Shown: one piece after another, positions 1-64,000 of the stretch
Position numbering within the stretch: the first letter of the stretch is position 1
Layout: each line of letters starts with the position of its first letter
Assembly (NCBI RefSeq): GCF_002927635.1
Contig: NZ_PRDS01000004.1
Coordinates: forward strand, 1-64,000
From: Albidovulum inexpectatum
GTDB lineage: Bacteria; Pseudomonadota; Alphaproteobacteria; Rhodobacterales; Rhodobacteraceae
DNA: 64,000 nucleotides
Reading direction: 5' to 3'
Notes under the pieces: model-generated
Database searches by the model: none
What the model was told of the DNA's origin: nothing
The model's input: the letters and a program-made list of their open reading frames with translations, nothing else
Made by a program: the position numbers and the translations under genes

Positions 1-449
1 CACTCACATCATCGGGGCCGAAACCCCTAGTGAGCCGATATGCAGCGATCGATCCATCGATCCGGACCAAACCGCCCTCATATCTCTTCAGTATTCCAGC
101 AATGTCAAAGAGCAGCAGAGACAAAACCAGCCGGAAGCGCCAAAACCCTATCAGCGCAACCGCCCATCATGCCTCCGATCAAACCCCGAAGAACCAGCAA
201 TCCATCGCCAGACCCCCAGGACCACCAGAACAACGCCCCGCGCCGTCCGGTGAGCCGCTATCTAGTCCCTCAAAAAAAACTCCGCAACCCCAAAATGAAG
301 AAAAAATGACACCCAACACACAACTTCCTGTGGATAACCACCACGAACCCACAAGAATCCACGAAAAACAAAGGTGGGGGCACCGATTGCGGCTTGCGGC
401 ATACGGTCAATGTGGCACGATTCCCCGACTCGCAAGCACCGCAAGGCCC
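1..449. other. Left-edge stretch without a supported gene
   Basis: I support no gene here. The composition is visibly more A/T- and C-rich than the rest of the window, with A-runs near 290-306. Reading frames on both strands give low-complexity Pro/Ser/Arg peptides typical of chance ORFs. A single perfect DnaA-box-like 9-mer, TGTGGATAA, lies at 329-337. The frame of the downstream acetyltransferase is open leftwards to about position 30, so its real start could lie at 306 instead of 450. Confidence 0.4.
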
Positions 450-1043
450 ATGGAAGTCCCGACTGCCAGGCTGGAACGATGGTGGCGCGGCCTTGTCAGC
501 CGCGTCCTGCGCCTGCGCTACCGTTCATATATAAGTGCAACCGGGCCTCTTTACCTGCATCCCCGCGTGGTGATCCGGCAGATCAGGCCCGAAGGCGCCC
601 GCGGCGAATCGCTGACCATCGTCGCTGCGGGCCACAACAGCATCGGACTTGGCACGATCATCCAGAGCTGCGGCACCCTGCATCTGGGCGAAAGATCGTT
701 CGTGGGCGACTGCTGTGGACTCGGATGCAATCACCGAATCACGATCGGGAACGACGTGATGATCGCGCAGGCCGTCAGCATCCGGGACAGCGACCACGCG
801 ACCGAACGGCTCGACATTCCGATGAACAGGCAGGGAATCGTCACCTCGCCCGTGACGATCTAAGACGACGTCTGGATCGGTATCGGCGCGATCATCCTGC
901 GCGGTGTCACGATCGGCCGCGGCGCGGTCATCGCCGCCGGCGCAGTCGTGACGCGCGATGTCCCGCCGATGGCGATCGCGGGCGGCGTCCCCGCACGGGT
1001 CATCGGCACCCGCCGGCCCCCGCGGCCCGGCTCCGACCCCTGA
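450..1043 (+). pseudogene. Hexapeptide-repeat acetyltransferase broken by an in-frame stop
   Basis: This is a left-handed beta-helix acyltransferase of the WbbJ/LacA/NodL kind, enzymes that O-acetylate sugars from acetyl-CoA. The N-terminal part contains the isoleucine-rich repeats. The phrase ending SPVTI is then followed by TAA at 861-863. The same frame continues without any shift as [18 protein letters not shown] and on through PARVIG to TGA at 1041-1043. [25 protein letters not shown] and GGVPARVIG are the diagnostic C-terminal signature, so a single nonsense change (family proteins often have E or G there; GAA to TAA would do it) interrupts an otherwise intact gene. Start chosen at the Met before EVPTARLERWW; an upstream ATG at 306 is possible. 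A base-calling error is the alternative to real decay. Confidence 0.75.
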
Positions 1044-1046
1044 CCG

Positions 1047-2375
1047 CTATTCCTTCAACATCGCGGCCAGCGCGTGCCACGAAGCCTTTGGCGTCCGCCT
1101 CTGGGTGGCATAGTCCACATGGACCAGGCCAAAGCGGCGCTCATAGCCAAAGGCCCATTCGAAATTGTCCAACAGCGACCAGTAAAAGAAGCCACGCAGA
1201 TTGACCCCCGCCGCGATCGCATCGCGCGCGGCGGCCAGGTGGCGGTCGATATAGGCCACACGCTGCGCGTCGTTGACCGCGCCATCCACCACGCGGTCAT
1301 CCCAGGCCATGCCGTTTTCCGTCACGACCAGCGGCAGATCCCCCGCATGATCGCGCGCAACGCGGATCAGCAGATCGCTCAGGCCCTCGGGATGGATCTC
1401 CCAGCCCATCTGCGTCTTGGGCAGCGGCCCCTCGACCGCGCGGGTGGCCGGCCACAGGGCCTCCGGGTCGGCCGCGATCACGTTGCGCGTGTAATAGTTG
1501 ATCCCCAGCCAGTCGAGCGGCGCCGAGATCAGGCCCATGTCCTGCGCGAATCCGCGCGGCATATGCGGCTCCAGCGCCTGCAGGATGTCCTGCGGATAGC
1601 CCCCCCCGAACACGGCGTCCAGGAACCAGCGATTGGCGATCCCGTCCTCGGTCCGCGCGGCGGCAATGTCGGCGGGATCGTCGCTGGCCGGCTGCATCCG
1701 GGTCAGGTTCAGGACGATGCCCAGATTGCCATGCCCGGCCGCGCGCATCGCCTCGACCCCCAGCCCATGCGCCAGCAGGACATGATGCATCGCCCGCGCC
1801 GCGGCGCGGATGTCGCGCAGGCCCGGCGCGTGATGGCCCAGGAAGTGGCTCAGCCAGGCCACGCACCAGGGCTCGTTGATCGTGGCCGTCGCCGCCACGC
1901 GGTCGCCGATCCGACCCATCACGATTCCGGCGAACTCGGCGAAACGCGCGGCCGTGTCGCGATTGGCCCAGCCGCCCTGATCGGCCAGCGCGGACGGCAG
2001 GTCCCAGTGATACAGCGTCAGATACGGCTTCAGCCCGCGCGCCAGCATCGCATCGACCAGCCGGTCATAGAAATCCAGCCCCTCGGGATTCACGGCGCGC
2101 CCGTCCGGCATGACCCGCGCCCAGGAGGTCGAGAACCGATAGGCGTCAAAGCCCGCATCCCGCACCAGGTCCAGATCGCCCTCATACCGATGGTAATGGT
2201 CGCAGGCGACCGATCCGTCATCGCCGTTCAGAACATTGCCGGGCGTTGCGGCAAAGCTGTCCCAATGCGAGGGTCCACAGCCGCCAAAGCGCGATCCCTC
2301 GATCTGATAGGCCGCCGTGGCGGCACCAAAGAGGAAGCCGGCGGGAAAGTCGCGGCGCGTCAGGGTCAGGCTCAT
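1047..2375 (-). CDS. GH1 family beta-glucosidase
   Basis: A 442-residue retaining glycoside hydrolase of family 1 that hydrolyses beta-glucosides (cellobiose, aryl-glucosides) in the cytoplasm. It shows the N-terminal FLFGAATAAYQIEG signature, the acid/base glutamate in TINEPW (about E168), NYYTRN, and the nucleophile in VVTENGMAWDD (about E353). Length is normal for bacterial GH1 (about 440-450). The start is the Met of MSLTLTRRDFP; the frame is open further upstream, but that extension is low-complexity and overlaps the divergent nuclease gene. The stop lies only a few bases from the end of the convergent broken acetyltransferase. No signal peptide, and no sugar transporter next to it, so the substrate source is unclear. 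Confidence 0.92.
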   Translation of the reverse strand: MSLTLTRRDFPAGFLFGAATAAYQIEGSRFGGCGPSHWDSFAATPGNVLNGDDGSVACDHYHRYEGDLDLVRDAGFDAYRFSTSWARVMPDGRAVNPEGLDFYDRLVDAMLARGLKPYLTLYHWDLPSALADQGGWANRDTAARFAEFAGIVMGRIGDRVAATATINEPWCVAWLSHFLGHHAPGLRDIRAAARAMHHVLLAHGLGVEAMRAAGHGNLGIVLNLTRMQPASDDPADIAAARTEDGIANRWFLDAVFGGGYPQDILQALEPHMPRGFAQDMGLISAPLDWLGINYYTRNVIAADPEALWPATRAVEGPLPKTQMGWEIHPEGLSDLLIRVARDHAGDLPLVVTENGMAWDDRVVDGAVNDAQRVAYIDRHLAAARDAIAAGVNLRGFFYWSLLDNFEWAFGYERRFGLVHVDYATQRRTPKASWHALAAMLKE

Positions 2376-2522
2376 GGCGAATCCTCTGCAAGGGGCTCCG
2401 CGCCTGCTTCTAGCGCCACTGGCCGGGCCCTGTCCAATGGCTGTGCCCTTCCTTGCGCGGCCCCGGCCCGCTATCCTGACCCGGCAGGGCATCGGGCACG
2501 GGGTCCGGCCAAGGGGGGCGCA

Positions 2523-3890
2523 ATGCAGATTTCCTTTCACGGCGCGGCCGGGGGTGTCACAGGCTCTTGCCACCTTCTGCGCGCGAACGGCCAGACGATC
2601 CTGATCGATTGCGGCATGTTCCAGGGCGCCCATGACATGGATATCGACAATGCCGACGATTTCGGCTTTTCACCCGGCGCGGTCGATGTCCTTCTGCTGA
2701 CCCACGCGCATCTGGACCATTGCGGCCGCATCCCCCTGCTGCACCGGCGCGGCTTTGACGGAGAGATCATCAGCACCGCGCCCACCCGCGACCTTGCCCG
2801 GCTGGTGCTTCTGGACGCGGCCAACCTGAACGAGGAAGAGGCCCGCCGCCGCCAGCGCCATGGCGAGAAGCAGCCGCCGCTGTTCGACACGCTGGACGTG
2901 GTGGAAAGCTTCGACCATTTCGGCCGCACGGCCCGACTTGGCCAGCCGATCCAGATCGGCCGCGGCATCACCGCCACCTTCTTCGAGGCCGGGCATATCC
3001 TGGGCTCGGCCAGCGTCCTGCTGGAGATCGCCGAATCCGGCCAGACGCGCCGGGTCCTGTTCTCGGGCGATATCGGCCCGCGCGAACGTCCGCTCCTGAA
3101 CCCGCCCGCGCCGCCATCGGGCGCCGATATCGTGGTGATGGAATCCACCTATGGCGACCGCGACCATCGCGCGCTGGACGGCTCGGTCCAGGAATTCCTG
3201 GACGCGATCCGCGATACCGACGACCGCGGCGGCAATGTCATCATCCCGACCTTCGCGCTGGAACGCGCGCAAGAGCTTCTGTTCTTCCTGCGCGAAGGCA
3301 TGATGTCGGGCCGCATCCGCCGGTCGATGCCGGTCTTTCTGGATTCCCCGATGGCGATATCGGCCACGCGGATCTACCGCAAACACGCCGACGCGATGCG
3401 GCCCGAGTTCGCCACCCGCCTGCGCGCGGGCAAGGACCCGTTCGACCTGCCCGAGCTGCACTTCACCCGCGATTCGGCCGAATCGATGGCGCTGAACCGC
3501 ATCCGGTCGGGCGCGGTGATCATGGCCGGTTCGGGCATGGCCACGGGCGGGCGGGTGCGCCACCACCTGCGGCACAATCTGGGCTGCAGCGCCTGCAGCG
3601 TGATCTTCGTGGGCTTTGCCGCCGAAGGCACGCTGGCGCGGATCATCATCGACGGCGCGCGCTCGGTCCGGCTGATGGGCGACGACATCCCGGTGCGCGC
3701 GCGCATCCACACGATCAACGGATTTTCCGCCCATGCCGGGCGCAGCGACCTGATCGACTGGCACAGGCGGACGGGCAAGCCCGACGTGACCTTCCTGGTC
3801 CACGGCGAACAGCCCGAACGCGAAAGACTGGCCAAGGACCTGACCGGCCGGGTCGAGCTGCCGATGATGCACCAATCCTTCGAGCTGTAG
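2523..3890 (+). CDS. MBL-fold/beta-CASP/RMMBL RNA-processing nuclease
   Basis: A 455-residue metallo-beta-lactamase of the beta-CASP type (CPSF73-like, YSH1-like), predicted to be a zinc-dependent RNA exo- or endonuclease in the cytoplasm. It has the metal motif THAHLDHCG (H61, H63, D65, H66), GHILGSAS, FSGDIG with ESTYGDR (motif IV region), a central beta-CASP domain (about residues 210-330), GSGMATGGRVRHHL, and the C-terminal RMMBL-like NGFSAHAGRSDLIDW. The start follows a purine-rich AAGGGGGGCGCA stretch. It is transcribed divergently from the beta-glucosidase gene. Proteins of this family in Proteobacteria are often accessory to chromosomal RNase J or RNase E systems; the real substrate is unknown. 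Confidence 0.85.
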   Translation: MQISFHGAAGGVTGSCHLLRANGQTILIDCGMFQGAHDMDIDNADDFGFSPGAVDVLLLTHAHLDHCGRIPLLHRRGFDGEIISTAPTRDLARLVLLDAANLNEEEARRRQRHGEKQPPLFDTLDVVESFDHFGRTARLGQPIQIGRGITATFFEAGHILGSASVLLEIAESGQTRRVLFSGDIGPRERPLLNPPAPPSGADIVVMESTYGDRDHRALDGSVQEFLDAIRDTDDRGGNVIIPTFALERAQELLFFLREGMMSGRIRRSMPVFLDSPMAISATRIYRKHADAMRPEFATRLRAGKDPFDLPELHFTRDSAESMALNRIRSGAVIMAGSGMATGGRVRHHLRHNLGCSACSVIFVGFAAEGTLARIIIDGARSVRLMGDDIPVRARIHTINGFSAHAGRSDLIDWHRRTGKPDVTFLVHGEQPERERLAKDLTGRVELPMMHQSFEL

Positions 3891-3975
3891 GGGGCATTTT
3901 GCGGCTTCGACATCCACCGGTCTTGTATAGACTGTGCCCACGACCATCCAACCGGACAACAGCAGGGAATACCGC

Positions 3976-4929
3976 ATGGCAGGGCTGATCTGCGCAATCC
4001 CCATCGTGTCGCAGCTTCTGTCGGCCTGCGCTCCGCCGGGCCCCATCGCCACCGGCTATGTCGAGGGTGAATTCCTGCTCATCGCCCCGGTTGCCACGGC
4101 ACAGATCGACGTGCTCGAGGTCGAACGCGGCGACACGGTCTCGACTGGCGATGTGCTGGCGCGAATGGAACGGCGTGACGCCCAGATCGCCCTGGCCGAG
4201 GCCAATTCCGCATTGGCCCAGGCCGAAAGCCGGCTGGCGGACCTGCGCGCGGGCCGCCGCCCCGAGGAAATCCGTGTCGTCGAGGCAGAGCTGGCCTCGG
4301 CGCGCGCGCAGGCGGCCGAGGCCGAGCGTGCGGCCATCCGCCTGCGCGAACTGTTTCAGCGTGGCGCGGCTGCACAAAGCCAGCTGGACGATGCCGAAAC
4401 CCGCGCCGCGGTCGCACGCGCCCGCGTGGCCGAGGTCGAGGCCAATCTCGCCGTCGCGCGCCTGCCCGCCCGTGCACATGAAATCGCCGCGGCCGAGGCC
4501 GCAGTCGCACAGGCCCGTGCCCGCCGCGACGCCGCCGCATGGCAGCTGGACCAGCGCACCCTGACCGCTCCGGCACCAGGTCGCGTGGACGAGATCCTGC
4601 GCCGCGCCGGGGAAATCGCCGGGCCCCAGGCGCCGATCCTTTCGATCCTGCCCGATGGCGGCGCGCTCTTGCGGCTGTATGTTTCCGAACCCGATCTGGC
4701 GCGGATCGCGCCGGGCGTCCGGCTTGTGGTCAATTGCGACGGCTGCCCCCCCGGCAGCCACGCAACCGTGACCTATGTGTCGGACGAACCCGAATTCACG
4801 CCGCCCGTGATCTATTCGCTGGAAAACCGGCAAAAGCTTGTCTGGCTGGTCGAAGCCCGGCCGGACCGCCCGGAGCCCTGGATGAAACCCGGACAGATCG
4901 TCGATGTCGCGCTGGCGGGGGACGAATGA
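3976..4929 (+). CDS. HlyD/YbhG-like membrane fusion lipoprotein of an ABC exporter
   Basis: A 317-residue periplasmic adaptor (membrane fusion protein) linking the inner-membrane ABC transporter encoded just downstream to an outer-membrane channel. The N-terminus is a short lipoprotein signal with lipobox LSAC (Cys18). A lipoyl/biotinyl-like half follows (VLEVERGDTVSTGDVLARMERRDA), then a long Ala/Glu/Arg-rich coiled-coil hairpin (about 60-200), then the returning half with LTAPAPGRVDEILRRAGE. Its stop overlaps the start of the ATPase gene as ATGA, so the three genes are translationally coupled. Closest named model is YbhG of the YbhGFSR exporter; the substrate cannot be read from sequence. 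Lipid anchoring in place of a membrane helix resembles RND adaptors more than typical HlyD. Confidence 0.82.
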   Translation: MAGLICAIPIVSQLLSACAPPGPIATGYVEGEFLLIAPVATAQIDVLEVERGDTVSTGDVLARMERRDAQIALAEANSALAQAESRLADLRAGRRPEEIRVVEAELASARAQAAEAERAAIRLRELFQRGAAAQSQLDDAETRAAVARARVAEVEANLAVARLPARAHEIAAAEAAVAQARARRDAAAWQLDQRTLTAPAPGRVDEILRRAGEIAGPQAPILSILPDGGALLRLYVSEPDLARIAPGVRLVVNCDGCPPGSHATVTYVSDEPEFTPPVIYSLENRQKLVWLVEARPDRPEPWMKPGQIVDVALAGDE

Positions 4930-5882
4930 AGGTCGCATCCACGCCGGCGCGCGAACTCGCCATCGACGTCCACGGCATCGTCAAGCGTTTCGGCGATCGC
5001 GTCGCGGTCGACGGCGTCTCGTTGCGGGTCGAACAGGGTCAGATCGTCGCCTTCCTGGGGCCGAACGGATCGGGCAAGACCACGACGATGCGCGTCTTGT
5101 GCGGGCTTCTGACCCCCGATGCCGGCGAAGGCCGCGTGCTTGGCATGGACCTGTTGCGCGACACAATTCGCATCCGTCAAGAGATCGGCTACATGACGCA
5201 GAGCTTTTCGCTCTACGAGGAACTGACGATCGAGGAGAATCTCGAATTCGTCGCTGGTCTTTACCGATTGCATCCGGCGCGCGAACATGTCCGCCGCACC
5301 CTAGCGGATCTGGGCCTCACCTCGCGGCGCAATCAGCTGGCGGGAACGCTTTCGGGCGGATGGAAACAGCGCCTTGCCCTGGCCGCATGCGTGATGCACC
5401 AGCCACGCCTTCTGGTGCTCGACGAACCGACCGCCGGCGTGGACCCCAAGGCGCGCCGCGAATTCTGGCAGGAACTGCACGCTCTGTCTCTGGCGGGGAT
5501 AACGGTCCTCGTCTCGACCCATTACATGGACGAAGCCGAACGCTGCCACCAGATCAACTATGTCTCGCAGGGCCGGCTGATCGTCACCGGCACGGTGGAC
5601 GAGGTCATCGCGCGGTCGGGCCTGGTCACCTGGGTGCTGCGCGGCGGACGCATGGATGAGGCCGAACGGCTGCTGCGCGCCGCCCCGCATGTGGACCAGG
5701 TCGCACCCTTCGGCGCGGAACTGCATGTCGTGGGCCGGGACGGTCCTGCTCTGGCCAGGGTCGTGAGGCAGATCGCGCGGGATACGGATGCTCAGGCCGA
5801 ACCCTCGGTCACCCGGCTCGAGGATGCCTTCATCCATTTCATTGGCCGCGGCGCCCCGGACCGGAACGGAGAGCCCGCATGA
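4926..5882 (+). CDS. ABC exporter ATP-binding protein (YbhF/DrrA-like)
   Basis: A 318-residue ATPase subunit that powers the exporter formed with the next gene. Walker A is GPNGSGKT (45-52), the Q-loop region is MTQSFSLYEELTI, the signature is LSGGWKQRLALA, and Walker B is LLVLDEPTAGVDP, followed by the switch histidine in VLVSTHYMDEAE. The C-terminal 70 residues form the extra domain seen in multidrug/lipid exporter ATPases. Only one nucleotide-binding domain is present, whereas E. coli YbhF carries two, so it must dimerise. ATGA overlap with the adaptor gene upstream and with the permease gene downstream. Confidence 0.93.
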   Translation: MKVASTPARELAIDVHGIVKRFGDRVAVDGVSLRVEQGQIVAFLGPNGSGKTTTMRVLCGLLTPDAGEGRVLGMDLLRDTIRIRQEIGYMTQSFSLYEELTIEENLEFVAGLYRLHPAREHVRRTLADLGLTSRRNQLAGTLSGGWKQRLALAACVMHQPRLLVLDEPTAGVDPKARREFWQELHALSLAGITVLVSTHYMDEAERCHQINYVSQGRLIVTGTVDEVIARSGLVTWVLRGGRMDEAERLLRAAPHVDQVAPFGAELHVVGRDGPALARVVRQIARDTDAQAEPSVTRLEDAFIHFIGRGAPDRNGEPA

Positions 5883-7015
5883 GGCCGGATTTTTCCCTGC
5901 GGCGCCTGCTGGCCATGTTGCGCAAGGAGCTGATCCAGATGCGGCGCGATCGGATCACCTTTGCGATGATGCTGGGCGTGCCGCTGATGCAACTGGTGCT
6001 GTTCGGCTTTGCCATAAACAACGACCCGAAACACCTGCCCGCCGCGCTGGTGGCCCCCACCCATGACAGCCATACCCGCGCCATCGTGACCGCACTCGAG
6101 CTCACCGGGTATTACCGCTTCGATTATCCGAACGTGACCGCCGCCCGGGCCGAGGCCCTGATGGAACAGGGCAAGGTGGCCTTTGTTGTCACGATCCCCT
6201 CGGACTTTGCGCGGCGCGTCGAGCGGGGCGACGAACCCCGCATTCTGATCGAGGCTGATGCAACCGATCCCTCGGTGGCGTCGGGCGCCATCTCGACGCT
6301 GGGGACGGTGGCAGCACAGGCATTGCTTCACGAACGGCGGGCCGAGGCCCAGGCCGCCGAAGCCGCCCGCGGCCAGCTTCAGGTCATCGTGCACCGTCGC
6401 TACAACCCCGAGGGCATCACCCAGTACAATATCGTGCCCGGTCTTCTGGGCGTCATCCTGCAGATGACGATGGTGATGATGACCTCGATGGCTCTGACGC
6501 GCGAGATCGAGCGCGGCACGATGGAGAACCTTCTGGCCATGCCCGCCACGCCGCTTGAAATCATGTTGGGAAAGATCCTGCCATTCTTCGGCGTTGGCGC
6601 AGTTCAGATCGCGGTGGTCCTGCTTGCCGCAAGGATCCTGTTCAACGTGCCTTTCGTGGGCGCCCTGGACTTGCTTCTGGTCAGCGTGCTGATCTTCGTG
6701 ATGGCGCTGGTGCTGCTCGGTTACACGATTTCGACCTTCGCCCGCACCCAGATGCAGGCGATGCAGCTGACATTCTTCTTTTTCCTGCCGTCCCTGCTGC
6801 TTTCGGGTTTCATGTTCCCGTTTCGCGGCATGCCCGGCTGGGCCCAGGCACTGGGAGAGATCTTTCCCCTGACCCATTTCCTGCGCGTGGTCCGCGCGGT
6901 CATGCTGAAAGGCGCCGATCTGGCGAACGTTGCGGTCCCCCTGGCCGCGTTGATCGGCTTTACGGTCGTCTATGCGGCCATCGCGCTTGTCCGGTTCAGG
7001 CGGACGCTGGATTGA
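5879..7015 (+). CDS. ABC-2 type permease (YbhS/YbhR-like)
   Basis: A 378-residue inner-membrane permease of the ABC-2 family. It has one N-terminal helix (FAMMLGVPLMQLVLFGFAI), a large periplasmic domain (about 45-170), and five clustered C-terminal helices containing the typical EIERGTMENLLAMPATPLEIMLGK amphipathic stretch and the LPSLLLSGFMFPFRGMP and EIFPLTHFLRVVRAVMLKG motifs. Only one permease gene is present, so it probably works as a homodimer with the ATPase encoded upstream (ATGA overlap). The stop is four bases before the end of the convergent phnP-like gene. Likely role is export of drugs, lipids or envelope compounds; specificity is unknown. Confidence 0.92.
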   Translation: MRPDFSLRRLLAMLRKELIQMRRDRITFAMMLGVPLMQLVLFGFAINNDPKHLPAALVAPTHDSHTRAIVTALELTGYYRFDYPNVTAARAEALMEQGKVAFVVTIPSDFARRVERGDEPRILIEADATDPSVASGAISTLGTVAAQALLHERRAEAQAAEAARGQLQVIVHRRYNPEGITQYNIVPGLLGVILQMTMVMMTSMALTREIERGTMENLLAMPATPLEIMLGKILPFFGVGAVQIAVVLLAARILFNVPFVGALDLLLVSVLIFVMALVLLGYTISTFARTQMQAMQLTFFFFLPSLLLSGFMFPFRGMPGWAQALGEIFPLTHFLRVVRAVMLKGADLANVAVPLAALIGFTVVYAAIALVRFRRTLD

Positions 7016-7019
7016 CACC

Positions 7020-7766
7020 TCACACCGCGATCACCTCGCCGTCGCGGGCCAGGGCGTGGCGGGTCTGCTGCGCCCCGGTCATCAGCGCGGCATCCAGTTC
7101 GTGGTTCACGTGGATCAGCCGCGTGGCGGGTGCATCCAGTTCGTTCAGGATCGCCTCGGCCTCGGTCAGGTCGTTGTGGTTGCGCGGCTCCGGGCTGCCC
7201 GCGGGATAGGCGCAGTCCAGCAGCACCAGCCCGGGCCGGGCCGCGCGCAGCGCCGCGATCGTGGCAGGCTCCAGTCCGCGCGTATCGCTCAGCCATGCCA
7301 GGCGGCGGCCGTCGCATTCGATCACCCAGCCCAGCGTGGGGCGCGTATGGCTCAGCGCGACGGCGGTCACGCGGATCGGGCCCAGATCCAGTTCCTGACC
7401 CGGCACGACATGGTGGAACCGCAGCCGCCCGGGGCTTCTGGTCAGATCGTCGAACCCCGCCGGATCGTCCGGACACCAGACCGGCAGCGGCTCGGCCATG
7501 CTCCAGCGCATCAGCGCCAACCCCATCGCGTGATCGGCATGGAAATGGGTCAGCAGGACGCCATCCAGCGTGCCGGGTGGAAAGCGGTCGTTCAGATCGC
7601 AGCGTCCCGCATCGATCAGATAGCGCCGCCCGCCCGCCTCCAGCAGCGCCGAAGTCGGCGCCCGCGCCCGCGAAGGATCACGCCGCGCCGCCGCGCAGGC
7701 GACACATGCACAGCCATGGACGGGCGCGGCCCACACACCCCCGGTGCCCAGCAAGGTCAGACGCAT
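7020..7766 (-). CDS. phnP: PhnP-like phosphoribosyl cyclic phosphodiesterase
   Basis: A 248-residue metallo-beta-lactamase-fold hydrolase. PhnP opens 5-phosphoribosyl 1,2-cyclic phosphate in the C-P lyase pathway of phosphonate use. The N-terminal zinc-site cysteines are in CACVAC (C19, C21, C24), and the catalytic metals are bound by LTHFHADH (H74, H76, D78, H79), with later histidines in ALSHTRPT, DTRG and HVNHELD. Start taken at MRLTLLGTGG, a typical family N-terminus. No other phn genes are in the window, so it is an orphan, or its partners lie elsewhere. A related role on another cyclic phosphate or as a general MBL phosphodiesterase cannot be excluded. Confidence 0.85.
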   Translation of the reverse strand: MRLTLLGTGGVWAAPVHGCACVACAAARRDPSRARAPTSALLEAGGRRYLIDAGRCDLNDRFPPGTLDGVLLTHFHADHAMGLALMRWSMAEPLPVWCPDDPAGFDDLTRSPGRLRFHHVVPGQELDLGPIRVTAVALSHTRPTLGWVIECDGRRLAWLSDTRGLEPATIAALRAARPGLVLLDCAYPAGSPEPRNHNDLTEAEAILNELDAPATRLIHVNHELDAALMTGAQQTRHALARDGEVIAV

Positions 7767-7843
7767 CGCAACCCTCCATCCTGGTCGCACAGGACCCTAG
7801 CACCTTTGACGCGCGCCGCAATCGGCGCGTGTCCCGGCATCGG

Positions 7844-9181
7844 TCAGGCGGCAACCGCCCCGTCGGCCGTCCCGTCTGGCGCCCCGTCGGTCGTCCCGTC
7901 TGCCATCCGGTCATTGGCCATCTCGCGCGCATGGATCCCCAGGATCACAAGGCCGGGCCAGACCATGTAGGCCTCGATCTCCAGGTTCTCGCCAAAGGAC
8001 AGCAGCACGATGGTCATCACCACGCCCATGGGCAGGACCCCGCGCGGGCCGCGCGCGGCATCGGCCATCGTCACCAGCACCTGCCAGACCAGCGGCACCA
8101 GAAGCGCAAGGAACCCCACCAGTCCCTTGACGAACAACAGCCCATACCAGGTGTGATGGCTGCCGATCGGCATGTATTCCACCAGGTGCGGACCGGGCTG
8201 CACCGTGCCGTGGCCGAACCACACGGCCTCGTTCTGCCAGCGTTCCCAGGCGATGCGCTGCAGCGTCGCCCGCACGCGCGAGGAATCGGCCCGCGCGCTG
8301 AGAAACGCGTGCCTGGCGGTCTCGACCGTCTGAATCAGCCAGCCGCCGATCACCGCCACCGAGGCTGCAAGCCCCGCCAACACCTGCCAGGCCCATCCGC
8401 GCAGGACCAGCGGCATCATCCGCGGCCCCAGCGTGCAGGCCACCAGCCCCACCAGCCCCATGCGCGACTTCGAGGCCAGGATCATCAGCACGCCCCCCGC
8501 GATCCCCAGCGCCTTCCAGCGGGGCGACTTCTCCTCCAGCGCGAAGACGACCATGATCACGCCCAGCAACGCGGCAAAGGGCGACCACGGCGCATAGAAC
8601 TGCCAGCGCGGCGTCCAGTTCGACGGGTCATAGGTGAACAGGAAGACCGTGAAATATTCCGGCCCCGGCCCGCCGATCGCCTTCAGGGGCGAAGTAAAGA
8701 CCCGCTCGGGCAGGCCCAGATAGGGCGCGGCCAGCAGCACGGGCGCCACCGCCAGCGTCCAGGCCCCCACCACGCATTGCGCGCGGATCAGGATCTCTCG
8801 CCGGATCGGCAGGACCGAACCGGCCAGAATGAACAGCGCCAGAAGTGCCCAACCCTTGGCCCAGCCGATCGAGCTCTTGATCGTCTGCTTGGTGCCCAGG
8901 CCCCAGTCCAGATGCCCGACCCAAAGCGCAACCAGCATCGTCAGCATGCCCAGACCCCAGGCCCAGACGATGGGCGGCACCGGGCCCGTCGCGCGCAGGT
9001 CGGGGCGAATCGCGGGGCCCAGATACAGCGACAGCCCCGCCAGGAAGGCCAGCAGCCAGGCCAGGACCGGCCCCACGACGTAAAGCGCGCCGATTGCATA
9101 GAAGGGCCAGGTCAACACAAGCGCCTTCCAGACCATCCATTCGGCCGGATTGGCCGGGGTGACATCTGGCCCCTTGCTCAT
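7844..9181 (-). CDS. Wzy-like polysaccharide polymerase / O-antigen ligase family protein
   Basis: A 445-residue inner-membrane protein with about ten to twelve hydrophobic helices and a large periplasmic loop near residues 285-340 (ADSSRVRATLQRIAWERW, followed by FGHGTVQPG and IGSHHTWYG), the layout and motif style of the Wzy_C/O-antigen ligase family. In a Wzx/Wzy pathway it would polymerise lipid-linked repeat units in the periplasm. The start (MSKGPD) overlaps the stop of the Wzz-like gene by ATGA, so both are co-expressed from the promoter near 10.75 kb. The last 20 residues are a degenerate DG-rich repeat (DGTTDGAPDGTADGA) that looks like a slippage-prone tail, not a domain. Confidence 0.78.
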   Translation of the reverse strand: MSKGPDVTPANPAEWMVWKALVLTWPFYAIGALYVVGPVLAWLLAFLAGLSLYLGPAIRPDLRATGPVPPIVWAWGLGMLTMLVALWVGHLDWGLGTKQTIKSSIGWAKGWALLALFILAGSVLPIRREILIRAQCVVGAWTLAVAPVLLAAPYLGLPERVFTSPLKAIGGPGPEYFTVFLFTYDPSNWTPRWQFYAPWSPFAALLGVIMVVFALEEKSPRWKALGIAGGVLMILASKSRMGLVGLVACTLGPRMMPLVLRGWAWQVLAGLAASVAVIGGWLIQTVETARHAFLSARADSSRVRATLQRIAWERWQNEAVWFGHGTVQPGPHLVEYMPIGSHHTWYGLLFVKGLVGFLALLVPLVWQVLVTMADAARGPRGVLPMGVVMTIVLLSFGENLEIEAYMVWPGLVILGIHAREMANDRMADGTTDGAPDGTADGAVAA

Positions 9182-10677
9182 GCCGCGCGACCCTTGGCCA
9201 GAAGCCACCCGATCAGCGGGCCGCGGATCCAGCCCAGGACCAGCCCGATCAGCATCAGGACAGTCGCGGCAATACCCGCTGCGACAGCCAGCTTCGGACG
9301 GGGCGAAGACGGCTCATCGGGCAGGCTTGGATCTTCCAGCACCTGCACAAGCGGATACGAGCCATAGGGATCGGACTTGGTTGACTGGCTGCGCGCGATG
9401 GCCGAGGCAAAGACCGCTTCGGCCACGGCAAAGTCGCGTTGCAGGTCCTGCAACTTCGCGGCCAGGGGCGCCAGCTCGCGCAGCCGGGCCGTCTCGCGCT
9501 CCAACCGCGCGGATTGTTCCTGCCACTGGGCCTGCAGCCCCGCGCGCAAGGATTCATGGCGCACAAGCTCGGCCAGCAGCTCGGCGCGCGCACCGTCCGG
9601 CGCCAGGTCGATGCGGCCCAGAATCATTTCCGGCAGCCCGGTCAGAAACACGGCCCGCGTCAGCGCCTTGGTGCGCTCGTTGTAATAGGCCGCGCGCGCC
9701 CGTTCGACCTGTGGATGGTTCGGTCCATGCCGCGCATCCAGCTGCGCCAGCGTCGCCGCGCTGTCCGACATCTGACGCACGATGGCCAGATATTCCGCAT
9801 CGGCAAACAGCTTCAGCGCCGCCGCCGCCTGATCGGCGGTCAGGCCCAGCCGGTCCGACAGGCTCTGCACGATCTCTTCTTGCTGCTCAAGGCTTGCGCG
9901 CAATCCTTCCACCTCGGCGCGCAGGCGGTCATTCTCGGCCACCATTGCGTCATATTGATCGATCGACAACAGCCCCGTCCTTTTCTGCAACTCGGTGATC
10001 GCCGCGCGCGTGCGCTGGACGGATGCGCGATATTCCTCGATCGCCCCATCGCCGCCAGAGGCGCGGGATTGCGTCTCGTCCGCGCGCAGCCGGTCAAGCT
10101 CGGCATAGAAGGCCTGCATCACGGCGTTCAGCCGCGCCTGCGCGTCCTCGGGCGTTTCGCCGGTCATCTGGACGTGGATGAGCCCGGTCTGATCGACCAG
10201 CGTGATGCGCGGCGCGCCCAGATCGCGCGTGTCGATCCCCAGGCTGGCCGCGGCAGCTGCCAATATCCGATTGGCCGAAATCAGCCGCTTGTAGGTTTCG
10301 GTCGGGCTGACCGCGTTGCTGGCAAAGGCCGAGTTCGAATAGGACGTGGCCTGCCCGATATCGTCCAGGTTGACCGAGGCCGACACGCCCGATCCGGGCA
10401 GGATCAGCGACATCGAGGACGTATAGCGCACCGGCGCGGTCTTCAGATAGGTCAAGATCGGCACCCAGATCGCCGCCACGCCCAGCAGGAACACCGCCGC
10501 ATAGCGCGGCAGCCGCCCGCCATCGCCCAGCCGCCCGCCCATCAGCACGCGCCGCAGGGACAGATGCCGCAGCGGCATGCGCCAGAGAAGCCCGCGCCGG
10601 CGCGGAGTCAAGACGGGTTCAAATGGCAGTTCCGGGTCGTCACCATCGGGCGCGCGCAGCACATCTCGCAAGAACAT
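9178..10677 (-). CDS. Wzz-like polysaccharide chain-length determinant (PCP family)
   Basis: A 499-residue inner-membrane polysaccharide co-polymerase. A transmembrane helix follows a 55-residue cytoplasmic arm (YAAVFLLGVAAIWVPILTYL). A periplasmic domain of about 380 residues comes next with long coiled coils (about 200-400, AVAENDRLRAEVEGLRA onward), ending in a Pro-rich segment and the second helix (AGIAATVLMLIGLVLGW). No tyrosine-kinase domain is attached. It would set polymer length together with the Wzy-like protein, whose gene overlaps it. The start is chosen at the Met of MFLRDV because GGAG lies 6 bases upstream; a second ATG two codons earlier has no room for a ribosome site. A copy of the shared locus motif lies about 95 bp upstream. 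Confidence 0.85.
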   Translation of the reverse strand: MFLRDVLRAPDGDDPELPFEPVLTPRRRGLLWRMPLRHLSLRRVLMGGRLGDGGRLPRYAAVFLLGVAAIWVPILTYLKTAPVRYTSSMSLILPGSGVSASVNLDDIGQATSYSNSAFASNAVSPTETYKRLISANRILAAAAASLGIDTRDLGAPRITLVDQTGLIHVQMTGETPEDAQARLNAVMQAFYAELDRLRADETQSRASGGDGAIEEYRASVQRTRAAITELQKRTGLLSIDQYDAMVAENDRLRAEVEGLRASLEQQEEIVQSLSDRLGLTADQAAAALKLFADAEYLAIVRQMSDSAATLAQLDARHGPNHPQVERARAAYYNERTKALTRAVFLTGLPEMILGRIDLAPDGARAELLAELVRHESLRAGLQAQWQEQSARLERETARLRELAPLAAKLQDLQRDFAVAEAVFASAIARSQSTKSDPYGSYPLVQVLEDPSLPDEPSSPRPKLAVAAGIAATVLMLIGLVLGWIRGPLIGWLLAKGRAA

Positions 10678-10743
10678 CGGCATCTCCTTTGGCCGTGTTC
10701 TAGCGCCATCCATGCGCTTTTGCCTGCACGAGCCCGGATGATT

Positions 10744-10785
10744 CCGGATGACGGATGGATGGGTCCTTATCCGCCCGGATAGGGT
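10744..10785 (-). promoter_or_regulatory. Shared EPS-locus inverted repeat, copy 1 (upstream of the Wzz-like gene)
   Basis: Read on the minus strand: CCCTATCCG GG CGGATAAGG, followed by ACCCATCCATCC. The palindrome core covers 10765-10784 on the plus strand, about 95 bp upstream of the Wzz-like start. Three more copies in the same orientation relative to a downstream gene lie near 11484, 13998 and 18549. There is no T-run, so a terminator for the response regulator gene ending at 10786 is a weaker explanation, though the position would also fit that. Confidence 0.7.
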
Positions 10786-11400
10786 TCAGAACAATCCTGC
10801 GTCCCGCGCCACGATGGCCGCCTGCGTGCGGTTCGAGACGTCCAGCTTGCGATACAGGGTCTTCATGTGCAGCTTGACCGTGGGTTCGGTCAGGTCCAGA
10901 TCGCGCGCGATTTCCTTGTTGGACTTGCCCTCGGTCAGGCCCTTCAGCACCTGCAGCTCGCGCCGGGTCAGCCTTTCGGCCAGCGGGTTCGTCGCGGCGT
11001 CCTCCTGCGCGGTCATGAACGAGATGGGGGCGTATTGCTCGCCCATCGCCATGAACTTGATCGCGTTGACCAGCGACTTCGCCGGCAGGGTCTTGGGCAC
11101 GAACCCGGCCGCGCCGGCCTCCAGCACCCTTTCGGCGAACTCCCGGCTGGCCTCGCCCGAGATGATCGCCACGCGCTGGCCGCCCGCCAGCTCCATTGCC
11201 TCGCGCAGGCTGTTCAGCCCCTGCATCCCCGGCATCTTGTAGTCCAGCAGCACCAGATCAAAGGGCCCGCGCGCCACGATCGCCTCGCAGGCCGCGCGGA
11301 AATCCGGCGCGGTCTCGGTCTCGATCCCCCCCTCGGCCCCCAGATAGGCCACCAACATGTCGCGCAGCAGGTCGTGATCGTCGGCAATCAGGATTCTCAC
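10786..11400 (-). CDS. LuxR/NarL-type response regulator of the EPS locus
   Basis: A 204-residue two-component DNA-binding regulator. The receiver domain (1-120) has the acidic pair D7/D8, phospho-acceptor D53 in LLDYKMPG, the switch Ser in IISGEA and the lysine in FVPKTLP. A GerE/LuxR helix-turn-helix occupies about 138-200 (LTRRELQVLKGLTEGKSNKEIA, then TVKLHMKTLYRKL). The start is GTG, preceded by GAGGG. It sits between the Wzz-like gene and the fused transferase gene, inside a locus where every control region carries the same inverted repeat, including one about 75 bp upstream of its own start. It is therefore the obvious candidate for binding that repeat. The hybrid kinase gene 3 kb away, with an HPt domain, is a likely phosphodonor. 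Confidence 0.9.
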   Translation of the reverse strand: MRILIADDHDLLRDMLVAYLGAEGGIETETAPDFRAACEAIVARGPFDLVLLDYKMPGMQGLNSLREAMELAGGQRVAIISGEASREFAERVLEAGAAGFVPKTLPAKSLVNAIKFMAMGEQYAPISFMTAQEDAATNPLAERLTRRELQVLKGLTEGKSNKEIARDLDLTEPTVKLHMKTLYRKLDVSNRTQAAIVARDAGLF

Positions 11401-11473
11401 GTCTGTCCCTCAATTTTCCCGCATGACGAATATTTCCCTCCACGCACGAAATCGCAAGGAGATTCGGGCCTCG

Positions 11474-11503
11474 TCCCATCCGAACGGATAGGTGCCCGAC
11501 CCG
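11474..11503 (+). promoter_or_regulatory. Shared EPS-locus inverted repeat, copy 2 (between regulator and fused transferase genes)
   Basis: The sequence CCCATCCG AA CGGATAGG occupies 11475-11492 and is followed by the tail TGCCCGACCC. It lies about 75 bp upstream of the GTG of the divergent response regulator and about 160 bp upstream of the fused GT26/phosphoglycosyltransferase. The tail orientation points to the latter gene. The remainder of 11401-11645 shows no gene. Confidence 0.7.
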
Positions 11504-11645
11504 GCCAGAGAGGCCCCCCACCGGATCGTTCAGGGTGCCTGATCTTCTGCGCCTTGACCTGTCCGCCCGCTCGATTGCCGCAAAGGACAAGCGCCCCGCA
11601 TCTTCGGGACAACGACGAACGCAACACGATGCAAGGCGCAAACCG

Positions 11646-13049
11646 ATGTTCCACAATCCCCGTCTCGACACCGCCCGGGCCATCCCGGTTCCCTCGGACC
11701 TCCCGCGCGAGGTCGCCGGCACGCTGCCCACGGTCCAGGTGCTGACCCATGCCGTCGCCGATGCGACCGTCGATCAGGCCGTCGATGCGCTGCTGCAGCG
11801 GCCCTGCAAACGGGTCTTCTTCCTGAACGCCCATTGCGCCAATGTCGCCGCGCGCGACCCGCTTTACGCCAGCGCGCTGCGCCGAGCCGACCACATCCTG
11901 CCCGACGGTATCGGGATCGAACTTGCCGCCCGCCTGCGCGGCAATCGCCTGACCGCCAATCTCAACGGCACCGACTTCATCCCCGCCCTTCTGCGCGAAG
12001 CCGCCCGGCGGGGGCTATCGGTCTTTCTGTTTGGCGCGCGCCCCGGCACGGCCGAACGCGCCGCCGACCGCCTGATCCGCGACATACCCGGCCTGCGCGT
12101 CCTGGGCACGATGGACGGCTATGACGACGCACAGGACGAAGAGGCCGCCATTGCCCGGATCAATGCCTCTGGCGCGGACATCCTGCTGGTGGCCATGGGC
12201 GTGCCACAGCAGGAATTGTGGATCGACCGCAATGCGGAACGCCTGAATACGCGGCTGAACCTTGGCGTCGGCGCGTTGTTCGATTTCCTGGCCGGCAACG
12301 TTCGCCGCGCGCCCGCAATCGTGCGCAAGGCGCGCATGGAATGGGCCTGGCGCCTCGCGGTCGAGCCGCGCCGCATGGCTGGCCGCTACCTGATCGGCAA
12401 TTTCACCTTCATGGCCCGCGCCATCGGCCAGCTTGTGCCACGGTCGCGCGTGACCGATCTTGTCAAGCGCACGCTCGACATTGCGCTTGCAGGCGCCGGG
12501 CTGATGGCGCTGTCACCTCTGTTTGCGCTGATTGCACTGGCGATCCGGCTGGACAGCCCCGGCCCGGTCTTCTTCACCCAGCGTCGGGTGGGCAAGAACG
12601 GCTGCGCCTTCCGCATGTACAAGTTTCGCTCGATGCATGTCGATGCCGAGGCGCGCCGGGCCCAGCTGCTGGACAATTCGGACCGCGAGGGCGTGTGTTT
12701 CAAGGCGCGCAACGATCCGCGCGTGACCCGCGTCGGCCGTATCCTGCGCCGCACCTCGCTGGACGAGCTGCCGCAACTCATCAACGTCCTGCTGGGCCAT
12801 ATGTCGATGGTCGGGCCGCGCCCCGCCCTGCCCGAGGAAGTCGCGGCCTATCCCGCCCGGGCCCTGGAGCGGCTCAGCGTCCGTCCGGGCCTGACCGGGC
12901 TGTGGCAGGTCTCGGGCCGCGCCGATATCGGCTTTGACAAGATGATCGACATGGACGTGGCCTATGCCAATTCGCGCTCGACCCTGCTCGACCTGCTTCT
13001 GATCGCAATGACCTTCCGCGTCGTGCTCACGGGGCACGGTGCCTACTGA
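11646..13049 (+). CDS. Fused GT26 (WecG/TagA/CpsF) glycosyltransferase and WcaJ-type phosphoglycosyltransferase
   Basis: A 467-residue two-domain enzyme for the start of repeat-unit synthesis. Residues about 30-250 are a WecG/TagA/CpsF domain: FFLNAHCANVA, the ADHILPDGIG catalytic-Asp region (D87), NGTDF, GVPQQELW and LGVGALFDFLAG. Residues about 265-467 are a bacterial sugar transferase: the KRTLDIALAGAGLMALSPLF membrane hairpin, QRRVGKNG, YKFRSM, the catalytic Asp-Glu of SLDELPQ (D373/E374), MVGPRPALP and RPGLTGLWQVSGR. The C-terminal part would load the first sugar-1-phosphate on undecaprenyl phosphate, and the N-terminal part would add the next sugar. Start taken at MFHNPRLD. galU follows after 30 bp, most likely in the same transcript. 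Confidence 0.9.
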   Translation: MFHNPRLDTARAIPVPSDLPREVAGTLPTVQVLTHAVADATVDQAVDALLQRPCKRVFFLNAHCANVAARDPLYASALRRADHILPDGIGIELAARLRGNRLTANLNGTDFIPALLREAARRGLSVFLFGARPGTAERAADRLIRDIPGLRVLGTMDGYDDAQDEEAAIARINASGADILLVAMGVPQQELWIDRNAERLNTRLNLGVGALFDFLAGNVRRAPAIVRKARMEWAWRLAVEPRRMAGRYLIGNFTFMARAIGQLVPRSRVTDLVKRTLDIALAGAGLMALSPLFALIALAIRLDSPGPVFFTQRRVGKNGCAFRMYKFRSMHVDAEARRAQLLDNSDREGVCFKARNDPRVTRVGRILRRTSLDELPQLINVLLGHMSMVGPRPALPEEVAAYPARALERLSVRPGLTGLWQVSGRADIGFDKMIDMDVAYANSRSTLLDLLLIAMTFRVVLTGHGAY

Positions 13050-13079
13050 CCTCCGGCCATCCATACAGGAGATTTTCCT

Positions 13080-13973
13080 ATGACGCATATCCGCAAGGCC
13101 GTCTTTCCCGTCGCGGGGCTTGGCACCCGCTTTCTGCCCGCCACCAAGTCGGTGCCCAAGGAGCTGCTGCCTCTGGTCGACCGCCCGCTTATCCAGTACG
13201 CGGTGGACGAAGCCCGCGCCGCCGGGATCGAGGAATTCATCTTTGTCTCGGCCCCCGGCAAGACCGCGCTCGAGGATTACTTTTGCGCCCATGCCGCGCT
13301 CGAGCGGCAACTGGCCGACAAGGGCAAGACCGATCTCATCGAACGCCTCGCCCCGACGCGGATGCCCGAAGCCGCGCTGACGATCATCCGCCAGGACATG
13401 CCGCGCGGCCTGGGCCATGCCGTCAGCCTTGCCCGCCGGCTTGTTGGGGACGAACCCTTTGCCGTGCTCCTGCCCGATGACGTGATCCGCGCGCCCAAAG
13501 CCGCGCTGGCCCAGATGGTGCAGGCCCATGCCCGCACCGGCGGCCACATGGTCGCCACGATGCAGGTGCCGCGCGCGCAGGTCTCGGCCTATGGCATTCT
13601 GGATTGCGACGAAGACGCCGCGCGGGGCCGGCTGTTGCGCGCCCGCGGGCTGGTGGAAAAGCCCCGCCCCGAATGCGCGCCCTCGACCCAGGCGGTGATC
13701 GGCCGCTATATCCTGATGCCCGACATCTTCGACCGGCTGGAACGCCAGGGCCCCGGCGCGGGCGGCGAGATCCAGCTGACCGACGCGATCAATGCCGATG
13801 TCGAAACCGTCGGCGTCACGGGCTATGCCTTCGATGGCGAACGTTTCGACTGCGGCTCGATCCAGGGCTTTGTCGAGGCGACATTGGCCTTTGCGCTGGA
13901 CCGGCCCGAGCTGGCCGCGGGCCTGCGCGCGCGCATCGACCGTCTGGCGGGCAACGACCGCTTCGCGGCCTGA
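13080..13973 (+). CDS. galU: UTP-glucose-1-phosphate uridylyltransferase
   Basis: A 297-residue nucleotidyltransferase that makes UDP-glucose from UTP and glucose-1-phosphate, a precursor for the exopolysaccharide. It opens with the diagnostic VFPVAGLGTRFLPATKSVPKE binding loop, followed by DRPLIQYAVDEA, LGHAV, FAVLLPDDVI, the GLVEKP loop and GEIQLTDAI. An AGGAG ribosome site precedes the ATG. Length matches GalU of other Proteobacteria (about 295-300). It probably forms an operon with the fused transferase upstream. Confidence 0.96.
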   Translation: MTHIRKAVFPVAGLGTRFLPATKSVPKELLPLVDRPLIQYAVDEARAAGIEEFIFVSAPGKTALEDYFCAHAALERQLADKGKTDLIERLAPTRMPEAALTIIRQDMPRGLGHAVSLARRLVGDEPFAVLLPDDVIRAPKAALAQMVQAHARTGGHMVATMQVPRAQVSAYGILDCDEDAARGRLLRARGLVEKPRPECAPSTQAVIGRYILMPDIFDRLERQGPGAGGEIQLTDAINADVETVGVTGYAFDGERFDCGSIQGFVEATLAFALDRPELAAGLRARIDRLAGNDRFAA

Positions 13974-13984
13974 TCCGTGAACGG

Positions 13985-14026
13985 GGGCGCCTACCCGAAC
14001 GGATAGGCGCCCATCCCGATGCCCGG
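13985..14026 (+). promoter_or_regulatory. Shared EPS-locus inverted repeat, copy 3 (upstream of the SUOX-fold/kinase pair)
   Basis: The longest copy. GGGCGCCTACCCG (13985-13997), two spacer bases, then CGGATAGGCGCCC form a 13-bp inverted repeat with one mismatch, followed by the tail ATCCCGATG. Its centre is about 100 bp upstream of the SUOX-fold gene start at 14100. It also lies just after galU, so a contribution to termination is conceivable, but no T-run follows. A more AT-rich stretch at about 14051-14073 (GTTTAATCAATTCGTAACC) may hold the promoter. Confidence 0.7.
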
Positions 14027-14099
14027 ATGACCGCCTCGGGCCAGACCGCTAGAAGTTTAATCAATTCGTAACCGAAACATGCCATCCCCGAGGACGACC

Positions 14100-14624
14100 A
14101 TGACCCTGCCCCGCATTGCCCATCACCTGCGCGCCGCGCTGATCGGCGCACTTGCCCTTCTTTTCGCCCAGCCCGCGCTGGCGGATCTGCCGCGCCCGCA
14201 AGGCCCGGTCATCCTGACCATCACCGGCCAGATCGCCGAAACGAATGCCGAAGGCGCGGCCGAATTCGATCTGGACATGCTGCGCGCCCTGCCCGCCGAA
14301 ACCATCCGCACGACCACCATCTGGACCGAGGGCGAACAGGAATTCACCGGCGTGCCGCTGCAGGCGCTGCTGGATCATGTCGGCGCGACGGGAACGACCC
14401 TGCGCGCGGTCGCGATCAACGACTATGCCGTGGACATTCCCGCCTCGGACGCGGCCGAAGGCGGCCCGATCCTGGCCTATGAACGCAACGGCGCGCCGAT
14501 GTCGGTCCGCGACAAGGGGCCGCTGTGGATCGTCTATCCCTATGACTCAGACTCGCGCTATCGGACCGAGGTGATATATTCGCGCAGCATCTGGCAACTG
14601 AACCGCATCGATGTCACCGACTGA
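14100..14624 (+). CDS. Periplasmic SUOX/YedY-fold protein without molybdenum-ligand cysteine
   Basis: A 174-residue exported protein. Residues 1-29 form a Sec signal peptide ending ALA-D. The rest resembles the oxidoreductase molybdopterin-binding (SUOX/MsrP) fold in its short form: VILTITGQI, FDLDMLRALP, TGVPLQALLDHVGA, LRAVAINDYAVDIP, ILAYERNGAPM, GPLWIVYPYD. No cysteine occurs anywhere in the mature protein, so the usual Mo-ligating Cys is absent and enzyme activity is unlikely. It overlaps the hybrid kinase gene by 14 bp, which suggests that it senses or presents a periplasmic signal to the kinase. ATG at 14100 is preferred over 14079 because of GAGGA six bases upstream and the clean signal peptide. 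Confidence 0.7.
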   Translation: MTLPRIAHHLRAALIGALALLFAQPALADLPRPQGPVILTITGQIAETNAEGAAEFDLDMLRALPAETIRTTTIWTEGEQEFTGVPLQALLDHVGATGTTLRAVAINDYAVDIPASDAAEGGPILAYERNGAPMSVRDKGPLWIVYPYDSDSRYRTEVIYSRSIWQLNRIDVTD

Positions 14625-17244
14625 CACGCCAGAACGGGCACATGCCCTGCGGCGCCTCGTGCGCCGCCTTCGCCCCGGCCCGCGCCGGGGCTATGCCCTT
14701 CTGGGGCTGGTCACGCTGATCTGCCTTCTGTCGATCGTCACGCTGGGCCAGGCGGTGATGCGCGATCTGAACCTGCTGCGCCAGGCCAGCTCCGACAACG
14801 TGCAATGGACCCTGTCCCAGGCCGAGGTCGAGTTTCTCTATTTCGAAAAGGCGCTGGACCACGCGCTGGTCGCCCCCGGTGACGACCGCAGCCCGGTGGT
14901 GACGAAATTCGACGTCTTCTACAGCCGCATCAACACGCTGGCCCACGGCGCGTTATATGCCGATCTGCGCGAAATCCCCGATTTCATGGCCCCGCTGCGC
15001 CAGATCCAGGATTTCCTGGACCAGGCCGTCCCGGTGATCGACGCGATCGACAGCGCGCCGATCGCGCGGCTGCAACAGCTCGAAGAGGCCAGCGAAAAGA
15101 TCGCCCCCGTCGTGCGGCAGCTGTCCAATGCCGGCCTGTTCCACTTTGCCGCCCAGTCCGACCTGCGCCGAAATGGGATCGCGGTCACGCTGCAACGGCT
15201 GGCGCTGGCCACCGCCGCGATGATCGGCGCGCTGGGTCTGATGGCGCTGCATTCCTTCCGCCTGGGCCGCGCCGCGCAAAACAGCGCGCAGGCGCTGGAA
15301 CAGGCCTGGCTGCGGCTGAACACGGTGGTCCAGACATCGCTGGACGCGGTGATCGTGACCGACCGCCACGGCCGCGTGCTCGAGTTCAACCCGGCGGCCG
15401 AACGGATCTTCGGCTATCGCTTCATCGATATCGAGGGGCGCAAACTGGGCGACCTGATTGTGCCCCCCGACCAGCGCCAGGCGCATGAGGACGGCCTGCG
15501 CCGCATGAACGAAAGCGGCGAAACCCGCGTGATCGGCGCGGGGCGGGTACAGATGACGGCGATGCGCGCCAATGGCGAAACCTTCCCGGTCGAGATGGCG
15601 CTGGAAAGCGCGGGCCCCGAGGACAACCGCATCGTCATCGGCTTTCTGCGCGACATCACCGCGCGGCTGGCCGCCGAACGGGAGCTGGTCGAGGCCCGCG
15701 ACCGCGCGCTTGCCGGCGAAAAGGCCAAGGCCGAATTCCTGGCCATGATGACGCACGAGATCCGCACCCCCCTGAACGGCGTGATCGGCAGCCTGTCGCT
15801 GTTGCAGGAAACCGCGCTGACCGACCGCCAGCGGCGCTATGTCAACAACATGGCCCTGTCGGCCCAGCAGCTGATGCACCACGTCAACACGGTGCTGGAC
15901 ATCGCGCGCTTTGAATCGGGCATCGTCGAGGCGGCCGAGCGTCCGACCCATCTGGGCCGGCTGGTGCAGGACATCGTGGACGCGCAAGAGGGCCACGCGG
16001 CCCGGAACGGCAACAGCCTGCAATGGTCGTGGGAAAGCGAACCGCGGGACTGGGTGATGGCCGATGCCGTCCGGCTGCAGCAGATCCTGCTGAACCTCGT
16101 GGGCAATGCGATCAAGTTCACCCGCAACGGCCGCGTCGCGATCGAGCTCGAGGCCCTGCCCGACTGCGATCAGCCGGGCAAGACCTGCATCGAGTTTCGC
16201 GTGATCGACACCGGCATCGGCATTCCCGAATCCGCGCAGGCCCGCATCTTCGAGGATTTCCAGTCCGTCGAACCCAGCCTGCAGCGCCAGACCGGCGGCA
16301 CGGGGCTGGGCCTTGGCATCGTGCGCCGGCTGGTCACCGCGATGGGCGGCGAATACGGCGTGGAAAGCGAACCCGGCCAGGGCAGCGTGTTCTGGGTGCG
16401 CCTGCCGCTTGCCCCGGCAGAGCCGTCCGAGGACGCGCGCCCCGCCCGCGCCAGCGCCGGACGGTCGCGGCCGCTGGACGTGCTTCTGGTCGAGGACAAC
16501 GAGATCAACCGCGAGCTGGCGCGCGAGATGCTCGAACTCGAAGGCCACCGCGTGACCACCGCCCCCGATGGTCTTGCAGGGGTGAGCGCCGCCAATGACC
16601 ACCGCTATGACCTGATCCTGATGGACATTTCGATGCCGGTGATGGACGGGCTGGAAGCCTGCCGCCGGATCCGCATGGGCGAAGGCAGGTCGCGCAACAG
16701 CCCGATCGTGGCGCTGTCGGCCAATGTCCTGCCCCAGATGCGCGACCGCATCCTGCAGGCCGGCATGTCGGGCTTTCTGGGCAAGCCGATGCGGGTCGAG
16801 GATCTGCGCGCCCTTCTGGCCCGGATCGACGCGCCCGCCGACCAGCCGGCCGATGACACCGCGCCTTCCCGACAGGACCCGGCCGATCCCGCCCCAGAGG
16901 GTCCCGCCGCAAAGGATCGCGCCCCAAGGGATCGCACCGATGACGGCCACGCGCCCGGCCAGCCCCCGGACCCGGTGATCGCCCGCCTGCGCGACAGGTT
17001 CCGGCAGGAAACAGACGCCCTGTTCGACTGGCTCGCCACCTCGCCGCAGGACGTGGCCGAGATCGCCGCGCGCTGTCACAAGATCGCCGGCAGCGCCGCG
17101 GCCTTCGGCCATCTTGCGCTGCGCGACGCCCTGGTCGCCATCGAGACGCGCGCAGCCCAGGGCGCCGGCCCCGCCGATCTGGCCCCGCTGGTCGACGCCG
17201 CCCGCGCCGCCTGGCTCAGTCCAGCAGCAGCGCCGCGCCCATGA
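14611..17244 (+). CDS. Hybrid sensor histidine kinase (TM-PAS-HisKA-HATPase-REC-HPt)
   Basis: An 877-residue inner-membrane phosphorelay kinase. Helix 1 is about 27-49 and helix 2 about 193-214, enclosing a periplasmic helical domain of about 145 residues. Then come PAS (about 236-350, FLRDIT), HisKA with phospho-His H382 in THEIRTPLNG, HATPase (N499 in LLNLVGNAIKF, DTGIGI, TGGTGLGL), receiver with D672 in LILMDISMPVMDG and K725 in LGKPM, a Pro/Ala/Asp-rich linker (about 740-785), and HPt with H823 in CHKIAGSAAAFG. This multi-step layout (BarA/ArcB-like) usually ends on a separate response regulator; the LuxR-type regulator at 10.8-11.4 kb is the best candidate. It overlaps the SUOX-fold gene, and its 3' end overlaps the convergent Wza-like gene by 29 bp. 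Confidence 0.92.
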   Translation: MSPTDTPERAHALRRLVRRLRPGPRRGYALLGLVTLICLLSIVTLGQAVMRDLNLLRQASSDNVQWTLSQAEVEFLYFEKALDHALVAPGDDRSPVVTKFDVFYSRINTLAHGALYADLREIPDFMAPLRQIQDFLDQAVPVIDAIDSAPIARLQQLEEASEKIAPVVRQLSNAGLFHFAAQSDLRRNGIAVTLQRLALATAAMIGALGLMALHSFRLGRAAQNSAQALEQAWLRLNTVVQTSLDAVIVTDRHGRVLEFNPAAERIFGYRFIDIEGRKLGDLIVPPDQRQAHEDGLRRMNESGETRVIGAGRVQMTAMRANGETFPVEMALESAGPEDNRIVIGFLRDITARLAAERELVEARDRALAGEKAKAEFLAMMTHEIRTPLNGVIGSLSLLQETALTDRQRRYVNNMALSAQQLMHHVNTVLDIARFESGIVEAAERPTHLGRLVQDIVDAQEGHAARNGNSLQWSWESEPRDWVMADAVRLQQILLNLVGNAIKFTRNGRVAIELEALPDCDQPGKTCIEFRVIDTGIGIPESAQARIFEDFQSVEPSLQRQTGGTGLGLGIVRRLVTAMGGEYGVESEPGQGSVFWVRLPLAPAEPSEDARPARASAGRSRPLDVLLVEDNEINRELAREMLELEGHRVTTAPDGLAGVSAANDHRYDLILMDISMPVMDGLEACRRIRMGEGRSRNSPIVALSANVLPQMRDRILQAGMSGFLGKPMRVEDLRALLARIDAPADQPADDTAPSRQDPADPAPEGPAAKDRAPRDRTDDGHAPGQPPDPVIARLRDRFRQETDALFDWLATSPQDVAEIAARCHKIAGSAAAFGHLALRDALVAIETRAAQGAGPADLAPLVDAARAAWLSPAAAPRP

Positions 17245-18448
17245 TCCCCATGACCCGGCCGACCTCGGCCAGGTTCGTGACCGAGGAATCGTAGCACGCG
17301 ATCGCATCGCCGGGCAGCAGATAGGGGTCGTGGTCGTCGCGCTCGGCCCGGCGCAGCATCTTTTCGATATCGCGTTCGATCACGGCGGACACGCCGGTCA
17401 CGGGATTGCGCGTGAACAGCACCGCCGAGCGGTTGGCCGAGGTCGCCCGCGCCCCGCCCACGCAGTTGGCATCGACCACCGCCTGCATCATCCGCGTGCC
17501 ATAGGGCACCTCGCGCACCTCGCGCCCGATGGCCGAAGGCGCATTGCCCGTCGCGGGCTGGGTCAGGTTCGACAGGTACAGGCTGACGCCCGGCGGGCTG
17601 ATCGGGCCCGGCCGCATCAGGTCGTCCTGAAAGCAGTCGCGGCTGGGCACGCGAATCTCGTCGCCGGTCAGCAGCATCACGTCCGCGTCCGGGTCGCGGC
17701 CATGGAACATCTCGCGCAGGTCCAGCCGGTAAAGCCGCCCGCCGCGCCGCAGCTCGACCGCCGAAAGATCCGCATCCGGCCGGATCCCGCCGGCCGAGCG
17801 GATCGCCGCCGACAGGTTGCGCGCCTCGGTCGAGGCACCGATGGCCAGTTGCCGCTCGGTATCGATCCGGTCGCCCGGCGTGCCGCCGATCTCGGAGACG
17901 CGCGGCTCGAACACCGCGCCGTCGATCGCCACCGTGACCGAGGCCCAGTCCCGCACCCGCACCGACAGCCGCGGCGGGCTGTCGTAGAATCCGTTGGCGA
18001 TCAGCGCGAGGGTCATGTCGGCCTCGACCTCGTCGGTGCTGCGGCCCTGCGCCGGGATCGGGTCCAGATAGGGCAGCTTCAGCATCCCGTCGCGCGAGAT
18101 GACATAGGACCCGCTCAGCGTCTCGTCCCCGTCGATGCGCACGTCCAAGAGGTCGTTGCGGCTCAGCTTCTCGCCGCGCAGGGCGGCGATGTCCAGCCCC
18201 GCGCCCTTGCCCATGGCATCGCCCGCCACCGCGCCGCCCAGCGGCGGGCGGCACCGCGCGGCGTTCATCTCGCGCGCGCGCAGGACCAGCGGATCGGGCG
18301 AACGCGCCGGCAGGTCGCGATACTGCGCCTGATAGCCCAGCCCGCGCGAGACCGGCTCGACATTGCGCGGGGGCGCCGTGCCCGCACAGCCCGCAACCGC
18401 CAGAATCGCAAGCCCCGATACCAGGTCATTGAGCCGCAAGGATCTCAT
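17216..18448 (-). CDS. Wza-like polysaccharide export lipoprotein
   Basis: A 410-residue outer-membrane polysaccharide export (OPX) protein. It has a lipoprotein signal with lipobox VAGC (Cys21). The poly-export domain (about 80-180) contains LSRNDLLDVRIDGDETLSGSYVISRDG followed by LKLPYLDPIPAQG. Two SLBB-like segments follow, with VAIDGAVFEPRVSEIGG, LSAAIRSAGGIRPDADLSAVELRRGG and LLTGDEIRVPSRDC. It would form the outer-membrane conduit for the polymer made by the Wzy/Wzz system. The start is MRSLRLND; the C-terminal hydrophobic stretch (VGRVMGIMGAALLLD) is short. It is divergent from the flippase gene, with a shared inverted repeat between them. Confidence 0.88.
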   Translation of the reverse strand: MRSLRLNDLVSGLAILAVAGCAGTAPPRNVEPVSRGLGYQAQYRDLPARSPDPLVLRAREMNAARCRPPLGGAVAGDAMGKGAGLDIAALRGEKLSRNDLLDVRIDGDETLSGSYVISRDGMLKLPYLDPIPAQGRSTDEVEADMTLALIANGFYDSPPRLSVRVRDWASVTVAIDGAVFEPRVSEIGGTPGDRIDTERQLAIGASTEARNLSAAIRSAGGIRPDADLSAVELRRGGRLYRLDLREMFHGRDPDADVMLLTGDEIRVPSRDCFQDDLMRPGPISPPGVSLYLSNLTQPATGNAPSAIGREVREVPYGTRMMQAVVDANCVGGARATSANRSAVLFTRNPVTGVSAVIERDIEKMLRRAERDDHDPYLLPGDAIACYDSSVTNLAEVGRVMGIMGAALLLD

Positions 18449-18537
18449 CCATTCGTCCGCCGTCGATGTTTCCCCATGGTTGTATGGGCCAAGCACGCCC
18501 GAAGGCAACAGCGGCGTGACGCCCCTTTGGCGCGGTC

Positions 18538-18573
18538 GCCCTATCCGGTCGGATAGGCGGCCAACCCGATGCG
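18538..18573 (+). promoter_or_regulatory. Shared EPS-locus inverted repeat, copy 4 (between Wza-like and flippase genes)
   Basis: GCCCTATCCG GT CGGATAGGCGG is centred at about 18548, followed by the tail CCAACCCGATG. The tail points to the flippase gene, whose start is about 100 bp downstream; the divergent Wza-like start is about 95 bp away on the other side. The remaining intergenic DNA (18449-18652) shows no gene. Confidence 0.7.
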
Positions 18574-18652
18574 ACGCGCGCCCCACCTTCCGCGCGCATG
18601 AATGGCCCCCGCGGCGGCGCTATGGTGACCCCGACGCAATGAATGGACTGCC

Positions 18653-19894
18653 ATGACCCCGCACGTCTCCAGCATCGGCACGCTTGCCCGCAATCTTGTC
18701 GCCTATGGCGCGTCCGAGGCCGCGGCGAAACTGTCGCGCCTGTTCGTCGTCGTGGCGGTGGCCCACCGGCTGGACCCGGTGCAGATCGGCATCGCCGCAA
18801 CCGCGCTGGCCGCGGCCGACATCCTGAAGGCGCTGACGGAAAACGGCGTCATCCAGCGCATCATCCTGGCCCCGGCCGACCGGCTGGCCGCGACCTGCCT
18901 GACCGCGCATCGCATCTTCTGGGCCTGGTGCGGGGGGTTGTTCGTGCTGCAATCGCTGGTGGCGCTTGGCGTCTGGCTGTCGGGCGCGGACCCGCTGGTC
19001 GCGGCGCTGATCCTGATGCTGGCGGGCGAATACCTGTTCATGCCCGGCGGGCTGATCCAGGCGGGACTGGCGATGCGCCAGGGCAAGCTGCGCCAGACCG
19101 CGGCCATCGCGGGGGCGCAGATCGTGCTGTCAAACATCCTGGCCGTGGTGATCGCGCTGGTCTGGCCCTCGGCGCTGGCGCTGATCCTGCCGCGTCTTCT
19201 GACCGCGCCGCTGTGGCTGGTGCTGATGCGCCGGCTGGCCCCCTGGCGGCCCGAACCCGGGGTGACGCCCGCGCCGATCGGCCCCTTCCTGCGCTATGGC
19301 TGGGCCGTGCTGGGGGTCGAGCTGGTCAAGGCCATGCGCCTGCAGGCCGACAAGCTGGTCGTCGGCGCGCTTCTGGGGGCGCAGATGCTGGGCATCTATT
19401 TCATGGCCTTCAATGCGGGCCTGTCGATCGCCAGTTCCTTCTCGACCGCCTTTGCCACGGTGCTGTTCCCGCATCTGTGCGGGGCCGATGACCGCGCGAC
19501 GGCCCTGCGCCAATCCATCCTGATGAGCCTTGGGCTGGTCACGCCGATCGTGCTTGCCCAATCGCTTCTCGCGCCCATCTATGTGCCGATGCTTCTGGGG
19601 CACGCCTGGGCCCAGCACGCGCCGGTCGTGTCCGTCCTGTGCCTTGCGGCCATCCCCGCCATGCTGTGGACTGCCGCAGCGGGCTGGCTGCGCGCCGCCG
19701 ACCAGCCGCACAAGGAATTCCTGGTCACGCTGGCGCTGACTGCGCTTCTGATCCTGAACACCGTCCTTCTGGCGCCGCGCGGGCTGCTGGCGATTGCCAC
19801 GGGCTATACGATCGTCACCTGGACGGTGCTGTGCGCCGCCTCGGTGCCCGCGCTGATCCACGCCTTTGGCCCCCGACTGACCGCAAGGGTGTAA
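18653..19894 (+). CDS. Wzx-like flippase (MOP superfamily polysaccharide transporter)
   Basis: A 413-residue protein of almost continuous hydrophobic helices (about twelve) with Arg-rich connecting loops, as in the oligosaccharide flippases of the MOP superfamily. The N-terminus (GTLARNLVAYGASEAAAKLSRLFVVVAVAHRLDP) matches the usual first helix pair of Wzx/RfbX proteins. The helix-7 region (RYGWAVLGVELVKAMRLQADKLVVGALLGAQMLGIYFMAF) carries the typical A-D-K-x-x-V-G motif. It would flip undecaprenyl-linked repeat units for the Wzy-like polymerase. It opens a cluster continued by three glycosyltransferases, with only three bases to the next gene. Confidence 0.85.
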   Translation: MTPHVSSIGTLARNLVAYGASEAAAKLSRLFVVVAVAHRLDPVQIGIAATALAAADILKALTENGVIQRIILAPADRLAATCLTAHRIFWAWCGGLFVLQSLVALGVWLSGADPLVAALILMLAGEYLFMPGGLIQAGLAMRQGKLRQTAAIAGAQIVLSNILAVVIALVWPSALALILPRLLTAPLWLVLMRRLAPWRPEPGVTPAPIGPFLRYGWAVLGVELVKAMRLQADKLVVGALLGAQMLGIYFMAFNAGLSIASSFSTAFATVLFPHLCGADDRATALRQSILMSLGLVTPIVLAQSLLAPIYVPMLLGHAWAQHAPVVSVLCLAAIPAMLWTAAAGWLRAADQPHKEFLVTLALTALLILNTVLLAPRGLLAIATGYTIVTWTVLCAASVPALIHAFGPRLTARV

Positions 19895-19897
19895 GCG

Positions 19898-20821
19898 ATG
19901 CCGCATGTCTCGATCATCCTGCCCGCCTGGAACGCCGCCGACACGATCGCGCAGACGCTGAGCTCCATCACCGCCCAGACCTTCCCCGACTGGGAGGCCA
20001 TCGTGGTCGATGACGGCTCGACCGATGCGACGCCGCAGATCGTGGCAGGGCTTGCGCAGACCGATCCGCGCATCCGGCCGGTTGCCAATCCGGGCAAGGG
20101 GCCCAGCGACGCGCGCAACCACGCCGCGCTTGCCCTTGCACGCGGACAGATCCTGGCCTTTTGCGATGCCGACGACATCTGGTCGCCCACCAAGCTGGCC
20201 GAGGTTGCCGCCGCGCTGGACAATCCGCAGACCGACGGCTGCTTTGGCAGGATCGCGTTCTTCCACAAGATGCCCGAGGATGCGCGCAGCTTCTCGACCG
20301 TGCCGCCCGGGCCTTTGACCATCCCGATGCTCTTGGGCGAAAATCCCGTCTGCACCATGTCGAACCTGTCGATCCGGCGCGCTGTCTTTGTTGCCTCGGG
20401 CGGGTTTGACACCACCATGGTGCACAACGAAGACCTGGAATGGCTGATCCGCGTGGTGGGCGGTGGCGCGCGCATCCGGGGGATCGACCGGCTGCAGGTC
20501 TGGTACCGGGCCTCCACGGGGGGGCTGTCGGCCGATCTGCCCGCGATGCGCGCAAGCCGGGCGCGCGCGCTTCAGACGGCGCGCCGCTTCGGCCACGAAC
20601 CCGACCCGGCGGCCGAGGCCGTCTATCTGCGCTATCTCGCGCGGCGCGCGCTGCGGCTGGACCTTGGCGGGGCCGAGGCCATGCGCCTTGCCCTGCAGGG
20701 TCTTCGCACGGATGCGCGCGCGTTCTGTTCACCGCTGCGTCGCGGGCTTGCCACCGCGATCGGGGCCCTGACCGCCCCCTTCCTGCCGCGGCCGCTGCGC
20801 CGCGCGCTGTTCAGCCATTGA
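19898..20821 (+). CDS. GT2 family glycosyltransferase
   Basis: A 307-residue GT-A glycosyltransferase for repeat-unit assembly on the cytoplasmic face. It has VSIILPAWNAADTIAQTL, VDDGSTDAT, NPGKGPSDARNHAAL, the metal-binding FCDADDIW (DxD type) and HNEDLEWLIRV in the acceptor region. The C-terminal 70 residues are Arg/Leu-rich and may contact the membrane. AAGGG precedes the start by about seven bases. It lies in the flippase operon and is related to the following gene. Confidence 0.9.
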   Translation: MPHVSIILPAWNAADTIAQTLSSITAQTFPDWEAIVVDDGSTDATPQIVAGLAQTDPRIRPVANPGKGPSDARNHAALALARGQILAFCDADDIWSPTKLAEVAAALDNPQTDGCFGRIAFFHKMPEDARSFSTVPPGPLTIPMLLGENPVCTMSNLSIRRAVFVASGGFDTTMVHNEDLEWLIRVVGGGARIRGIDRLQVWYRASTGGLSADLPAMRASRARALQTARRFGHEPDPAAEAVYLRYLARRALRLDLGGAEAMRLALQGLRTDARAFCSPLRRGLATAIGALTAPFLPRPLRRALFSH

Positions 20822-20833
20822 AAGAGGTCCCCC

Positions 20834-21823
20834 ATGCCCCGCGCGACCATCGTCGTTCCCGCCTTCAACTGCACCGAAACGCTGCCGGCGACCATCGCCT
20901 CGCTGCGCGCCCAGACCTTCCGCGATTTCGAGATCGTCATCGTCAATGACGGTTCGACCGACGACACCGGCGCGCTGGCCGAACGCCTGGCCCGGGACGA
21001 TGCGCGGATCCGCGTCATCCACCAGGCCAATCGGGGCCTGGCGGGCGCGCGCAACAGCGGCATCGCCGCGGCGGCGGGCGAATTCATCGGCTTTTGCGAC
21101 GCCGACGACATGTGGGCACCGACCAAGCTGGAAACCCATGTCGATCACCTGCTGGCCGAACCGATGGTGGGCCTCAGCTATTCCGGCTCGGTTCTGATCG
21201 ACGCGGCGGGCCGCCCGACAGGCCACCGCCAGCGCCCGCGCCTGCGCGGCGTCACCCCGGCCCATGTCTTCAAGCGCAACCCGGTGGGCAATGGTTCGTC
21301 CCCCGTCATGCGGCGTGCGGCCCTGGCCCAGATCGCCTGGCGCCCGACGCATGAAACCGCGCGCGACTGGGTCTTCGACGAAACCTTCCGCCAGTCCGAG
21401 GATATCGAATGCTGGCTGCGCCTTGCCCTGACCACCGAATGGCGGATCGAGGGCGTGCGCGGCGACCTGACGCTGTATCGCGTCAATCCCGGCGGCCTGT
21501 CGGCCAATACCGAACGCCAGCTGGAATCGTGGGAACGGATGGTCACCAAGCTGCGCCCGCTGGCCCCCGATTTCTTTGCCCGCCACGAAGCCGCGGCGCG
21601 GGCCTACCAGCTGCGCTATCTCGCGCGCCGCGCGATCAGCGACCTGGACGGCGCCTCGGCGCGCGCGCTGATGCGCCGGGCCAACGCGACCTCGCTGCGC
21701 CCCTGGGTCGAGGAACCGCTCAAGACCCTGACCACCCAGACCGCCGCCCAGCTTCTGGCCCTTGTCGGCCCGGCCCCGCTGCGCCGTGCCTCGAACCTCT
21801 TTGCCAGCCGCTCGAACGGCTGA
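20834..21823 (+). CDS. GT2 family glycosyltransferase
   Basis: A 329-residue GT-A enzyme related to its upstream neighbour. It has ATIVVPAFNCTETLPATIASL, VNDGSTDDT, NRGLAGARNSGIAAA, FCDADDMWAPTKLETH and the acceptor-side QSEDIECWLRLAL. Both genes share YLARRA near the C-terminus, which suggests tandem duplication followed by specialisation. GAGG lies six bases before the ATG. Sugar donor and linkage are not predictable from sequence. Confidence 0.9.
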   Translation: MPRATIVVPAFNCTETLPATIASLRAQTFRDFEIVIVNDGSTDDTGALAERLARDDARIRVIHQANRGLAGARNSGIAAAAGEFIGFCDADDMWAPTKLETHVDHLLAEPMVGLSYSGSVLIDAAGRPTGHRQRPRLRGVTPAHVFKRNPVGNGSSPVMRRAALAQIAWRPTHETARDWVFDETFRQSEDIECWLRLALTTEWRIEGVRGDLTLYRVNPGGLSANTERQLESWERMVTKLRPLAPDFFARHEAAARAYQLRYLARRAISDLDGASARALMRRANATSLRPWVEEPLKTLTTQTAAQLLALVGPAPLRRASNLFASRSNG

Positions 21824-21840
21824 GCCCGACGGAGATTGCC

Positions 21841-22860
21841 ATGACCCGACTGAAAGTTGCCCATCTTGTCGACGACACCACCGCCGGGGGCGTGATGCGC
21901 CTTCTGGACTTCATCTGCACCAATCCCGACATGGCGCGCCATGCCGACCACCAGATGCATGTCGTGCGCCGCGGGGCCTTTGGCCTGCGCCGCATCCCGG
22001 CCGACGTGATCGTTTCGCACCTGTCGATCAGCTGGCGCAACCTGCCTGCCCTGGTCGCGCTGCGCGCCACCCATGCGCGTCAGAAGATCGTCCATGTCGA
22101 ACATTCCTATACGCGCCAGTTCACCGCGCTGAACGTGCCGAAGGTCGATCGCTTCATGACGCTACTGCGCGTGGCCTATGCCCTGTTCGACCATGTCGTC
22201 GCGGTCAGCCGCGACCAGGCCAACTGGATGGCGCAGCGCAACCTGGTGATCCATGGCACGCCCAGCGTCATCCCCCCGATGGTGGACCTGTCCCGCTTTG
22301 CCGAACTGGCCGATCCCGTCCGCCCGCCGCGCCGGATCGGGGCGATCGGGCGGCTTGACCGGCAAAAGGGCTTTGACCTGCTGATCCCGGCCTTCCGCGC
22401 CCTGCCCGACCGCGACCTGCGGCTGATCTTCTATGGCGACGGCCCCGAACGCGCGGCTTTGCAGGAACTGGCCGGCCAGGATCCCCGCATCCGCTTTGTC
22501 GGCCATCTGTCGGACCCGGTCCTGGCCATGGCCAATGTCGATGCCGTCGCCATGCCCTCGCGGTGGGAGGCCTATGGCCTTGTCGCGCGCGAGGCCCGCG
22601 CCGCCGGTCGCCCGGTTCTGGTCGCCCCGCATGACGGGCTGCGCGATCAGGTCGCCGATGGCGCGGTCCCGGTCATGCCCTATACCGAAAACGGCTGGAC
22701 CGCGGCGCTTTCGCGGCTGGTCGCGGGCCAGGTCAGCCCCGCGCCACGGCCCGACATCGCGCGCCATACGCGGGATTTCGTCACCGCATGGACCACGCTT
22801 CTGGACCGCCTGACCGGCGCGGATCAGGCCGCCGAACAGCCCCGCGCTCAGGTCGCCTGA
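21841..22860 (+). CDS. GT4 family glycosyltransferase
   Basis: A 339-residue GT-B glycosyltransferase (glycosyl transferases group 1). The N-terminal Rossmann half starts KVAHLVDDTTAGGVMRLLDF. The C-terminal half has RRIGAIGRLDRQKGFDLLIPAF, LIFYGDGPERAALQELA, IRFVGHLSDP and the donor-site acidic motif PSRWEAYGLVAREARAAG (E-x7-E type). It closes the flippase operon; its last 13 bases overlap the convergent DNA-binding protein gene. GGAG lies seven bases before the ATG. Confidence 0.92.
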   Translation: MTRLKVAHLVDDTTAGGVMRLLDFICTNPDMARHADHQMHVVRRGAFGLRRIPADVIVSHLSISWRNLPALVALRATHARQKIVHVEHSYTRQFTALNVPKVDRFMTLLRVAYALFDHVVAVSRDQANWMAQRNLVIHGTPSVIPPMVDLSRFAELADPVRPPRRIGAIGRLDRQKGFDLLIPAFRALPDRDLRLIFYGDGPERAALQELAGQDPRIRFVGHLSDPVLAMANVDAVAMPSRWEAYGLVAREARAAGRPVLVAPHDGLRDQVADGAVPVMPYTENGWTAALSRLVAGQVSPAPRPDIARHTRDFVTAWTTLLDRLTGADQAAEQPRAQVA

Positions 22861-23912
22861 ACCGGGGCGCGCAGCCGCGCGCGCCACATGCGAAAGCGCC
22901 CCTGGCCGGTGACCTCGCGGATCAGCCCGGCGCGCTGCATCCAGGCCAGGTTGCGCTGAACCGCCGCACGGCTGGCGCCGGTCAGCTTCTCGGCCATGGG
23001 GGCCGAGACCAGCGGCCATTCGACCATCACCCGGACCAGCGCGGGCGGCGTGCGGCCCGACAGGCCCGCGATCTGGTCCTGCGCCCGCGCCTGCCAGGTC
23101 TGAATGTCGTCCAGATGCCGCATGGCCGCGCGGATGGCATCCTCCATCCCCTCGATCCAGCGGCGCAGGCGCTGCTCGACCGGGCCCGAGGCGCGCAGCG
23201 CCCCCGCCCCGCCCAGCGACAGGGGCGCAAAGACCGCGCCGCGGCATTCCTCCGCCGCGATGCGCGCGGCGGTCACGGCGGCCTCCAGCCGGTCGCCGGG
23301 GTTGTCCAGACCGGCCAGCGCCCACAGATGGAACCCCATCGCCGCCCGCGCGATCGGGTGCAGGGCCCGCGCCGCCTCCATCATCCCGGCCCAGGCGCTG
23401 GCGCGGTCCGACAGGCTTTCGGCGCCGGGCGCCATCTCGCGCGGGTCGCGGCGGCCCAGGAAGTCGGCCAGCCCCTCCATCGGGCCGGGGCCGCCGGTCA
23501 GCCGCCGCACCGCCCAGGCGGCGCGGGTCAGCGCGGCCATGTCGTCCTGCACGCCCGACAGGCGCAGCGCCACCCAAAGCGCCAGCCGATCGGGCGCGAT
23601 GCGGTCGCCGGTGAACCAGCCCAGCTCGGCCGCCTCGATCAACGCCAGCCGGTGACGCCAGCCTTCGGGCCCCCGCGCCAGCCGTTCGTCCAGCGCGCCC
23701 AGCCGCTGGGCCAGCCGGGCCAGCGGCATTGCCAGCGCCGCCTGCGCCGCCAGCCATTCGGCCACGATGTCCGATTCCCCCGGCTGGCGCGACGCGCCCG
23801 GCAGGAGCGGGTCGGGCTCTGGCGCCGGTTCGGCCGGGCCGGGCAGGAACCACGGCTCCTCTGACATCTGACCGGTCATGTCGTCATCGCGCTGCGTCAT
23901 GGCCGCAACCAT
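22848..23912 (-). CDS. RHE_PE00001-like DNA-binding protein (DUF1612/HTH)
   Basis: A 354-residue protein. The central helical region (about 55-260; ARLAQRLGALDERLARGPEGWRHRLALIEAAELGWFTGD) resembles the DUF1612 domain of the RHE_PE00001 family found on rhizobial plasmids. The C-terminal 90 residues end in a helix-turn-helix (PMAEKLTGASRAAVQRNLAWMQRAGLI) followed by a wing-like VTGQGRFRMWRA. Family members are common on plasmids and genomic islands and are presumed regulators; no target is known. The N-terminal 45 residues are Pro/Asp-rich and disordered. An internal Met at residue 5 or 12 could be the true start. Confidence 0.65.
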   Translation of the reverse strand: MVAAMTQRDDDMTGQMSEEPWFLPGPAEPAPEPDPLLPGASRQPGESDIVAEWLAAQAALAMPLARLAQRLGALDERLARGPEGWRHRLALIEAAELGWFTGDRIAPDRLALWVALRLSGVQDDMAALTRAAWAVRRLTGGPGPMEGLADFLGRRDPREMAPGAESLSDRASAWAGMMEAARALHPIARAAMGFHLWALAGLDNPGDRLEAAVTAARIAAEECRGAVFAPLSLGGAGALRASGPVEQRLRRWIEGMEDAIRAAMRHLDDIQTWQARAQDQIAGLSGRTPPALVRVMVEWPLVSAPMAEKLTGASRAAVQRNLAWMQRAGLIREVTGQGRFRMWRARLRAPVQAT

Positions 23913-23960
23913 AGCAGCCCCGCGCGCCGCGCCACAGGCCCCGCGTTCAGAGCCCCGCCT

Positions 23961-24512
23961 TCAGGCCGGCTCGGCCCGCGCCCCGCCGGACAGCATCGCG
24001 TTGGGCGGCAGGGCGCCCGCCCGTGGCAGGATCTGGGTCATATCGACCGGTTCATGGTCCCACAGGTCCACGCCCACATTGACACAGTTGCGCCAGCCGG
24101 GCGTGGCGCCATGCACATGGCCGAACAGATGGACTGCGCCGCCATGCGCCCCGTTCCACGTCACCAGGGGATAGTGGCACAGCACCACCCTGCGCCCCGC
24201 ATCGTGAATCTCGGCAAGGTCGTGGACCGAATGCCAGCCCAGCCCCAGCACCCACTTGCTGTCGTGATTGCCGCGCACCAGGTGCTTGCGCCCCGGAATG
24301 CGATCGAGAAAGGCGGCAAGCGCGGGCTGGCTGCGTCTGCTGCCAAAGGCGAAATCGCCCAGCACCCACAGATCGTCGCAGGGCCGCACGCGGCGGCTCA
24401 GCTTCTTCAGGTAATGGGCCTGCATCTGTTCGACCGAATCGAAGGGCCGGTTGCACAGCCGGATGATGTTGGCATGGTCCAGATGCAGATCTGCCGTGTA
24501 GATATGGGTCAT
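23961..24512 (-). CDS. Small calcineurin-like metallophosphoesterase
   Basis: A 183-residue phosphoesterase. Dimetal motifs appear in order: YTADLHLDHANII (D-x-H), LGDFAFG (GD), RGNHDSKW (GNHD), VVLCHYPLVTW (H) and HLFGHVHG (GHxH). This is the compact, single-domain class often annotated as phosphoesterase or UDP-2,3-diacylglucosamine-hydrolase-like, with about 180 residues; substrate unknown. The start MTHIYTADLH is preferred; it is preceded by AGGACACC. The upstream in-frame extension is low-complexity. Confidence 0.82.
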   Translation of the reverse strand: MTHIYTADLHLDHANIIRLCNRPFDSVEQMQAHYLKKLSRRVRPCDDLWVLGDFAFGSRRSQPALAAFLDRIPGRKHLVRGNHDSKWVLGLGWHSVHDLAEIHDAGRRVVLCHYPLVTWNGAHGGAVHLFGHVHGATPGWRNCVNVGVDLWDHEPVDMTQILPRAGALPPNAMLSGGARAEPA

Positions 24513-24808
24513 GGTGTCCTCCTGTCGCTGGAAATCGTCAGACGACGCGGGGGATGGGCTGCGGCCCGCCAAGGCCCTTGACCGGCATGTCGGAATGGCA
24601 GGGATTTCAGGCAGCACGCGACCGCCCCCGCGCTTGCGGGGTCAGGCGGTCATATGCGGATGATGCGCTGCCCGTTCGTCATGGCCGCGATATTCCGCGC
24701 GAACCGGGACGATGTCAACGGCCGCGAAACGGCCGGTCGGCACTGCGCGATTGCGCCCCGCACGCGGAATGGCCTAGAACGGCGCGCATGAAACAAGGGG
24801 CCCCGCGC
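24513..24808. other. Intergenic region between phosphoesterase and first sulfotransferase gene
   Basis: About 300 bases between divergent genes with no supported coding region. Reading frames here are Arg/Pro-rich and lack homology I recognise. It must hold the promoters of both flanking genes, but no clear -35/-10 pair or repeat stands out. Confidence 0.4.
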
Positions 24809-25510
24809 ATGACCGACAGACCCGACCAGACCGACCCCCGGCACGGCAACCTGCCCCGGGTCGTCGCGATCGGCTTCAACAAATGCGGCACGCGCTCTCT
24901 GGCGCAGCTGTTCCGCGCCGCGGGCCATCGGGTCATCCACCACAAGATCCGCGACCGCTGGCCCATTCCCCGCCGCATCGGCAAGGTGATGCGCGACAAC
25001 CTGGCCGCCGGCCGCCCGGTCTTTCACAGCGCCGAGGATTACACCTTCTACTGCGACCTGATCTACAATGACGGACGCAGCACCTGGGACGGCGCCCGCG
25101 CCTTTCGCGAGATCCTGCGCGACTATCCCGACACGATCCTGCTGTTGAACCTGCGCGACCGCGAACAATGGATCGCCTCGCGGCTCAAGCATGGCCATGG
25201 CGAATTCGCGCGCCGCGAGATGGCCGCGCGCGGCCTGTCGGATATCGAGACGCTGAAGGACCAGTGGCGCGCCGAATGGGACAGCCACATCGCCGAGGTC
25301 CGCGCCTTCATGGCCGACAAGCCGGACAATTACATCGAATTCGACCTCGACCGCGACAGCGCCCGGGACCTGGCCGCGCGCCTGCCCGCCTATCGCCTGG
25401 ACCCCGCGGCCTTTCACGACATCGGCCGCAGCCGCGGCCGCCGCATGGGCCCGCTGATGCGCCTGGCCAAGAAGCTGAACGCCCATCTGCGCCCCCGCTT
25501 CTTCAGATAG
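24809..25510 (+). CDS. Sulfotransferase-like protein (P-loop, GFNKCGTRSL)
   Basis: A 233-residue protein with the P-loop-like 5'-phosphosulfate motif of PAPS sulfotransferases: VVAIGFNKCGTRSLAQLFRAAG, the variant seen in the glycosphingolipid/NAD-dependent-epimerase-associated sulfotransferase group. The 3'-phosphate motif is likely LLLNLRDREQWIASRLK. It would transfer sulfate from PAPS to a hydroxyl on a glycan or small molecule. The start is taken at 24809, where AAGGGG lies eight bases upstream; ATG at 24788 in the same frame is an alternative. It opens a row of four plus-strand genes with two further sulfotransferases and one glycosyltransferase. Confidence 0.7.
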   Translation: MTDRPDQTDPRHGNLPRVVAIGFNKCGTRSLAQLFRAAGHRVIHHKIRDRWPIPRRIGKVMRDNLAAGRPVFHSAEDYTFYCDLIYNDGRSTWDGARAFREILRDYPDTILLLNLRDREQWIASRLKHGHGEFARREMAARGLSDIETLKDQWRAEWDSHIAEVRAFMADKPDNYIEFDLDRDSARDLAARLPAYRLDPAAFHDIGRSRGRRMGPLMRLAKKLNAHLRPRFFR

Positions 25511-25520
25511 GGGGTGGTCC

Positions 25521-26285
25521 ATGATCATCAGCAACCGTCATCGCTTCATCTTCCTGCACAACCGCAAGACGGCGGGCAGCTCGATCTCGGTCGCGCTTGC
25601 GCGTTACCTGGGGCCGGACGACCTTCAGCTCAGCGCCATTGTCGAAACCCTGCGCGAGGGCATCCCCCTGACCGCGCGGGTCCTGCGCGAGGCGAACCGC
25701 CAGATGAAGGGAACCCTGCCGCTGTTTCGCCTGCTGGGCACGCGGCAATACGGGCGCGCGGTGACCCGCGCCATCGACCACGCCTATCGCGGCAGGCTGG
25801 GGCGCAAGCCGCCGCACAGCCCCGCGGCGACCGTGGCGCGGGTCTTTCCCGGGGAATGGGCCACCCATACCCGGTTCTGCGTCGTCCGAAACCCGTGGGA
25901 CAAGACCGTCTCGGACTATTTCTGGCGCATCAAGGGGCTGCGGAACCCACCGGATTTCGCCACCTATGTGCGAGCGCTGGCGGCTGGTGACGACCTAGGC
26001 GGCATCGTTCCGGTCGCGTTTCACGACAACTGGCCGCTATACACGATCGACGGGCAGATCGCGTGCCACCACGTCATCCGGTACGAGAACCTGACGCGCG
26101 ACCTTGGCCGCACGTTGGAGCAGATCGGCATCGCATGGGACGGCTGGCTGCCGCGGGCCAAGGGCGGAACCCGCGCCGCCGGCAAGGACAGGCCGCATTA
26201 CAGCCAGATGTATGACGACGAAACCGCCGCCATCGTCGAACGGCTCTATGCGCCCGAAATCAAGGCCTTTGGCTATGCGTTCTGA
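25521..26285 (+). CDS. Sulfotransferase family 2-like protein
   Basis: A 254-residue protein that begins MIISNRHRFIFLHNRKTAGSSIS. This matches the Sulfotransfer_2/carbohydrate sulfotransferase P-loop (hKTAGSS), with the 3'-phosphate motif in FCVVRNPWDKTVSDYFWRIK (R-x6-S type). A C-terminal YENLTRDL segment matches the usual E/Y-E-x-L motif before the terminal helix. Related enzymes sulfate sugar chains. It is only ten bases after the preceding sulfotransferase gene, probably the same transcript. Confidence 0.8.
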   Translation: MIISNRHRFIFLHNRKTAGSSISVALARYLGPDDLQLSAIVETLREGIPLTARVLREANRQMKGTLPLFRLLGTRQYGRAVTRAIDHAYRGRLGRKPPHSPAATVARVFPGEWATHTRFCVVRNPWDKTVSDYFWRIKGLRNPPDFATYVRALAAGDDLGGIVPVAFHDNWPLYTIDGQIACHHVIRYENLTRDLGRTLEQIGIAWDGWLPRAKGGTRAAGKDRPHYSQMYDDETAAIVERLYAPEIKAFGYAF

Positions 26286-26384
26286 AGCCTGGGCCGGGGG
26301 GGACCGGTTTGATCTGTCGCCGGGGCGGCTTCCGGGCTATTCCGGGCACGGAACCCGCCCGCTTTTGACTGCGAGGGAACACAT

Positions 26385-27212
26385 ATGACCACCAGGCGCC
26401 GCATTGTCATCCATCTTGGCCTGCCCAAGACGGGCAGCACCACGATCCAAAGCCTGCTTGCCGCCAACCATGACCGGCTGGGCGACGGTATCCGCGTCTC
26501 GGCCAAGGATGACCTGACCTACCGGCTGCGCAAATACGCCCTGAAATACTGCCGCAGCGGCGGGTTCCCGTGGTGGAAGCTGCGGCGTGAAATCGCCCTG
26601 CGCGAAATGGTGCGCAAGATCGACGCGATGTCTTTCGACACCCTGATCATCTCGGACGAAAATCTGATCGGCATCGAATCCGGCAGGCTGTTCGATTCGC
26701 CCGAGCGGCTGCACTACGACAGGTGGCTTGCACATCTGGATGCGGCCCTGTCTGGCCATGACGTGCAATATGTCATCTATCGGCGCGAGCCGAACTCCTG
26801 GCAGCGCAGCGCCTGGAACCAGGCCTTCAAGATGCGCCGGGTCAAGACCGACTTCGACAGCTGGGCGCGGGACCATTCCGACCTGGACGCCCCGCGCCGT
26901 CTGATCGAGCAGTTCCGGGTCCTGCTGGGGGACCGGCTGCATGTGATCGACATGGCCGAAGAGATCGGCGAGAACCGCCTGTTGGGCCGCCGCGTGCTGG
27001 ACGTGGCGGGCGTCTCGCCCGAACGCATCGCCGAACTGGTCAAGCCGCCGCGCGAAAACGAAAGCCTGCCGCTGGCCGCGGTCGAGCTGCTTCGCCTGAT
27101 CCACGAGACCGGCAAGATCCGCAGGGGCCAGTACCGGATGCTGACGCGGCTGTTTCGCGCCCATCCCGAACTGTTCGCACCGAATTCGGCAACCGTGCGC
27201 AAGGATGGCTAG
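26385..27212 (+). CDS. Sulfotransferase-like protein (LGLPKTGST)
   Basis: A 275-residue protein with the N-terminal PAPS-binding loop IVIHLGLPKTGSTTIQSLLAAN and a probable 3'-phosphate motif in VQYVIYRREPNSWQRSAWNQ. This architecture is common in Rhodobacteraceae surface-glycan loci. GAGG lies eight bases before the ATG. It follows the previous sulfotransferase by about 100 bp. Sulfate donor PAPS is inferred from the family; the acceptor is unknown. Confidence 0.75.
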   Translation: MTTRRRIVIHLGLPKTGSTTIQSLLAANHDRLGDGIRVSAKDDLTYRLRKYALKYCRSGGFPWWKLRREIALREMVRKIDAMSFDTLIISDENLIGIESGRLFDSPERLHYDRWLAHLDAALSGHDVQYVIYRREPNSWQRSAWNQAFKMRRVKTDFDSWARDHSDLDAPRRLIEQFRVLLGDRLHVIDMAEEIGENRLLGRRVLDVAGVSPERIAELVKPPRENESLPLAAVELLRLIHETGKIRRGQYRMLTRLFRAHPELFAPNSATVRKDG

Positions 27213-27287
27213 GCGCGGGCCGGAACCGGAAATCCTTTCCCAAGGGTCAGAGCGACAGGCGCGCGACTGCAATCACAAGGCATCGGC

Positions 27288-28100
27288 ATGAAAAAACAGA
27301 TCATCTGCATCCGCTGGGGCAACAAGTACGGGGTCGATTACGTCAATCGCCTGTATGCGATGGTCGCGCGCAACATCACCCCGCCCTTCGACTTCTACTG
27401 CTTCACCGATACGGCTCAGGGGCTGAACCCCGCGATCCGGGCCATGCCGCTGCCGGATCTGGGCTGCGAGCTGCCACGCACAAGGCAGGGCATCTGGGGC
27501 AAGTCGCGTCTGTGGAGTGCCGATCTGGGCGGCTTGTCGGGACCGGTCCTGTTCCTGGATCTCGACGTGGTGGTAACGGGCAACCTGGACGACATGTTCA
27601 CCTATGGCGCGCCCGACGACGTGATCCTGACGCGCAACCCCAACACGCCGTTCGAGAGGCTGGGCCAGACCTCGGTCTATCGCTTTCCGGTGGGCAAGCT
27701 CGCCCCCCTGCGCGAGGAATTCCTGGCCGACCCGCAGGGCGTGGCCGAACGCTATGTCTTTGAACAGCGCTTCGTGACCCGCCGCGCGCCGGGCGGCGTC
27801 CGCTTCTGGCCGCGCGGCTGGGTGCGCACCTTCAAGTGGCACTGCGTCCGCACCTTCCCCGTGAACCTGATCGCGCCGCCGAAACTGCCCCGCGGCACGA
27901 AGATCGTGATCTTCCCGGGCGGGCTGAACCCGCCCGATGCGATCGCGGGGCGCTGGAACGCCCGCCACCGCCACATGAGCCGCTGGGACCACCTGAAAGC
28001 CGGCCTGCGCGGCGAACGCGAAGGCAGCCTGTTTCGCCACATGCGCCACTATATCCTGCCCGCGAAATGGGTCGAAAACGCCTGGCGCGACGATCCCTAG
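27288..28100 (+). CDS. GT-A type glycosyltransferase with DLD metal motif
   Basis: A 270-residue cytoplasmic enzyme. IICIRWGNKYGVDYVNRLYAMV opens the nucleotide-sugar site; the metal-binding motif is VLFLDLDVVVTGN (DLD), as in GT8-like or capsule glycosyltransferases. GQTSVYRFPVGK may mark the acceptor region. It is in line with the sulfotransferase genes and may make the glycan they modify. Its stop overlaps that of the convergent GT92-like gene by four bases. Confidence 0.75.
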   Translation: MKKQIICIRWGNKYGVDYVNRLYAMVARNITPPFDFYCFTDTAQGLNPAIRAMPLPDLGCELPRTRQGIWGKSRLWSADLGGLSGPVLFLDLDVVVTGNLDDMFTYGAPDDVILTRNPNTPFERLGQTSVYRFPVGKLAPLREEFLADPQGVAERYVFEQRFVTRRAPGGVRFWPRGWVRTFKWHCVRTFPVNLIAPPKLPRGTKIVIFPGGLNPPDAIAGRWNARHRHMSRWDHLKAGLRGEREGSLFRHMRHYILPAKWVENAWRDDP

Positions 28101-28999
28101 GACAGGCCCAGCCGCCGGGCCAGGTCGCGCGCGGCGGTGTCCTCGACCAGGTCGGATTCGATGCTGTTGACGGTCCGCATGACCTTGCGGCGATATTCGT
28201 CGCGCTTGGCCACCAGGTTCGGCCCGCGCGCGATCTTGGCCTCCAGATCCGCGCGCGATCGGGTGTAGTAATGGTTCAGCTGCACCGAAGCGGTCGAATA
28301 GAAATCCGCCCGGTCGCGCGTGGACAGGCTGGCCTTTTGCCCGGCATCGTTCCAGGTGGCGTCGTTTCCGTCGGTCTCCATCGAATGGATGCGCAGGGCC
28401 GTCAGGCGGCAGGGATCGACCAGCATCTTGAAGGCGCGGATGCCGGGCGCGTCGCTCATCGGGTCGCGCGCGCGCATGACATAGTTTTCCAGCACGCCGC
28501 CCGGCGGCGGCTGATCGTGGCCGGAAAAGCCGAACATGTGCCAGGGCAACGAGACATTGGGGATGTCCTCCAGCGGCGCCAGCGCCTCGGTCAGGCTGTC
28601 GCCGCGCCGGGGCACCAGGAATTCGTCCACGTCGATAAAGGCCATCCAGCGAAAGTCGGGGCCGAAATTGCCCGCCGCATGGGCATAGGCCAGCACCTGG
28701 TTGTGGATCTCGCGCCCCAGGCGGATGTCGCTCAGCCTCTGGGCCCAGGGCAGGATGGTCAGCGCCCCGTCGGGCAGCGTCCGGCGCAGGATGTCGGGCG
28801 TGCCATCGGTGCTGGCATCGTCGTAGACGATGAAATGCCGCACGCCCACGGCGTGGTGAAAGCGCGCCCATTCGGCGACAAAGCGCGCCTCGTTGCGCAT
28901 GATCGCGGCGATGGCGATGCCATGCCGCCCCGCCCTTGGCCGCGGCGTGGCCAGGCCCAGCTTCGATATCTTCGCCCGTTGAAGCAGTTTCCGCAGCAT
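28097..28999 (-). CDS. GT92-like glycosyltransferase (DUF23)
   Basis: A 300-residue enzyme with IAAIMRNEARFVAEWARFHHAVGVRHFIVYDDASTDGTPDIL, the classic N-terminus of GT92/GT2_4 proteins, and the catalytic FIDVDEFLVP (DxDE). H-x-M-F and LNHYYTRSRADLEAKIARG correspond to the family C-terminal HY(x)R-S motif. Enzymes of this family are often galactosyltransferases; here the specificity is not known. It is the only minus-strand gene in this glycan-modification stretch. The start MLRKLLQ is preceded by GGGGGC. Confidence 0.85.
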   Translation of the reverse strand: MLRKLLQRAKISKLGLATPRPRAGRHGIAIAAIMRNEARFVAEWARFHHAVGVRHFIVYDDASTDGTPDILRRTLPDGALTILPWAQRLSDIRLGREIHNQVLAYAHAAGNFGPDFRWMAFIDVDEFLVPRRGDSLTEALAPLEDIPNVSLPWHMFGFSGHDQPPPGGVLENYVMRARDPMSDAPGIRAFKMLVDPCRLTALRIHSMETDGNDATWNDAGQKASLSTRDRADFYSTASVQLNHYYTRSRADLEAKIARGPNLVAKRDEYRRKVMRTVNSIESDLVEDTAARDLARRLGLS

Positions 29000-29138
29000 C
29001 GCGCCCCCTGACCGGCCCGCCTTCGCCCCTGCCTTAGCGCAGCGGGTGGAACGGGGCAATGTGGGGGGTTTGCCTTTAACCGGCGGATTCGATCTGACAG
29101 GGCATCAGAAAACACGATCATGTTGATGCGAGGACAGG

Positions 29139-29624
29139 ATGAATAGCCGGCGCAAGGGTGTTCTGTTGTTGACGGAACGTCGAAGCGGTTCGAATTGGTT
29201 GGGATCTCTTGCGCGCAACGCGAAGCTTGGCAATTCCGAAGAATGGCTGGACAAGAGGCAGCTGGGGCTGGAACCGGAAGCCGTAGATGCCACGACCTGT
29301 TTCGAAACGGCCCTGGAACGATCCAGCCAGGGATGTGCCGGCTTTTTCGTCAAGATCTTTCCAAGCCACCTGTATGAGATGCAGGATGCCTTTGGCATGG
29401 ATTTCATCGCCTGGTGCCGCGAACGTCATGACGTCGCCCTGATCACCCTGACCCGAAACGACAGATTGCGTCAGGCCATTTCGTTTTCCCGCGCACTTCA
29501 AAGCGATCAATGGACCGCGCGCCACGACGCGAAGCGGAAACCCGAATACGACTTCCATCAGATCGCGCGGTGCCTGTTCCTGATTGGGCGCAGTTACAGC
29601 TGCTCACTTAGCCTTCATGTCTGA
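29139..29624 (+). pseudogene. Truncated Stf0-like sulfotransferase
   Basis: 161 codons encoding the N-terminal two thirds of a Stf0/LPS-sulfotransferase-like protein: the P-loop variant LLTERRSGSNWLGSLAR, FFVKIFPSHLYEM and the 3'-phosphate motif LITLTRNDRLRQAISFSRAL. Similarity stops after YDFHQIARCLFLIGRSYS; the last few residues (CSLSLHV) and the stop come from unrelated sequence, and the acceptor/C-terminal region is missing. The gene is visibly lower in GC than its neighbours. A junction near 29600 is likely, caused by insertion or deletion, so the product is probably inactive. GAGGACAGG precedes the ATG. Confidence 0.6.
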
Positions 29625-29916
29625 CGAAGGACATGACGGTTTCGATTGGTCGTCTGCCCCGGTTTCGGTAGCCCCAGATGCGGGCGCTCGTTCCCGCGCA
29701 AGCCAGGTACAGCCCTTGGCCTCTATGCGGCATGATACTGGCTAAGGCCGGCCGCCGGCTCTGACACCGTGCAGAAGTCGATCCAGGTTCCGGGCGATAT
29801 CCCCGACGCCTTGCCGGACGTCATGTCATGTCCATTTTCCCGCACGCGTTCATGCGCTATGGTCGCATCGCGCATGCCGCTTTCCACGCCGACCGTCAGA
29901 AGGGGACCCCGGGCCG
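29625..29916. other. Possible mobile-element remnant downstream of the truncated sulfotransferase gene
   Basis: About 290 bases without an intact gene. On the minus strand, 29735 down to 29610, a short open frame encodes GLYLACAGTSARIWGYRNRG and then RRPIETVMSF, which faintly resembles the arm-binding start of phage-type integrases (GLYLxV...W.xRY...GRR). It ends in a stop close to the sulfotransferase break point. This fits decayed mobile-element sequence but is too short to prove it. The rest shows nothing. Confidence 0.25.
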
Positions 29917-31023
29917 ATGCCAAACTACAATCTGTGGATTCTGGGCGAATCGAACATCTCCGTCTCGGGCGGCAAGACGCTGGACGGGATCACGCAGGGC
30001 GACGGTTCGCACCTGGTCGGAGAGACGATCACCCTGAACGCCCCGAACTGGGAAAAGGTCCAGATCAGCGACGACGACCCCGTCTTTGCCGACAATGATG
30101 GGAATCAGGGTCTTGCGGGCGCGCAGACGATCGACGGCATCACCTATGCCGACGGAACCCGGGTCGAATCCGAATACAAGCTGACCCTGCTGGATGCCGC
30201 CACGGGCAACACCTATACGGTGGTCGCGTTCAACGTGCGCGAACCCGGTTCCCAAAATTCCTACGGCACCATCGAAGGTCTGGCCTTCATCGGACCGGAC
30301 GGGGCCTGGCCGCCAGTCAACAAACCACTGACCGTCGTCGCGGCAACCGAGGGGCCGAGGCATAATGACACGAATTTCGAGTACGTGGACCATGTCGCGC
30401 CCTGCTTCACGCCCGGCACGCGGATCGCTACGCCCGACGGGCCGCGCCCGGTCGAAACCTTGCGCGCGGGCGATCTTGTCCTGACGCTGGATCATGGCCC
30501 CTGCCCCGTCCGGCTTGCGCTGCGCACCCGCCTGTCGGCGGCCCAGCTGCGCGCCGCGCCACATTTCACGCCGGTCGTCATCCCGCGGGGCAGCATGGGG
30601 AACGGTCTGCCCGAACGCGACCTGATCGTGTCGCCCCATCACCGGATGCTGCTGCGCGGCCCCCTGTGCGACCTTTTGTTCAGCGCGCCCGAGGTCCTGG
30701 CCGCTGCCGCCCACCTGCCCTGGGCACGGCCCCAGGACCCGATCCAGGCGGTGGAATATATCCACCTGCTGTTTGACCGGCACGAGATCCTGCTGGCCGA
30801 GGGCGCCGCGACCGAAAGCCTGCTTCTGGCCCCGATGATCTGCGACCGCGCCCCGCCCGCGATGCGGGCCGGCCTGCGCGCGGCAATTCCCGATCTGGGC
30901 CAGCCCGGCGGCACGCCGTGGCAGAAAGCCGCGCGGCCGATCCTGCGCCGGTGGGAGGTCGCGGCCCTGTCCGCGCCCCCGCGGCGCCGCGCTGCTGGGT
31001 CCGCTGTGAGGATTTCGGTCTGA
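29917..31023 (+). CDS. Hint-domain (hedgehog/intein-like) protein
   Basis: A 368-residue protein. Residues 1-165 form a beta-rich domain with repeated phrases (TLDGITQGDG and TIDGITYADG). The Hint domain runs from about 167 to 310 and starts with the characteristic CFTPGTRIATPDGPRPVETLRAGDLV, with VSPHHRMLLRG (the conserved histidine block) and EYIHLLFDRHEILLAEGAATESL later. Rhodobacterales carry many such proteins, often next to secretion or surface loci; the catalytic Cys (about C167) and His remain, so self-cleavage is possible. No signal peptide is evident, so export would be by a type I or other leaderless route. Exact role unknown. Confidence 0.85.
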   Translation: MPNYNLWILGESNISVSGGKTLDGITQGDGSHLVGETITLNAPNWEKVQISDDDPVFADNDGNQGLAGAQTIDGITYADGTRVESEYKLTLLDAATGNTYTVVAFNVREPGSQNSYGTIEGLAFIGPDGAWPPVNKPLTVVAATEGPRHNDTNFEYVDHVAPCFTPGTRIATPDGPRPVETLRAGDLVLTLDHGPCPVRLALRTRLSAAQLRAAPHFTPVVIPRGSMGNGLPERDLIVSPHHRMLLRGPLCDLLFSAPEVLAAAAHLPWARPQDPIQAVEYIHLLFDRHEILLAEGAATESLLLAPMICDRAPPAMRAGLRAAIPDLGQPGGTPWQKAARPILRRWEVAALSAPPRRRAAGSAVRISV

Positions 31024-31338
31024 CGCGCGCCACGGGCGCGTAACCCCCCGGTTCTGTCTTTTCCATGGCCTTTGCAAAAGCTGCGCCTGCGCAATGCCTT
31101 GTCGTGCCTTGTGTGCATGATTGACACATTTTGCGCATTACATCGGATTTCCCGCGACAGCCCCGCCCGACAGCCCGGCCTGCGCCCCTGCCCGGGCCCC
31201 ATGCCCCCTGCCCCATGGGCCGCGCGCCCGGCCGGCAAAGGGTCTGGCGCATCTCCGATGCAAGTGAAACCCGTTTTCAATCCATCGTTTCATGATAGCA
31301 TATGAAATTGTATTTCATCGTCACGGGTCCCCTGCCCC
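31024..31338. other. Intergenic region upstream of the recombinase gene
   Basis: No gene is supported. It holds a short GC hairpin just after the Hint gene (CGCGCC-ACG-GGCGCG, 31026-31040, no T-run), a TTGACA at 31121-31126, and close to the recombinase start a cluster of 6-bp inverted repeats (annotated separately). Confidence 0.4.
31288..31318. repeat. TTTCAT/ATGAAA inverted-repeat cluster, candidate res site or operator
   Basis: TTTCAT (31288-31293), ATGAAA (31302-31307) and TTTCAT (31313-31318) make two overlapping palindromes, TTTCAT-N8-ATGAAA and ATGAAA-N5-TTTCAT. The cluster is AT-rich in an otherwise GC-rich region and ends 20 bp before the recombinase ATG. Serine resolvases commonly bind and autoregulate at subsites in this position, so a crossover or operator site is the natural reading. 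The half-sites are shorter than the usual 12-bp resolvase arms. Confidence 0.45.
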
Positions 31339-32229
31339 ATGCTCATCGGCTATGCCCGCGTCTCGACACTGGACCAGACGACCGATGCGCAGGTGGCGCA
31401 ATTGCGCGCCGCCGGCTGCACGCGGGTCGAGATCGAACATGCCTCGGGCGCGGATCGGGCGCGGCCCGTCCTGCGACAGGTTCTGGCGCGCATCCGCCCC
31501 GGCGATACGCTGGTCGTGGTGCGGATCGACCGGCTTGCGCGCTCGCTGTCGCATCTACTGCAGATCCTCGAACGCCTGGAACGGCGCGGCGCGTGGTTCC
31601 GTTCGCTGTCGGACCCGATCGACACGGCCTCGGCCCAGGGGCTCTTCACGCTGCAGGTTCTGGGCGCGGCGGCCGAGTTCGAACGCGCGCTGATCCGCGA
31701 ACGCACGCTGGCGGGGCTGGAAGCGGCGCGGGCGCGGGGGCGCGTGGGCGGCAATCCCCGCCTGAAGGCGCGCGAGCCCCAGGCCATCGCCCAACTGCGC
31801 CGCGCACGCGACGAAAGCTACTTCAACCGCATCACCGATGAGGCCGAAAGCTGGGTGCCCGAGCTTCGCCGGATGCGCCCCGACCTGCCCTGGCAGGACG
31901 TGGTGCGCGCCATCAATGCCCGCCTGCCCGACGGCGCGCGCAAATGGACGCAAGCCCGGCTGATCCGGGCCGCGCGGCGCTATGTGCGCGACGGCCTGCT
32001 GCCGGCCGAGGTTCTGGACCGCGCGCCGCGCCGGTCGGGGGACGATCGCCTGCTGGTGCTGGTGGCCGGGCTGCGCCGCGCCAACCCGGACATGACGCTG
32101 GCCCAGATCGCCCAGAGGCTGGAATCCATGCGCATCGCGACGCCGCGCGGCCATGCCAGGTGGTATCCGTCATCGGTGCGCGTCATCCTGCAACGGGCCG
32201 AACGCGCGGGATTGCTGGCTGGCGGCTGA
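31339..32229 (+). CDS. Serine recombinase of the resolvase/invertase family
   Basis: A 296-residue site-specific recombinase. The catalytic domain starts MLIGYARVSTLDQTTDAQV, with the nucleophile serine at residue 9, and continues VVVRIDRLARSLSHLL (R-D-R-L-x-R-S) and FTLQVLGAAAEFERALIRERTLAGLEAARARGRVGG (E helix). The C-terminal part (about 150-296) is longer than in Tn3-type resolvases and contains two helix-turn-helix-like segments (LPWQDVVRAINARLPDGARKW and MTLAQIAQRLESMRIATPRG). Standing next to parAB and the initiator gene, it probably resolves plasmid multimers. A transposon origin is possible, but no transposase is present. Confidence 0.88.
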   Translation: MLIGYARVSTLDQTTDAQVAQLRAAGCTRVEIEHASGADRARPVLRQVLARIRPGDTLVVVRIDRLARSLSHLLQILERLERRGAWFRSLSDPIDTASAQGLFTLQVLGAAAEFERALIRERTLAGLEAARARGRVGGNPRLKAREPQAIAQLRRARDESYFNRITDEAESWVPELRRMRPDLPWQDVVRAINARLPDGARKWTQARLIRAARRYVRDGLLPAEVLDRAPRRSGDDRLLVLVAGLRRANPDMTLAQIAQRLESMRIATPRGHARWYPSSVRVILQRAERAGLLAGG

Positions 32230-32230
32230 C

Positions 32231-32246
32231 CTTCCCCGCGGGGAAG
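32231..32246. repeat. 16-bp palindrome, copy 1 (candidate parS)
   Basis: CTTCCCCGCGGGGAAG, a perfect palindrome directly after the recombinase stop and beyond the parB terminator. Identical copies occur at 32286, 33725 and 34811 and, by eye, nowhere else in the window. Restriction to the parAB region makes a ParB-binding centromere site the best explanation. Confidence 0.7.
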
Positions 32247-32274
32247 AAAAAGGGGCAGGCCATCGGCCCGCCCC
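32247..32274 (-). terminator. Rho-independent terminator of the parAB operon
   Basis: On the minus strand GGGGCGGGCC-GAT-GGCCTGCCCC is followed by TTTTT, just downstream of the parB stop. Stem of ten pairs with one mismatch and a three-base loop. On the plus strand it could also weakly terminate the recombinase gene. Confidence 0.7.
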
Positions 32275-32285
32275 GCTGATGCGAC

Positions 32286-32301
32286 CTTCCCCGCGGGGAA
32301 G
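32286..32301. repeat. 16-bp palindrome, copy 2 (candidate parS)
   Basis: CTTCCCCGCGGGGAAG, identical to copy 1 and 55 bp from it start to start, ending one base before the parB stop codon. Flanks GAC and ATC extend the dyad imperfectly. Confidence 0.7.
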
Positions 32302-32302
32302 A

Positions 32303-33415
32303 TCAGTCGTCCAGCACCTGCAACATCTGCCGCACAGCCTGTTCCAGCCGGCGGCGGTCGATCGTCGTAAAGTCCACCGGCAACTGGATTTCCAGCTTGC
32401 CATTGGCGGCAACGCATTTGCCGCGCCCTTCGGGCCGATCGAACTGAAAGCTGGTCTTGGCGCGCGCGGGCTTGGCCGTGCTGCCCTTTGGCGCGGGCGC
32501 AGGGGCCGCTTCGGGCTGGTCCTGGCCCGCCAGCTTGCGCAGGATCGCCAGCTCCTGATCGGCGGTCAAGGCGCCCTGCCCGGCGGTTTCGGCGCGAAAG
32601 GCCGCGGCCAGATCCTCGCCCTGGTCCAGCCGCTTGGCCAGCGCCAGCCCCAAGGACCGCGGTATCTGTTCGGCAAAGCGCAATTGCGACCCCAACGCCC
32701 GGACCAGCGGGATGAAGGCCCTGATATAGCTGCGCTTCTGGTATCCCGCCGATTTGAACAACAGCGCCACGGCGCGATCGGGATCGTTTTCTTCGGTCTC
32801 CGGGTCGGCGGCATAGTCCAGCGCCAGCATCGCCATTTCGGCAAACGATATGTCCTTGCGCACAAGGTTTTCATCGACCATGCGGCGATACAGGGCCTCC
32901 AACCCCTCGCCCGGCGCGCTGACCATGGCCGGGATCGCGCCCCAGCGTTCGGCGTCGCCCGTCTCCTCCAGCAGCCGGCGATAGGCCGTCAGGCGGCGAT
33001 ATCCCTGGATCAGCTCGAAGCGGCCATCCTCGGTCGATTCCAGCCGGATCGGGTTCGACAGGCCGATCTCGCGGATCGACTGGATCAGCTCGGCCAGCTC
33101 CTCGTCTTCGCCCAGACGGCGGTCGCGGACCAGTTTCGAGGAATCGATCCGGTCCACCGGCACCAGTTCCGCGACAAGTCCCAGCCGCTTCAGGCGCACA
33201 TGTTCATGCGCCAGCGCGTCGTTCTCGGCGCGGATCTTGGCTTCCAGCTCGGCCCGCTGGCGGGTCGCGTCGGCGGTTTCGGCAATCGCGGTGGCCATCG
33301 GCCCGCGACGCAGGCCCGGCGGCATCGGGTCAAAGCCGCGGATGCGCGGCTCGGGCGGCTGGGCCACGGCCTCTTCGGGAATGTCGATATCGAACATGCG
33401 GCGACGTTTGCTCAT
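32303..33415 (-). CDS. parB: ParB/RepB-type partition protein
   Basis: A 370-residue centromere-binding protein. The N-terminus (MSKRRRMFDIDIP) carries the basic/ParA-contact arm typical of RepB-like proteins. The ParB/Srx domain spans about 85-170: LVPVDRIDSSKLVRDRR, ELIQSIREIGLSNPIRL, FELIQGYRRLTAYRRL and VDENLVRKDISFAEMA. A helix-turn-helix region follows (SAGYQKRSYIRAFIPLVRALG), then a Pro/Ala linker and a C-terminal dimerisation segment. It should load on the four 16-bp palindromes around the operon. GGAGG precedes the ATG, 12 bp after the parA stop. Confidence 0.92.
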   Translation of the reverse strand: MSKRRRMFDIDIPEEAVAQPPEPRIRGFDPMPPGLRRGPMATAIAETADATRQRAELEAKIRAENDALAHEHVRLKRLGLVAELVPVDRIDSSKLVRDRRLGEDEELAELIQSIREIGLSNPIRLESTEDGRFELIQGYRRLTAYRRLLEETGDAERWGAIPAMVSAPGEGLEALYRRMVDENLVRKDISFAEMAMLALDYAADPETEENDPDRAVALLFKSAGYQKRSYIRAFIPLVRALGSQLRFAEQIPRSLGLALAKRLDQGEDLAAAFRAETAGQGALTADQELAILRKLAGQDQPEAAPAPAPKGSTAKPARAKTSFQFDRPEGRGKCVAANGKLEIQLPVDFTTIDRRRLEQAVRQMLQVLDD

Positions 33416-33427
33416 GTCGCGCCCTCC

Positions 33428-34720
33428 TTAGATCTTGTCCCAGGCGGCGATCACGCTGCCCTTGAATTCCTCGTAGGCCCGGTCAAAGCTGGCCCGGGCG
33501 CGGCGCCAGGTCTCGCGCGTCATGTCGCGGTAATCGATCTCGTAGACCGACGACAGGAAGCGCCCCGACTGTTCCACCGCGCGGGTCATCTCGATCGGGT
33601 TCTGCGCGACATGTGCCCCAAAAACCTTGCGAAAGGCTTCGAACATCGCACGGTGCAGGTCGTTGCCCGGCTCATAGCGGGTCATCAGGAAGCGGATATC
33701 GACGAATGCCTTGGGCAGCGACATCTTCCCCGCGGGGAAGGTCGGGCCAAAGGCGGCCAGATCCTCCAGCGCCTCGGCCAGCTGACCGATGAAGCTGGTC
33801 GTCGAGTCATATTCCCAATAGCCGGGCCCCGAAGGGATATACAGCATGTCGGCGGCAAAGACCGCGTTCATCGACTGATAGCCAATCGCCGGCGGGCAGT
33901 CGAAGATGATCAGGTCGTAATCCTCGTCCGGCAGCCCGTCGAGATAGCGCGACACCGCGGCAAAGAACGACCATTCCGGGTTCAGGTGGCGATACTGGGC
34001 CGAGGCGAATTCGACGAAGGCCGCGTTCGCGCAGGACGGAATGATGTCGATCGTGGACCAGGCGGTGGGCTTGATGAAGTCGCCGTGGCGCAGCTTGTCC
34101 AGCCCCAGATCGCGGATCGAGGCGGGGATCTGGCGGCGGGGCAGGGCGGTGCCCGAGGCCGCCGCGACCGAGGCCGCGTTCATCCGGTCGGTTTCGCGGA
34201 TCAGGTCGCGCGCCATGATGCCCCAGACGGTGTAATCCTCGGCCACGTCGGTCAGGCCCATCGAATGGCTCAGCGTCGCCTGGGGGTCGAAATCGACCAG
34301 CAGCACGCGATAGCCGTCCAGCGCCGCAGCATGGGCGAAGTGCAGCGCCACGGTGGACTTGCCCGCGCCGCCCTTGAAATTCGCCACCGCCACGCGGAAG
34401 GCGCGCTTGCCCGCCGGCCGGGGCGGCATCAGCGACTTGCGGTTGATCTTCATCCGCCGGCGCAGCTCGTTGATCTCGTCCAGCGAGAACCAGCGCTGAC
34501 GCCCGTCGGGCTCGACCTCGCCGCCGGGCAGGTCGGGTTCCGCCGCCAGCCGGCCGCGAAAGGTGGACTGGTTGATCTTGAAGATCAGTTCGGACACCTC
34601 CCACGAGGAAAAGCGCCGCAGGGTCTTGCGGCTTTCGGGGCTGAAGGTCTGCTGGCGGATCCAGCTTTGCATCTTCAGCGACTGGGCCTGCAATCTTGAC
34701 AGGTCTTCATGCGTGTACAT
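33428..34720 (-). CDS. parA: ParA/RepA-type partition ATPase
   Basis: A 430-residue type Ia partition ATPase. The N-terminal 100 residues contain a winged-helix/MerR-like DNA-binding part (FSSWEVSELIFKINQSTFRG, FSLDEINELRRRM), which lets such proteins repress their own operon. The deviant Walker A is ANFKGGAGKST (114-123, with signature lysine), then LLVDFDPQATLSHSMG, and Walker B DYDLIIFDCPPAIG. It segregates the replicon with ParB. Start at MYTHEDLSRLQ; the upstream in-frame extension is spurious. One of the palindromes (33725-33740) lies inside the gene, encoding FPAGK, so the protein sequence tolerates a centromere-like element. Confidence 0.93.
   Translation of the reverse strand: MYTHEDLSRLQAQSLKMQSWIRQQTFSPESRKTLRRFSSWEVSELIFKINQSTFRGRLAAEPDLPGGEVEPDGRQRWFSLDEINELRRRMKINRKSLMPPRPAGKRAFRVAVANFKGGAGKSTVALHFAHAAALDGYRVLLVDFDPQATLSHSMGLTDVAEDYTVWGIMARDLIRETDRMNAASVAAASGTALPRRQIPASIRDLGLDKLRHGDFIKPTAWSTIDIIPSCANAAFVEFASAQYRHLNPEWSFFAAVSRYLDGLPDEDYDLIIFDCPPAIGYQSMNAVFAADMLYIPSGPGYWEYDSTTSFIGQLAEALEDLAAFGPTFPAGKMSLPKAFVDIRFLMTRYEPGNDLHRAMFEAFRKVFGAHVAQNPIEMTRAVEQSGRFLSSVYEIDYRDMTRETWRRARASFDRAYEEFKGSVIAAWDKI
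33725..33740. repeat. 16-bp palindrome, copy 3 (candidate parS inside parA)
   Basis: CTTCCCCGCGGGGAAG, exact copy within the parA coding sequence, read on the minus strand as F-P-A-G-K. Conservation of all 16 bases within codons argues for a DNA-level function. Confidence 0.65.
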
Positions 34721-34757
34721 CTGCCTCGCTCCGCAACGTAAATTCTGTTGTGTTTTT

Positions 34758-34786
34758 GAAATACGCCGAATTTGCCAAAAGTGCAA
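34758..34786 (-). promoter_or_regulatory. Candidate parAB promoter
   Basis: On the minus strand TTGCAC, 17 bases, TATTTC, in the only AT-rich stretch upstream of parA, about 38 bp from the start codon. A TATATATTC further upstream, next to the copy 4 palindrome, is an alternative -10. Confidence 0.4.
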
Positions 34787-34810
34787 AAGGGAATATATAG
34801 TGAAAGCGAT

Positions 34811-34826
34811 CTTCCCCGCGGGGAAG
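34811..34826. repeat. 16-bp palindrome, copy 4 (candidate parS/operator upstream of parA)
   Basis: CTTCCCCGCGGGGAAG, about 90 bp upstream of parA and beside the candidate promoter. The position suits both a centromere site and an operator for ParA/ParB autoregulation. Confidence 0.7.
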
Positions 34827-35077
34827 GGAAGGCCGTGCCGGGCCCATGGAATCAGGCCCGATTCGCGCGGACGGGGCAGGGGACAGGCCGAATCGCCCCA
34901 CCATGGCGAATCGGGCGCGGGCCCGGCCGATCTAGGGGGACACCAGATCGCGCCACGCCACATATTGGGGGACAAAAAGCCGCCAATAGGGGACGCTCAG
35001 GATGGCCCCCAATACCATTGATACCCTTTTCTTCGAAATGGTTTGGGGTCAGGGGACCGGGCCCGGTGGCCGGCTGC

Positions 35078-35106
35078 TTGACAGAATCGAAAAACTGGAC
35101 GCTAAT
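35078..35106 (+). promoter_or_regulatory. Candidate promoter of the initiator gene
   Basis: TTGACA (35078-35083), a 17-base spacer, then GCTAAT (35101-35106). It reads toward the initiator gene and leaves a leader of roughly 145 bases that begins with a strong hairpin (35110-35154). Confidence 0.5.
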
Positions 35107-35109
35107 GGC

Positions 35110-35154
35110 CTTGGCTGCTGAAAGAACGTTGACTTAACCACTCTTTCAGCCAAG
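35110..35154 (+). promoter_or_regulatory. Hairpin in the initiator leader
   Basis: CTTGGCTGCTGAAAGA (35110-35125) pairs with TCTTTCAGCCAAG (35142-35154), with a three-base bulge and a loop of 16 bases. It sits just after the candidate promoter, where plasmid initiator genes are often controlled by attenuation, antisense RNA or initiator autorepression. The loop contains GTTGACTTAACCAC. Confidence 0.5.
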
Positions 35155-35256
35155 AAGGTCATAAGGCCCAGGCCCAGAGGCAGAATCGATCGGGGTCACG
35201 CAAACGGGTCCGGCAGGGATCTGCGCGCCGGTCGCGGCAAGGAACAGGAGAGTGAC

Positions 35257-35952
35257 ATGCAGCTGGCCCGGCCCGTCGGGCGCGAAGCGGCATCGCGCAA
35301 ATATGACATCCTCTCGGCGCTGATGGCCTTTGCGCTGGCCCAGGACAAGCATGTCCAGCGCCAGGTGATGCGGCTGATGGCGCTGATCACCACGCGCTAT
35401 AACTGGCAGCGCGACGAACTGACCATGGGCCAGGCCGAGATCGCGCGGCTGTGGTCGGTGGACGAACGAACCGTCAAGCGCGAGATGGCGCGGCTGCGCG
35501 CCAAGGGTTGGCTGGTGCTGAAACGGCAGGGCGCGCGCGGGCGTGTCAGCTGCTATGGCATCGACCTGAACCGGATGATGGAGGATACCCGCCCGGCCTG
35601 GCCGCTGATCGGAGAGGATTTCGTCGAACGGATGACCGGCCGCGACCGCGGCGCCGAAGCGGGGCAGGGGGGTGCGCCCACCAATGTCGTGCCGCTGCGC
35701 CCGGTGCCCTCGCCGGACAGGGACGGGGGGCTGTGGGCGCGCGTGCAGGCCCGGCTGCATGCCGAGGATGCCGCGATCTATGGCGCGTGGTTTCATGCGC
35801 TGACCGAGATCGGGCAGGAGGAGGGCTGTCTGACGCTGGCCGCGCCGACGCGCTTTCATGCGACTTATGTCCAGTCCAACCTGCGCGAGCGGCTGATGCG
35901 CGCGCTGCGGCGCGAGGACCCTTCGATCCGCGAGGTCCGGGTGATCGCCTGA
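35257..35952 (+). CDS. DnaA-like plasmid replication initiator
   Basis: A 231-residue protein. The N-terminal half (about 1-110) contains a winged helix-turn-helix (LTMGQAEIARLWSVDERTVKREMARLRAKGWLVLKRQG). After a variable linker, the C-terminal 75 residues (LWARVQARLHAEDAAIYGAWF...LTLAAPTRFHATYVQSNL) match domain I of DnaA. There is no AAA+ ATPase or DnaA domain IV. Local DnaA similarity of this kind is known from the DnaA-like plasmid replicases of Rhodobacterales. The gene lies beside parAB and an iteron-like region, which supports the assignment. AGGAG lies seven bases before the ATG. It converges on the ribokinase gene with a 19-bp gap. Confidence 0.82.
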   Translation: MQLARPVGREAASRKYDILSALMAFALAQDKHVQRQVMRLMALITTRYNWQRDELTMGQAEIARLWSVDERTVKREMARLRAKGWLVLKRQGARGRVSCYGIDLNRMMEDTRPAWPLIGEDFVERMTGRDRGAEAGQGGAPTNVVPLRPVPSPDRDGGLWARVQARLHAEDAAIYGAWFHALTEIGQEEGCLTLAAPTRFHATYVQSNLRERLMRALRREDPSIREVRVIA

Positions 35953-35971
35953 CCGGGGTGGCCGGTTGTAT

Positions 35972-36868
35972 TCAGGCGCTGCACAATCGGTCCACGTCGG
36001 CGCGCGCGGGGATCGCGGCCTGGGCCCCGGGGCGGGTGCAGGTCAGGCTGCCCGCCGCCACGCCAAGCCCAAGCGCATCGGGCAGGGGGGCGCCTTCGGC
36101 CAGCGCCGCGGCGAAATAGCCGCAGAAGGCATCGCCCGCGCCGACCGTGTCGATTGCCTCGACGACGGGGGCGGGGGCCGAAACCGGGGGCTGGCCCGGT
36201 GCGCAGGCGAGAGCGCCGCGGGGGCCCAGCGTGGCCACCACGATGCGGCCCAGACGCGCGGCAAGGGTTTCGGGGCTGTCGTCGGGCGCGCCGATTGCGC
36301 GCGCCAGCCCGGCCAGTTCGTGTTCGTTGCCGATGACGATATCGGCCTCGGCCGCCACCTGTTCGGTCCAGTCCTTCAGCGGCGCGATGTTCAGGATCGA
36401 CCGCGCCCCGGCGCTGCGCGCGGCGGCGATGGCCTCGGCCACGGCGGCCCGGGGTATTTCCTGTTGCAACAGCAAAACGTCATGCGGTCCAAGCCCGATG
36501 CAGGCAGCGCGCGCCAAGAGCGCATCGACCCGCCCGTTCGCGCCGGGATGGACCATGATGGCGTTCTCGCCGTCCTCGGCCACCATGATCAGCGCCGCGC
36601 CGGTGGGTTCGTCGAGCCGCGCAACCGCCTCCAGGTCGATCCCGGCCTGGTGCAGATTGGCCAGCGCCAGATCCGCATGGCTGTCGCGCCCGACCGCGCC
36701 GGCCATGGCGACCCGCACACCGGCCCGCGCCGCGGCCAGCGCCTGATTGGCGCCCTTGCCGCCGGGCGCCAGGAAATGGTGCGTCGCGGGCACCGTTTCG
36801 CCGGGGCCGGGCAGGCGCGCCCCTTTCATCGTGATGTCGATGTTGATCGAGCCCAGAACGCGGATCAT
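35972..36868 (-). CDS. rbsK: Ribokinase
   Basis: A 298-residue PfkB-family kinase that phosphorylates D-ribose with ATP in the cytoplasm. Signatures: VLGSINIDITMKGARLPGPGETV, APGGKGANQALAAARAG (substrate GG motif), LLLQQEIP, IGNEHELAGLA, and the catalytic DTVGAGDAFCGYFAAAL with the anion-hole GAGD. Length is normal for RbsK. No ribose transporter is nearby, so it stands alone between the replicon backbone and the decoration operon. Confidence 0.92.
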   Translation of the reverse strand: MIRVLGSINIDITMKGARLPGPGETVPATHHFLAPGGKGANQALAAARAGVRVAMAGAVGRDSHADLALANLHQAGIDLEAVARLDEPTGAALIMVAEDGENAIMVHPGANGRVDALLARAACIGLGPHDVLLLQQEIPRAAVAEAIAAARSAGARSILNIAPLKDWTEQVAAEADIVIGNEHELAGLARAIGAPDDSPETLAARLGRIVVATLGPRGALACAPGQPPVSAPAPVVEAIDTVGAGDAFCGYFAAALAEGAPLPDALGLGVAAGSLTCTRPGAQAAIPARADVDRLCSA

Positions 36869-37008
36869 CCCATCCCCTTAGCCTGTCGTCTGCAGGGGCG
36901 CAGAATGCCGCCCCCGCGCGCCGGGGTAAAGGGGGGGCGGATCGGGCGTTGCAATGGCGCGCGACCCCCGGCATCTTGGCCGCAAACCAGAGGGGAAGGA
37001 ACAGGCGC

Positions 37009-38598
37009 TTGAGTCACGAGTATCGCATCGCCGCGCTGTGGATGGAGGGACCGCTGAGCTGGCTGGACCAGCTGTGCCTGGTGTCCTTTCGCGACGCGGG
37101 GCACCATGTCACGCTGTATCATTATGGCCCCGTGCCCAACATCCCCGAGGGGATCGAGGCCGCCGATGCCGCGCAGATCCTGCCCCGGACGGGGTTCCTG
37201 CAGCATGAACGCACCGGCAGCCCGGCGCTGCATTCCGACCTGTTCCGCTATCACCTGCTGGCCAAATGCGACCGCACGATCTGGGCCGATACCGATGCCT
37301 ATTGCCGCGCGCCCTTTCGGACGGAAACGGGGCATTTCTTTGGCTGGGAATCCGATCACCACATCAATGGCGGCGTGCTGGGCCTGCCTGCGGACAGCGA
37401 GGCGCTGGGGCGGCTTCTGGACTTCACCGCTGACGAATTCGCGATCCCGCCCTGGTTCGACGCCGAAGAGCGCGCGCGGCTTGAAGCCCTGCGCGATGCG
37501 GGCAATCCCGTCCATGCGGGCGAAATGCCCTGGGGCGTCTGGGGGCCCCATGCGCTGACCCATTTCCTGCACGAGACGGGCGAGGCGAAATACGCCCTGC
37601 CGCGCGCGGCGCTGTATCCGATCTCGTTCAAGGAGCGGCGCAACATGCTCAAGCCGGGGCTGGACCTGTCGCGCTGGATCCGGCCCGAGACGGTTTCGAT
37701 CCATTTCTATGGCCGGCGGATGCGCAAGCGCCTGGTCGAGAAGGAGGGCGGCCGCCCCCATCCCGACAGCCTGATCGGCCGGCTGGTGGCGCGCCACGGG
37801 ATCGACATGGACGCCGCACCCCTGCCGGGGCTGCCGCCGCAGGCCGACGCCGCGCGCGCAGAGACGGCCCGCGCCCCGGCAATGCCGAAACCCTCGGCAG
37901 CGGACAGACCCGCCGCGCCGGAAGGCTGGCGCACGCTGACGGATCTGGCCGATGCGTTCGGGTCGGACAAGGGCGCGCGCAAGCATCGCTATACCGAATT
38001 GTACGAAATGCTGTTTCGCCCGATCCGCCGGCGCAAGCTGCGTTTCGTCGAGATGGGCCTGCTGATCGGGGGGCCGGAACATGGCAACCCGGCCGGGCGC
38101 GAAACCCGCGATGCGCCCTCGATCCGGATGTGGCTGGAATATTTCCCCAAGGCCCAGATCATCGGGCTGGATGTTTCGGATTTCTCGTGGTTCGACCATC
38201 CGCGCTTTCGGTTCGTCCAATGCGACATGGGCGACCGGATCGCGCTGGCCCGCGCGGGCGAGGAGATCGGCCAGGCCGATATCATGATCGACGATGCCTC
38301 GCATGCCTCGCATCACCAGCAGCTGGCCCTGGCCGAGCTGTTCCCGCGGCTGAATTCGGGCGGGCTGTATATCATCGAGGACCTGCGCTGGCAGCCGGCC
38401 GACATGGAGACGATGGGCTGGCCCAAGACGGCCGAGCTGTTCCGCGCCTATCAGAAGACCGGCCGCTTCAGCCATCCCGATCCGGGGATCGAGAGCACGC
38501 TGAACCGCCTGGCCCACGACATGCAGGGCGTCTTCGTCTTTCCGGCCCATTACCGCAAGGACCGCCGCGACCAGGTCCTGGTGATCCACAAGAGGTAG
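37009..38598 (+). CDS. Fused GT32-like glycosyltransferase and CmcI/MycE-type methyltransferase
   Basis: A 529-residue bifunctional protein that opens a seven-gene operon. Residues 1-270 are a capsule-type glycosyltransferase (IAALWMEGPLSWLDQLCLVSF, metal motif WADTDAYC with D94 and D96, NGGVLGLPADSEALG, SIHFYGRRMR). After a Pro/Ala linker (about 271-305), residues 306-529 resemble class I methyltransferases of the MycE/cephalosporin-hydroxylase-like group (LADAFGSDKGARKHRYTELYEMLF, FVEMGLLIGG, IIGLDVSDFSW, DIMIDDASHASHHQQ, GGLYIIEDLRW). The start is TTG at 37009, preceded by GGAAGGAA; it aligns with the start of the paralogous next gene (MAPEYQVASLWIGG). The likely job is adding and O-methylating a sugar. 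Confidence 0.78.
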   Translation: MSHEYRIAALWMEGPLSWLDQLCLVSFRDAGHHVTLYHYGPVPNIPEGIEAADAAQILPRTGFLQHERTGSPALHSDLFRYHLLAKCDRTIWADTDAYCRAPFRTETGHFFGWESDHHINGGVLGLPADSEALGRLLDFTADEFAIPPWFDAEERARLEALRDAGNPVHAGEMPWGVWGPHALTHFLHETGEAKYALPRAALYPISFKERRNMLKPGLDLSRWIRPETVSIHFYGRRMRKRLVEKEGGRPHPDSLIGRLVARHGIDMDAAPLPGLPPQADAARAETARAPAMPKPSAADRPAAPEGWRTLTDLADAFGSDKGARKHRYTELYEMLFRPIRRRKLRFVEMGLLIGGPEHGNPAGRETRDAPSIRMWLEYFPKAQIIGLDVSDFSWFDHPRFRFVQCDMGDRIALARAGEEIGQADIMIDDASHASHHQQLALAELFPRLNSGGLYIIEDLRWQPADMETMGWPKTAELFRAYQKTGRFSHPDPGIESTLNRLAHDMQGVFVFPAHYRKDRRDQVLVIHKR

Positions 38599-38600
38599 GA

Positions 38601-39359
38601 ATGGCCCCCGAATACCAGGTCGCCAGTCTCTGGATCGGCGGGGCGCTTGGCCCGGTCGAAAGGATCTGCCTCGAATCCTTTCTGCGCGTGGGCCAGCACG
38701 TGATCCTGTTCACCTATGGCGCGGTTTCAGGCGTGCCCGAAGGCGTCGAGATCCGTGACGCCGCCCAGATCCTGCCGGCCCGGCCGATGATCCGTCACGA
38801 CCAGCCGGGATCGCCGCGCCATGGCTCGCCCGCGCCGCATGCGGACCGGTTCCGCTATCTGATGCTGGCGCGGATGGAAAGGACGATCTGGGTGGATACC
38901 GATGCCTATTGCCTGCGCCCGCTGCAGCCGGTGGACGGGCATCTTCATGCCATCGAGGACGAGGCGCGGGGCCGGGTGGCGAACGGCGTTCTGGCCCTGC
39001 CGCCCGATTCCGAGGCGCTGGGGCGGCTGATCGAGCTGACCGCGCAGCCGCCACGCGATCTGCCCTGGGGGGCACGGGGGCCGCGCGCGCTGACCCGGGC
39101 CTTGCGCCAGAGCGGGGAGATCCGCCATGCCGCCCGGCGCGAGGTCCTGTATCCCGTGCCCTACCGCCAGCGCCACGCCTTGTTGCAGCGCGGGCAAAGA
39201 CTGCGGCAATGGCTGAGCGGGGACAGTGTCTCGGTCCATCTTTACGGGTCGTGGATGCGCGCGCGGCTGGCGGCCCCGCCGGACGGGCTGCCCCGCCGGG
39301 GATCGATCATGGGGCGTCTGATGGCGCGGCACGGGCTGTATCTCGGGGCGGGGGCATGA
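38601..39359 (+). CDS. GT32-like glycosyltransferase, paralogue of the preceding domain
   Basis: A 252-residue enzyme collinear with the N-terminal half of its upstream neighbour: EYQVASLWIGGALGPVERICLESF, metal motif WVDTDAYC (D99, D101), NGVLALPPDSEALGRLIEL, SVHLYGSWMRARL, GRLMARHGLY. It is probably a tandem duplicate with a different donor or acceptor. It starts two bases after the previous stop and overlaps the next gene by ATGA. Confidence 0.78.
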   Translation: MAPEYQVASLWIGGALGPVERICLESFLRVGQHVILFTYGAVSGVPEGVEIRDAAQILPARPMIRHDQPGSPRHGSPAPHADRFRYLMLARMERTIWVDTDAYCLRPLQPVDGHLHAIEDEARGRVANGVLALPPDSEALGRLIELTAQPPRDLPWGARGPRALTRALRQSGEIRHAARREVLYPVPYRQRHALLQRGQRLRQWLSGDSVSVHLYGSWMRARLAAPPDGLPRRGSIMGRLMARHGLYLGAGA

Positions 39360-40375
39360 GCGTGACGCTGCCGGATCTGCCGCTGCCCGAATCCGCGAAG
39401 GGGCGCATCGTGATCACCTGCATGCGCAACGAAGGCGCATGGATCGTCGAATGGATCGCCTGGCACCTTGCCGCGGGATTCGGCCATTTCCTGGTCTATA
39501 CCAATGATTGCGAGGACCCGACCGAGGCCATACTGGACCGCCTGGGCGAGATGGGCCTGGTCACGCGGCGCGACAACGCGCGCAAGGCGGGACAGCGGGC
39601 AAGCTACCAGATCCGCGCCTTGCGCCGGGCGCGGCGCGAGGATCTGGTGCGCGCCGCCGAATGGGCGGCGATCCTGGACGCCGATGAATTCCTGGCCATC
39701 AAGGCCGGAGAAGGGCGGCTGGACGATTTGTTCGCCGCCGCCGGCCCGGCCGATGTCGTCTCGATCCCGTGGCGGGTCTTCGGGTCGGGCGGGCGGCTGG
39801 ATTATGACCGGGGGCCCGTCACGCGCGCCTTTCGCCTGGCCGCGCCGGAATTCTGCCCGCGCCCGGCACAGGCCTGGGGGATGAAGTCGCTGTTCCGGCC
39901 CGACCGGATCGAGGTCTTTGGCCTGCACCGTCCCAAGGTGCCCGCCGGGGGCGACTGGTCATCCATCCGCTGGGTGGATGCCGAAGGCCGCCCGATGCCC
40001 GAACGCTATCACGCGCTGGAGCGCGGCGGCTGGCGCTTCGGGCGCGACAACATCACCTACCGGGTCGCGCAGGTGAACCATTATGCCGTGAAATCGGCAC
40101 AAAGCTATCTGATGAAGGTGCTGCGCGGCTCGGCGCACGGGGGCATGCCGCGCGATGCGGGCTACTGGCGCGCGATGGACCGCAACGAGGTCGAGGACCG
40201 CTCGGCCGATCTTCTGGCCCCGGCGGCCGACCGGGTGATGGCGGCGCTGCTGTCCGATCCGGTGCTGGCCGATCTGCACCGCGCCGCGCAGGACTGGCAC
40301 GCGGCCGAGATCGAACGCGCGCTGAGCCGCGCCGACATGGCCAGCCTGATGGCCGCGCTGAGGGAGGACGCATGA
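39356..40375 (+). CDS. GT2_4/GT92-type glycosyltransferase
   Basis: A 339-residue enzyme. GRIVITCMRNEGAWIVEWIAWHLAAGFGHFLVYTNDCEDPTEAIL is the GT2_4 N-terminus, and WAAILDADEFLAI carries the catalytic DADE. Later NHYAVKSAQSYLMKVLRG matches the family C-terminal HY-x-KS motif. It is homologous at low level to the GT92-like protein at 28.1-29.0 kb. ATGA overlaps at both ends place it firmly in the operon. Confidence 0.85.
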   Translation: MSVTLPDLPLPESAKGRIVITCMRNEGAWIVEWIAWHLAAGFGHFLVYTNDCEDPTEAILDRLGEMGLVTRRDNARKAGQRASYQIRALRRARREDLVRAAEWAAILDADEFLAIKAGEGRLDDLFAAAGPADVVSIPWRVFGSGGRLDYDRGPVTRAFRLAAPEFCPRPAQAWGMKSLFRPDRIEVFGLHRPKVPAGGDWSSIRWVDAEGRPMPERYHALERGGWRFGRDNITYRVAQVNHYAVKSAQSYLMKVLRGSAHGGMPRDAGYWRAMDRNEVEDRSADLLAPAADRVMAALLSDPVLADLHRAAQDWHAAEIERALSRADMASLMAALREDA

Positions 40376-41289
40376 ACGATCTGTCCGGCCTGGACCGTGA
40401 AGCCTGGCGCCGCGCGTTGATGCGCATCGGCGACGAACAGGGATTCTACAAGGAGCTGGGCCCCCAGCACACCGCCCTGCATTCAAGGGGCGGGGACACG
40501 CTGGTCGTGACCTTCGAGAATCTCGACCATGTCTATGATTTCGCGGGCGACCGGTTGCCGTGGGGCTTTGGCTTCGTCAAGGCGCGGGGCTGGTCGATCC
40601 TTGGGCTAATGGCGCATGACTGGACGTGGTATCGCGACCCGGCGGTGTGGGACTTCTTCGACGAGCTGCGCGACAGCGGATTCTTCGACGATTTCCGCCG
40701 GGTGGTGTTCTACGGCGCCTCGATGGGGGGCTATGCGGCGGCGGCCTTCTCGGCGGCCCATCCGGGCGCGACGGTGGTGACGATCAGCCCGCAGGCCACG
40801 CTGGACCGTGCCGTCGTGCCCTGGGAGACGCGCTATCGCAAGGCCTGGGACCGCGATTTCCAAAGCCGCTATGGCTATGCCCCCGACATGATCGCCAGCG
40901 CCGGGCGGGTCTATCTGTTCCACGACCCGATGGCGCCGCTGGATGCGGGCCACGCGCGGCTGTTTCAGGGCGACAACATCCTGCGGCTGGATTGTCGCCA
41001 CATGGGCCACCGTATCGCCTCGGCGATGCAGGGGATGGGGATTTTGAAACCGGTCGTCGAGGGCGCGATCGAGGGCACGTTGACACGCGCCGACTTCTAC
41101 CGATTGCTGCGCGCGCGGCGCGACTTTCCGCGATACTGGCGCGAGATGCTGGACAAGCTGTCGCCGCAAGCGCGCCCGCGCCTGACGGCGATGCTGTGCC
41201 GGGCCTATCTGGCGCGCTGGCGGGGGCCGAAATTCCGCGCCGCATTGCGCGCGGCCGAGGCCGAGCTGGAAAGGCGGAGGGCGAAATGA
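40372..41289 (+). CDS. Alpha/beta hydrolase-fold protein, stand-alone form
   Basis: A 305-residue cytoplasmic protein. The core has DTLVVTFENL, a WYRDP segment, the nucleophile elbow GASMGG (S117), TISPQATLD, and the candidate acid and base D185 (FHDP) and H213 (CRHMGH), so a Ser-Asp-His triad seems complete. The C-terminal 80 residues are helical and basic. I do not recognise a characterised relative; homologues in Rhodobacterales glycan loci carry vague names. The same domain, with the triad kept, forms the C-terminal half of the fusion protein two genes downstream. Possible roles: deacylation or acyl/sulfate ester handling on the glycan. ATGA overlaps at both ends. Confidence 0.65.
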   Translation: MNDLSGLDREAWRRALMRIGDEQGFYKELGPQHTALHSRGGDTLVVTFENLDHVYDFAGDRLPWGFGFVKARGWSILGLMAHDWTWYRDPAVWDFFDELRDSGFFDDFRRVVFYGASMGGYAAAAFSAAHPGATVVTISPQATLDRAVVPWETRYRKAWDRDFQSRYGYAPDMIASAGRVYLFHDPMAPLDAGHARLFQGDNILRLDCRHMGHRIASAMQGMGILKPVVEGAIEGTLTRADFYRLLRARRDFPRYWREMLDKLSPQARPRLTAMLCRAYLARWRGPKFRAALRAAEAELERRRAK

Positions 41290-42107
41290 GCGAGGATCGG
41301 GCAGAGGCCGCCGAGCGCGCCCATGCGCGGCTGATGCGGGTGATGGATGTCGGGCAGCTGTTTCCCTCGGCCCCCCCGCGCGAGCTGATGGCCGAATACG
41401 ACCTGCCCGCCGATGCGTGGGATCACCTGACCCGTCGGCCGCAACGCAAGTATCTGTCGCGCCGGCGCAATATCCGCCGGGCCTGGAACCGTGTGCAGGT
41501 CTTTCTGCCCGAGCTGATGGGCGGCCCCGCGCAGGACGTGCTGGAGCTGTCCACCGCCCATGGCGCGGTGCTGGAGGTGCTGCGCCATTTCGGCCACCGC
41601 GTCACGGGAAACGACTATGCCAATTTCGTGGCGGCCGGCGAGGGCCGCACCCTGCTGCGCGCGCCGGGAGAGGCGATCACCGGCCGCGCGGTGGACGATT
41701 ACGGTATCCCCCTTGGCCCCGACGGCGCGCCCGCCGACTGGCCCTATCGCCCGATCATCGAAAGCATCGGCATCCCGATGAAGATCTTCGATTGTGGCCG
41801 CCTGCCCTGGCCGGTCGCCGACAAGTCCTTTGACGTCGTGCTGTCCCTGCAGGCGATCGAGCATTACTGCCACCCTTCAGGCTGGGACGAGATCGTGGCC
41901 GAGATGTGCCGCGTCGCCCGCCGGACGGTCGTGGTGCTGCTGAACCCGCTGCGGCCGGATCTGGCGCAGGATGCCGATTACGCGCGTGCGTTCGAGACCG
42001 CGCGGCTGCGCCTGCGGGACTGGGATCGCGATGGGTTCCGCTGCATCGGCTGTCACATCGCCTGGGGCCAGGCGCTGGGGTTCAAGCTGATGAGGTTGGC
42101 GTCATGA
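41286..42107 (+). CDS. SAM-dependent methyltransferase
   Basis: A 273-residue class I methyltransferase. DVLELSTAHGAVLEVLRHFGHRVTGNDYANF forms motif I with an unusual ELSTAHG instead of the E/D-x-G-x-G-x-G loop; FDVVLSLQAIEHYCHP corresponds to motif IV and RRTVVVLLNPL to the next strand. In this operon the acceptor is presumably a sugar or its modification. The weak motif I leaves cofactor binding slightly uncertain. ATGA overlaps at both ends. Confidence 0.75.
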   Translation: MSEDRAEAAERAHARLMRVMDVGQLFPSAPPRELMAEYDLPADAWDHLTRRPQRKYLSRRRNIRRAWNRVQVFLPELMGGPAQDVLELSTAHGAVLEVLRHFGHRVTGNDYANFVAAGEGRTLLRAPGEAITGRAVDDYGIPLGPDGAPADWPYRPIIESIGIPMKIFDCGRLPWPVADKSFDVVLSLQAIEHYCHPSGWDEIVAEMCRVARRTVVVLLNPLRPDLAQDADYARAFETARLRLRDWDRDGFRCIGCHIAWGQALGFKLMRLAS

Positions 42108-44047
42108 TCGTCCTGCATATCGGCGCGCCCAAGACCGGCACCACGGTGCTGCAGCAATTCCTGACCGAGAACGAATCCGCGCTGGCCGAACGGGGCATTC
42201 GCTATGTCAGGGCCGGGCGGCCGCATATCGCGCATAACGCCCTGCCGATGGCGATCGCCGCGGGAAAGGCCGGGCCGCTGTTCGACCAAATCGCGCGCGA
42301 GCACGATGCCGCGCCGGATGCGGTGCATGTGGTTTCCAGCGAGATCATGTTCCGCGCGCTGGTCGCGCGGCAGATGGCGGATCTCTTGCCCGCAAGCCTG
42401 CGCGGACAGCTGCGGGTCGTGTGCTATCTGCGCCGGCAGGACCGCTATGCCGAGGTGTTGTACAAGCAGCTTGCCAAGAACGGGCTGGCGGGCACCGACC
42501 GGCGGGCCTTCCTGGAGGCGCGGCTGCCCCGGCTGCGCTATTCCAACATCCTTGGCCCCTTTGCCGATCTGGTCGGCGCGGAAAACGTGATCCTGCGGCC
42601 CTTTGACCGCGACCGGCTGATCGATGGCGACATCGTGGCGGATTTCGCGCATCACGCGCTGGGGCTGAAGGATCTGGCCGGGCTGGCGCGGACGACCGAC
42701 CGGGCCAATCCCACGCTGTCGGTCGAGCTGAGCGAGATGCTGGGCCGCATCGCGCATGATCACAGGATCAATGTCCGCGAGATCATCCGCGAGATCGCGC
42801 AGATGGATGACCCGGACCTGTTTTCGCGCGACGACACGTTCAGCCTTGCCGACCGGCGGCGCATCATGGCCCATGTGGCCGAGGACAATGACGCCCTTGC
42901 CCGCATGTTCGCCGATGGCCAGCCGCTGTTCGATACCGGGGATCTGGATGACGCCACGCGCCTTGCCGCGCTGAACCCCTCGGCCGTGGCGCGGCGGTCG
43001 CACCAGGGGGCGCTGGCGCTGGCGCGCGCGATGGCGCTGGTGGCGCGTCGCCGCGCCGATGCCGAGGCGGAACCCGACGACACCGCGCCCGGACCTGTCC
43101 CCGAAGCCGCGCCGGAACCCGCCCCTGCGCCCCAGCCCCAGCCCGAAGACGTTCCGCCCGCGGCCGAGCAAACGCGGCCCATCTGGTTTGCCGAGATCGC
43201 CCCGGTCCTGCGGCGTCGGGGCTTCTTTCGCGCGCTGCGGCATCATTCGATCGCCTTTGTCGAGCGCGGGCGCGATGTGCTGATGGTCACCTTCGACAAC
43301 CTGCACAATGCCGGCGACACGCGGCCCGAACGCGACCCGTGGGCCGCGAAATTCTGCGCCGACCGCGACATCTCGCATCTGGGCGTGATGGCGGGCGAGA
43401 ACGACTGGTTCCGCGACCCCGAGCTGATCGCGGCGCTGCACGGTCTGCGCGATGACGGTTTCTTTCAGGGCTGGGGGCGGGTGATCCTTGGCGGCGCCTC
43501 GATGGGCGGCTTTGCCGCGGCGGCGTTCGCCTCGCTTGCGCCGGGCTGCCGGGTGATCGCCTTTTCGCCGCAATCGACGCTGGCGGCCGATCTGGCCCCG
43601 TGGGAGACGCGCTTTGCCCCGGGGCGCGCGCGCGACTGGACGCTGCCGCATTCCGATGCCGCGGCGGAATCGCGCGCGGCCGGGCGCGTCTGGATCGTGC
43701 TGGACCCGTTCGAAAGGCTGGACCGGATGCAGGCCGATCGCTTTGACGGCGACAATGTCGTCAGGCTGCACGCGCCGGGCGTAGGGCACAAGTCGGCGCT
43801 GGTGCTGAACCGGGCCGGGGCGCTGAAACCCGTGATGGAGGCCGTGGTCGAGGATCGCCTGACGCCCGTGGAATTCGCGCGTCTCGCGCGTGGGCGGCGG
43901 GACGTGTATCTGTATCGCCAGGCGATGGAGGCGCATCTGCGCGCGCGCGGGCAGGAGGATCGGGCCGAACGTCTGCGCCTGGCCTTTCGCAAGCGCCGTC
44001 GCCAGATGCGACGCGCCGAACGGGCAGAAGGGGGAGGAGAGGAATGA
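42104..44047 (+). CDS. Fusion of PAPS sulfotransferase and alpha/beta hydrolase domains
   Basis: A 647-residue two-domain protein. Residues 1-310 are a sulfotransferase: VLHIGAPKTGTTVLQQFL (5'-phosphosulfate loop) and VVCYLRRQDRYAEVLYKQLAKNG (3'-phosphate motif). Residues about 318-358 are a Pro/Ala/Glu linker. Residues 360-647 are a copy of the hydrolase encoded two genes upstream: DVLMVTFDNL, DWFRDP, GGASMGG (S466), FSPQSTL, VLDPFERLD (D534), GVGHKSA (H562), YRQAMEAHLRARG. Both domains keep their active-site residues. This suggests that sulfation is coupled to removal or transfer of another group on the same acceptor. ATGA overlaps at both ends. Confidence 0.75.
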   Translation: MIVLHIGAPKTGTTVLQQFLTENESALAERGIRYVRAGRPHIAHNALPMAIAAGKAGPLFDQIAREHDAAPDAVHVVSSEIMFRALVARQMADLLPASLRGQLRVVCYLRRQDRYAEVLYKQLAKNGLAGTDRRAFLEARLPRLRYSNILGPFADLVGAENVILRPFDRDRLIDGDIVADFAHHALGLKDLAGLARTTDRANPTLSVELSEMLGRIAHDHRINVREIIREIAQMDDPDLFSRDDTFSLADRRRIMAHVAEDNDALARMFADGQPLFDTGDLDDATRLAALNPSAVARRSHQGALALARAMALVARRRADAEAEPDDTAPGPVPEAAPEPAPAPQPQPEDVPPAAEQTRPIWFAEIAPVLRRRGFFRALRHHSIAFVERGRDVLMVTFDNLHNAGDTRPERDPWAAKFCADRDISHLGVMAGENDWFRDPELIAALHGLRDDGFFQGWGRVILGGASMGGFAAAAFASLAPGCRVIAFSPQSTLAADLAPWETRFAPGRARDWTLPHSDAAAESRAAGRVWIVLDPFERLDRMQADRFDGDNVVRLHAPGVGHKSALVLNRAGALKPVMEAVVEDRLTPVEFARLARGRRDVYLYRQAMEAHLRARGQEDRAERLRLAFRKRRRQMRRAERAEGGGEE

Positions 44048-44811
44048 AGATCACCGAAGGCATGGGCGCGATCGTGACCGGGGGTGCCTCGGGGCTGGGG
44101 GCGGCGACCGCGCGGGCACTGGCCCGGGCGGGGGCGCGGGTCGCGATCATGGACCTGAACGATCAGGCCGGTGCGGCCTTGGCCGAGGAGCTGGGCGGGC
44201 TGTTCCTGCGCGTGGACGTGACCGATGCGGCCAGCGTCGAGGCGGGCTTTCGTCAGGCGCGCGACGCGCATGGGCAGGAACGCATCCTGGTCAATTGCGC
44301 AGGCATCGCCCCCGGCGCGCGCACGGTGGGGCGCGAGGGGCCGCATGACCCGGCGCTGTTCGAACGGGTGATCCGCGTCAACCTGATCGGGCCGTTCCTG
44401 TGCGCCGCGCGCGCGGCGGCCGGCATGGCCGGGGCCGAGCCGCTGGATGCGGACGGCACGCGCGGGGTGATCGTGAACACGGCCTCGGTCGCGGCCTTCG
44501 AGGGGCAGATCGGGCAGGTGGCCTATGCGGCGTCAAAGGGCGGGGTGGCGTCGATGACGCTGCCCATGGCGCGGGATCTTGCGCGGCACGGCATTCGCGT
44601 GGTCGCGATCGCGCCGGGCCTGTTCGGCACGCCCATGCTGCGCGGCCTGCCACAGGAGGTGCAGGACTCGCTGGCCGATCAGGTGCCCTTTCCGCGCCGG
44701 TTGGGCGCGCCCGAGGAATTCGCGCGGCTGGTGCTGCATATCTGCGACAACGACATGCTGAACGGGTCGGTCATCCGGCTGGACGGGGCGATCCGCATGG
44801 CGCCGCAATAG
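44044..44811 (+). CDS. Short-chain dehydrogenase/reductase (HSD10-like)
   Basis: A 255-residue NAD(P)-dependent oxidoreductase. TGGASGLG is the glycine-rich cofactor loop; DLND after beta-2 favours NAD; the catalytic residues are in VNTASVAAFEGQIGQVAYAASKGGV (S, Y-x3-K). PGLFGTPML and RLGAPEEFARLV are as in type-2 3-hydroxyacyl-CoA dehydrogenases. Its ATGA overlap with the fusion gene makes it the last cistron of the decoration operon. A role on a sugar or acyl substituent is possible, but the sequence alone reads as a fatty-acyl or generic SDR. Confidence 0.88.
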   Translation: MKITEGMGAIVTGGASGLGAATARALARAGARVAIMDLNDQAGAALAEELGGLFLRVDVTDAASVEAGFRQARDAHGQERILVNCAGIAPGARTVGREGPHDPALFERVIRVNLIGPFLCAARAAAGMAGAEPLDADGTRGVIVNTASVAAFEGQIGQVAYAASKGGVASMTLPMARDLARHGIRVVAIAPGLFGTPMLRGLPQEVQDSLADQVPFPRRLGAPEEFARLVLHICDNDMLNGSVIRLDGAIRMAPQ

Positions 44812-44825
44812 GCGCCGGATGCAAC

Positions 44826-44852
44826 GCGGCCCCGGACGGTATCCGGGGCCGC
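44826..44852. terminator. Hairpin between convergent genes
   Basis: GCGGCCCCGGA-CGGTA-TCCGGGGCCGC, a perfect 11-bp stem with a 5-base loop between the SDR gene and the convergent DJ-1/PfpI gene. No T-run on either side, so termination would rely on stem strength or Rho. Confidence 0.6.
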
Positions 44853-44869
44853 GGGCGTGGAACAGGCGC

Positions 44870-45553
44870 TTACCTGCCCTGCAGAAGCGCCAGGATCTGG
44901 CGCGCGGCCTCTTCGGACGAGGCCGGGTTCTGCCCGGTCACCAGGTTGCCATCGGTCACGACATGGGATGCCCAGTCCGGGCCGCGGGTGAAGCTGGCGC
45001 CGTTTTGCTTCAGCATGTCCTCGACCAGGAAGGGCACGACATTGGTCAGCCCGACGGCCGCTTCCTCGGTATTGGTGAAGCCGGTCACCTTGCGCCCCGC
45101 GACCAGCGGCTTGCCGTCGGCGCCCTTGACGTGGCGCAGCACCGCGGGCGCGTGACAGACCGCGCCGACGGGGCGTCCGGCCTGGGCCAGCGTCTCGATC
45201 ACGCGGATGCTGTCCTTGTCCTCGGCCAGGTCCCAAAGCGGCCCGTGCCCGCCGGGATAGAAGACCGCGTCGAATTGCGCGGGGTCGATTTCGGACAGTT
45301 TGACGGTATTGGCCAGCGCCTTCTGCGCCTCGGGGTCGTTGCGGAAGCGGCGCGTGGCCTCGGTCTGGGCGCTTTCGTCGTCGCTCTTGGGGTCCAGCGG
45401 CGGCTGCCCGCCCTTGGGCGAGGCCAGCGTGATCTCGGCCCCCGCATCCTTGAAGACGTAATAGGGCGCGGCGAATTCCTCCAGCCAGAAGCCGGTGCGT
45501 TCGCCGGTATCGCCCAGCTTGTCATGCGATGTCAGAACCATCAGGATCTTCAT
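44870..45553 (-). CDS. DJ-1/PfpI family protein (type 1 glutamine amidotransferase-like)
   Basis: A 227-residue protein of the Hsp31/YhbO-like branch, associated with glyoxalase III, deglycase or chaperone roles in stress. MKILMVLTSHDKLGDTGERTGFWLEEFAAPYYVF is the typical N-terminus, with the conserved Glu; the nucleophile-elbow cysteine is in VGAVCHAPAVL, and YPGGHGPLWDL precedes it. Length fits the family. The next gene on the same strand, a reductase, begins the transcript about 1 kb away; the 25-bp gap between them suggests one operon. Confidence 0.9.
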   Translation of the reverse strand: MKILMVLTSHDKLGDTGERTGFWLEEFAAPYYVFKDAGAEITLASPKGGQPPLDPKSDDESAQTEATRRFRNDPEAQKALANTVKLSEIDPAQFDAVFYPGGHGPLWDLAEDKDSIRVIETLAQAGRPVGAVCHAPAVLRHVKGADGKPLVAGRKVTGFTNTEEAAVGLTNVVPFLVEDMLKQNGASFTRGPDWASHVVTDGNLVTGQNPASSEEAARQILALLQGR

Positions 45554-45578
45554 TGTCGTTCTCCTGTTTTCTTGCGTT

Positions 45579-46610
45579 TCACGCGGTCAGCCGGACCACG
45601 CGCTTGCCGAAGGACTCGCCGCGCAGCAGACCAATGAAGGCGCGCGGGGCTTGTTCCAGTCCTTCGATCACCTCTTCGCGATAGCGGATCCGCCCCTGTT
45701 CGACCCATTCGGTCATCTGGCGGGCAAATTCCGGGTAGAGATGGCCGAAATCGTCGAACACGATGAAGCCGCGGAAGGTCATGCGCTTGCGCAGGATATG
45801 CCCCATCAGCAGCGGCAGCCGGTCCGGCCCTTCGGGCAGGCCGGTCGCGTTGTATTGCGCGATCAGCCCGCAGACGGGCACCCGCGCGCGGGTATTCAGA
45901 AGCGGCAGGACCGCGTCGAAAACCCTGCCGCCGACATTCTCGAAATAGATGTCGATGCCGTCGGGCACGGCCCGTTTCAGCGCCTCGGCCAGATCCGGCG
46001 CGCGATGGTCGATGCAGGCGTCAAAGCCCAGCGTGTCCACGACATGGGCGCATTTTTCCGGCCCGCCCGCGATGCCCACGACGCGCAGGCCCAGGATCTT
46101 GCCGATCTGGCCGACGGTGGCGCCGACCGGGCCGCTGGCCGCGGCGACGACCAGGGTTTCGCCCGCCCGTGGCTGGCCGATCTGCGTCAGGCCCGCCCAG
46201 GCGGTCAGCCCCGGCATGCCGAGGACGCCCAGATACCACGAAGGGTTCTTCGGCGAACGGCCGAGGTTCACCACGCCCCTGCCGTCGGACAGGGCGTAAT
46301 CCTGCCAGCCACCGAAGGCCACGACCCAGTCGCCCGGCGCGAAACCATCGAGGTTCGATTCGACGACCTGCGAGACCGTGCCGCCGACCATGACCTCGCC
46401 GATGCCCACCGGCGGCGCATAAGAGGGCGCGTCGCTCATCCGCCCGCGCATATAGGGGTCAAGCGACAGGTATTCGTTGCGCAACAGCATCTGCCCCGGG
46501 CCGGGGCGCGGGATCTCGGTGACCTCCAGTCGCAGGGTCTGGTCGGTCGGCTCGCCCACCGGGCGTTCGGCCAGCACATAGCGGCGGTTGCGGTCAGAGG
46601 GTTGCGGCAT
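45579..46610 (-). CDS. NADP-dependent oxidoreductase (CurA/leukotriene B4 dehydrogenase-like MDR)
   Basis: A 343-residue zinc-independent medium-chain reductase, acting on enones and quinones with NADPH. It has LSLDPYMRGRMSD near the N-terminus, GGTVSQVVESNLDGFAPGDWV, the cofactor loop VVAAASGPVGATVGQIGKI (AASGPVG), VVGIAGGPEKC, and IYFENVGGRVFDAVLPLL, all diagnostic of the CurA/YncB group. Start at MPQPSDRNRRYVL, preceded by AAGGGACGACC. It probably shares a promoter with the DJ-1/PfpI gene downstream, a pairing that suits aldehyde or electrophile detoxification. Confidence 0.92.
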   Translation of the reverse strand: MPQPSDRNRRYVLAERPVGEPTDQTLRLEVTEIPRPGPGQMLLRNEYLSLDPYMRGRMSDAPSYAPPVGIGEVMVGGTVSQVVESNLDGFAPGDWVVAFGGWQDYALSDGRGVVNLGRSPKNPSWYLGVLGMPGLTAWAGLTQIGQPRAGETLVVAAASGPVGATVGQIGKILGLRVVGIAGGPEKCAHVVDTLGFDACIDHRAPDLAEALKRAVPDGIDIYFENVGGRVFDAVLPLLNTRARVPVCGLIAQYNATGLPEGPDRLPLLMGHILRKRMTFRGFIVFDDFGHLYPEFARQMTEWVEQGRIRYREEVIEGLEQAPRAFIGLLRGESFGKRVVRLTA

Positions 46611-46774
46611 GGTCGTCCCTTTCCTGTTTGCGTGCGGAAGCGTCTGGCGGTTGCGGCAAAACTGAACCGCGCGGTTCATAACTGGCGGGCGCGGGCGCGC
46701 TTTCAAGACCCGAGACCGAACTTTTTCCGCGGGCGGTGCAGTGGCATGGTGCGGCCGAATCGAGGAGACTCGCC

Positions 46775-47725
46775 ATGCCGCACGATCATGGGCATCATCA
46801 CGGGCACGCACATCAGCACGGGCATCATCACGGGATGGGGCCGGACGGGACGCTGGGCGCCTATCGCTGGGCGGTGGGGCTGAACGTGGCCTATGTCCTG
46901 GTCGAGATCGGCGCGGGGCTGTGGGCGGGCTCGCTGGCGCTGTTGGCGGATGCGGCGCATAACCTGACCGACGTGGCGGGGCTGCTGATCGCCTGGCTTG
47001 CGGCGGTGCTGGCGCGGCGGGCGGGAACGCGCCGCCATACCTATGGGCTGGGCCGGGCCACGATCCTGGCCGCGCTGGCCAATGGCACGGCGATCCTTGT
47101 GGGCGTGGTTCTGGTGGTCTGGCACGCGATCCATCGCCTGTCCGATCCTGCCGAGGTGCCGGGCGGCGCGGTGCTGGCGGTCTCGCTGATCGGGGTGGGG
47201 ATCAATGCGGGGTCGGCGCTGCTGTTCCGGGGTGCCCATGCGCATGACCTGAACGCGCGCGGCGCGTTCCTGCATCTGGTGGCCGATGCGGCGGTGTCGG
47301 GCGCGGTCGTGCTGGCCGCCATCGGGATGATCTGGACGGGGTGGCACTGGCTGGACCCGGCAGTGGCCATCGGCGTGTCGGTCGCCATCGCATGGAGCGC
47401 CTGGGGCCTGGTGCGCGAGGCGCTGCATCTGGGCATGGACGGCGTGCCGCGCGACATCGACATGGCGCGGCTGCAGCGCTGGCTGGCCGACCGGCCGGGC
47501 GTGACGGACGTGCACGATCTGCATGTCTGGGCCCTGTCCACCACGCGCAGCGCGCTGTCGGTGCATCTGGTCTGGCAGGGCGAAGACCAGGATGCCTTTG
47601 TCCGCGACCTGAACCGGGACCTGTGCGCGCAGTTCGGCATCGATCACGTCACCGTGCAGGTCGAGCGCGCGGCCTGCGCCATGGCCGGGGCCGAGACGCC
47701 TTGCGCCACGCCCGCCCACAGGTAA
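46775..47725 (+). CDS. Cation diffusion facilitator (ZitB/CzcD-like metal efflux)
   Basis: A 316-residue inner-membrane Zn2+/Co2+/Cd2+ proton antiporter. The N-terminus is His-rich (MPHDHGHHHGHAHQHGHHHG), a cytoplasmic metal-binding tail. Six helices follow, with the transport-site motifs ALLADAAHNLTDV (H-x3-D) and LHLVADAAVSGAV (H-x3-D), then the cytoplasmic domain (DVHDLHVWALSTTRSALSVHLV). GAGGAG lies eight bases before the ATG. Divergent from the reductase gene. Confidence 0.93.
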   Translation: MPHDHGHHHGHAHQHGHHHGMGPDGTLGAYRWAVGLNVAYVLVEIGAGLWAGSLALLADAAHNLTDVAGLLIAWLAAVLARRAGTRRHTYGLGRATILAALANGTAILVGVVLVVWHAIHRLSDPAEVPGGAVLAVSLIGVGINAGSALLFRGAHAHDLNARGAFLHLVADAAVSGAVVLAAIGMIWTGWHWLDPAVAIGVSVAIAWSAWGLVREALHLGMDGVPRDIDMARLQRWLADRPGVTDVHDLHVWALSTTRSALSVHLVWQGEDQDAFVRDLNRDLCAQFGIDHVTVQVERAACAMAGAETPCATPAHR

Positions 47726-47770
47726 GGGTGCACGGGTAAGGGTGCCCGGCCGGTCCAGTCGGCCCAGTCG

Positions 47771-48772
47771 TCACGGCACGACGAAGCCGTGGGCAAAGGG
47801 GTCGCGGTCGTCGATGAAGATCGTGTTCAGCCCCGTCATGCGCGCCCAGCCGGTGATCGAGGGTATGATGGCCGGGCGTCCCGCGACGGTCGTGGCCGAT
47901 TCCACCCGGCCGGTGAAGATCGACCCGATGATGCTTTCGTGACGGAATTCGTCGCCCACCTTCAGCCGCCCCCGTGCCACCAGCTGCGCCATGCGCGCCG
48001 AGGTGCCCGTGCCGCAGGGGCTGCGGTCGATCGCCTTGTCGCCGTAGAAGACCGCGTTGCGGGCATCGGCGTCGGGCCGCGTCGGCGCGCCGGTCCACAG
48101 GATGTGGCTGAGCCCCCGGATCTGCGGCTGTTCGGGATGGACGAAGTCGTAGTTCGCGTTCAGCGCCGCGCGCAGCCGCGGCGACAGGGCGATCAGCTGG
48201 GCCGCCGTGAAATCGGCCATGTCGCGGAAATTCCGCTGCGGCTCGACGATGGCATAGAAATTGCCGCCATAGGCGACATCGACGACGATCTCGCCCAGCC
48301 CCTCGACCGTCGCGGTCAGCCCCTCGGCATGCAGAAAGGCGGGAACGTTGGTCAGGCGCACTTCCTCGACATGCGCGCCCTCTTGGCGATAGGCGATATC
48401 GACCTTGCCCGCGGGCGTGTCGATCGACAGCCGGCCCGGGATGCGGGGCGCGATCAGGCCGTGTTCCACGCCCAGCGTGATCGTGCCGATCGTGCCATGG
48501 CCGCACATCGGCAGACAGCCCGAGCTTTCGATGAACAGCACGCCGATCTCGCAATCGGGCCGGGTGGGGGGATAGAGGATCGCGCCCGACATCATGTCGT
48601 GGCCGCGCGGCTCGAACATCAGGCCGGTGCGGATCCAGTCATGGTCGCGCAGGAAATGCGCCCGCCGTTCAAGCATCGTCGTGCCCTCCAGCCACGGCGC
48701 GCCCCCCGCCACCAGCCGCACCGGATTGCCGCAGGTATGGCCGTCGATGCAGAAGAAGGCGTGGCGGGGCAT
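47771..48772 (-). CDS. 4-hydroxyproline 2-epimerase (proline racemase family)
   Basis: A 333-residue cofactor-free epimerase converting trans-4-hydroxy-L-proline to cis-4-hydroxy-D-proline. The two catalytic cysteines are both present: C90 in LPMCGHGTIG and C253 in SPCGTGTSA, which separates it from the Thr-type dehydratases. FFCIDGHTCGNPVRLVAGG and the closing ITGWARMTGLNTIFID followed by PFAHGF are typical of the HypE group. Start at MPRHAFFCIDGH; an alternative Met lies six codons upstream. The following step of this pathway uses a DapA-family deaminase, and such a gene lies at 55.9-56.9 kb. Confidence 0.9.
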   Translation of the reverse strand: MPRHAFFCIDGHTCGNPVRLVAGGAPWLEGTTMLERRAHFLRDHDWIRTGLMFEPRGHDMMSGAILYPPTRPDCEIGVLFIESSGCLPMCGHGTIGTITLGVEHGLIAPRIPGRLSIDTPAGKVDIAYRQEGAHVEEVRLTNVPAFLHAEGLTATVEGLGEIVVDVAYGGNFYAIVEPQRNFRDMADFTAAQLIALSPRLRAALNANYDFVHPEQPQIRGLSHILWTGAPTRPDADARNAVFYGDKAIDRSPCGTGTSARMAQLVARGRLKVGDEFRHESIIGSIFTGRVESATTVAGRPAIIPSITGWARMTGLNTIFIDDRDPFAHGFVVP

Positions 48773-48942
48773 GGGGGATGGGCCTCTCATGTGTCTGGTC
48801 GATGGTGAGCAGGAACGACGCGCCGTGTAAATGGCTTTCCCGCGCCAGTGGCGCCCCCGTCGCGCCAAAATATCGGCTGTCACTTGCCCGGCGCGGCAAA
48901 AGGCTTCTATATGGCCGGGACCTAGCAGCAGGGCTTCGCGCG

Positions 48943-51801
48943 ATGAACGAAAACCTTCTGATCCTGATGGCGTTTCTGCCGTTCCTGGGCGCGTTGACGC
49001 CGGGGCTGGCGATCCGGGCAGGGCGCAATGTCTGCACGGGCTTTGCGCTGGCGCCGACGCTGGTGGCGCTGGCGGCGCTGGCGGTGATGGTGCCCGTCGT
49101 CTGGCAGGGCGGCGTGATCGAGGCGCGGCTGGACTGGCTGCCGGCGCTGGGGCTGTCGCTGGGATTGCGGCTGGACGCGCTGTCGATGATGTTCGCCGGC
49201 ATGATCCTGGGCATGGGGGTGATCGTCACGATCTATGCCCGCCACTACCTGTCGGGCGAGGACCCGATGGGCCGGTTCTACACCTTCCTGCTGCTGTTCC
49301 AGGGCGCGATGCTGGGCATCGTGCTGTCGGCCAACCTTTTGGTCATGGTGATCTTCTGGGAGATCACCTCGCTTGCCTCGTTCCTGCTGATCGGGTTCTG
49401 GAGCCATCTGAAGGAGGCCCGCCAGGGCGCGCGCATGGCGCTGGCCGTGACCGGGCTGGGGGGGCTTGCGCTGGCGGCGGGGGTGCTGGTGCTGGGCCAG
49501 ATCGCGGGCAGCCTGGACCTGGCTGTCGTGCTGGAGAAGGGTGACGAGATCCGCGCCCATGCGCTGTATCTGCCGGCGCTGCTGCTGATCCTGCTGGGGG
49601 CCTTTACCAAGTCGGCGCAGTTTCCGTTCCATTTCTGGCTGCCCCATGCCATGGCCGCGCCGACCCCGGTTTCGACCTATCTGCATTCGGCAACGATGGT
49701 AAAGGCCGGGGTATTCCTGCTGGCGCGTCTGTGGCCGGTGCTGGCGGGCACCGATGCGTGGTTCGCCATCGTCGCCACGACCGGGCTGGTGACCATGCTG
49801 GTCGGCGCGGCGATCGCGCTGTTCAAGGACGACCTGAAGGCGCTCTTGGCCTATTCGACGGTCAGCCATCTGGGCTTTCTGACGCTGCTTCTGGGGATCG
49901 GCACGCGCGCGGCGGCCATCGTGGCGGTGCTGCACGTGCTGACCCACCTGACCTTCAAGGCCACGCTGTTCATGGTGGCGGGGATCGTGGACCATTCCAC
50001 CGGCACGCGCGACATCCGCCGGCTGGGCGGGCTGGCCGGGCTGATGCCGATCACCGCGACCATCGCCACCGTGGCGGGCCTGTCGATGGCGGGGATCCCG
50101 CCGCTGAACGGCTATCTGACCAAGGAAATGATGCTGGAGGAGACGACCCACGCGCTGTGGCTTGGCTCGCACTGGGCGATGCCGGCGGTGGCGACGCTGG
50201 CGGCGCTGTTCTCGGTGGCCTATTCGCTGCGCTTCGTGGGCCATGTCTTCTTTGGCGCCCCGCGCGATTCCTATCCGCACGAACCGCACGAGGCCGGGCC
50301 GGGCCTGTGGGGCGGTCCGGCGATCCTGGCGCTGGCCTGCATCCTGCTGGGCCTGATGCCGCAGCTTCTGGCCGCGCCGCTGGTCGAGCGGGTCGCGGCC
50401 GCGGTCGTGGGTGCCCCGGTCGGGCCGCTGAAGCTGAAGCTGTGGCATGGCGTGACGCCGGCCCTGCTGATGTCGGGCGTGGCGGTGCTGGGCGGGATCG
50501 TGGCGCTGGCCAATTACGCGCGCGTCGCGGCGGCCTGGCGGCGCCTGCTGTCGATCGAGGCCAAGGCCATCTTCACCGCGCTGGTCGCCTGTGCCGGACG
50601 GATCAGCGCCCGGATCAGCGCGCGCCTGCATGACGGGTCGCTGTCGCGCTATGTCGCGATCTTCGTGACCGCGACCGTGGCCGTCGGCGCGGCGGCCTTC
50701 CTGGGCGCGGCGCATGTGCCCGGCACGCGGCCGATGCTGCCCGTGCCGCTGCCCATCGCGGTGATCTGGACGATCAGCCTGATCTGCGTCGGTGCGATCG
50801 TGCTGTTGCACCGGGAACGCTTCATCGCGCTGATCCTGGTCGCGGTGGTGGGGCTCAGCGTCTCGGTCGCCTTCGTCTATCTGTCGGCGCCGGATCTGGC
50901 GCTGACGCAGGTTTCGGTCGAGACGGTGACGACGCTGCTGATGCTGCTGGCGCTGAACTTCCTGCCCAAGCAGACGCCGGTCGAAAGCTCGGCCGGGCGG
51001 CGGCTGCGCGACGGGATCGTGGCGGTGGCCGCGGGGGCGGCGGTCGGGGCGCTGTCGCTGATCTTCATGACGCGCGACTTCCAGTCGATCTCGGCCTATC
51101 ACCTGGCCAATTCCAAGACCGGCGGCGGCGGCACCAACGTGGTCAACGTGATCCTGGTGGATTTCCGCGGCTTCGACACGTTCGGCGAGATCATCGTGCT
51201 GGGCATCGCGGGGCTGACGATCTATGCCCTGCTGATGGCGATGCTGGACGGGCGCGCGGGGCGCAGGCTGCGCCAGTGGCGGCCGCTGGAGCGGCGCAGC
51301 GGCGACCGTCACCCGATGATGATGGTGGTCATCGCGCGGCTGATGATGCCGCTGTCGCTGATGGTGGGCGTGTTCATCTTCCTGCGCGGGCACAACCAGC
51401 CGGGCGGGGGCTTCATCGCGGGGCTGATCATCGCCGTGGCCTATCTGGTGCAGTACATGGCCTCGGGCTTTCAGTGGACGCAGGCGCGCCAGCGGATCGA
51501 ATATCACGGCCTGATCGGCGCGGGCGTCTTCATCGCGGGGCTGACCGGCATGGCGGCGTGGTTCTTCGGGCGGCCGTTCCTGACCAGCGCCTTCGGCTAT
51601 GTCAAGCCGCCCTTGATCGAGAAGTTCGAGCTGGCCAGCGCGATGGCCTTCGACCTGGGCGTGTTCCTGACGGTGCTGGGCGCGGTCATGCTGGCGCTGT
51701 ACAGCCTGTCGACCATGGCGCGCACCGCGGGCGAGACGGTCAATGTCGAGCCGATGGATGTCGATCCGACGCAAGAGCCGGACGAGGGGGAGGTTGCCTG
51801 A
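48943..51801 (+). CDS. mrpA: Mrp-type Na+/H+ antiporter subunit A with fused subunit B-like domain
   Basis: A 952-residue inner-membrane protein. The N-terminal 640 residues are the NuoL-like proton channel (FWEITSLASFLLIGFWSH, GAFTKSAQFPFHFWLPHAMAAPTPVSTYLHSATMVKAGVFL, LKALLAYSTVSHLGF, AGIPPLNGYLTKEM). The MrpA C-terminal helices follow, with LVSVAFVYLSAPDLALTQVSVETV-type sequence and NVVNVILVDFRGFDTFGEI. The last 150 residues match MrpB (MMMVVIARLMMPLSLMVGVFIFLRGHNQPGGGF). Fused A+B subunits are usual in Alphaproteobacteria. It leads the mrp operon, expelling Na+ in exchange for protons under salt or alkaline stress. Confidence 0.95.
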   Translation: MNENLLILMAFLPFLGALTPGLAIRAGRNVCTGFALAPTLVALAALAVMVPVVWQGGVIEARLDWLPALGLSLGLRLDALSMMFAGMILGMGVIVTIYARHYLSGEDPMGRFYTFLLLFQGAMLGIVLSANLLVMVIFWEITSLASFLLIGFWSHLKEARQGARMALAVTGLGGLALAAGVLVLGQIAGSLDLAVVLEKGDEIRAHALYLPALLLILLGAFTKSAQFPFHFWLPHAMAAPTPVSTYLHSATMVKAGVFLLARLWPVLAGTDAWFAIVATTGLVTMLVGAAIALFKDDLKALLAYSTVSHLGFLTLLLGIGTRAAAIVAVLHVLTHLTFKATLFMVAGIVDHSTGTRDIRRLGGLAGLMPITATIATVAGLSMAGIPPLNGYLTKEMMLEETTHALWLGSHWAMPAVATLAALFSVAYSLRFVGHVFFGAPRDSYPHEPHEAGPGLWGGPAILALACILLGLMPQLLAAPLVERVAAAVVGAPVGPLKLKLWHGVTPALLMSGVAVLGGIVALANYARVAAAWRRLLSIEAKAIFTALVACAGRISARISARLHDGSLSRYVAIFVTATVAVGAAAFLGAAHVPGTRPMLPVPLPIAVIWTISLICVGAIVLLHRERFIALILVAVVGLSVSVAFVYLSAPDLALTQVSVETVTTLLMLLALNFLPKQTPVESSAGRRLRDGIVAVAAGAAVGALSLIFMTRDFQSISAYHLANSKTGGGGTNVVNVILVDFRGFDTFGEIIVLGIAGLTIYALLMAMLDGRAGRRLRQWRPLERRSGDRHPMMMVVIARLMMPLSLMVGVFIFLRGHNQPGGGFIAGLIIAVAYLVQYMASGFQWTQARQRIEYHGLIGAGVFIAGLTGMAAWFFGRPFLTSAFGYVKPPLIEKFELASAMAFDLGVFLTVLGAVMLALYSLSTMARTAGETVNVEPMDVDPTQEPDEGEVA

Positions 51802-51802
51802 A

Positions 51803-52165
51803 ATGGAGCTGTTGATAGCAACCGGCATAGGCGTGCTGACGGCGGCGGGGATCTATCTGACCCTGCGGCTGCGGTCGTTCCCGGTGGTGCTGGGGCTGGC
51901 GCTTTTGAGCTATGCGGTCAACCTGTTCCTGTTCTCGACCGGGCGGCTGGTGACGGGCGCGCCGCCGATCCTGTCGAAGGATGCCGCGGCCTATACCGAT
52001 CCGCTGCCGCAGGCCCTGGTGCTGACCGCGATCGTGATCTCGTTCGGGATGAGCGCGCTTCTGGTGATGCTGGCGCTGGGGTCCTATCTGGAAGGCCGCG
52101 ACGACGGGGTCGAGGGCGACGGCGCCGAGGATGCGCCCGAGGCCACGAGCGGGGAGGCGCGCTGA
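51803..52165 (+). CDS. mrpC: Mrp antiporter subunit C
   Basis: A 120-residue NuoK-like membrane subunit with three helices (LLIATGIGVLTAAGIYLTL, VVLGLALLSYAVNLFLF, ALVLTAIVISFGMSALLVMLAL). DPLPQALVLTAIVI is the conserved family signature. It starts two bases after the mrpA stop and overlaps mrpD by one base (TGATG). The acidic C-terminal tail is disordered. Confidence 0.94.
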   Translation: MELLIATGIGVLTAAGIYLTLRLRSFPVVLGLALLSYAVNLFLFSTGRLVTGAPPILSKDAAAYTDPLPQALVLTAIVISFGMSALLVMLALGSYLEGRDDGVEGDGAEDAPEATSGEAR

Positions 52166-53715
52166 TGCATCTGATCATCGCTCCGATCGTGCTGCCGGCC
52201 GTGCTGGCGCCGATCATCGCCTGGGTCATGCGCCATGACATCGTGCTGGCGCGGGCCTTTTCCATCGCGGGCGCGGTCGTCATGGTGGGCATCGCCGCGC
52301 TGCTGGTGGGGATCGCCGCGGACGGGCAGACCCATCCCTATTTCCTGGGCGACTGGCCCGCGCCCTTTGGCATCGCGCTGGCGCTGGACCGGCTGTCGGC
52401 GGCGATGGTGCTGCTGACCACGCTTCTGGCGCTGGCGGTGGTGGTCCATGCCGCGGCCACCGGATGGGATCGAAGGGGGCAGCATTTCCACGCGCTGTTC
52501 CAGTTCCAGGTGATGGGCCTGTGCGGCGCCTTCCTGACGGCGGATGCGTTCAACCTGTTCGTCTTCTTCGAGGTGCTGCTGATCGCTTCCTACGGCCTGA
52601 TGATCCATGGCGGCGGGGCCGAAAGGCTGCGGGCGGGGCTGCAATACGTGGTGATGAACCTCGTCGGTTCAGCGCTGTTCCTGTTCGCGCTTGGCACGAT
52701 CTATGCCGCAACGGGCACGCTGAACATGGCCGATCTGGCGCAGAAGGTTGGCGCGATGCCGGCCGGGGACGCGGCGCTGCTGCGCACGGGCGCGGCGCTG
52801 ATGGCCATCGTATTCGCGCTGAAGGCCGCGCTGGTGCCGGTGCATTTCTGGTTGCCGGCGACCTATGCCCGGGCCTCGGCCCCGGTGGCGGCATTGTTTG
52901 CGATCATGACCAAGGTCGGGGCCTATGCGATCCTGCGGCTGTTCACCATTGCCTTTCCGCCGCAGAGCGCGGCGATGGGCGGGTTCCTGCAATCGGTCCT
53001 GATGCCCGCGGCGCTGGTCACGGCGATCGTGGGGGCGGTGGGCGTGCTGGGCGCGCGGCAGCTGTTTGCGCAACTGTCCTTTGCGGTGATCGGCTCGGTC
53101 GGCGTTCTGATGGCGGGGATTGCCGCGTTCACGCCCGAAGCGGCCTCGGCGGCGCTGTATTATCTGCTGCATTCGACGCTGGCGGCGGCGGTGCTGTTCC
53201 TTCTGGCCGATCTCGTGGTCTCGGCCCGGGGCGCGGCGCGCGATCACCTGCGCCCGGCGGCGATCGCGCCCGGCGCGCGGCCCGGCCTGCTGGCGGGATT
53301 GTTCCTGTTCGCCGCCATCGCCATGGCGGGGATGCCGCCGCTGTCGGGATTTCTGGGCAAGATCCTGGTGCTGCAGGCGCTGTGGCCGCGGCCGGACGTG
53401 GCGCTGAGCTGGGCCGTGCTGCTGACGGCCTCGCTTTTGACCATCGTCGGGCTGGCGCGGGCGGGCAGCATGCTGTTCTGGTCGCGGCCCGAGGCGGTCG
53501 CGGCGGCGCCCGGGCAGGAGGCTGCGCCCGAGGATGTTGTTCCAGTGGCCGGGTTCGCGCAGTTCGCCGGCATCGCGGGGCTGGTGGCGCTGATCGTGGC
53601 GCTGACGGTGCTGGCCGGGCCGGTGCATGATTATCTGGGCGCGGCGGCCGCGCAGCTGCACGATCCGGCGGGCTATATCGACGCGATCCTGTCGCGCGCG
53701 CAGGAAGGGGGCTGA
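52165..53715 (+). CDS. mrpD: Mrp antiporter subunit D
   Basis: A 516-residue NuoM/N-like subunit with about 14 helices. FVFFEVLLIASYGLMIHGGG carries the key glutamate, FALKAALVPVHFWLPATYARASAPVAALFAIMTKVGAYAILRLF the channel lysine and Pro-rich region, and MAGMPPLSGFLGKILVLQAL the second conserved block. It contributes one of the proton paths. One-base overlap with mrpC; three bases before mrpE. Confidence 0.95.
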   Translation: MHLIIAPIVLPAVLAPIIAWVMRHDIVLARAFSIAGAVVMVGIAALLVGIAADGQTHPYFLGDWPAPFGIALALDRLSAAMVLLTTLLALAVVVHAAATGWDRRGQHFHALFQFQVMGLCGAFLTADAFNLFVFFEVLLIASYGLMIHGGGAERLRAGLQYVVMNLVGSALFLFALGTIYAATGTLNMADLAQKVGAMPAGDAALLRTGAALMAIVFALKAALVPVHFWLPATYARASAPVAALFAIMTKVGAYAILRLFTIAFPPQSAAMGGFLQSVLMPAALVTAIVGAVGVLGARQLFAQLSFAVIGSVGVLMAGIAAFTPEAASAALYYLLHSTLAAAVLFLLADLVVSARGAARDHLRPAAIAPGARPGLLAGLFLFAAIAMAGMPPLSGFLGKILVLQALWPRPDVALSWAVLLTASLLTIVGLARAGSMLFWSRPEAVAAAPGQEAAPEDVVPVAGFAQFAGIAGLVALIVALTVLAGPVHDYLGAAAAQLHDPAGYIDAILSRAQEGG

Positions 53716-53718
53716 GCC

Positions 53719-54210
53719 ATGTTCGACCGCATCTTTCCCCATCCGCTGCTGAGTCTGGTGCTGACCGCGACCTGGGTCGCGCTGGTCAATTCGGTTTCGG
53801 CGGGCACGGTGCTGATGGGGGCGATCCTGGGCGTCGCGATTCCGCATGTGACCAAGGCCTATTGGCCCGGCCGGATGCGGCTGCGCCGGCCGCTCTTGTT
53901 TGCCGAATACGCGGTCGTGGTGCTGTGGGACATCATCGTCGCCAATTTCCAGGTCGCGGCGATCATCCTGTTCCGCGGGCGGGATTCGATCCGCTCGGCC
54001 TGGATTCCCGTTCCGCTGGAGATCGACGAGCCCGAGGCGATCACCATCCTTGCGGGCACGATCACCATGACGCCGGGCACGATTTCGGCCGTGCTGTCGG
54101 CGGATGGGCGCGCGCTCCTGGTACATTGCCTGGACACCGATGACCCCGGCACGGTGCGCGACCAGATCAAGGCGCGCTACGAGCGCCGTCTGAAGGAGAT
54201 CTTCGAATGA
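53719..54210 (+). CDS. mrpE: Mrp antiporter subunit E
   Basis: A 163-residue subunit with N-terminal helices (LLSLVLTATWVALVNSVSAGTVLMGAILGVAIP) and the conserved LFAEYAVVVLWDIIVANFQVA. The C-terminal cytoplasmic part contains ITILAGTITMTPGTISA and the family-typical HCLDTDDP. Overlaps mrpF by ATGA. Confidence 0.94.
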   Translation: MFDRIFPHPLLSLVLTATWVALVNSVSAGTVLMGAILGVAIPHVTKAYWPGRMRLRRPLLFAEYAVVVLWDIIVANFQVAAIILFRGRDSIRSAWIPVPLEIDEPEAITILAGTITMTPGTISAVLSADGRALLVHCLDTDDPGTVRDQIKARYERRLKEIFE

Positions 54211-54476
54211 TGGATGCCGCGCTGATCTTTGCCTTTGGCTGTTTTTCGCTGGCGCTGGTGCTGAACCTGTGGCGGCTGGTCGTCGGGCCCGACCGGGCGA
54301 CCCGGATCCTGGCGCTGGACACGATGACGATCGACGTGATCGCGCTGGTCGTGCTGTATGGCCTGCATATCCGGTCGCAGATCTTCTTCGAGGTGTCGCT
54401 GATCATCGCCATGGTGGGGTTCGTCTCGACCGTGGCCTATTGCCGCTATGTGCTGCGCGGCAACGTGATCGAATAG
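54207..54476 (+). CDS. mrpF: Mrp antiporter subunit F
   Basis: An 89-residue subunit with three helices. RLVVGPDRATRILALDTMTIDVIALVVLYGL is the conserved block (GPD-x-x-x-R-x-x-A-x-D). It is the expected length and position between mrpE and mrpG. Confidence 0.94.
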   Translation: MMDAALIFAFGCFSLALVLNLWRLVVGPDRATRILALDTMTIDVIALVVLYGLHIRSQIFFEVSLIIAMVGFVSTVAYCRYVLRGNVIE

Positions 54477-54486
54477 GAGGGGGCCG

Positions 54487-54921
54487 ATGATCGATCCGCT
54501 GGAACTGGTCGTTTCCATCTGCCTGGTGCTGAGCGGCATCTTCGGGCTGGTGGGGTCCTATGGCATGGTGCGGCTGCGCGACGTGATGCAGCAGCTGCAC
54601 GCGCCGACCAAGGCGACGACGCTGGGCGTGGGCGGCGCGCTGTTGGCCTCGATGATCCATTTCGGCCTGCAGGAGGGCCAGTTCACCTTTCACGAGCTGC
54701 TGATCACGCTGTTCTTGTTCCTGACCGCCCCGGTCAGCGCGCAGTTCATCGCCAAGGTGCACATGGTGGGCAAGTTGCGCCGCGGCGATCTGCCCAAACC
54801 CGGCACCGAGGGCGAATGGTCGATCTTCGCCCCACCGCCCGAGGCCGGCGAATCCGGCAAGGCCGGCCAGACAAGGGGCGGGGGGAAGACGCGCGGGGTG
54901 ACTACGAATCCCGGTGCTTGA
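54487..54921 (+). CDS. mrpG: Mrp antiporter subunit G
   Basis: A 144-residue subunit, the last of the operon. Conserved features are FGLVGSYGMVRLRDVMQQLHAPTKATTLGVGGALLAS and LLITLFLFLTAPVSAQFIAKVH. The C-terminal 45 residues are Gly/Lys-rich and dispensable-looking. AGGAGG lies upstream of the ATG. Confidence 0.93.
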   Translation: MIDPLELVVSICLVLSGIFGLVGSYGMVRLRDVMQQLHAPTKATTLGVGGALLASMIHFGLQEGQFTFHELLITLFLFLTAPVSAQFIAKVHMVGKLRRGDLPKPGTEGEWSIFAPPPEAGESGKAGQTRGGGKTRGVTTNPGA

Positions 54922-54963
54922 TGGTAAGGTGCCTGAAAGAGGCCGATTCAAGGGAGCGTGTTG

Positions 54964-55902
54964 ATGCGGCAGGAAGGATCGCTTGCTTTCAGGACCACGC
55001 TGCGCAACAAGATGCGCAAGTATCCTGACAGGAATGATTCAAGGTTCAGGAATGATCTGATCCTTCCGTCGATCAATCCGTCCTTTGGCATCGCACGCGA
55101 CAGCGCGGTGTTCACGATCGGGTCGTGTTTTGCCCGTGAGGTCGAGGACGCCTTGCTGACTGCCGGAGTTCGCGTTCCGACTGCCCATTTCGCGGCGCCG
55201 CATGACGAGGCACCGGGACGACCCAATCGCATACTGAACCAGTACAATCCGGGCACCATGTTGCAATGCGTTCTGGCGGCCGGTCAGGCGGTGGATGAAC
55301 GGGCGCTTTACCCGGCTTCCGATGACGGGATGGTTCTGGACAGTCTGCTTGCGACCGGAAATCGTCCCGTATCGCGGGAACGCGCCCTGGAACGTCGCGG
55401 GCAGATCAATACGCTTTATCGCGACGGGCTGGCAGAATCCGATACCGTGGTCATCACGCTGGGGCTGATCGAAGCGTGGTATGATTGGGAAGCCGAGCTA
55501 TATCTGAACGAGGTTCCTCCAAGGCCAATGCTGGACAGGTTCGGCGCCCGGTTCGAGTTCCGTCGCATGGGCTTGGAGGAATGTCGGGACATCATGGAGC
55601 GCATGGTGAATGCTCTGACCGCTGACAGGAAGCGTCACATCGTCCTGACAGTGTCGCCTGTGCCCCTGCAGGTTACGTTTGCCGGCGGCGATGCCGTTGT
55701 CGCCAATGCCTATTCCAAGGCCTTGCTGCGTGTCCTTGCCGAACAGATTGCCGAGGATCATGCCTCGGTGGATTATTTTCCCAGCTATGAAATCGTCACC
55801 ACGGCAGGTCTTCGCGCATTTGGCGAGGACAATGTTCATGTAAGGCCTGTCGTCGTGCAGCAGATCGTGTCGCACATGCTGGAACATTACCTGGAAGCGT
55901 GA
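54964..55902 (+). CDS. GSCFA-domain protein (SGNH-hydrolase-like)
   Basis: A 312-residue protein named for its N-terminal AVFTIGSCFAREVEDALL. The GSCFA motif is a variant GDSL box whose Ser would be the nucleophile. VVITLGLIEAWYDWE and LTVSPVPLQVTF correspond to the oxyanion blocks, and YFPSYEIVT is also conserved. Related domains often act in glycan acyl-ester metabolism. GGGAG lies seven bases before ATG 54964 (GTG 54958 is possible). Base composition is clearly less GC-rich than the mrp operon 40 bp upstream, suggesting later acquisition. Confidence 0.8.
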   Translation: MRQEGSLAFRTTLRNKMRKYPDRNDSRFRNDLILPSINPSFGIARDSAVFTIGSCFAREVEDALLTAGVRVPTAHFAAPHDEAPGRPNRILNQYNPGTMLQCVLAAGQAVDERALYPASDDGMVLDSLLATGNRPVSRERALERRGQINTLYRDGLAESDTVVITLGLIEAWYDWEAELYLNEVPPRPMLDRFGARFEFRRMGLEECRDIMERMVNALTADRKRHIVLTVSPVPLQVTFAGGDAVVANAYSKALLRVLAEQIAEDHASVDYFPSYEIVTTAGLRAFGEDNVHVRPVVVQQIVSHMLEHYLEA

Positions 55903-55949
55903 CGGTTCGACACTTTGGGATTTGCACCTGCCGGTACCGGACGGCAATT

Positions 55950-56900
55950 TCATGTCCCGTCTGCATCCGCGCGGCTCCAAGTCCGGTACCAGGCCTGGAA
56001 CTGGGTGAATTGGCGTTCGGCCCAGGCGCGCTGGCTGGGGGACAGTTCGTCGTCGGGGTTCAGGTTCAGCCGATAGGCGTCGTGCCCCTGAAGCACCATC
56101 AGGTGCTTGTAATACAGCACCAGGTCGCAGCCTTCGTCCCACGAGGACAGGACTGCCAGCGCCTCGGACAATTCCTGCGCCCGGCGGCGGGCCGGGTGGT
56201 CGCCCCGCGCCGCGCGCTGGCACAGATCGACCAGGTGCAGGACCTCGCGTGGCAGGGCGTTGCCGATGCCGGTGATCGTGCCCGCCGCGCCGCAATTGAC
56301 ATAGCCGTGATAGACCCCGGTATCGACCCCGGCCAGAAGCAGCACGTCGGGGTCGGCGCTGGTGATGTGCTCGGCCGCATGGGTCATGGCCGCCGCGCCG
56401 CCGAATTCCTTGAAGCCCACGAGATTGGGATGCTCGGCCCGCAGGGCGAAGAAAAGATCGGCCCGCGTCTGGAAGCCGTAATGGGGGCTGTTGTAGATCA
56501 CGGCGGGGATGTCCGGCGCGGCCGACAGGATCGCGCGGAAATGGTTGCGCTGCGCCACGGCCGACGTACCGCGCGACAGGACGCGCGGGATCACCATCAG
56601 CCCCGCCGCGCCGACCTGCCGGGCATGGCTGGCAAGGGCCACGGCGCTGGCGGTATTGACCGCGCCGGTGCCCACGACGACGGGGATGCCGGCCCGGGTC
56701 AGGCGGCTGACGCCCTCCATCCGCTGGGCATCGGTCAGAAGCGGCCAGTCGCCCATCGAGCCGCAATAGACCACGCCCGACATGCCGACCGCCATCAGAT
56801 CGCGCGCCGTGGCGACCAGCGCGTCGAAATCGGGCAGGCGGTCGGCCGTGCAGGGGGTCATCAGCGCGGGCAGGACGCCCTTGAATACGGAAATGTCCAT
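55950..56900 (-). CDS. Dihydrodipicolinate synthase family lyase (possible hydroxyproline-pathway deaminase)
   Basis: A 316-residue class I aldolase-fold enzyme. The Schiff-base lysine is K164 in LVGFKEFGG and the catalytic tyrosine is Y136 in VIYNSPHYG. The substrate loop GSMGDWPLLTDAQRMEGV replaces the usual GTTGE/GSTGE. DapA itself is unlikely given this loop and the extra C-terminal region (about 290-316). The family includes 1-pyrroline-4-hydroxy-2-carboxylate deaminase, N-acetylneuraminate lyase and KDG aldolase; a 4-hydroxyproline epimerase gene 7 kb away favours the first. Start MDISVFKGVLPALMTP, preceded by AAGGAGC. Confidence 0.82.
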   Translation of the reverse strand: MDISVFKGVLPALMTPCTADRLPDFDALVATARDLMAVGMSGVVYCGSMGDWPLLTDAQRMEGVSRLTRAGIPVVVGTGAVNTASAVALASHARQVGAAGLMVIPRVLSRGTSAVAQRNHFRAILSAAPDIPAVIYNSPHYGFQTRADLFFALRAEHPNLVGFKEFGGAAAMTHAAEHITSADPDVLLLAGVDTGVYHGYVNCGAAGTITGIGNALPREVLHLVDLCQRAARGDHPARRRAQELSEALAVLSSWDEGCDLVLYYKHLMVLQGHDAYRLNLNPDDELSPSQRAWAERQFTQFQAWYRTWSRADADGT

Positions 56901-56991
56901 CGAATGCTCCTTGCGATGCCTGCAAGGGCAGCTTGCCCCGGGCGCGGTGGCGGGGCAATTCGGTTTATCAGGAAAGACCTGCACCAAACGC

Positions 56992-57018
56992 AAACCGCCG
57001 CCCCTTGCGGGACGGCGG
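56992..57018 (-). terminator. Terminator hairpin of the cold-shock gene
   Basis: On the minus strand CCGCCGTCCC-GCAA-GGGGCGGCGG-TTT: a ten-pair stem with one G-T pair and a GCAA tetraloop, 48 bases after the cspA stop. The T-tract is short. Confidence 0.5.
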
Positions 57019-57065
57019 CTGCGTGGATCTGGGCAGGCCCGTCGGGGCGTGCCGGATCTCTCAGC

Positions 57066-57272
57066 TCAGAGAAGCTGCAGGTTCGCGGCGCTTTCGCGAC
57101 CGTCACGGCCGCTTTCCACGTCGTAGCTGACCTTCTGGTTGTCGGCCAGGCCGGTCAGACCGGCGCGCTCGACCGCCGAGATGTGGACGAAAACGTCACG
57201 TCCACCCGTCGAGGGCTCGATGAAGCCAAAACCTTTGGTGCTGTTGAACCATTTCACGGTGCCAGTAGCCAT
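57066..57272 (-). CDS. cspA: Cold-shock protein (CspA family)
   Basis: A 68-residue single OB-fold RNA/DNA chaperone. GTVKWFNSTKGFGFIEP holds RNP1 (KGFGFI) and DVFVHISAVERAGL holds RNP2 (VFVHIS). Length is standard. GGAGATACACGGAT precedes the ATG. About 230 bases separate it from the divergent LysR gene, consistent with a long structured leader as in other csp genes, though no specific fold was proven. Confidence 0.95.
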   Translation of the reverse strand: MATGTVKWFNSTKGFGFIEPSTGGRDVFVHISAVERAGLTGLADNQKVSYDVESGRDGRESAANLQLL

Positions 57273-57505
57273 ATCCGTGTATCTCCTGTTACATCGCTGC
57301 CCGCAAGACGCGGCAGCCTGGCGCAGTCTTTCTTGACGATCAACTGCAGGCCTTAGCGGTAACAGAGAGTCGGTAGAAATCGTTCGCAGGCCCCTTATGA
57401 GCCATCGGGGCGCGCGGCACAACACATTTTTTGGGTGACGTGGGGGAAAGCGGCCCGGCGGCCGTCGGCCTTGTGCGCGCCTCGGGCCGGACTTAAGCAT
57501 CGGGA

Positions 57506-58447
57506 ATGGACATTACGCTGATCAGGACCTTTCTGGAAATCGCCGCCACGGGATCGTTCGGCGCCGCGGCCGAAAGGCTGTTCGTCACCCAGTCTGCCGT
57601 ATCGTTGCGCATCCAGCGACTGGAGGAATCGCTGGGCAAGGCGCTGTTCACGCGTTCGAAGGCGGGGGCCGAGCTGACCCCGGCGGGGCGCGAGTTCGAA
57701 CGCTATGCGCTGTCGCTGATGCGCCTGTGGGAAGAGGCCCGCCAGCAGATCGCGATTCCCGAAGGGTTCCGTCGCAGCCTGGTGATCGGCGCGCAATATT
57801 CGCTGTGGCCGCGGCTGGGCTTTCGCACGATCGACCGGCTGCGTCGGATCGCGTCCGATCTGAGCCTGCGGGGCGAACTGGGCATGCCCGACCGGCTGAC
57901 GCGAATGCTGCTGGAAGGGGCGATCCAGATGGCCTTCATGTACACGCCGCAGCTGCGGCCCGGATTGCAGGCCGAACAGGTGCTGGAGGAGGACCTGATC
58001 CTGGTCTCGACCCGCAAGGACGCGCGGCTGGACGCGCTGGATGACTATGTCTTTGTCGATTGGGGGCCGGAATTCGTTCAGGCCCATGCGATGGAATTGC
58101 CGCATCTGACCAATCCGGGCGTCACGCTGGCGCTGGGGGCGATGGTGGCCGATTTCCTGATCCGCCGGTCGGGCGCGGCCTATCTGCCCGCCCGCTATGC
58201 CAAGCGGTATCTGGACGAGGGGCGGTTGCATCTGGTGCCCGACGCGCCGGCCTTTCCCTATCCGATCTGGGCGATCTGGCGCGAGGACCTGGACGATCGG
58301 ACGGCGGCCGACCTGCGCCGCGCGCTGGCGGACGTGGCCGAAGAATTGTCCAACGAGGCCGAGGACGTTCTGGCGGACCTGCGCGAGCTCAGCTCGGACG
58401 GCGAATTGCATGAACTGGGCGGCAATGGCGCCATCTATGATGAGTAG
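57506..58447 (+). CDS. LysR family transcriptional regulator
   Basis: A 313-residue regulator. The N-terminal winged helix is MDITLIRTFLEIAATGSFGAAAERLFVTQSAVSLRIQRLEESLGKALFTR, and the effector domain spans about 90-300. No neighbouring metabolic operon is clearly paired with it; the outer-membrane protein gene downstream is separated by 220 bp. An acidic C-terminus (EELSNEAEDVLADLRELSSDGEL) is unusual for the family. Target unknown. Confidence 0.93.
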   Translation: MDITLIRTFLEIAATGSFGAAAERLFVTQSAVSLRIQRLEESLGKALFTRSKAGAELTPAGREFERYALSLMRLWEEARQQIAIPEGFRRSLVIGAQYSLWPRLGFRTIDRLRRIASDLSLRGELGMPDRLTRMLLEGAIQMAFMYTPQLRPGLQAEQVLEEDLILVSTRKDARLDALDDYVFVDWGPEFVQAHAMELPHLTNPGVTLALGAMVADFLIRRSGAAYLPARYAKRYLDEGRLHLVPDAPAFPYPIWAIWREDLDDRTAADLRRALADVAEELSNEAEDVLADLRELSSDGELHELGGNGAIYDE

Positions 58448-58670
58448 AACTTGATACAACCATCATAATTTTGAATTTGCCTTATATCAGCCCTCTCCCT
58501 ATCTGTCGTCTGCGGATGACGGAGAGCGGTTGACCACCTGCCCCGGAACGGGCGCCGCCGGATCGAAACCGGCAGCGGCAATCGGGACGGGTGGGGAACA
58601 TCCCGCGCAAGTCTGCGTTCATCCGCGCTTGCCGCCCATGGTGGGCGGCCGGATCGGAAAGGATGGAACC

Positions 58671-59498
58671 ATGACGAAATTTGCCCAACTCGGCACTGTC
58701 TCGGTCCTCGCGCTGGCCCTGGCCGGCCCGGTGGCGGCCCAGACGCTGAGCACGGACCGCGAGCTGAACGACCGCATCTCGGACATCGAGATCGAGACCC
58801 AGCGCAACCTGGCCCGGTCGAACGACAGCGTTCGCTATACCTTTGGCACGGGCGAACAGTCGCAGACGGGGTCGCTGTCGATGACCTATAGCGGCGTGAC
58901 CGGCAACACCGACACGCAGGACTTTGCCGCCGGCGGTCGCTATACCATCCGCAACGGCGACTGGGCCCACAGCATCGGCTTTGCCCTGTCCTATGGCGAG
59001 GCCAATGGCGTGAAGAACGAGGAAAGCACGCTGCTGATGTATGACCTGACGCGGGCCTTCTCGGATCGTGTCTATGTTTTCGGCATGGCGCGGCTTGAAA
59101 CCGACGACTTTGCCTCGACCACCAAGGATGCCTTCGTCGGCTTCGGCCCGGGCTATCGCGTGGTCAATACCGACGACGTGGCATGGCGTCTGCAGGCCGG
59201 TGTCGGCGCGCGTTACACCGAACTGTCGGACGGCACTGAGTCGACCGATCCGGCGGCGATCATCTCGTCGCGCCTGTTCTATCGCATCACCGATACGGTG
59301 GCGCTGACCAACGACACCGACATCCTGGGTGACGAGACCAACACGCTGGTCACCAACGACCTCGGCGTGAACATCGCGATGTCGGACGCCTGGTCGACCC
59401 GTATCGGCTATCGTACCGAGTATGACAGCGATCCGCTGCCGGGCCAGAAGCACACCGACAACGAGCTGAACGTCTCGCTGGTCTACAGCTTCCGCTGA
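58671..59498 (+). CDS. DUF481/YdiY-like outer-membrane protein
   Basis: A 275-residue exported protein. The Sec signal peptide (MTKFAQLGTVSVLALALAGPVAAQ) is followed by amphipathic beta strands of alternating aromatic and polar residues, ending in the outer-membrane signal VSLVYSFR with C-terminal Phe-Arg. Phrases such as GSLSMTYSGVTGNTDTQDFAAGGRYTIRNG and SRLFYRITDTVALTNDTDIL match the DUF481 (YdiY) beta-barrel family, whose role is unknown but often linked to salt or acid stress. AAGGATGGAACC precedes the ATG, and a strong terminator follows. Confidence 0.8.
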   Translation: MTKFAQLGTVSVLALALAGPVAAQTLSTDRELNDRISDIEIETQRNLARSNDSVRYTFGTGEQSQTGSLSMTYSGVTGNTDTQDFAAGGRYTIRNGDWAHSIGFALSYGEANGVKNEESTLLMYDLTRAFSDRVYVFGMARLETDDFASTTKDAFVGFGPGYRVVNTDDVAWRLQAGVGARYTELSDGTESTDPAAIISSRLFYRITDTVALTNDTDILGDETNTLVTNDLGVNIAMSDAWSTRIGYRTEYDSDPLPGQKHTDNELNVSLVYSFR

Positions 59499-59533
59499 TC
59501 CGGGCCGCGGACCCGCAAGAAGAATCTTTTCCT

Positions 59534-59559
59534 GGGGCGGCTGCGGCCGCCCCTTTTTT
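59534..59559 (+). terminator. Rho-independent terminator
   Basis: GGGGCGGC-TGCG-GCCGCCCC followed by TTTTTT, 35 bp after the stop of the outer-membrane protein gene. Clean eight-pair stem with a T-tract. Confidence 0.85.
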
Positions 59560-59584
59560 CAAACCGGGGGAGGAGGGGATGACG

Positions 59585-60028
59585 ATGTCACACCAGCCCG
59601 ACCAGACGCGGGGCCACGCGGGCAGAAGCGCGCAGGCGCGTCTGATCGATCCCGTCACGGGGAAGACGTTCGGCTATCGTTTCGGCGGGGTGCGGCCCGG
59701 CCCGGTCCTGGTCGCGATGGGATCGGATGATCTGGTCGCGCATGTCGCCGCGCGGCTGGGACGGATCCCGTCGCTGCCATGGCTGCGCGGAACGCTGTGC
59801 CTGTTGCGCGCCGATCGCGCCAATGCGCGGGCGATCGAATCCACGCTGGCCGATAGCCTGGGCACGGTGGATCGCGTGGTGCATCTGCCGTTTGCCGACG
59901 ATGCCGGGCCGCGGGCGGTGCGCGAAGCGACCTGGAAGATCCTGCGCGAGGCGGCGGTTCTGGGGATGATCCAGGGCCGGGGCGTGCGCCTGTGCCGACA
60001 CGGGCAACAACCGCCGTCCCGGTCCTGA
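59585..60028 (+). CDS. Short protein resembling a degenerate succinylglutamate desuccinylase/aspartoacylase
   Basis: 147 residues. RFGGVRPGPVLVAMGSDDLVAHVAARLGRIPSLPWLRGTLCLLRADRANARAIE follows the order of the AstE/AspA zinc carboxypeptidase N-terminus (GP-x-V-x-V-x-A-G-x-H-G-D-E, then L-x-G-T-x-x-x-x-P-x-x-N), but the zinc ligands HGDE are replaced by SDDL and the C-terminal half is missing. If the resemblance is real, catalysis is lost. AGGAGG lies eight bases before this ATG; ATG at 59579 is too close to it. Convergent with oxyR, four bases apart. It may be a relic or a regulatory remnant. Confidence 0.5.
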   Translation: MSHQPDQTRGHAGRSAQARLIDPVTGKTFGYRFGGVRPGPVLVAMGSDDLVAHVAARLGRIPSLPWLRGTLCLLRADRANARAIESTLADSLGTVDRVVHLPFADDAGPRAVREATWKILREAAVLGMIQGRGVRLCRHGQQPPSRS

Positions 60029-60032
60029 CCCG

Positions 60033-60959
60033 TCAGCCGGGGGCCATCATGGCGCGCGCCTCTTCCCGCGCGGCAAGGCCGATCTCGCGCACGCATTCGG
60101 CCAGGTCGGCAAGCTGCCCCGCCAGCGGCGAGGTCTTGCGCCACACCATGCCGATGGTCCGTTGCGGGCGCGGCGGGGCCAGCGGGGCCAGCGCGACATC
60201 GGCCGCGCGGGTCTCGACCGGCACGGCCATTTCGGGGATCAGTGTCACGCCCATCCCCGCGCCCACCATCTGGACCAGCGTGGCCAGCGATGATCCCTCC
60301 ATCAGCTCGCGCGGGGCGGGGCCGTTGCGGGCACAGAATTCCAGCGCCTGATCGCGGAAGCAGTGCCCCTCTTCCAGCAGCAAAAGCCGCATCTCGCGCA
60401 GGCCTTCGGCGCTGGGGACCGGGCGGTCGGCATCCGCCGCGGGGCGGACCAGAACGAAATCCTCGGTGAACAGCTCTTCCTCGTGCAGGAAGGGTTCCGA
60501 GACAGGCAGCGCAAGGATCGCCGCGTCCAGCCGGGCCTCGGCCAGGTCGCGGATCAGGCGGCTGGTCACGGTTTCGCGCGGGCGAATGTCCAGATCCGGC
60601 CAGCGCCGGGTCGCGGCGCGAATCAGGCCGGGCAGCAGATAGGGCGCGATGGTGGGAATGACCCCCAGCCGCAGATGGCCCGAAAGCGGCCCGCGCGCGA
60701 CGCGGCCCAGCGATTCCAGCTCTTGCAGCGCGCGCAGGATGGGGCGGGCGCGGGCCACGAATTCCGCCCCCAGCGCTGTCAGATGCGCCTGCCGCGCGCC
60801 GCGTTCGACAAGGCTGGCGCCCATGATCTGTTCCAGCTCCTTGATCTGGGCCGACAGGGCGGGCTGCGAGATGGCGCAATCCTCGGCCGCGCGGCCGAAA
60901 TGGCCGTGGCGGGCCAGCGCATCGAAATAGCGCAGATGTTTGATGGTCAGCCGAGTCAT
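60033..60959 (-). CDS. oxyR: OxyR peroxide-sensing LysR regulator
   Basis: A 308-residue LysR activator. The DNA-binding region is MTRLTIKHLRYFDALARHGHFGRAAEDCAISQPALSAQIKELE. The sensing cysteines of E. coli OxyR are both kept, C200 and C209 in EEGHCFRDQALEFC (E. coli C199/C208), forming a disulfide on peroxide exposure. SLATLVQMVGAGMGVTLIPEMA is the family C-terminal block. It is divergent from katG, the classic arrangement for self and target control, and an OxyR-type half site covers its own start codon. Confidence 0.94.
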   Translation of the reverse strand: MTRLTIKHLRYFDALARHGHFGRAAEDCAISQPALSAQIKELEQIMGASLVERGARQAHLTALGAEFVARARPILRALQELESLGRVARGPLSGHLRLGVIPTIAPYLLPGLIRAATRRWPDLDIRPRETVTSRLIRDLAEARLDAAILALPVSEPFLHEEELFTEDFVLVRPAADADRPVPSAEGLREMRLLLLEEGHCFRDQALEFCARNGPAPRELMEGSSLATLVQMVGAGMGVTLIPEMAVPVETRAADVALAPLAPPRPQRTIGMVWRKTSPLAGQLADLAECVREIGLAAREEARAMMAPG

Positions 60960-61000
60960 AGGAAGAACCTATCGGATCGGTTGGAAAATGCAATTTCCAA
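60958..61000. promoter_or_regulatory. Candidate OxyR binding region between oxyR and katG
   Basis: ATAG-GAAGAAC-CTAT (60958-60972) fits the ATAG-N7-CTAT OxyR half site and overlaps the oxyR start codon. Eight bases on, TTGGAAA-ATGCAA-TTTCCAA (60981-61000) is a perfect 7-bp inverted repeat of the T-N11-A LysR type. Either could be the operator for the divergent pair; the second AT-rich palindrome is also a likely promoter-proximal site for katG. Confidence 0.6.
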
Positions 61001-61006
61001 TTATGA

Positions 61007-63295
<2,289 letters not shown>

Positions 63296-63323
63296 CGTTT
63301 CCACCACCACTCACGCAGGCGCC

Positions 63324-63356
63324 GGGCCGGTCCCCAGACGGGGGCCGGCCCTTTTT
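63324..63356 (+). terminator. Rho-independent terminator of katG
   Basis: GGGCCGGTCCCC-AGAC-GGGGGCCGGCCC followed by TTTTT, 29 bases after the katG stop and next to the stop of the convergent aldehyde dehydrogenase. Twelve-pair stem with one G-T. Confidence 0.85.
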
Positions 63357-64000
63357 CACCGCATCCGCAGCAGGCGATAGGCCGCCATGGCCATCCGCCC
63401 GAAACGCGGGCCCATGCGTTCAAACGCGTTGACGGGGCCGGGGTCGAAGACGGGCATCATGTGCGAGAAACGTTCGAATCCCGCGCTGCCGTGATAGGCG
63501 CCCATGCCCGAGGCGCCGACCCCGCCGAAGGGCAGTTCGTCCTGTGCCAGATGCAGGATCGTGCCGCCGATCGTGACCCCGCCCGCGACCAGCGGCGCCA
63601 GATGCGCCCGCGCCGCGCGGGACGATCGGGCAAAGACATAGGCCGCCAGCGGCCGGTCTCGCCCGGCGACGAAGTCCAGCGCCTGCGCGATGTCGTCCAC
63701 CGGCAGGACGGGCAGGATCGGGCCGAAGATCTCTTCGCGCATCAGGGCGCTGTCGGGGGCTGGGTCGATCACCAGCCGCAGCGCCATGCGCCGTGTCGCG
63801 GGATCGTCGCGGCCGATCGTCTGGACCCGCGTGCCGGGCGGCAGGTCGTCCAGCAGTCCCATCAGCCGCGCGTGGTGGCGGTCGCTGATGATCGCGGTGG
63901 GGCAGGGGCCGTCGCCCAGGATGTCCCGGGCGCGGCCGTGCAGGGCGTCGGTTAGGGCGGGCAGCATGTCGCGGGGCGCCAGCACATAGTCGGGCGCGAC
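63356..64000 (-). CDS. Aldehyde dehydrogenase, C-terminal part (coniferyl-aldehyde-dehydrogenase-like)
   Basis: About 215 C-terminal residues; the gene runs off the right edge of the window. The first visible residues, VAPDYVLAPRDM, are the segment just after the catalytic cysteine (usually Q-x-C-x-APDYV), so the nucleophile lies just outside. EEIFGPILPVLPVDDIAQALDFVAGRDRPLAAYVFARS and GGVTIGGTILHLAQDELPFGGVGASGMGAYHGSAGFERFSH identify the class-3 / coniferyl aldehyde dehydrogenase branch (CalB-like) that oxidises aromatic or long-chain aldehydes. Convergent with katG; no partner genes visible. Confidence 0.9.
   Translation of the reverse strand, partial: VAPDYVLAPRDMLPALTDALHGRARDILGDGPCPTAIISDRHHARLMGLLDDLPPGTRVQTIGRDDPATRRMALRLVIDPAPDSALMREEIFGPILPVLPVDDIAQALDFVAGRDRPLAAYVFARSSRAARAHLAPLVAGGVTIGGTILHLAQDELPFGGVGASGMGAYHGSAGFERFSHMMPVFDPGPVNAFERMGPRFGRMAMAAYRLLRMR

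Follow-up and report, generated by a model that had tools for sequence, protein, structure and literature searches.

Results

Genes of the exopolysaccharide locus

The window, i.e. the entire 64-kb stretch of Albidovulum inexpectatum DNA that was analysed, carries an exopolysaccharide (EPS) locus containing a LuxR/NarL-type response regulator (10786..11400, minus strand), the proposed binder of the box described below. Its REC (PF00072, 2.8e-20) and GerE, LuxR-type helix-turn-helix domains (PF00196, 4.6e-21) were found with Pfam and place it in the NarL/FixJ family; none among the best 25 of its 81 matched NCBIfam models reaches its cut-off. On the same strand lie a gene for a Wzz/EpsF-like chain-length protein (9178..10677; NCBIfam EpsF match under the cut-off), whose start at 10677 is aided by a Shine-Dalgarno sequence conserved in relatives, and, in the same operon, one for a Wzy-like membrane protein (7844..9208), which is named by its position and look and has no match in Pfam or NCBIfam. 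Divergent from the regulator, on the plus strand, are wecG-pst, encoding a fused WecG/TagA glycosyltransferase and sugar phosphotransferase (11646..13049, start about 11646; PF03808, PF02397), and a gene for a GalU-type UTP-glucose-1-phosphate uridylyltransferase (13080..13973; TIGR01099, 8e-91, slightly under the cut-off). Further on, a Wza-like polysaccharide export lipoprotein (17216..18448, minus strand; PF02563) is divergent from a Wzx-type flippase (18653..19894, plus strand; PF13440), the first gene of the next cluster.

Two signalling genes on the plus strand stand between these groups, and they overlap (14079-14624 and 14611-17244). The first, starting at 14079 or 14100, encodes PruR, a putative pterin binder: the protein has the SUOX fold and belongs to the periplasmic pterin-binding family, as judged from its matches in the PDB (7KOS, E=4.6e-43; 7RKB, 2.4e-38; 7KP2, 6.5e-27; 7KOM, 4.8e-20). 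The alignment to 7KOS is free of gaps, the protein has 0 cysteines, and its Tyr110 and Trp166 are 56 residues apart, like Tyr104 and Trp160 of the pterin site in A. tumefaciens numbering, where the Moco-binding cysteine is also absent (PMC13259868). A hydrophobic N-terminal stretch ending in PALADLP, a candidate secretion signal, was seen by eye. The second gene encodes a hybrid histidine kinase with the Pfam order PAS-HisKA-HATPase-REC-Hpt and an N-terminal WX7E motif (WTLSQAEVE, residues 66-74), a motif that a simple frame search also found in 65 of the 76 kinases of related loci. The pair resembles the pterin-linked histidine kinase systems termed PruR-DTB (DcpA-TorS-BaeS), described as widespread with Ruegeria pomeroyi as a cited example, in having pruR immediately upstream of the kinase gene, in a PruR that lacks the Moco cysteine and keeps the pterin-site tyrosine and tryptophan, and in a kinase with WX7E, PAS, HisKA, HATPase and REC (PMC13259868). 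An earlier, sequence-only reading of this DNA had recognised the SUOX fold and the hybrid kinase and had missed the PruR/DTB identity.

Four copies of one box

That reading had also described four copies of a conserved element, and all four were confirmed on the window sequence, at the same positions and on the same strands. Their core is CCTATCC-N4-GGATAGG. Box 1, CCTATCCGGGCGGATAAG (10766..10783, minus strand), directly follows the stop codon of the regulator and precedes wzz, a place kept in relatives; box 2, CCCATCCGAACGGATAGG (11475..11492, plus strand), lies between the divergent regulator and wecG-pst, i.e. in an autoregulation position; box 3, CCTACCCGAACGGATAGG (13990..14007, plus strand), precedes the pruR-kinase operon; and box 4, CCTATCCGGTCGGATAGG (18540..18557, plus strand), is found between the divergent wza-like gene and wzx. 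The orientations described earlier hold, with the distance from palindrome to probable downstream start, given then as about 80-160 bp, now about 70-155 bp. The starts also agree with the remark that copies 2 and 4 have a second gene on their other side, namely the regulator (start 11400) and the wza-like gene (start about 18448), respectively. Downstream of the wzx box the best non-box -35/-10 matches stand in register; no clear -10/-35 was found past the pruR box, and a promoter is therefore claimed for wzx only.

The palindrome CCTATCCGNNCGGATAGG has exactly four matches in the window at up to three mismatches (1, 1, 1 and 0 for boxes 1 to 4), compared with a mean of 0.34 in the shuffled window, where 0 of 100 shuffles reached four. 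A symmetric matrix whose training set was 179 boxes, all from other genomes, gives the four boxes the top ranks (27.1, 26.6, 25.0 and 17.4); the next site in the window scores 6.8, in line with the earlier statement that there is no fifth copy in 64 kb, and a site at or above the fourth box score occurred in one of 60 Markov-simulated 64-kb sequences. In the rest of the 3.0-Mb genome (27 contigs), the sole extra site within one mismatch of CCTATCC-N4-GGATAGG, on contig C7 at 102523, was rejected as a further box, being inside an open reading frame and without the tail.

The palindromic form, and nothing else that we found, would suit a chance match or a dispersed repeat of a mobile palindrome family, a reading that can be given practically no weight: chance is ruled out by the shuffles and the Markov simulation, and a mobile repeat by the differing flanks of the copies and by their syntenic conservation in dozens of loci, while the organism's own genome has four good copies, all at this locus.

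A third half-site in the tail

The sequence-only reading had noted a conserved asymmetric tail after the palindrome. It is present as written, and its identity can now be refined: a direct CTATCC-like half-site, the third of the element, lies there, about two helical turns downstream. At box 1 it is CCATCC (10757..10762, minus strand; offset 22-27, 5/6 to CTATCC), with a further TCATCC at 10736-10741 on the same strand (offset 43-48); at box 3 it is CCATCC (14011..14016, plus strand), 20 bp past the first half-site; and at box 4 there is CCAACC (18561..18566, plus strand; offset 22-27, 4/6 to CTATCC). Relatives were compared by box class and counted as independent, so that the following z-scores ignore shared ancestry: z=15.7 at offset 22 for the pruR-box class (56 relatives), z=14.2 at offset 43, and z=7.4 for the class at the regulator end, which is not above stray peaks outside the box (up to 8.4). 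For the box 4 class the strong half-site of relatives falls at offset 43, where the copy in the window matches weakly; the regulator-upstream class has no third half-site in relatives.

These details bear on whether the palindrome could act in RNA, as a hairpin, attenuator or terminator, and not on DNA as a site for a protein. Its inverted repeat is good, box 1 directly follows a stop codon, and the paired change from CTATCC/GGATAG to CTATAC/GTATAG seen in far clades would also preserve a hairpin. The third half-site has no pairing partner, though, and the half-site bases of the main clade are almost fixed and not paired through varied bases; on these two grounds the hairpin reading was rejected. 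No T run follows the palindromes, and copies precede divergent genes on both sides, so that an RNA function is very improbable.

The box in related loci

Across 80 named loci, syntenic copies within three mismatches, some of which are chance matches, occupy the place of box 1 in 43, of box 2 in 46, of box 3 in 56 and of box 4 in 34; 14 of the 80 have no box (up to two mismatches) in the fetched stretch. The comparison in which the Shine-Dalgarno sequence of wzz proved conserved used one box per locus, with some chance matches among those at three mismatches, and left out the class 'other' (12 boxes). The earlier reading had asked whether boxes in relatives would flank EPS genes, and all EPS-type loci have one (44/44, up to two mismatches). 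At the same threshold a box is found in 19 of the 26 loci that have PruR, kinase and regulator and are without wzz/wecG-pst in the fetched stretch, lying within 400 bp upstream of the regulator in 16 of the 26, which is what autoregulation predicts. Six control palindromes applied to these two groups of loci were positive in 25 of 420 tests. Of the 36 loci without wzz/wecG-pst, 20 were followed up by a search of their genomes.

Co-occurrence of box and regulator

In a survey of 149 genomes, one per genus, an exact box occurs in 18 of the 60 with a regulator orthologue and in one of the 89 without (Fisher p=1.7e-7, a value that ignores shared ancestry); the reversed pattern occurs in none of the 149. 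At one mismatch the figures are 46/60 and 18/89, with chance matches common at this level, as the control is then found in 28 of the 149. Matches scattered in relatives, which had been named as a refutation of the original proposal, are not what is seen, since 23 of the 29 exact boxes lie within 10 kb of a regulator orthologue; the co-occurrence proposed as a check is clear. It also fades with regulator identity: a box lies within 1 kb of 19 of the 25 regulators at 62% identity or more (the window's own counted; the other six have none within 1 kb at up to two mismatches), of 11 of the 46 at 50-62%, and of none of the seven below 50%.

When the palindromes in front of the regulator were enumerated without bias, CTATCC-N4 came out for the near clade, and CTATAC-N4 first and CTATCC second for the far clades. 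The ratio of C-type to A-type upstream sites is 9:0 in EPT regulators and 4:8 in EVT/EAT, so that four of the 12 clear far-clade sites are still C-type; 50 of 78 regulators lack all four site types upstream when one mismatch is allowed. The box half-site therefore tends to change with the regulator clade, the co-variation being partial.

Boxes are also found away from the regulator. In both genomes whose module and EPS locus are on separate contigs (G027 and G157), two boxes remain at the EPS locus (2/2). Among unlinked box places that were fetched, which are a selection, 13 of 17 are without any gene of this locus; three of these 13 were scanned with Pfam and flank non-EPS genes, two or three having well-formed tails. 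The remaining six of the 29 exact boxes are not within 10 kb of a regulator orthologue, and one genome (G024) has an exact box and no regulator. The last two findings would suit another transcription factor, encoded elsewhere, as the binder of the box; the LuxR-type regulator would then be a passenger in the EPS locus, regulated together with it. We regard this as distinctly unlikely: the box stands upstream of the regulator even in loci without wzz/wecG-pst, follows it from genus to genus, fades as regulator identity falls, and tends to have a different half-site in different regulator clades.

Discussion

The reading that we favour, with a probability of roughly three in four, is that the box is the operator of the regulator at 10786-11400, which would be fed by a relay of PruR and the hybrid kinase and would control the EPS operons and its own gene. 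The small autoregulated EPS regulon with a recognisable box that was first proposed is supported by co-occurrence, by the EPS flanks and by the loci without wzz/wecG-pst. Besides the third half-site in the tail, one refinement is made: the regulon would belong to the PruR/hybrid-kinase/regulator module and reach unlinked EPS loci.

A dimer of the regulator probably sits on CTATCC-N4-GGATAG, and a third subunit or a second dimer may occupy the direct CTATCC-like half-site, which follows 20-41 bp downstream and immediately precedes the promoter, the effect being most likely activation of transcription. The predicted targets are the regulator gene, the PruR/kinase operon and the wzz-wzy, wecG-pst-galU, wza and wzx operons. 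A periplasmic pterin bound by PruR would most likely be the signal; PruR would then contact the periplasmic domain of the kinase, and phosphate would pass from the kinase to its REC and Hpt domains in turn and on to the regulator. From sequence we infer that the regulator binds and activates, that phosphate is transferred and that the ligand is a pterin. With PruR identified and WX7E present in the kinase, the unit is probably a relay that senses pterins and ends, at EPS genes, in an operator of three half-sites.

It may be asked whether the input is PruR and its kinase at all. A hybrid kinase that has an Hpt domain can pass its signal to a different regulator, and one or the other protein was not found in some loci (kinase found in 76 of 80, PruR in 69 of 80), so that the box might be a real operator of this regulator, with another kinase or phosphorylation-independent control upstream. 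This is unlikely given that, in a range of genera, 68 of 78 regulators have the kinase in their fetched stretch and that the pruR-kinase operon itself carries a box, with the best third half-site. PruR stands beside at least 47 of the 78, an undercount because the stretches cover about 3 kb per side and some are shorter.

In the NarL heptamer operator, two half-sites at a spacing of about 10 bp form a short inverted repeat. The present system is like the NarL/FixJ family in its REC and GerE domains and in such a repeat with that spacing, and differs from the NarL operator in the half-site CTATCC, in the N4 between the 7-mers and in the third direct half-site at +20 or +41. Searches by motif letters, for Rhodobacteraceae promoter motifs and for EPS regulators of Rhodobacter/Roseobacter found the box unnamed in the titles and abstract openings listed; the one for promoter motifs gave no paper, and neither did a search for SUOX with kinase and EPS.

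In Agrobacterium tumefaciens, a PruR-type protein of the PruA-PruR-DcpA pathway controls surface polysaccharide and attachment, with c-di-GMP through DcpA as the output (PMC13259868); for the present system we infer a phosphorelay that acts directly on transcription. The present system also differs from PruR-DTB systems as described in its dedicated regulator and in the box of three half-sites at EPS genes; for DTB systems the portion of PMC13259868 available for comparison names no response regulator, operator or target genes. The titles and abstract openings listed name no PruR-DTB output either, the primary PNAS paper being outside this comparison.

The system would tie pterins to the making of surface polymers in a major group of marine bacteria, and its box motif could serve to map the regulon in many genomes. 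The box also offers a ready readout in culturable genera: the operator for a reporter is known, and the regulator and the target operons are predicted. More tentatively, and at somewhat less than even odds, PruR may throughout the Rhodobacteraceae drive a hybrid kinase and a dedicated regulator that switches on EPS operons in cis and in trans through the three-half-site operator, as a transcriptional, c-di-GMP-independent arm of pterin signalling which may sense redox state or pterins from neighbours or algae.

The box and its locus

A search of the whole 64 kb with CCTATCCGNNCGGATAGG, allowing up to three mismatches, returned only 10766-10783, 11475-11492, 13990-14007 and 18540-18557, which confirms the four copies that the sequence-only reading had placed at the exopolysaccharide (EPS) locus; shuffled versions of the 64 kb held 0.34 matches on average and four were reached in none of 100 shuffles. 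With a symmetric box matrix trained on 179 boxes from other genomes, the four scored 27.1, 26.6, 25.0 and 17.4 and the next-best site in the window 6.8, a site equalling the fourth box being found in 1 of 60 simulated sequences. Within the organism's own genome (3.0 Mb, 27 contigs), the sole extra site within one mismatch of CCTATCC-N4-GGATAGG, at position 102523 of contig C7, lies within a reading frame and is not followed by the tail.

The locus encodes a LuxR/NarL-type response regulator with REC and GerE domains (10786-11400, minus strand), which is the proposed binder of the box. It also encodes a WecG/sugar-phosphotransferase fusion, a GalU-like protein, a small protein of the SUOX fold, a hybrid kinase with the domain order PAS-HisKA-HATPase-REC-Hpt, and Wza-like, Wzx-like, Wzz-like and Wzy-like proteins. 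Judged by its sequence, the SUOX-fold protein is a PruR, of a periplasmic pterin-binding family: it matches PDB entry 7KOS at 4.6e-43, with further matches to 7RKB, 7KP2 and 7KOM, it contains no cysteines, and its Tyr110 and Trp166 are 56 residues apart, the same spacing as that of Tyr104 and Trp160, named as pterin-site residues of PruR in the review PMC13259868. The kinase carries, as WTLSQAEVE, the WX7E motif given in that review for DcpA and the "DTB" (DcpA-TorS-BaeS) kinases. Directly after the glycosyltransferase cluster, 22848-23912 (minus strand) encodes a weakly RHE_PE00001-like protein with a C-terminal HTH_13 domain.

Conservation across relatives

The regulator was used to scan named genomes, and tblastn around the best 80 loci, some of which are truncated by contig ends, found the kinase in 76, PruR in 69, galU in 29, and each of wzz, wzy and wecG-pst in 44. 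Boxes in relatives had been expected to flank EPS genes, and with up to two mismatches a box was present in 66 of the 80, comprising all 44 EPS-type loci (those with both wzz and wecG-pst), 19 of the 26 loci with PruR and kinase that do not have both of those genes (the second group), 2/6 with the kinase only and 1/4 with the regulator alone; at one mismatch these counts were 40/44, 16/26, 2/6 and 0/4. Six control palindromes matched in 22/264 tests in EPS-type loci and 3/156 in the second group at two mismatches, and in 3/264 and 0/156 at one. Among the best 80 loci, at up to three mismatches, the places common to relatives were the regulator end (43), regulator upstream (46), pruR upstream (56) and wza/wzx (34). 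Pfam placed a glycosyltransferase downstream of the kinase in five second-group loci (L045, L070, L075, L055 and L096), so genes for polysaccharides are frequent neighbours without being the only ones.

Some genomes hold two modules of PruR, kinase and regulator (loci L144 and L069 in G200, L125 and L126 in G026, L135 and L045 in G193); in G026 and G193 one adjoins EPS genes and the other has none nearby. In 21 sampled genomes of the same genus, no orthologue of the regulator exceeded about 51% identity, whereas orthologues in other genera reached 70-75%; lateral gain of the locus, or its loss in the sister species, may account for this.

Association of the box with the regulator

Co-occurrence with the regulator, also anticipated from the window, was found in a sample of 149 genomes from 148 genera (one per genus, the window's own included; regulator called at E of at most 1e-50): the exact box was present in 18/60 genomes with the regulator versus 1/89 without it (p=1.7e-7, not corrected for ancestry), and the reversed pattern in 0/149. 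At one mismatch the figures were 46/60 versus 18/89, with 28/149 for the reversed pattern, and 23 of 29 exact box places lay within 10 kb of a regulator. The Wzy marker was found in 16 of the 149 genomes, 15 of which have the regulator; the remaining one, whose Wzy is diverged (53%), had no box within one mismatch. Two of the 15, G027 and G157, have the regulator on one contig and the EPS locus on another, with two boxes still present at the latter.

A box with up to two mismatches lay within 1 kb of 19/25 regulators of at least 62% identity (18/24 without the window's own), 6/18 at 55-62%, 5/28 at 50-55% and 0/7 below 50%. On the regulator tree, many forks of which are weakly supported, the box label changed 16 times against a shuffled mean of 24.3, and none of 500 shuffles was as low. 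A kinase was near 68 and PruR near 47 of 78 regulators, both being undercounts from fetched stretches of about 3 kb a side, some shorter (the window's own short stretch was scored without both).

When every 6-base palindromic half-site was enumerated over the 350 bp upstream of the regulator, CTATCC-N4 ranked best in the near clade (10/25; null maximum 1.6), and in far clades CTATAC-N4 (10/46) ranked first, followed by CTATCC (7/46; null maximum 2.0). For 28/78 regulators, an upstream site matched any of four half-site types with at most one mismatch. Those with an EPT helix had nine C-type and no A-type sites, and EVT/EAT regulators four and eight (one-sided p=0.0024, two-sided 0.0046, not corrected for ancestry), ambiguous or other types being omitted (2 EPT, 5 EVT/EAT).

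Third half-site and putative promoter

The asymmetric tail noted in the sequence-only reading corresponds to a third half-site, which is clear in two classes of box and does not extend to the regulator-upstream class (46 rows), in which the offset scan found no extra CTATCC half-site. With boxes aligned in reading direction and matches to CTATCC scored by offset, the pruR class had its best extra match at offset 22, direct and 20 bp past the first half-site (mean 3.79 of 6, z=15.7, 56 rows), and the wza/wzx class at offset 43 (4.18 of 6, z=14.2, 34 rows); the regulator-end class showed a weaker match at 43 (2.77 of 6, z=7.4, 43 rows), with stray peaks outside the box of up to 8.4. In the wza/wzx class the best -35-like and -10-like matches outside the box fell at offsets 59 and 83, with 18 bp between them and z=8.5 for both, and the half-site at 43 therefore lies just upstream of the putative -35; the same search gave no clear promoter in the pruR class. 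Beyond the box, the wza/wzx intergenic region of relatives has a strongly conserved block, approximately GCGccCgnGAC, at offsets 53-63, part of which may be the -35.

Unlinked boxes

From a selection of 17 unlinked box places (L134-L150), four are module or EPS contexts: a further EPS locus that has a regulator of its own (L135), a second module (L144), a PruR-kinase pair (L147) and an EPS cluster of another kind, which includes Poly_export, pyruvyl transferase and flippase genes (L140). At L147:6272 the box is exact and no regulator gene was found beside the pair, the regulator of that genome (G172) being on another contig (G172:C1). The other 13 count against the proposed reading: they had no gene of the EPS locus by tblastn, and may be further targets or chance. 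A Pfam scan of three of these found non-EPS neighbours, namely a LigB dioxygenase and an aminotransferase flanking L139:5960, an aldo/keto reductase and an amidohydrolase flanking L142:6398, and at L149:6250 a gene resembling carboxymuconolactone decarboxylase, close to an ECF sigma factor; the third half-sites of two or all three of these boxes are well-formed. Open reading frames near boxes at L140:1448-3835 (minus strand) and at L141:4342-5919 and 7757-9322 (minus strand), both loci from G198, have similar N-termini and perhaps represent one secreted or surface protein family.

Proposed mechanism

Searches of open-licence literature, which does not include the primary PNAS paper, listed no paper naming the box or an output of PruR-DTB kinases. 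In the simplest account, pterin-loaded PruR would signal to the hybrid kinase and, through the kinase's Hpt domain, to the regulator as a phosphorelay, the pterin step resting on family membership. Binding of the regulator to the box is strongly suggested by their co-occurrence and less strongly by their co-variation, and activation is suggested only by position. The regulator would bind a three-half-site operator and activate the EPS operons together with its own module.
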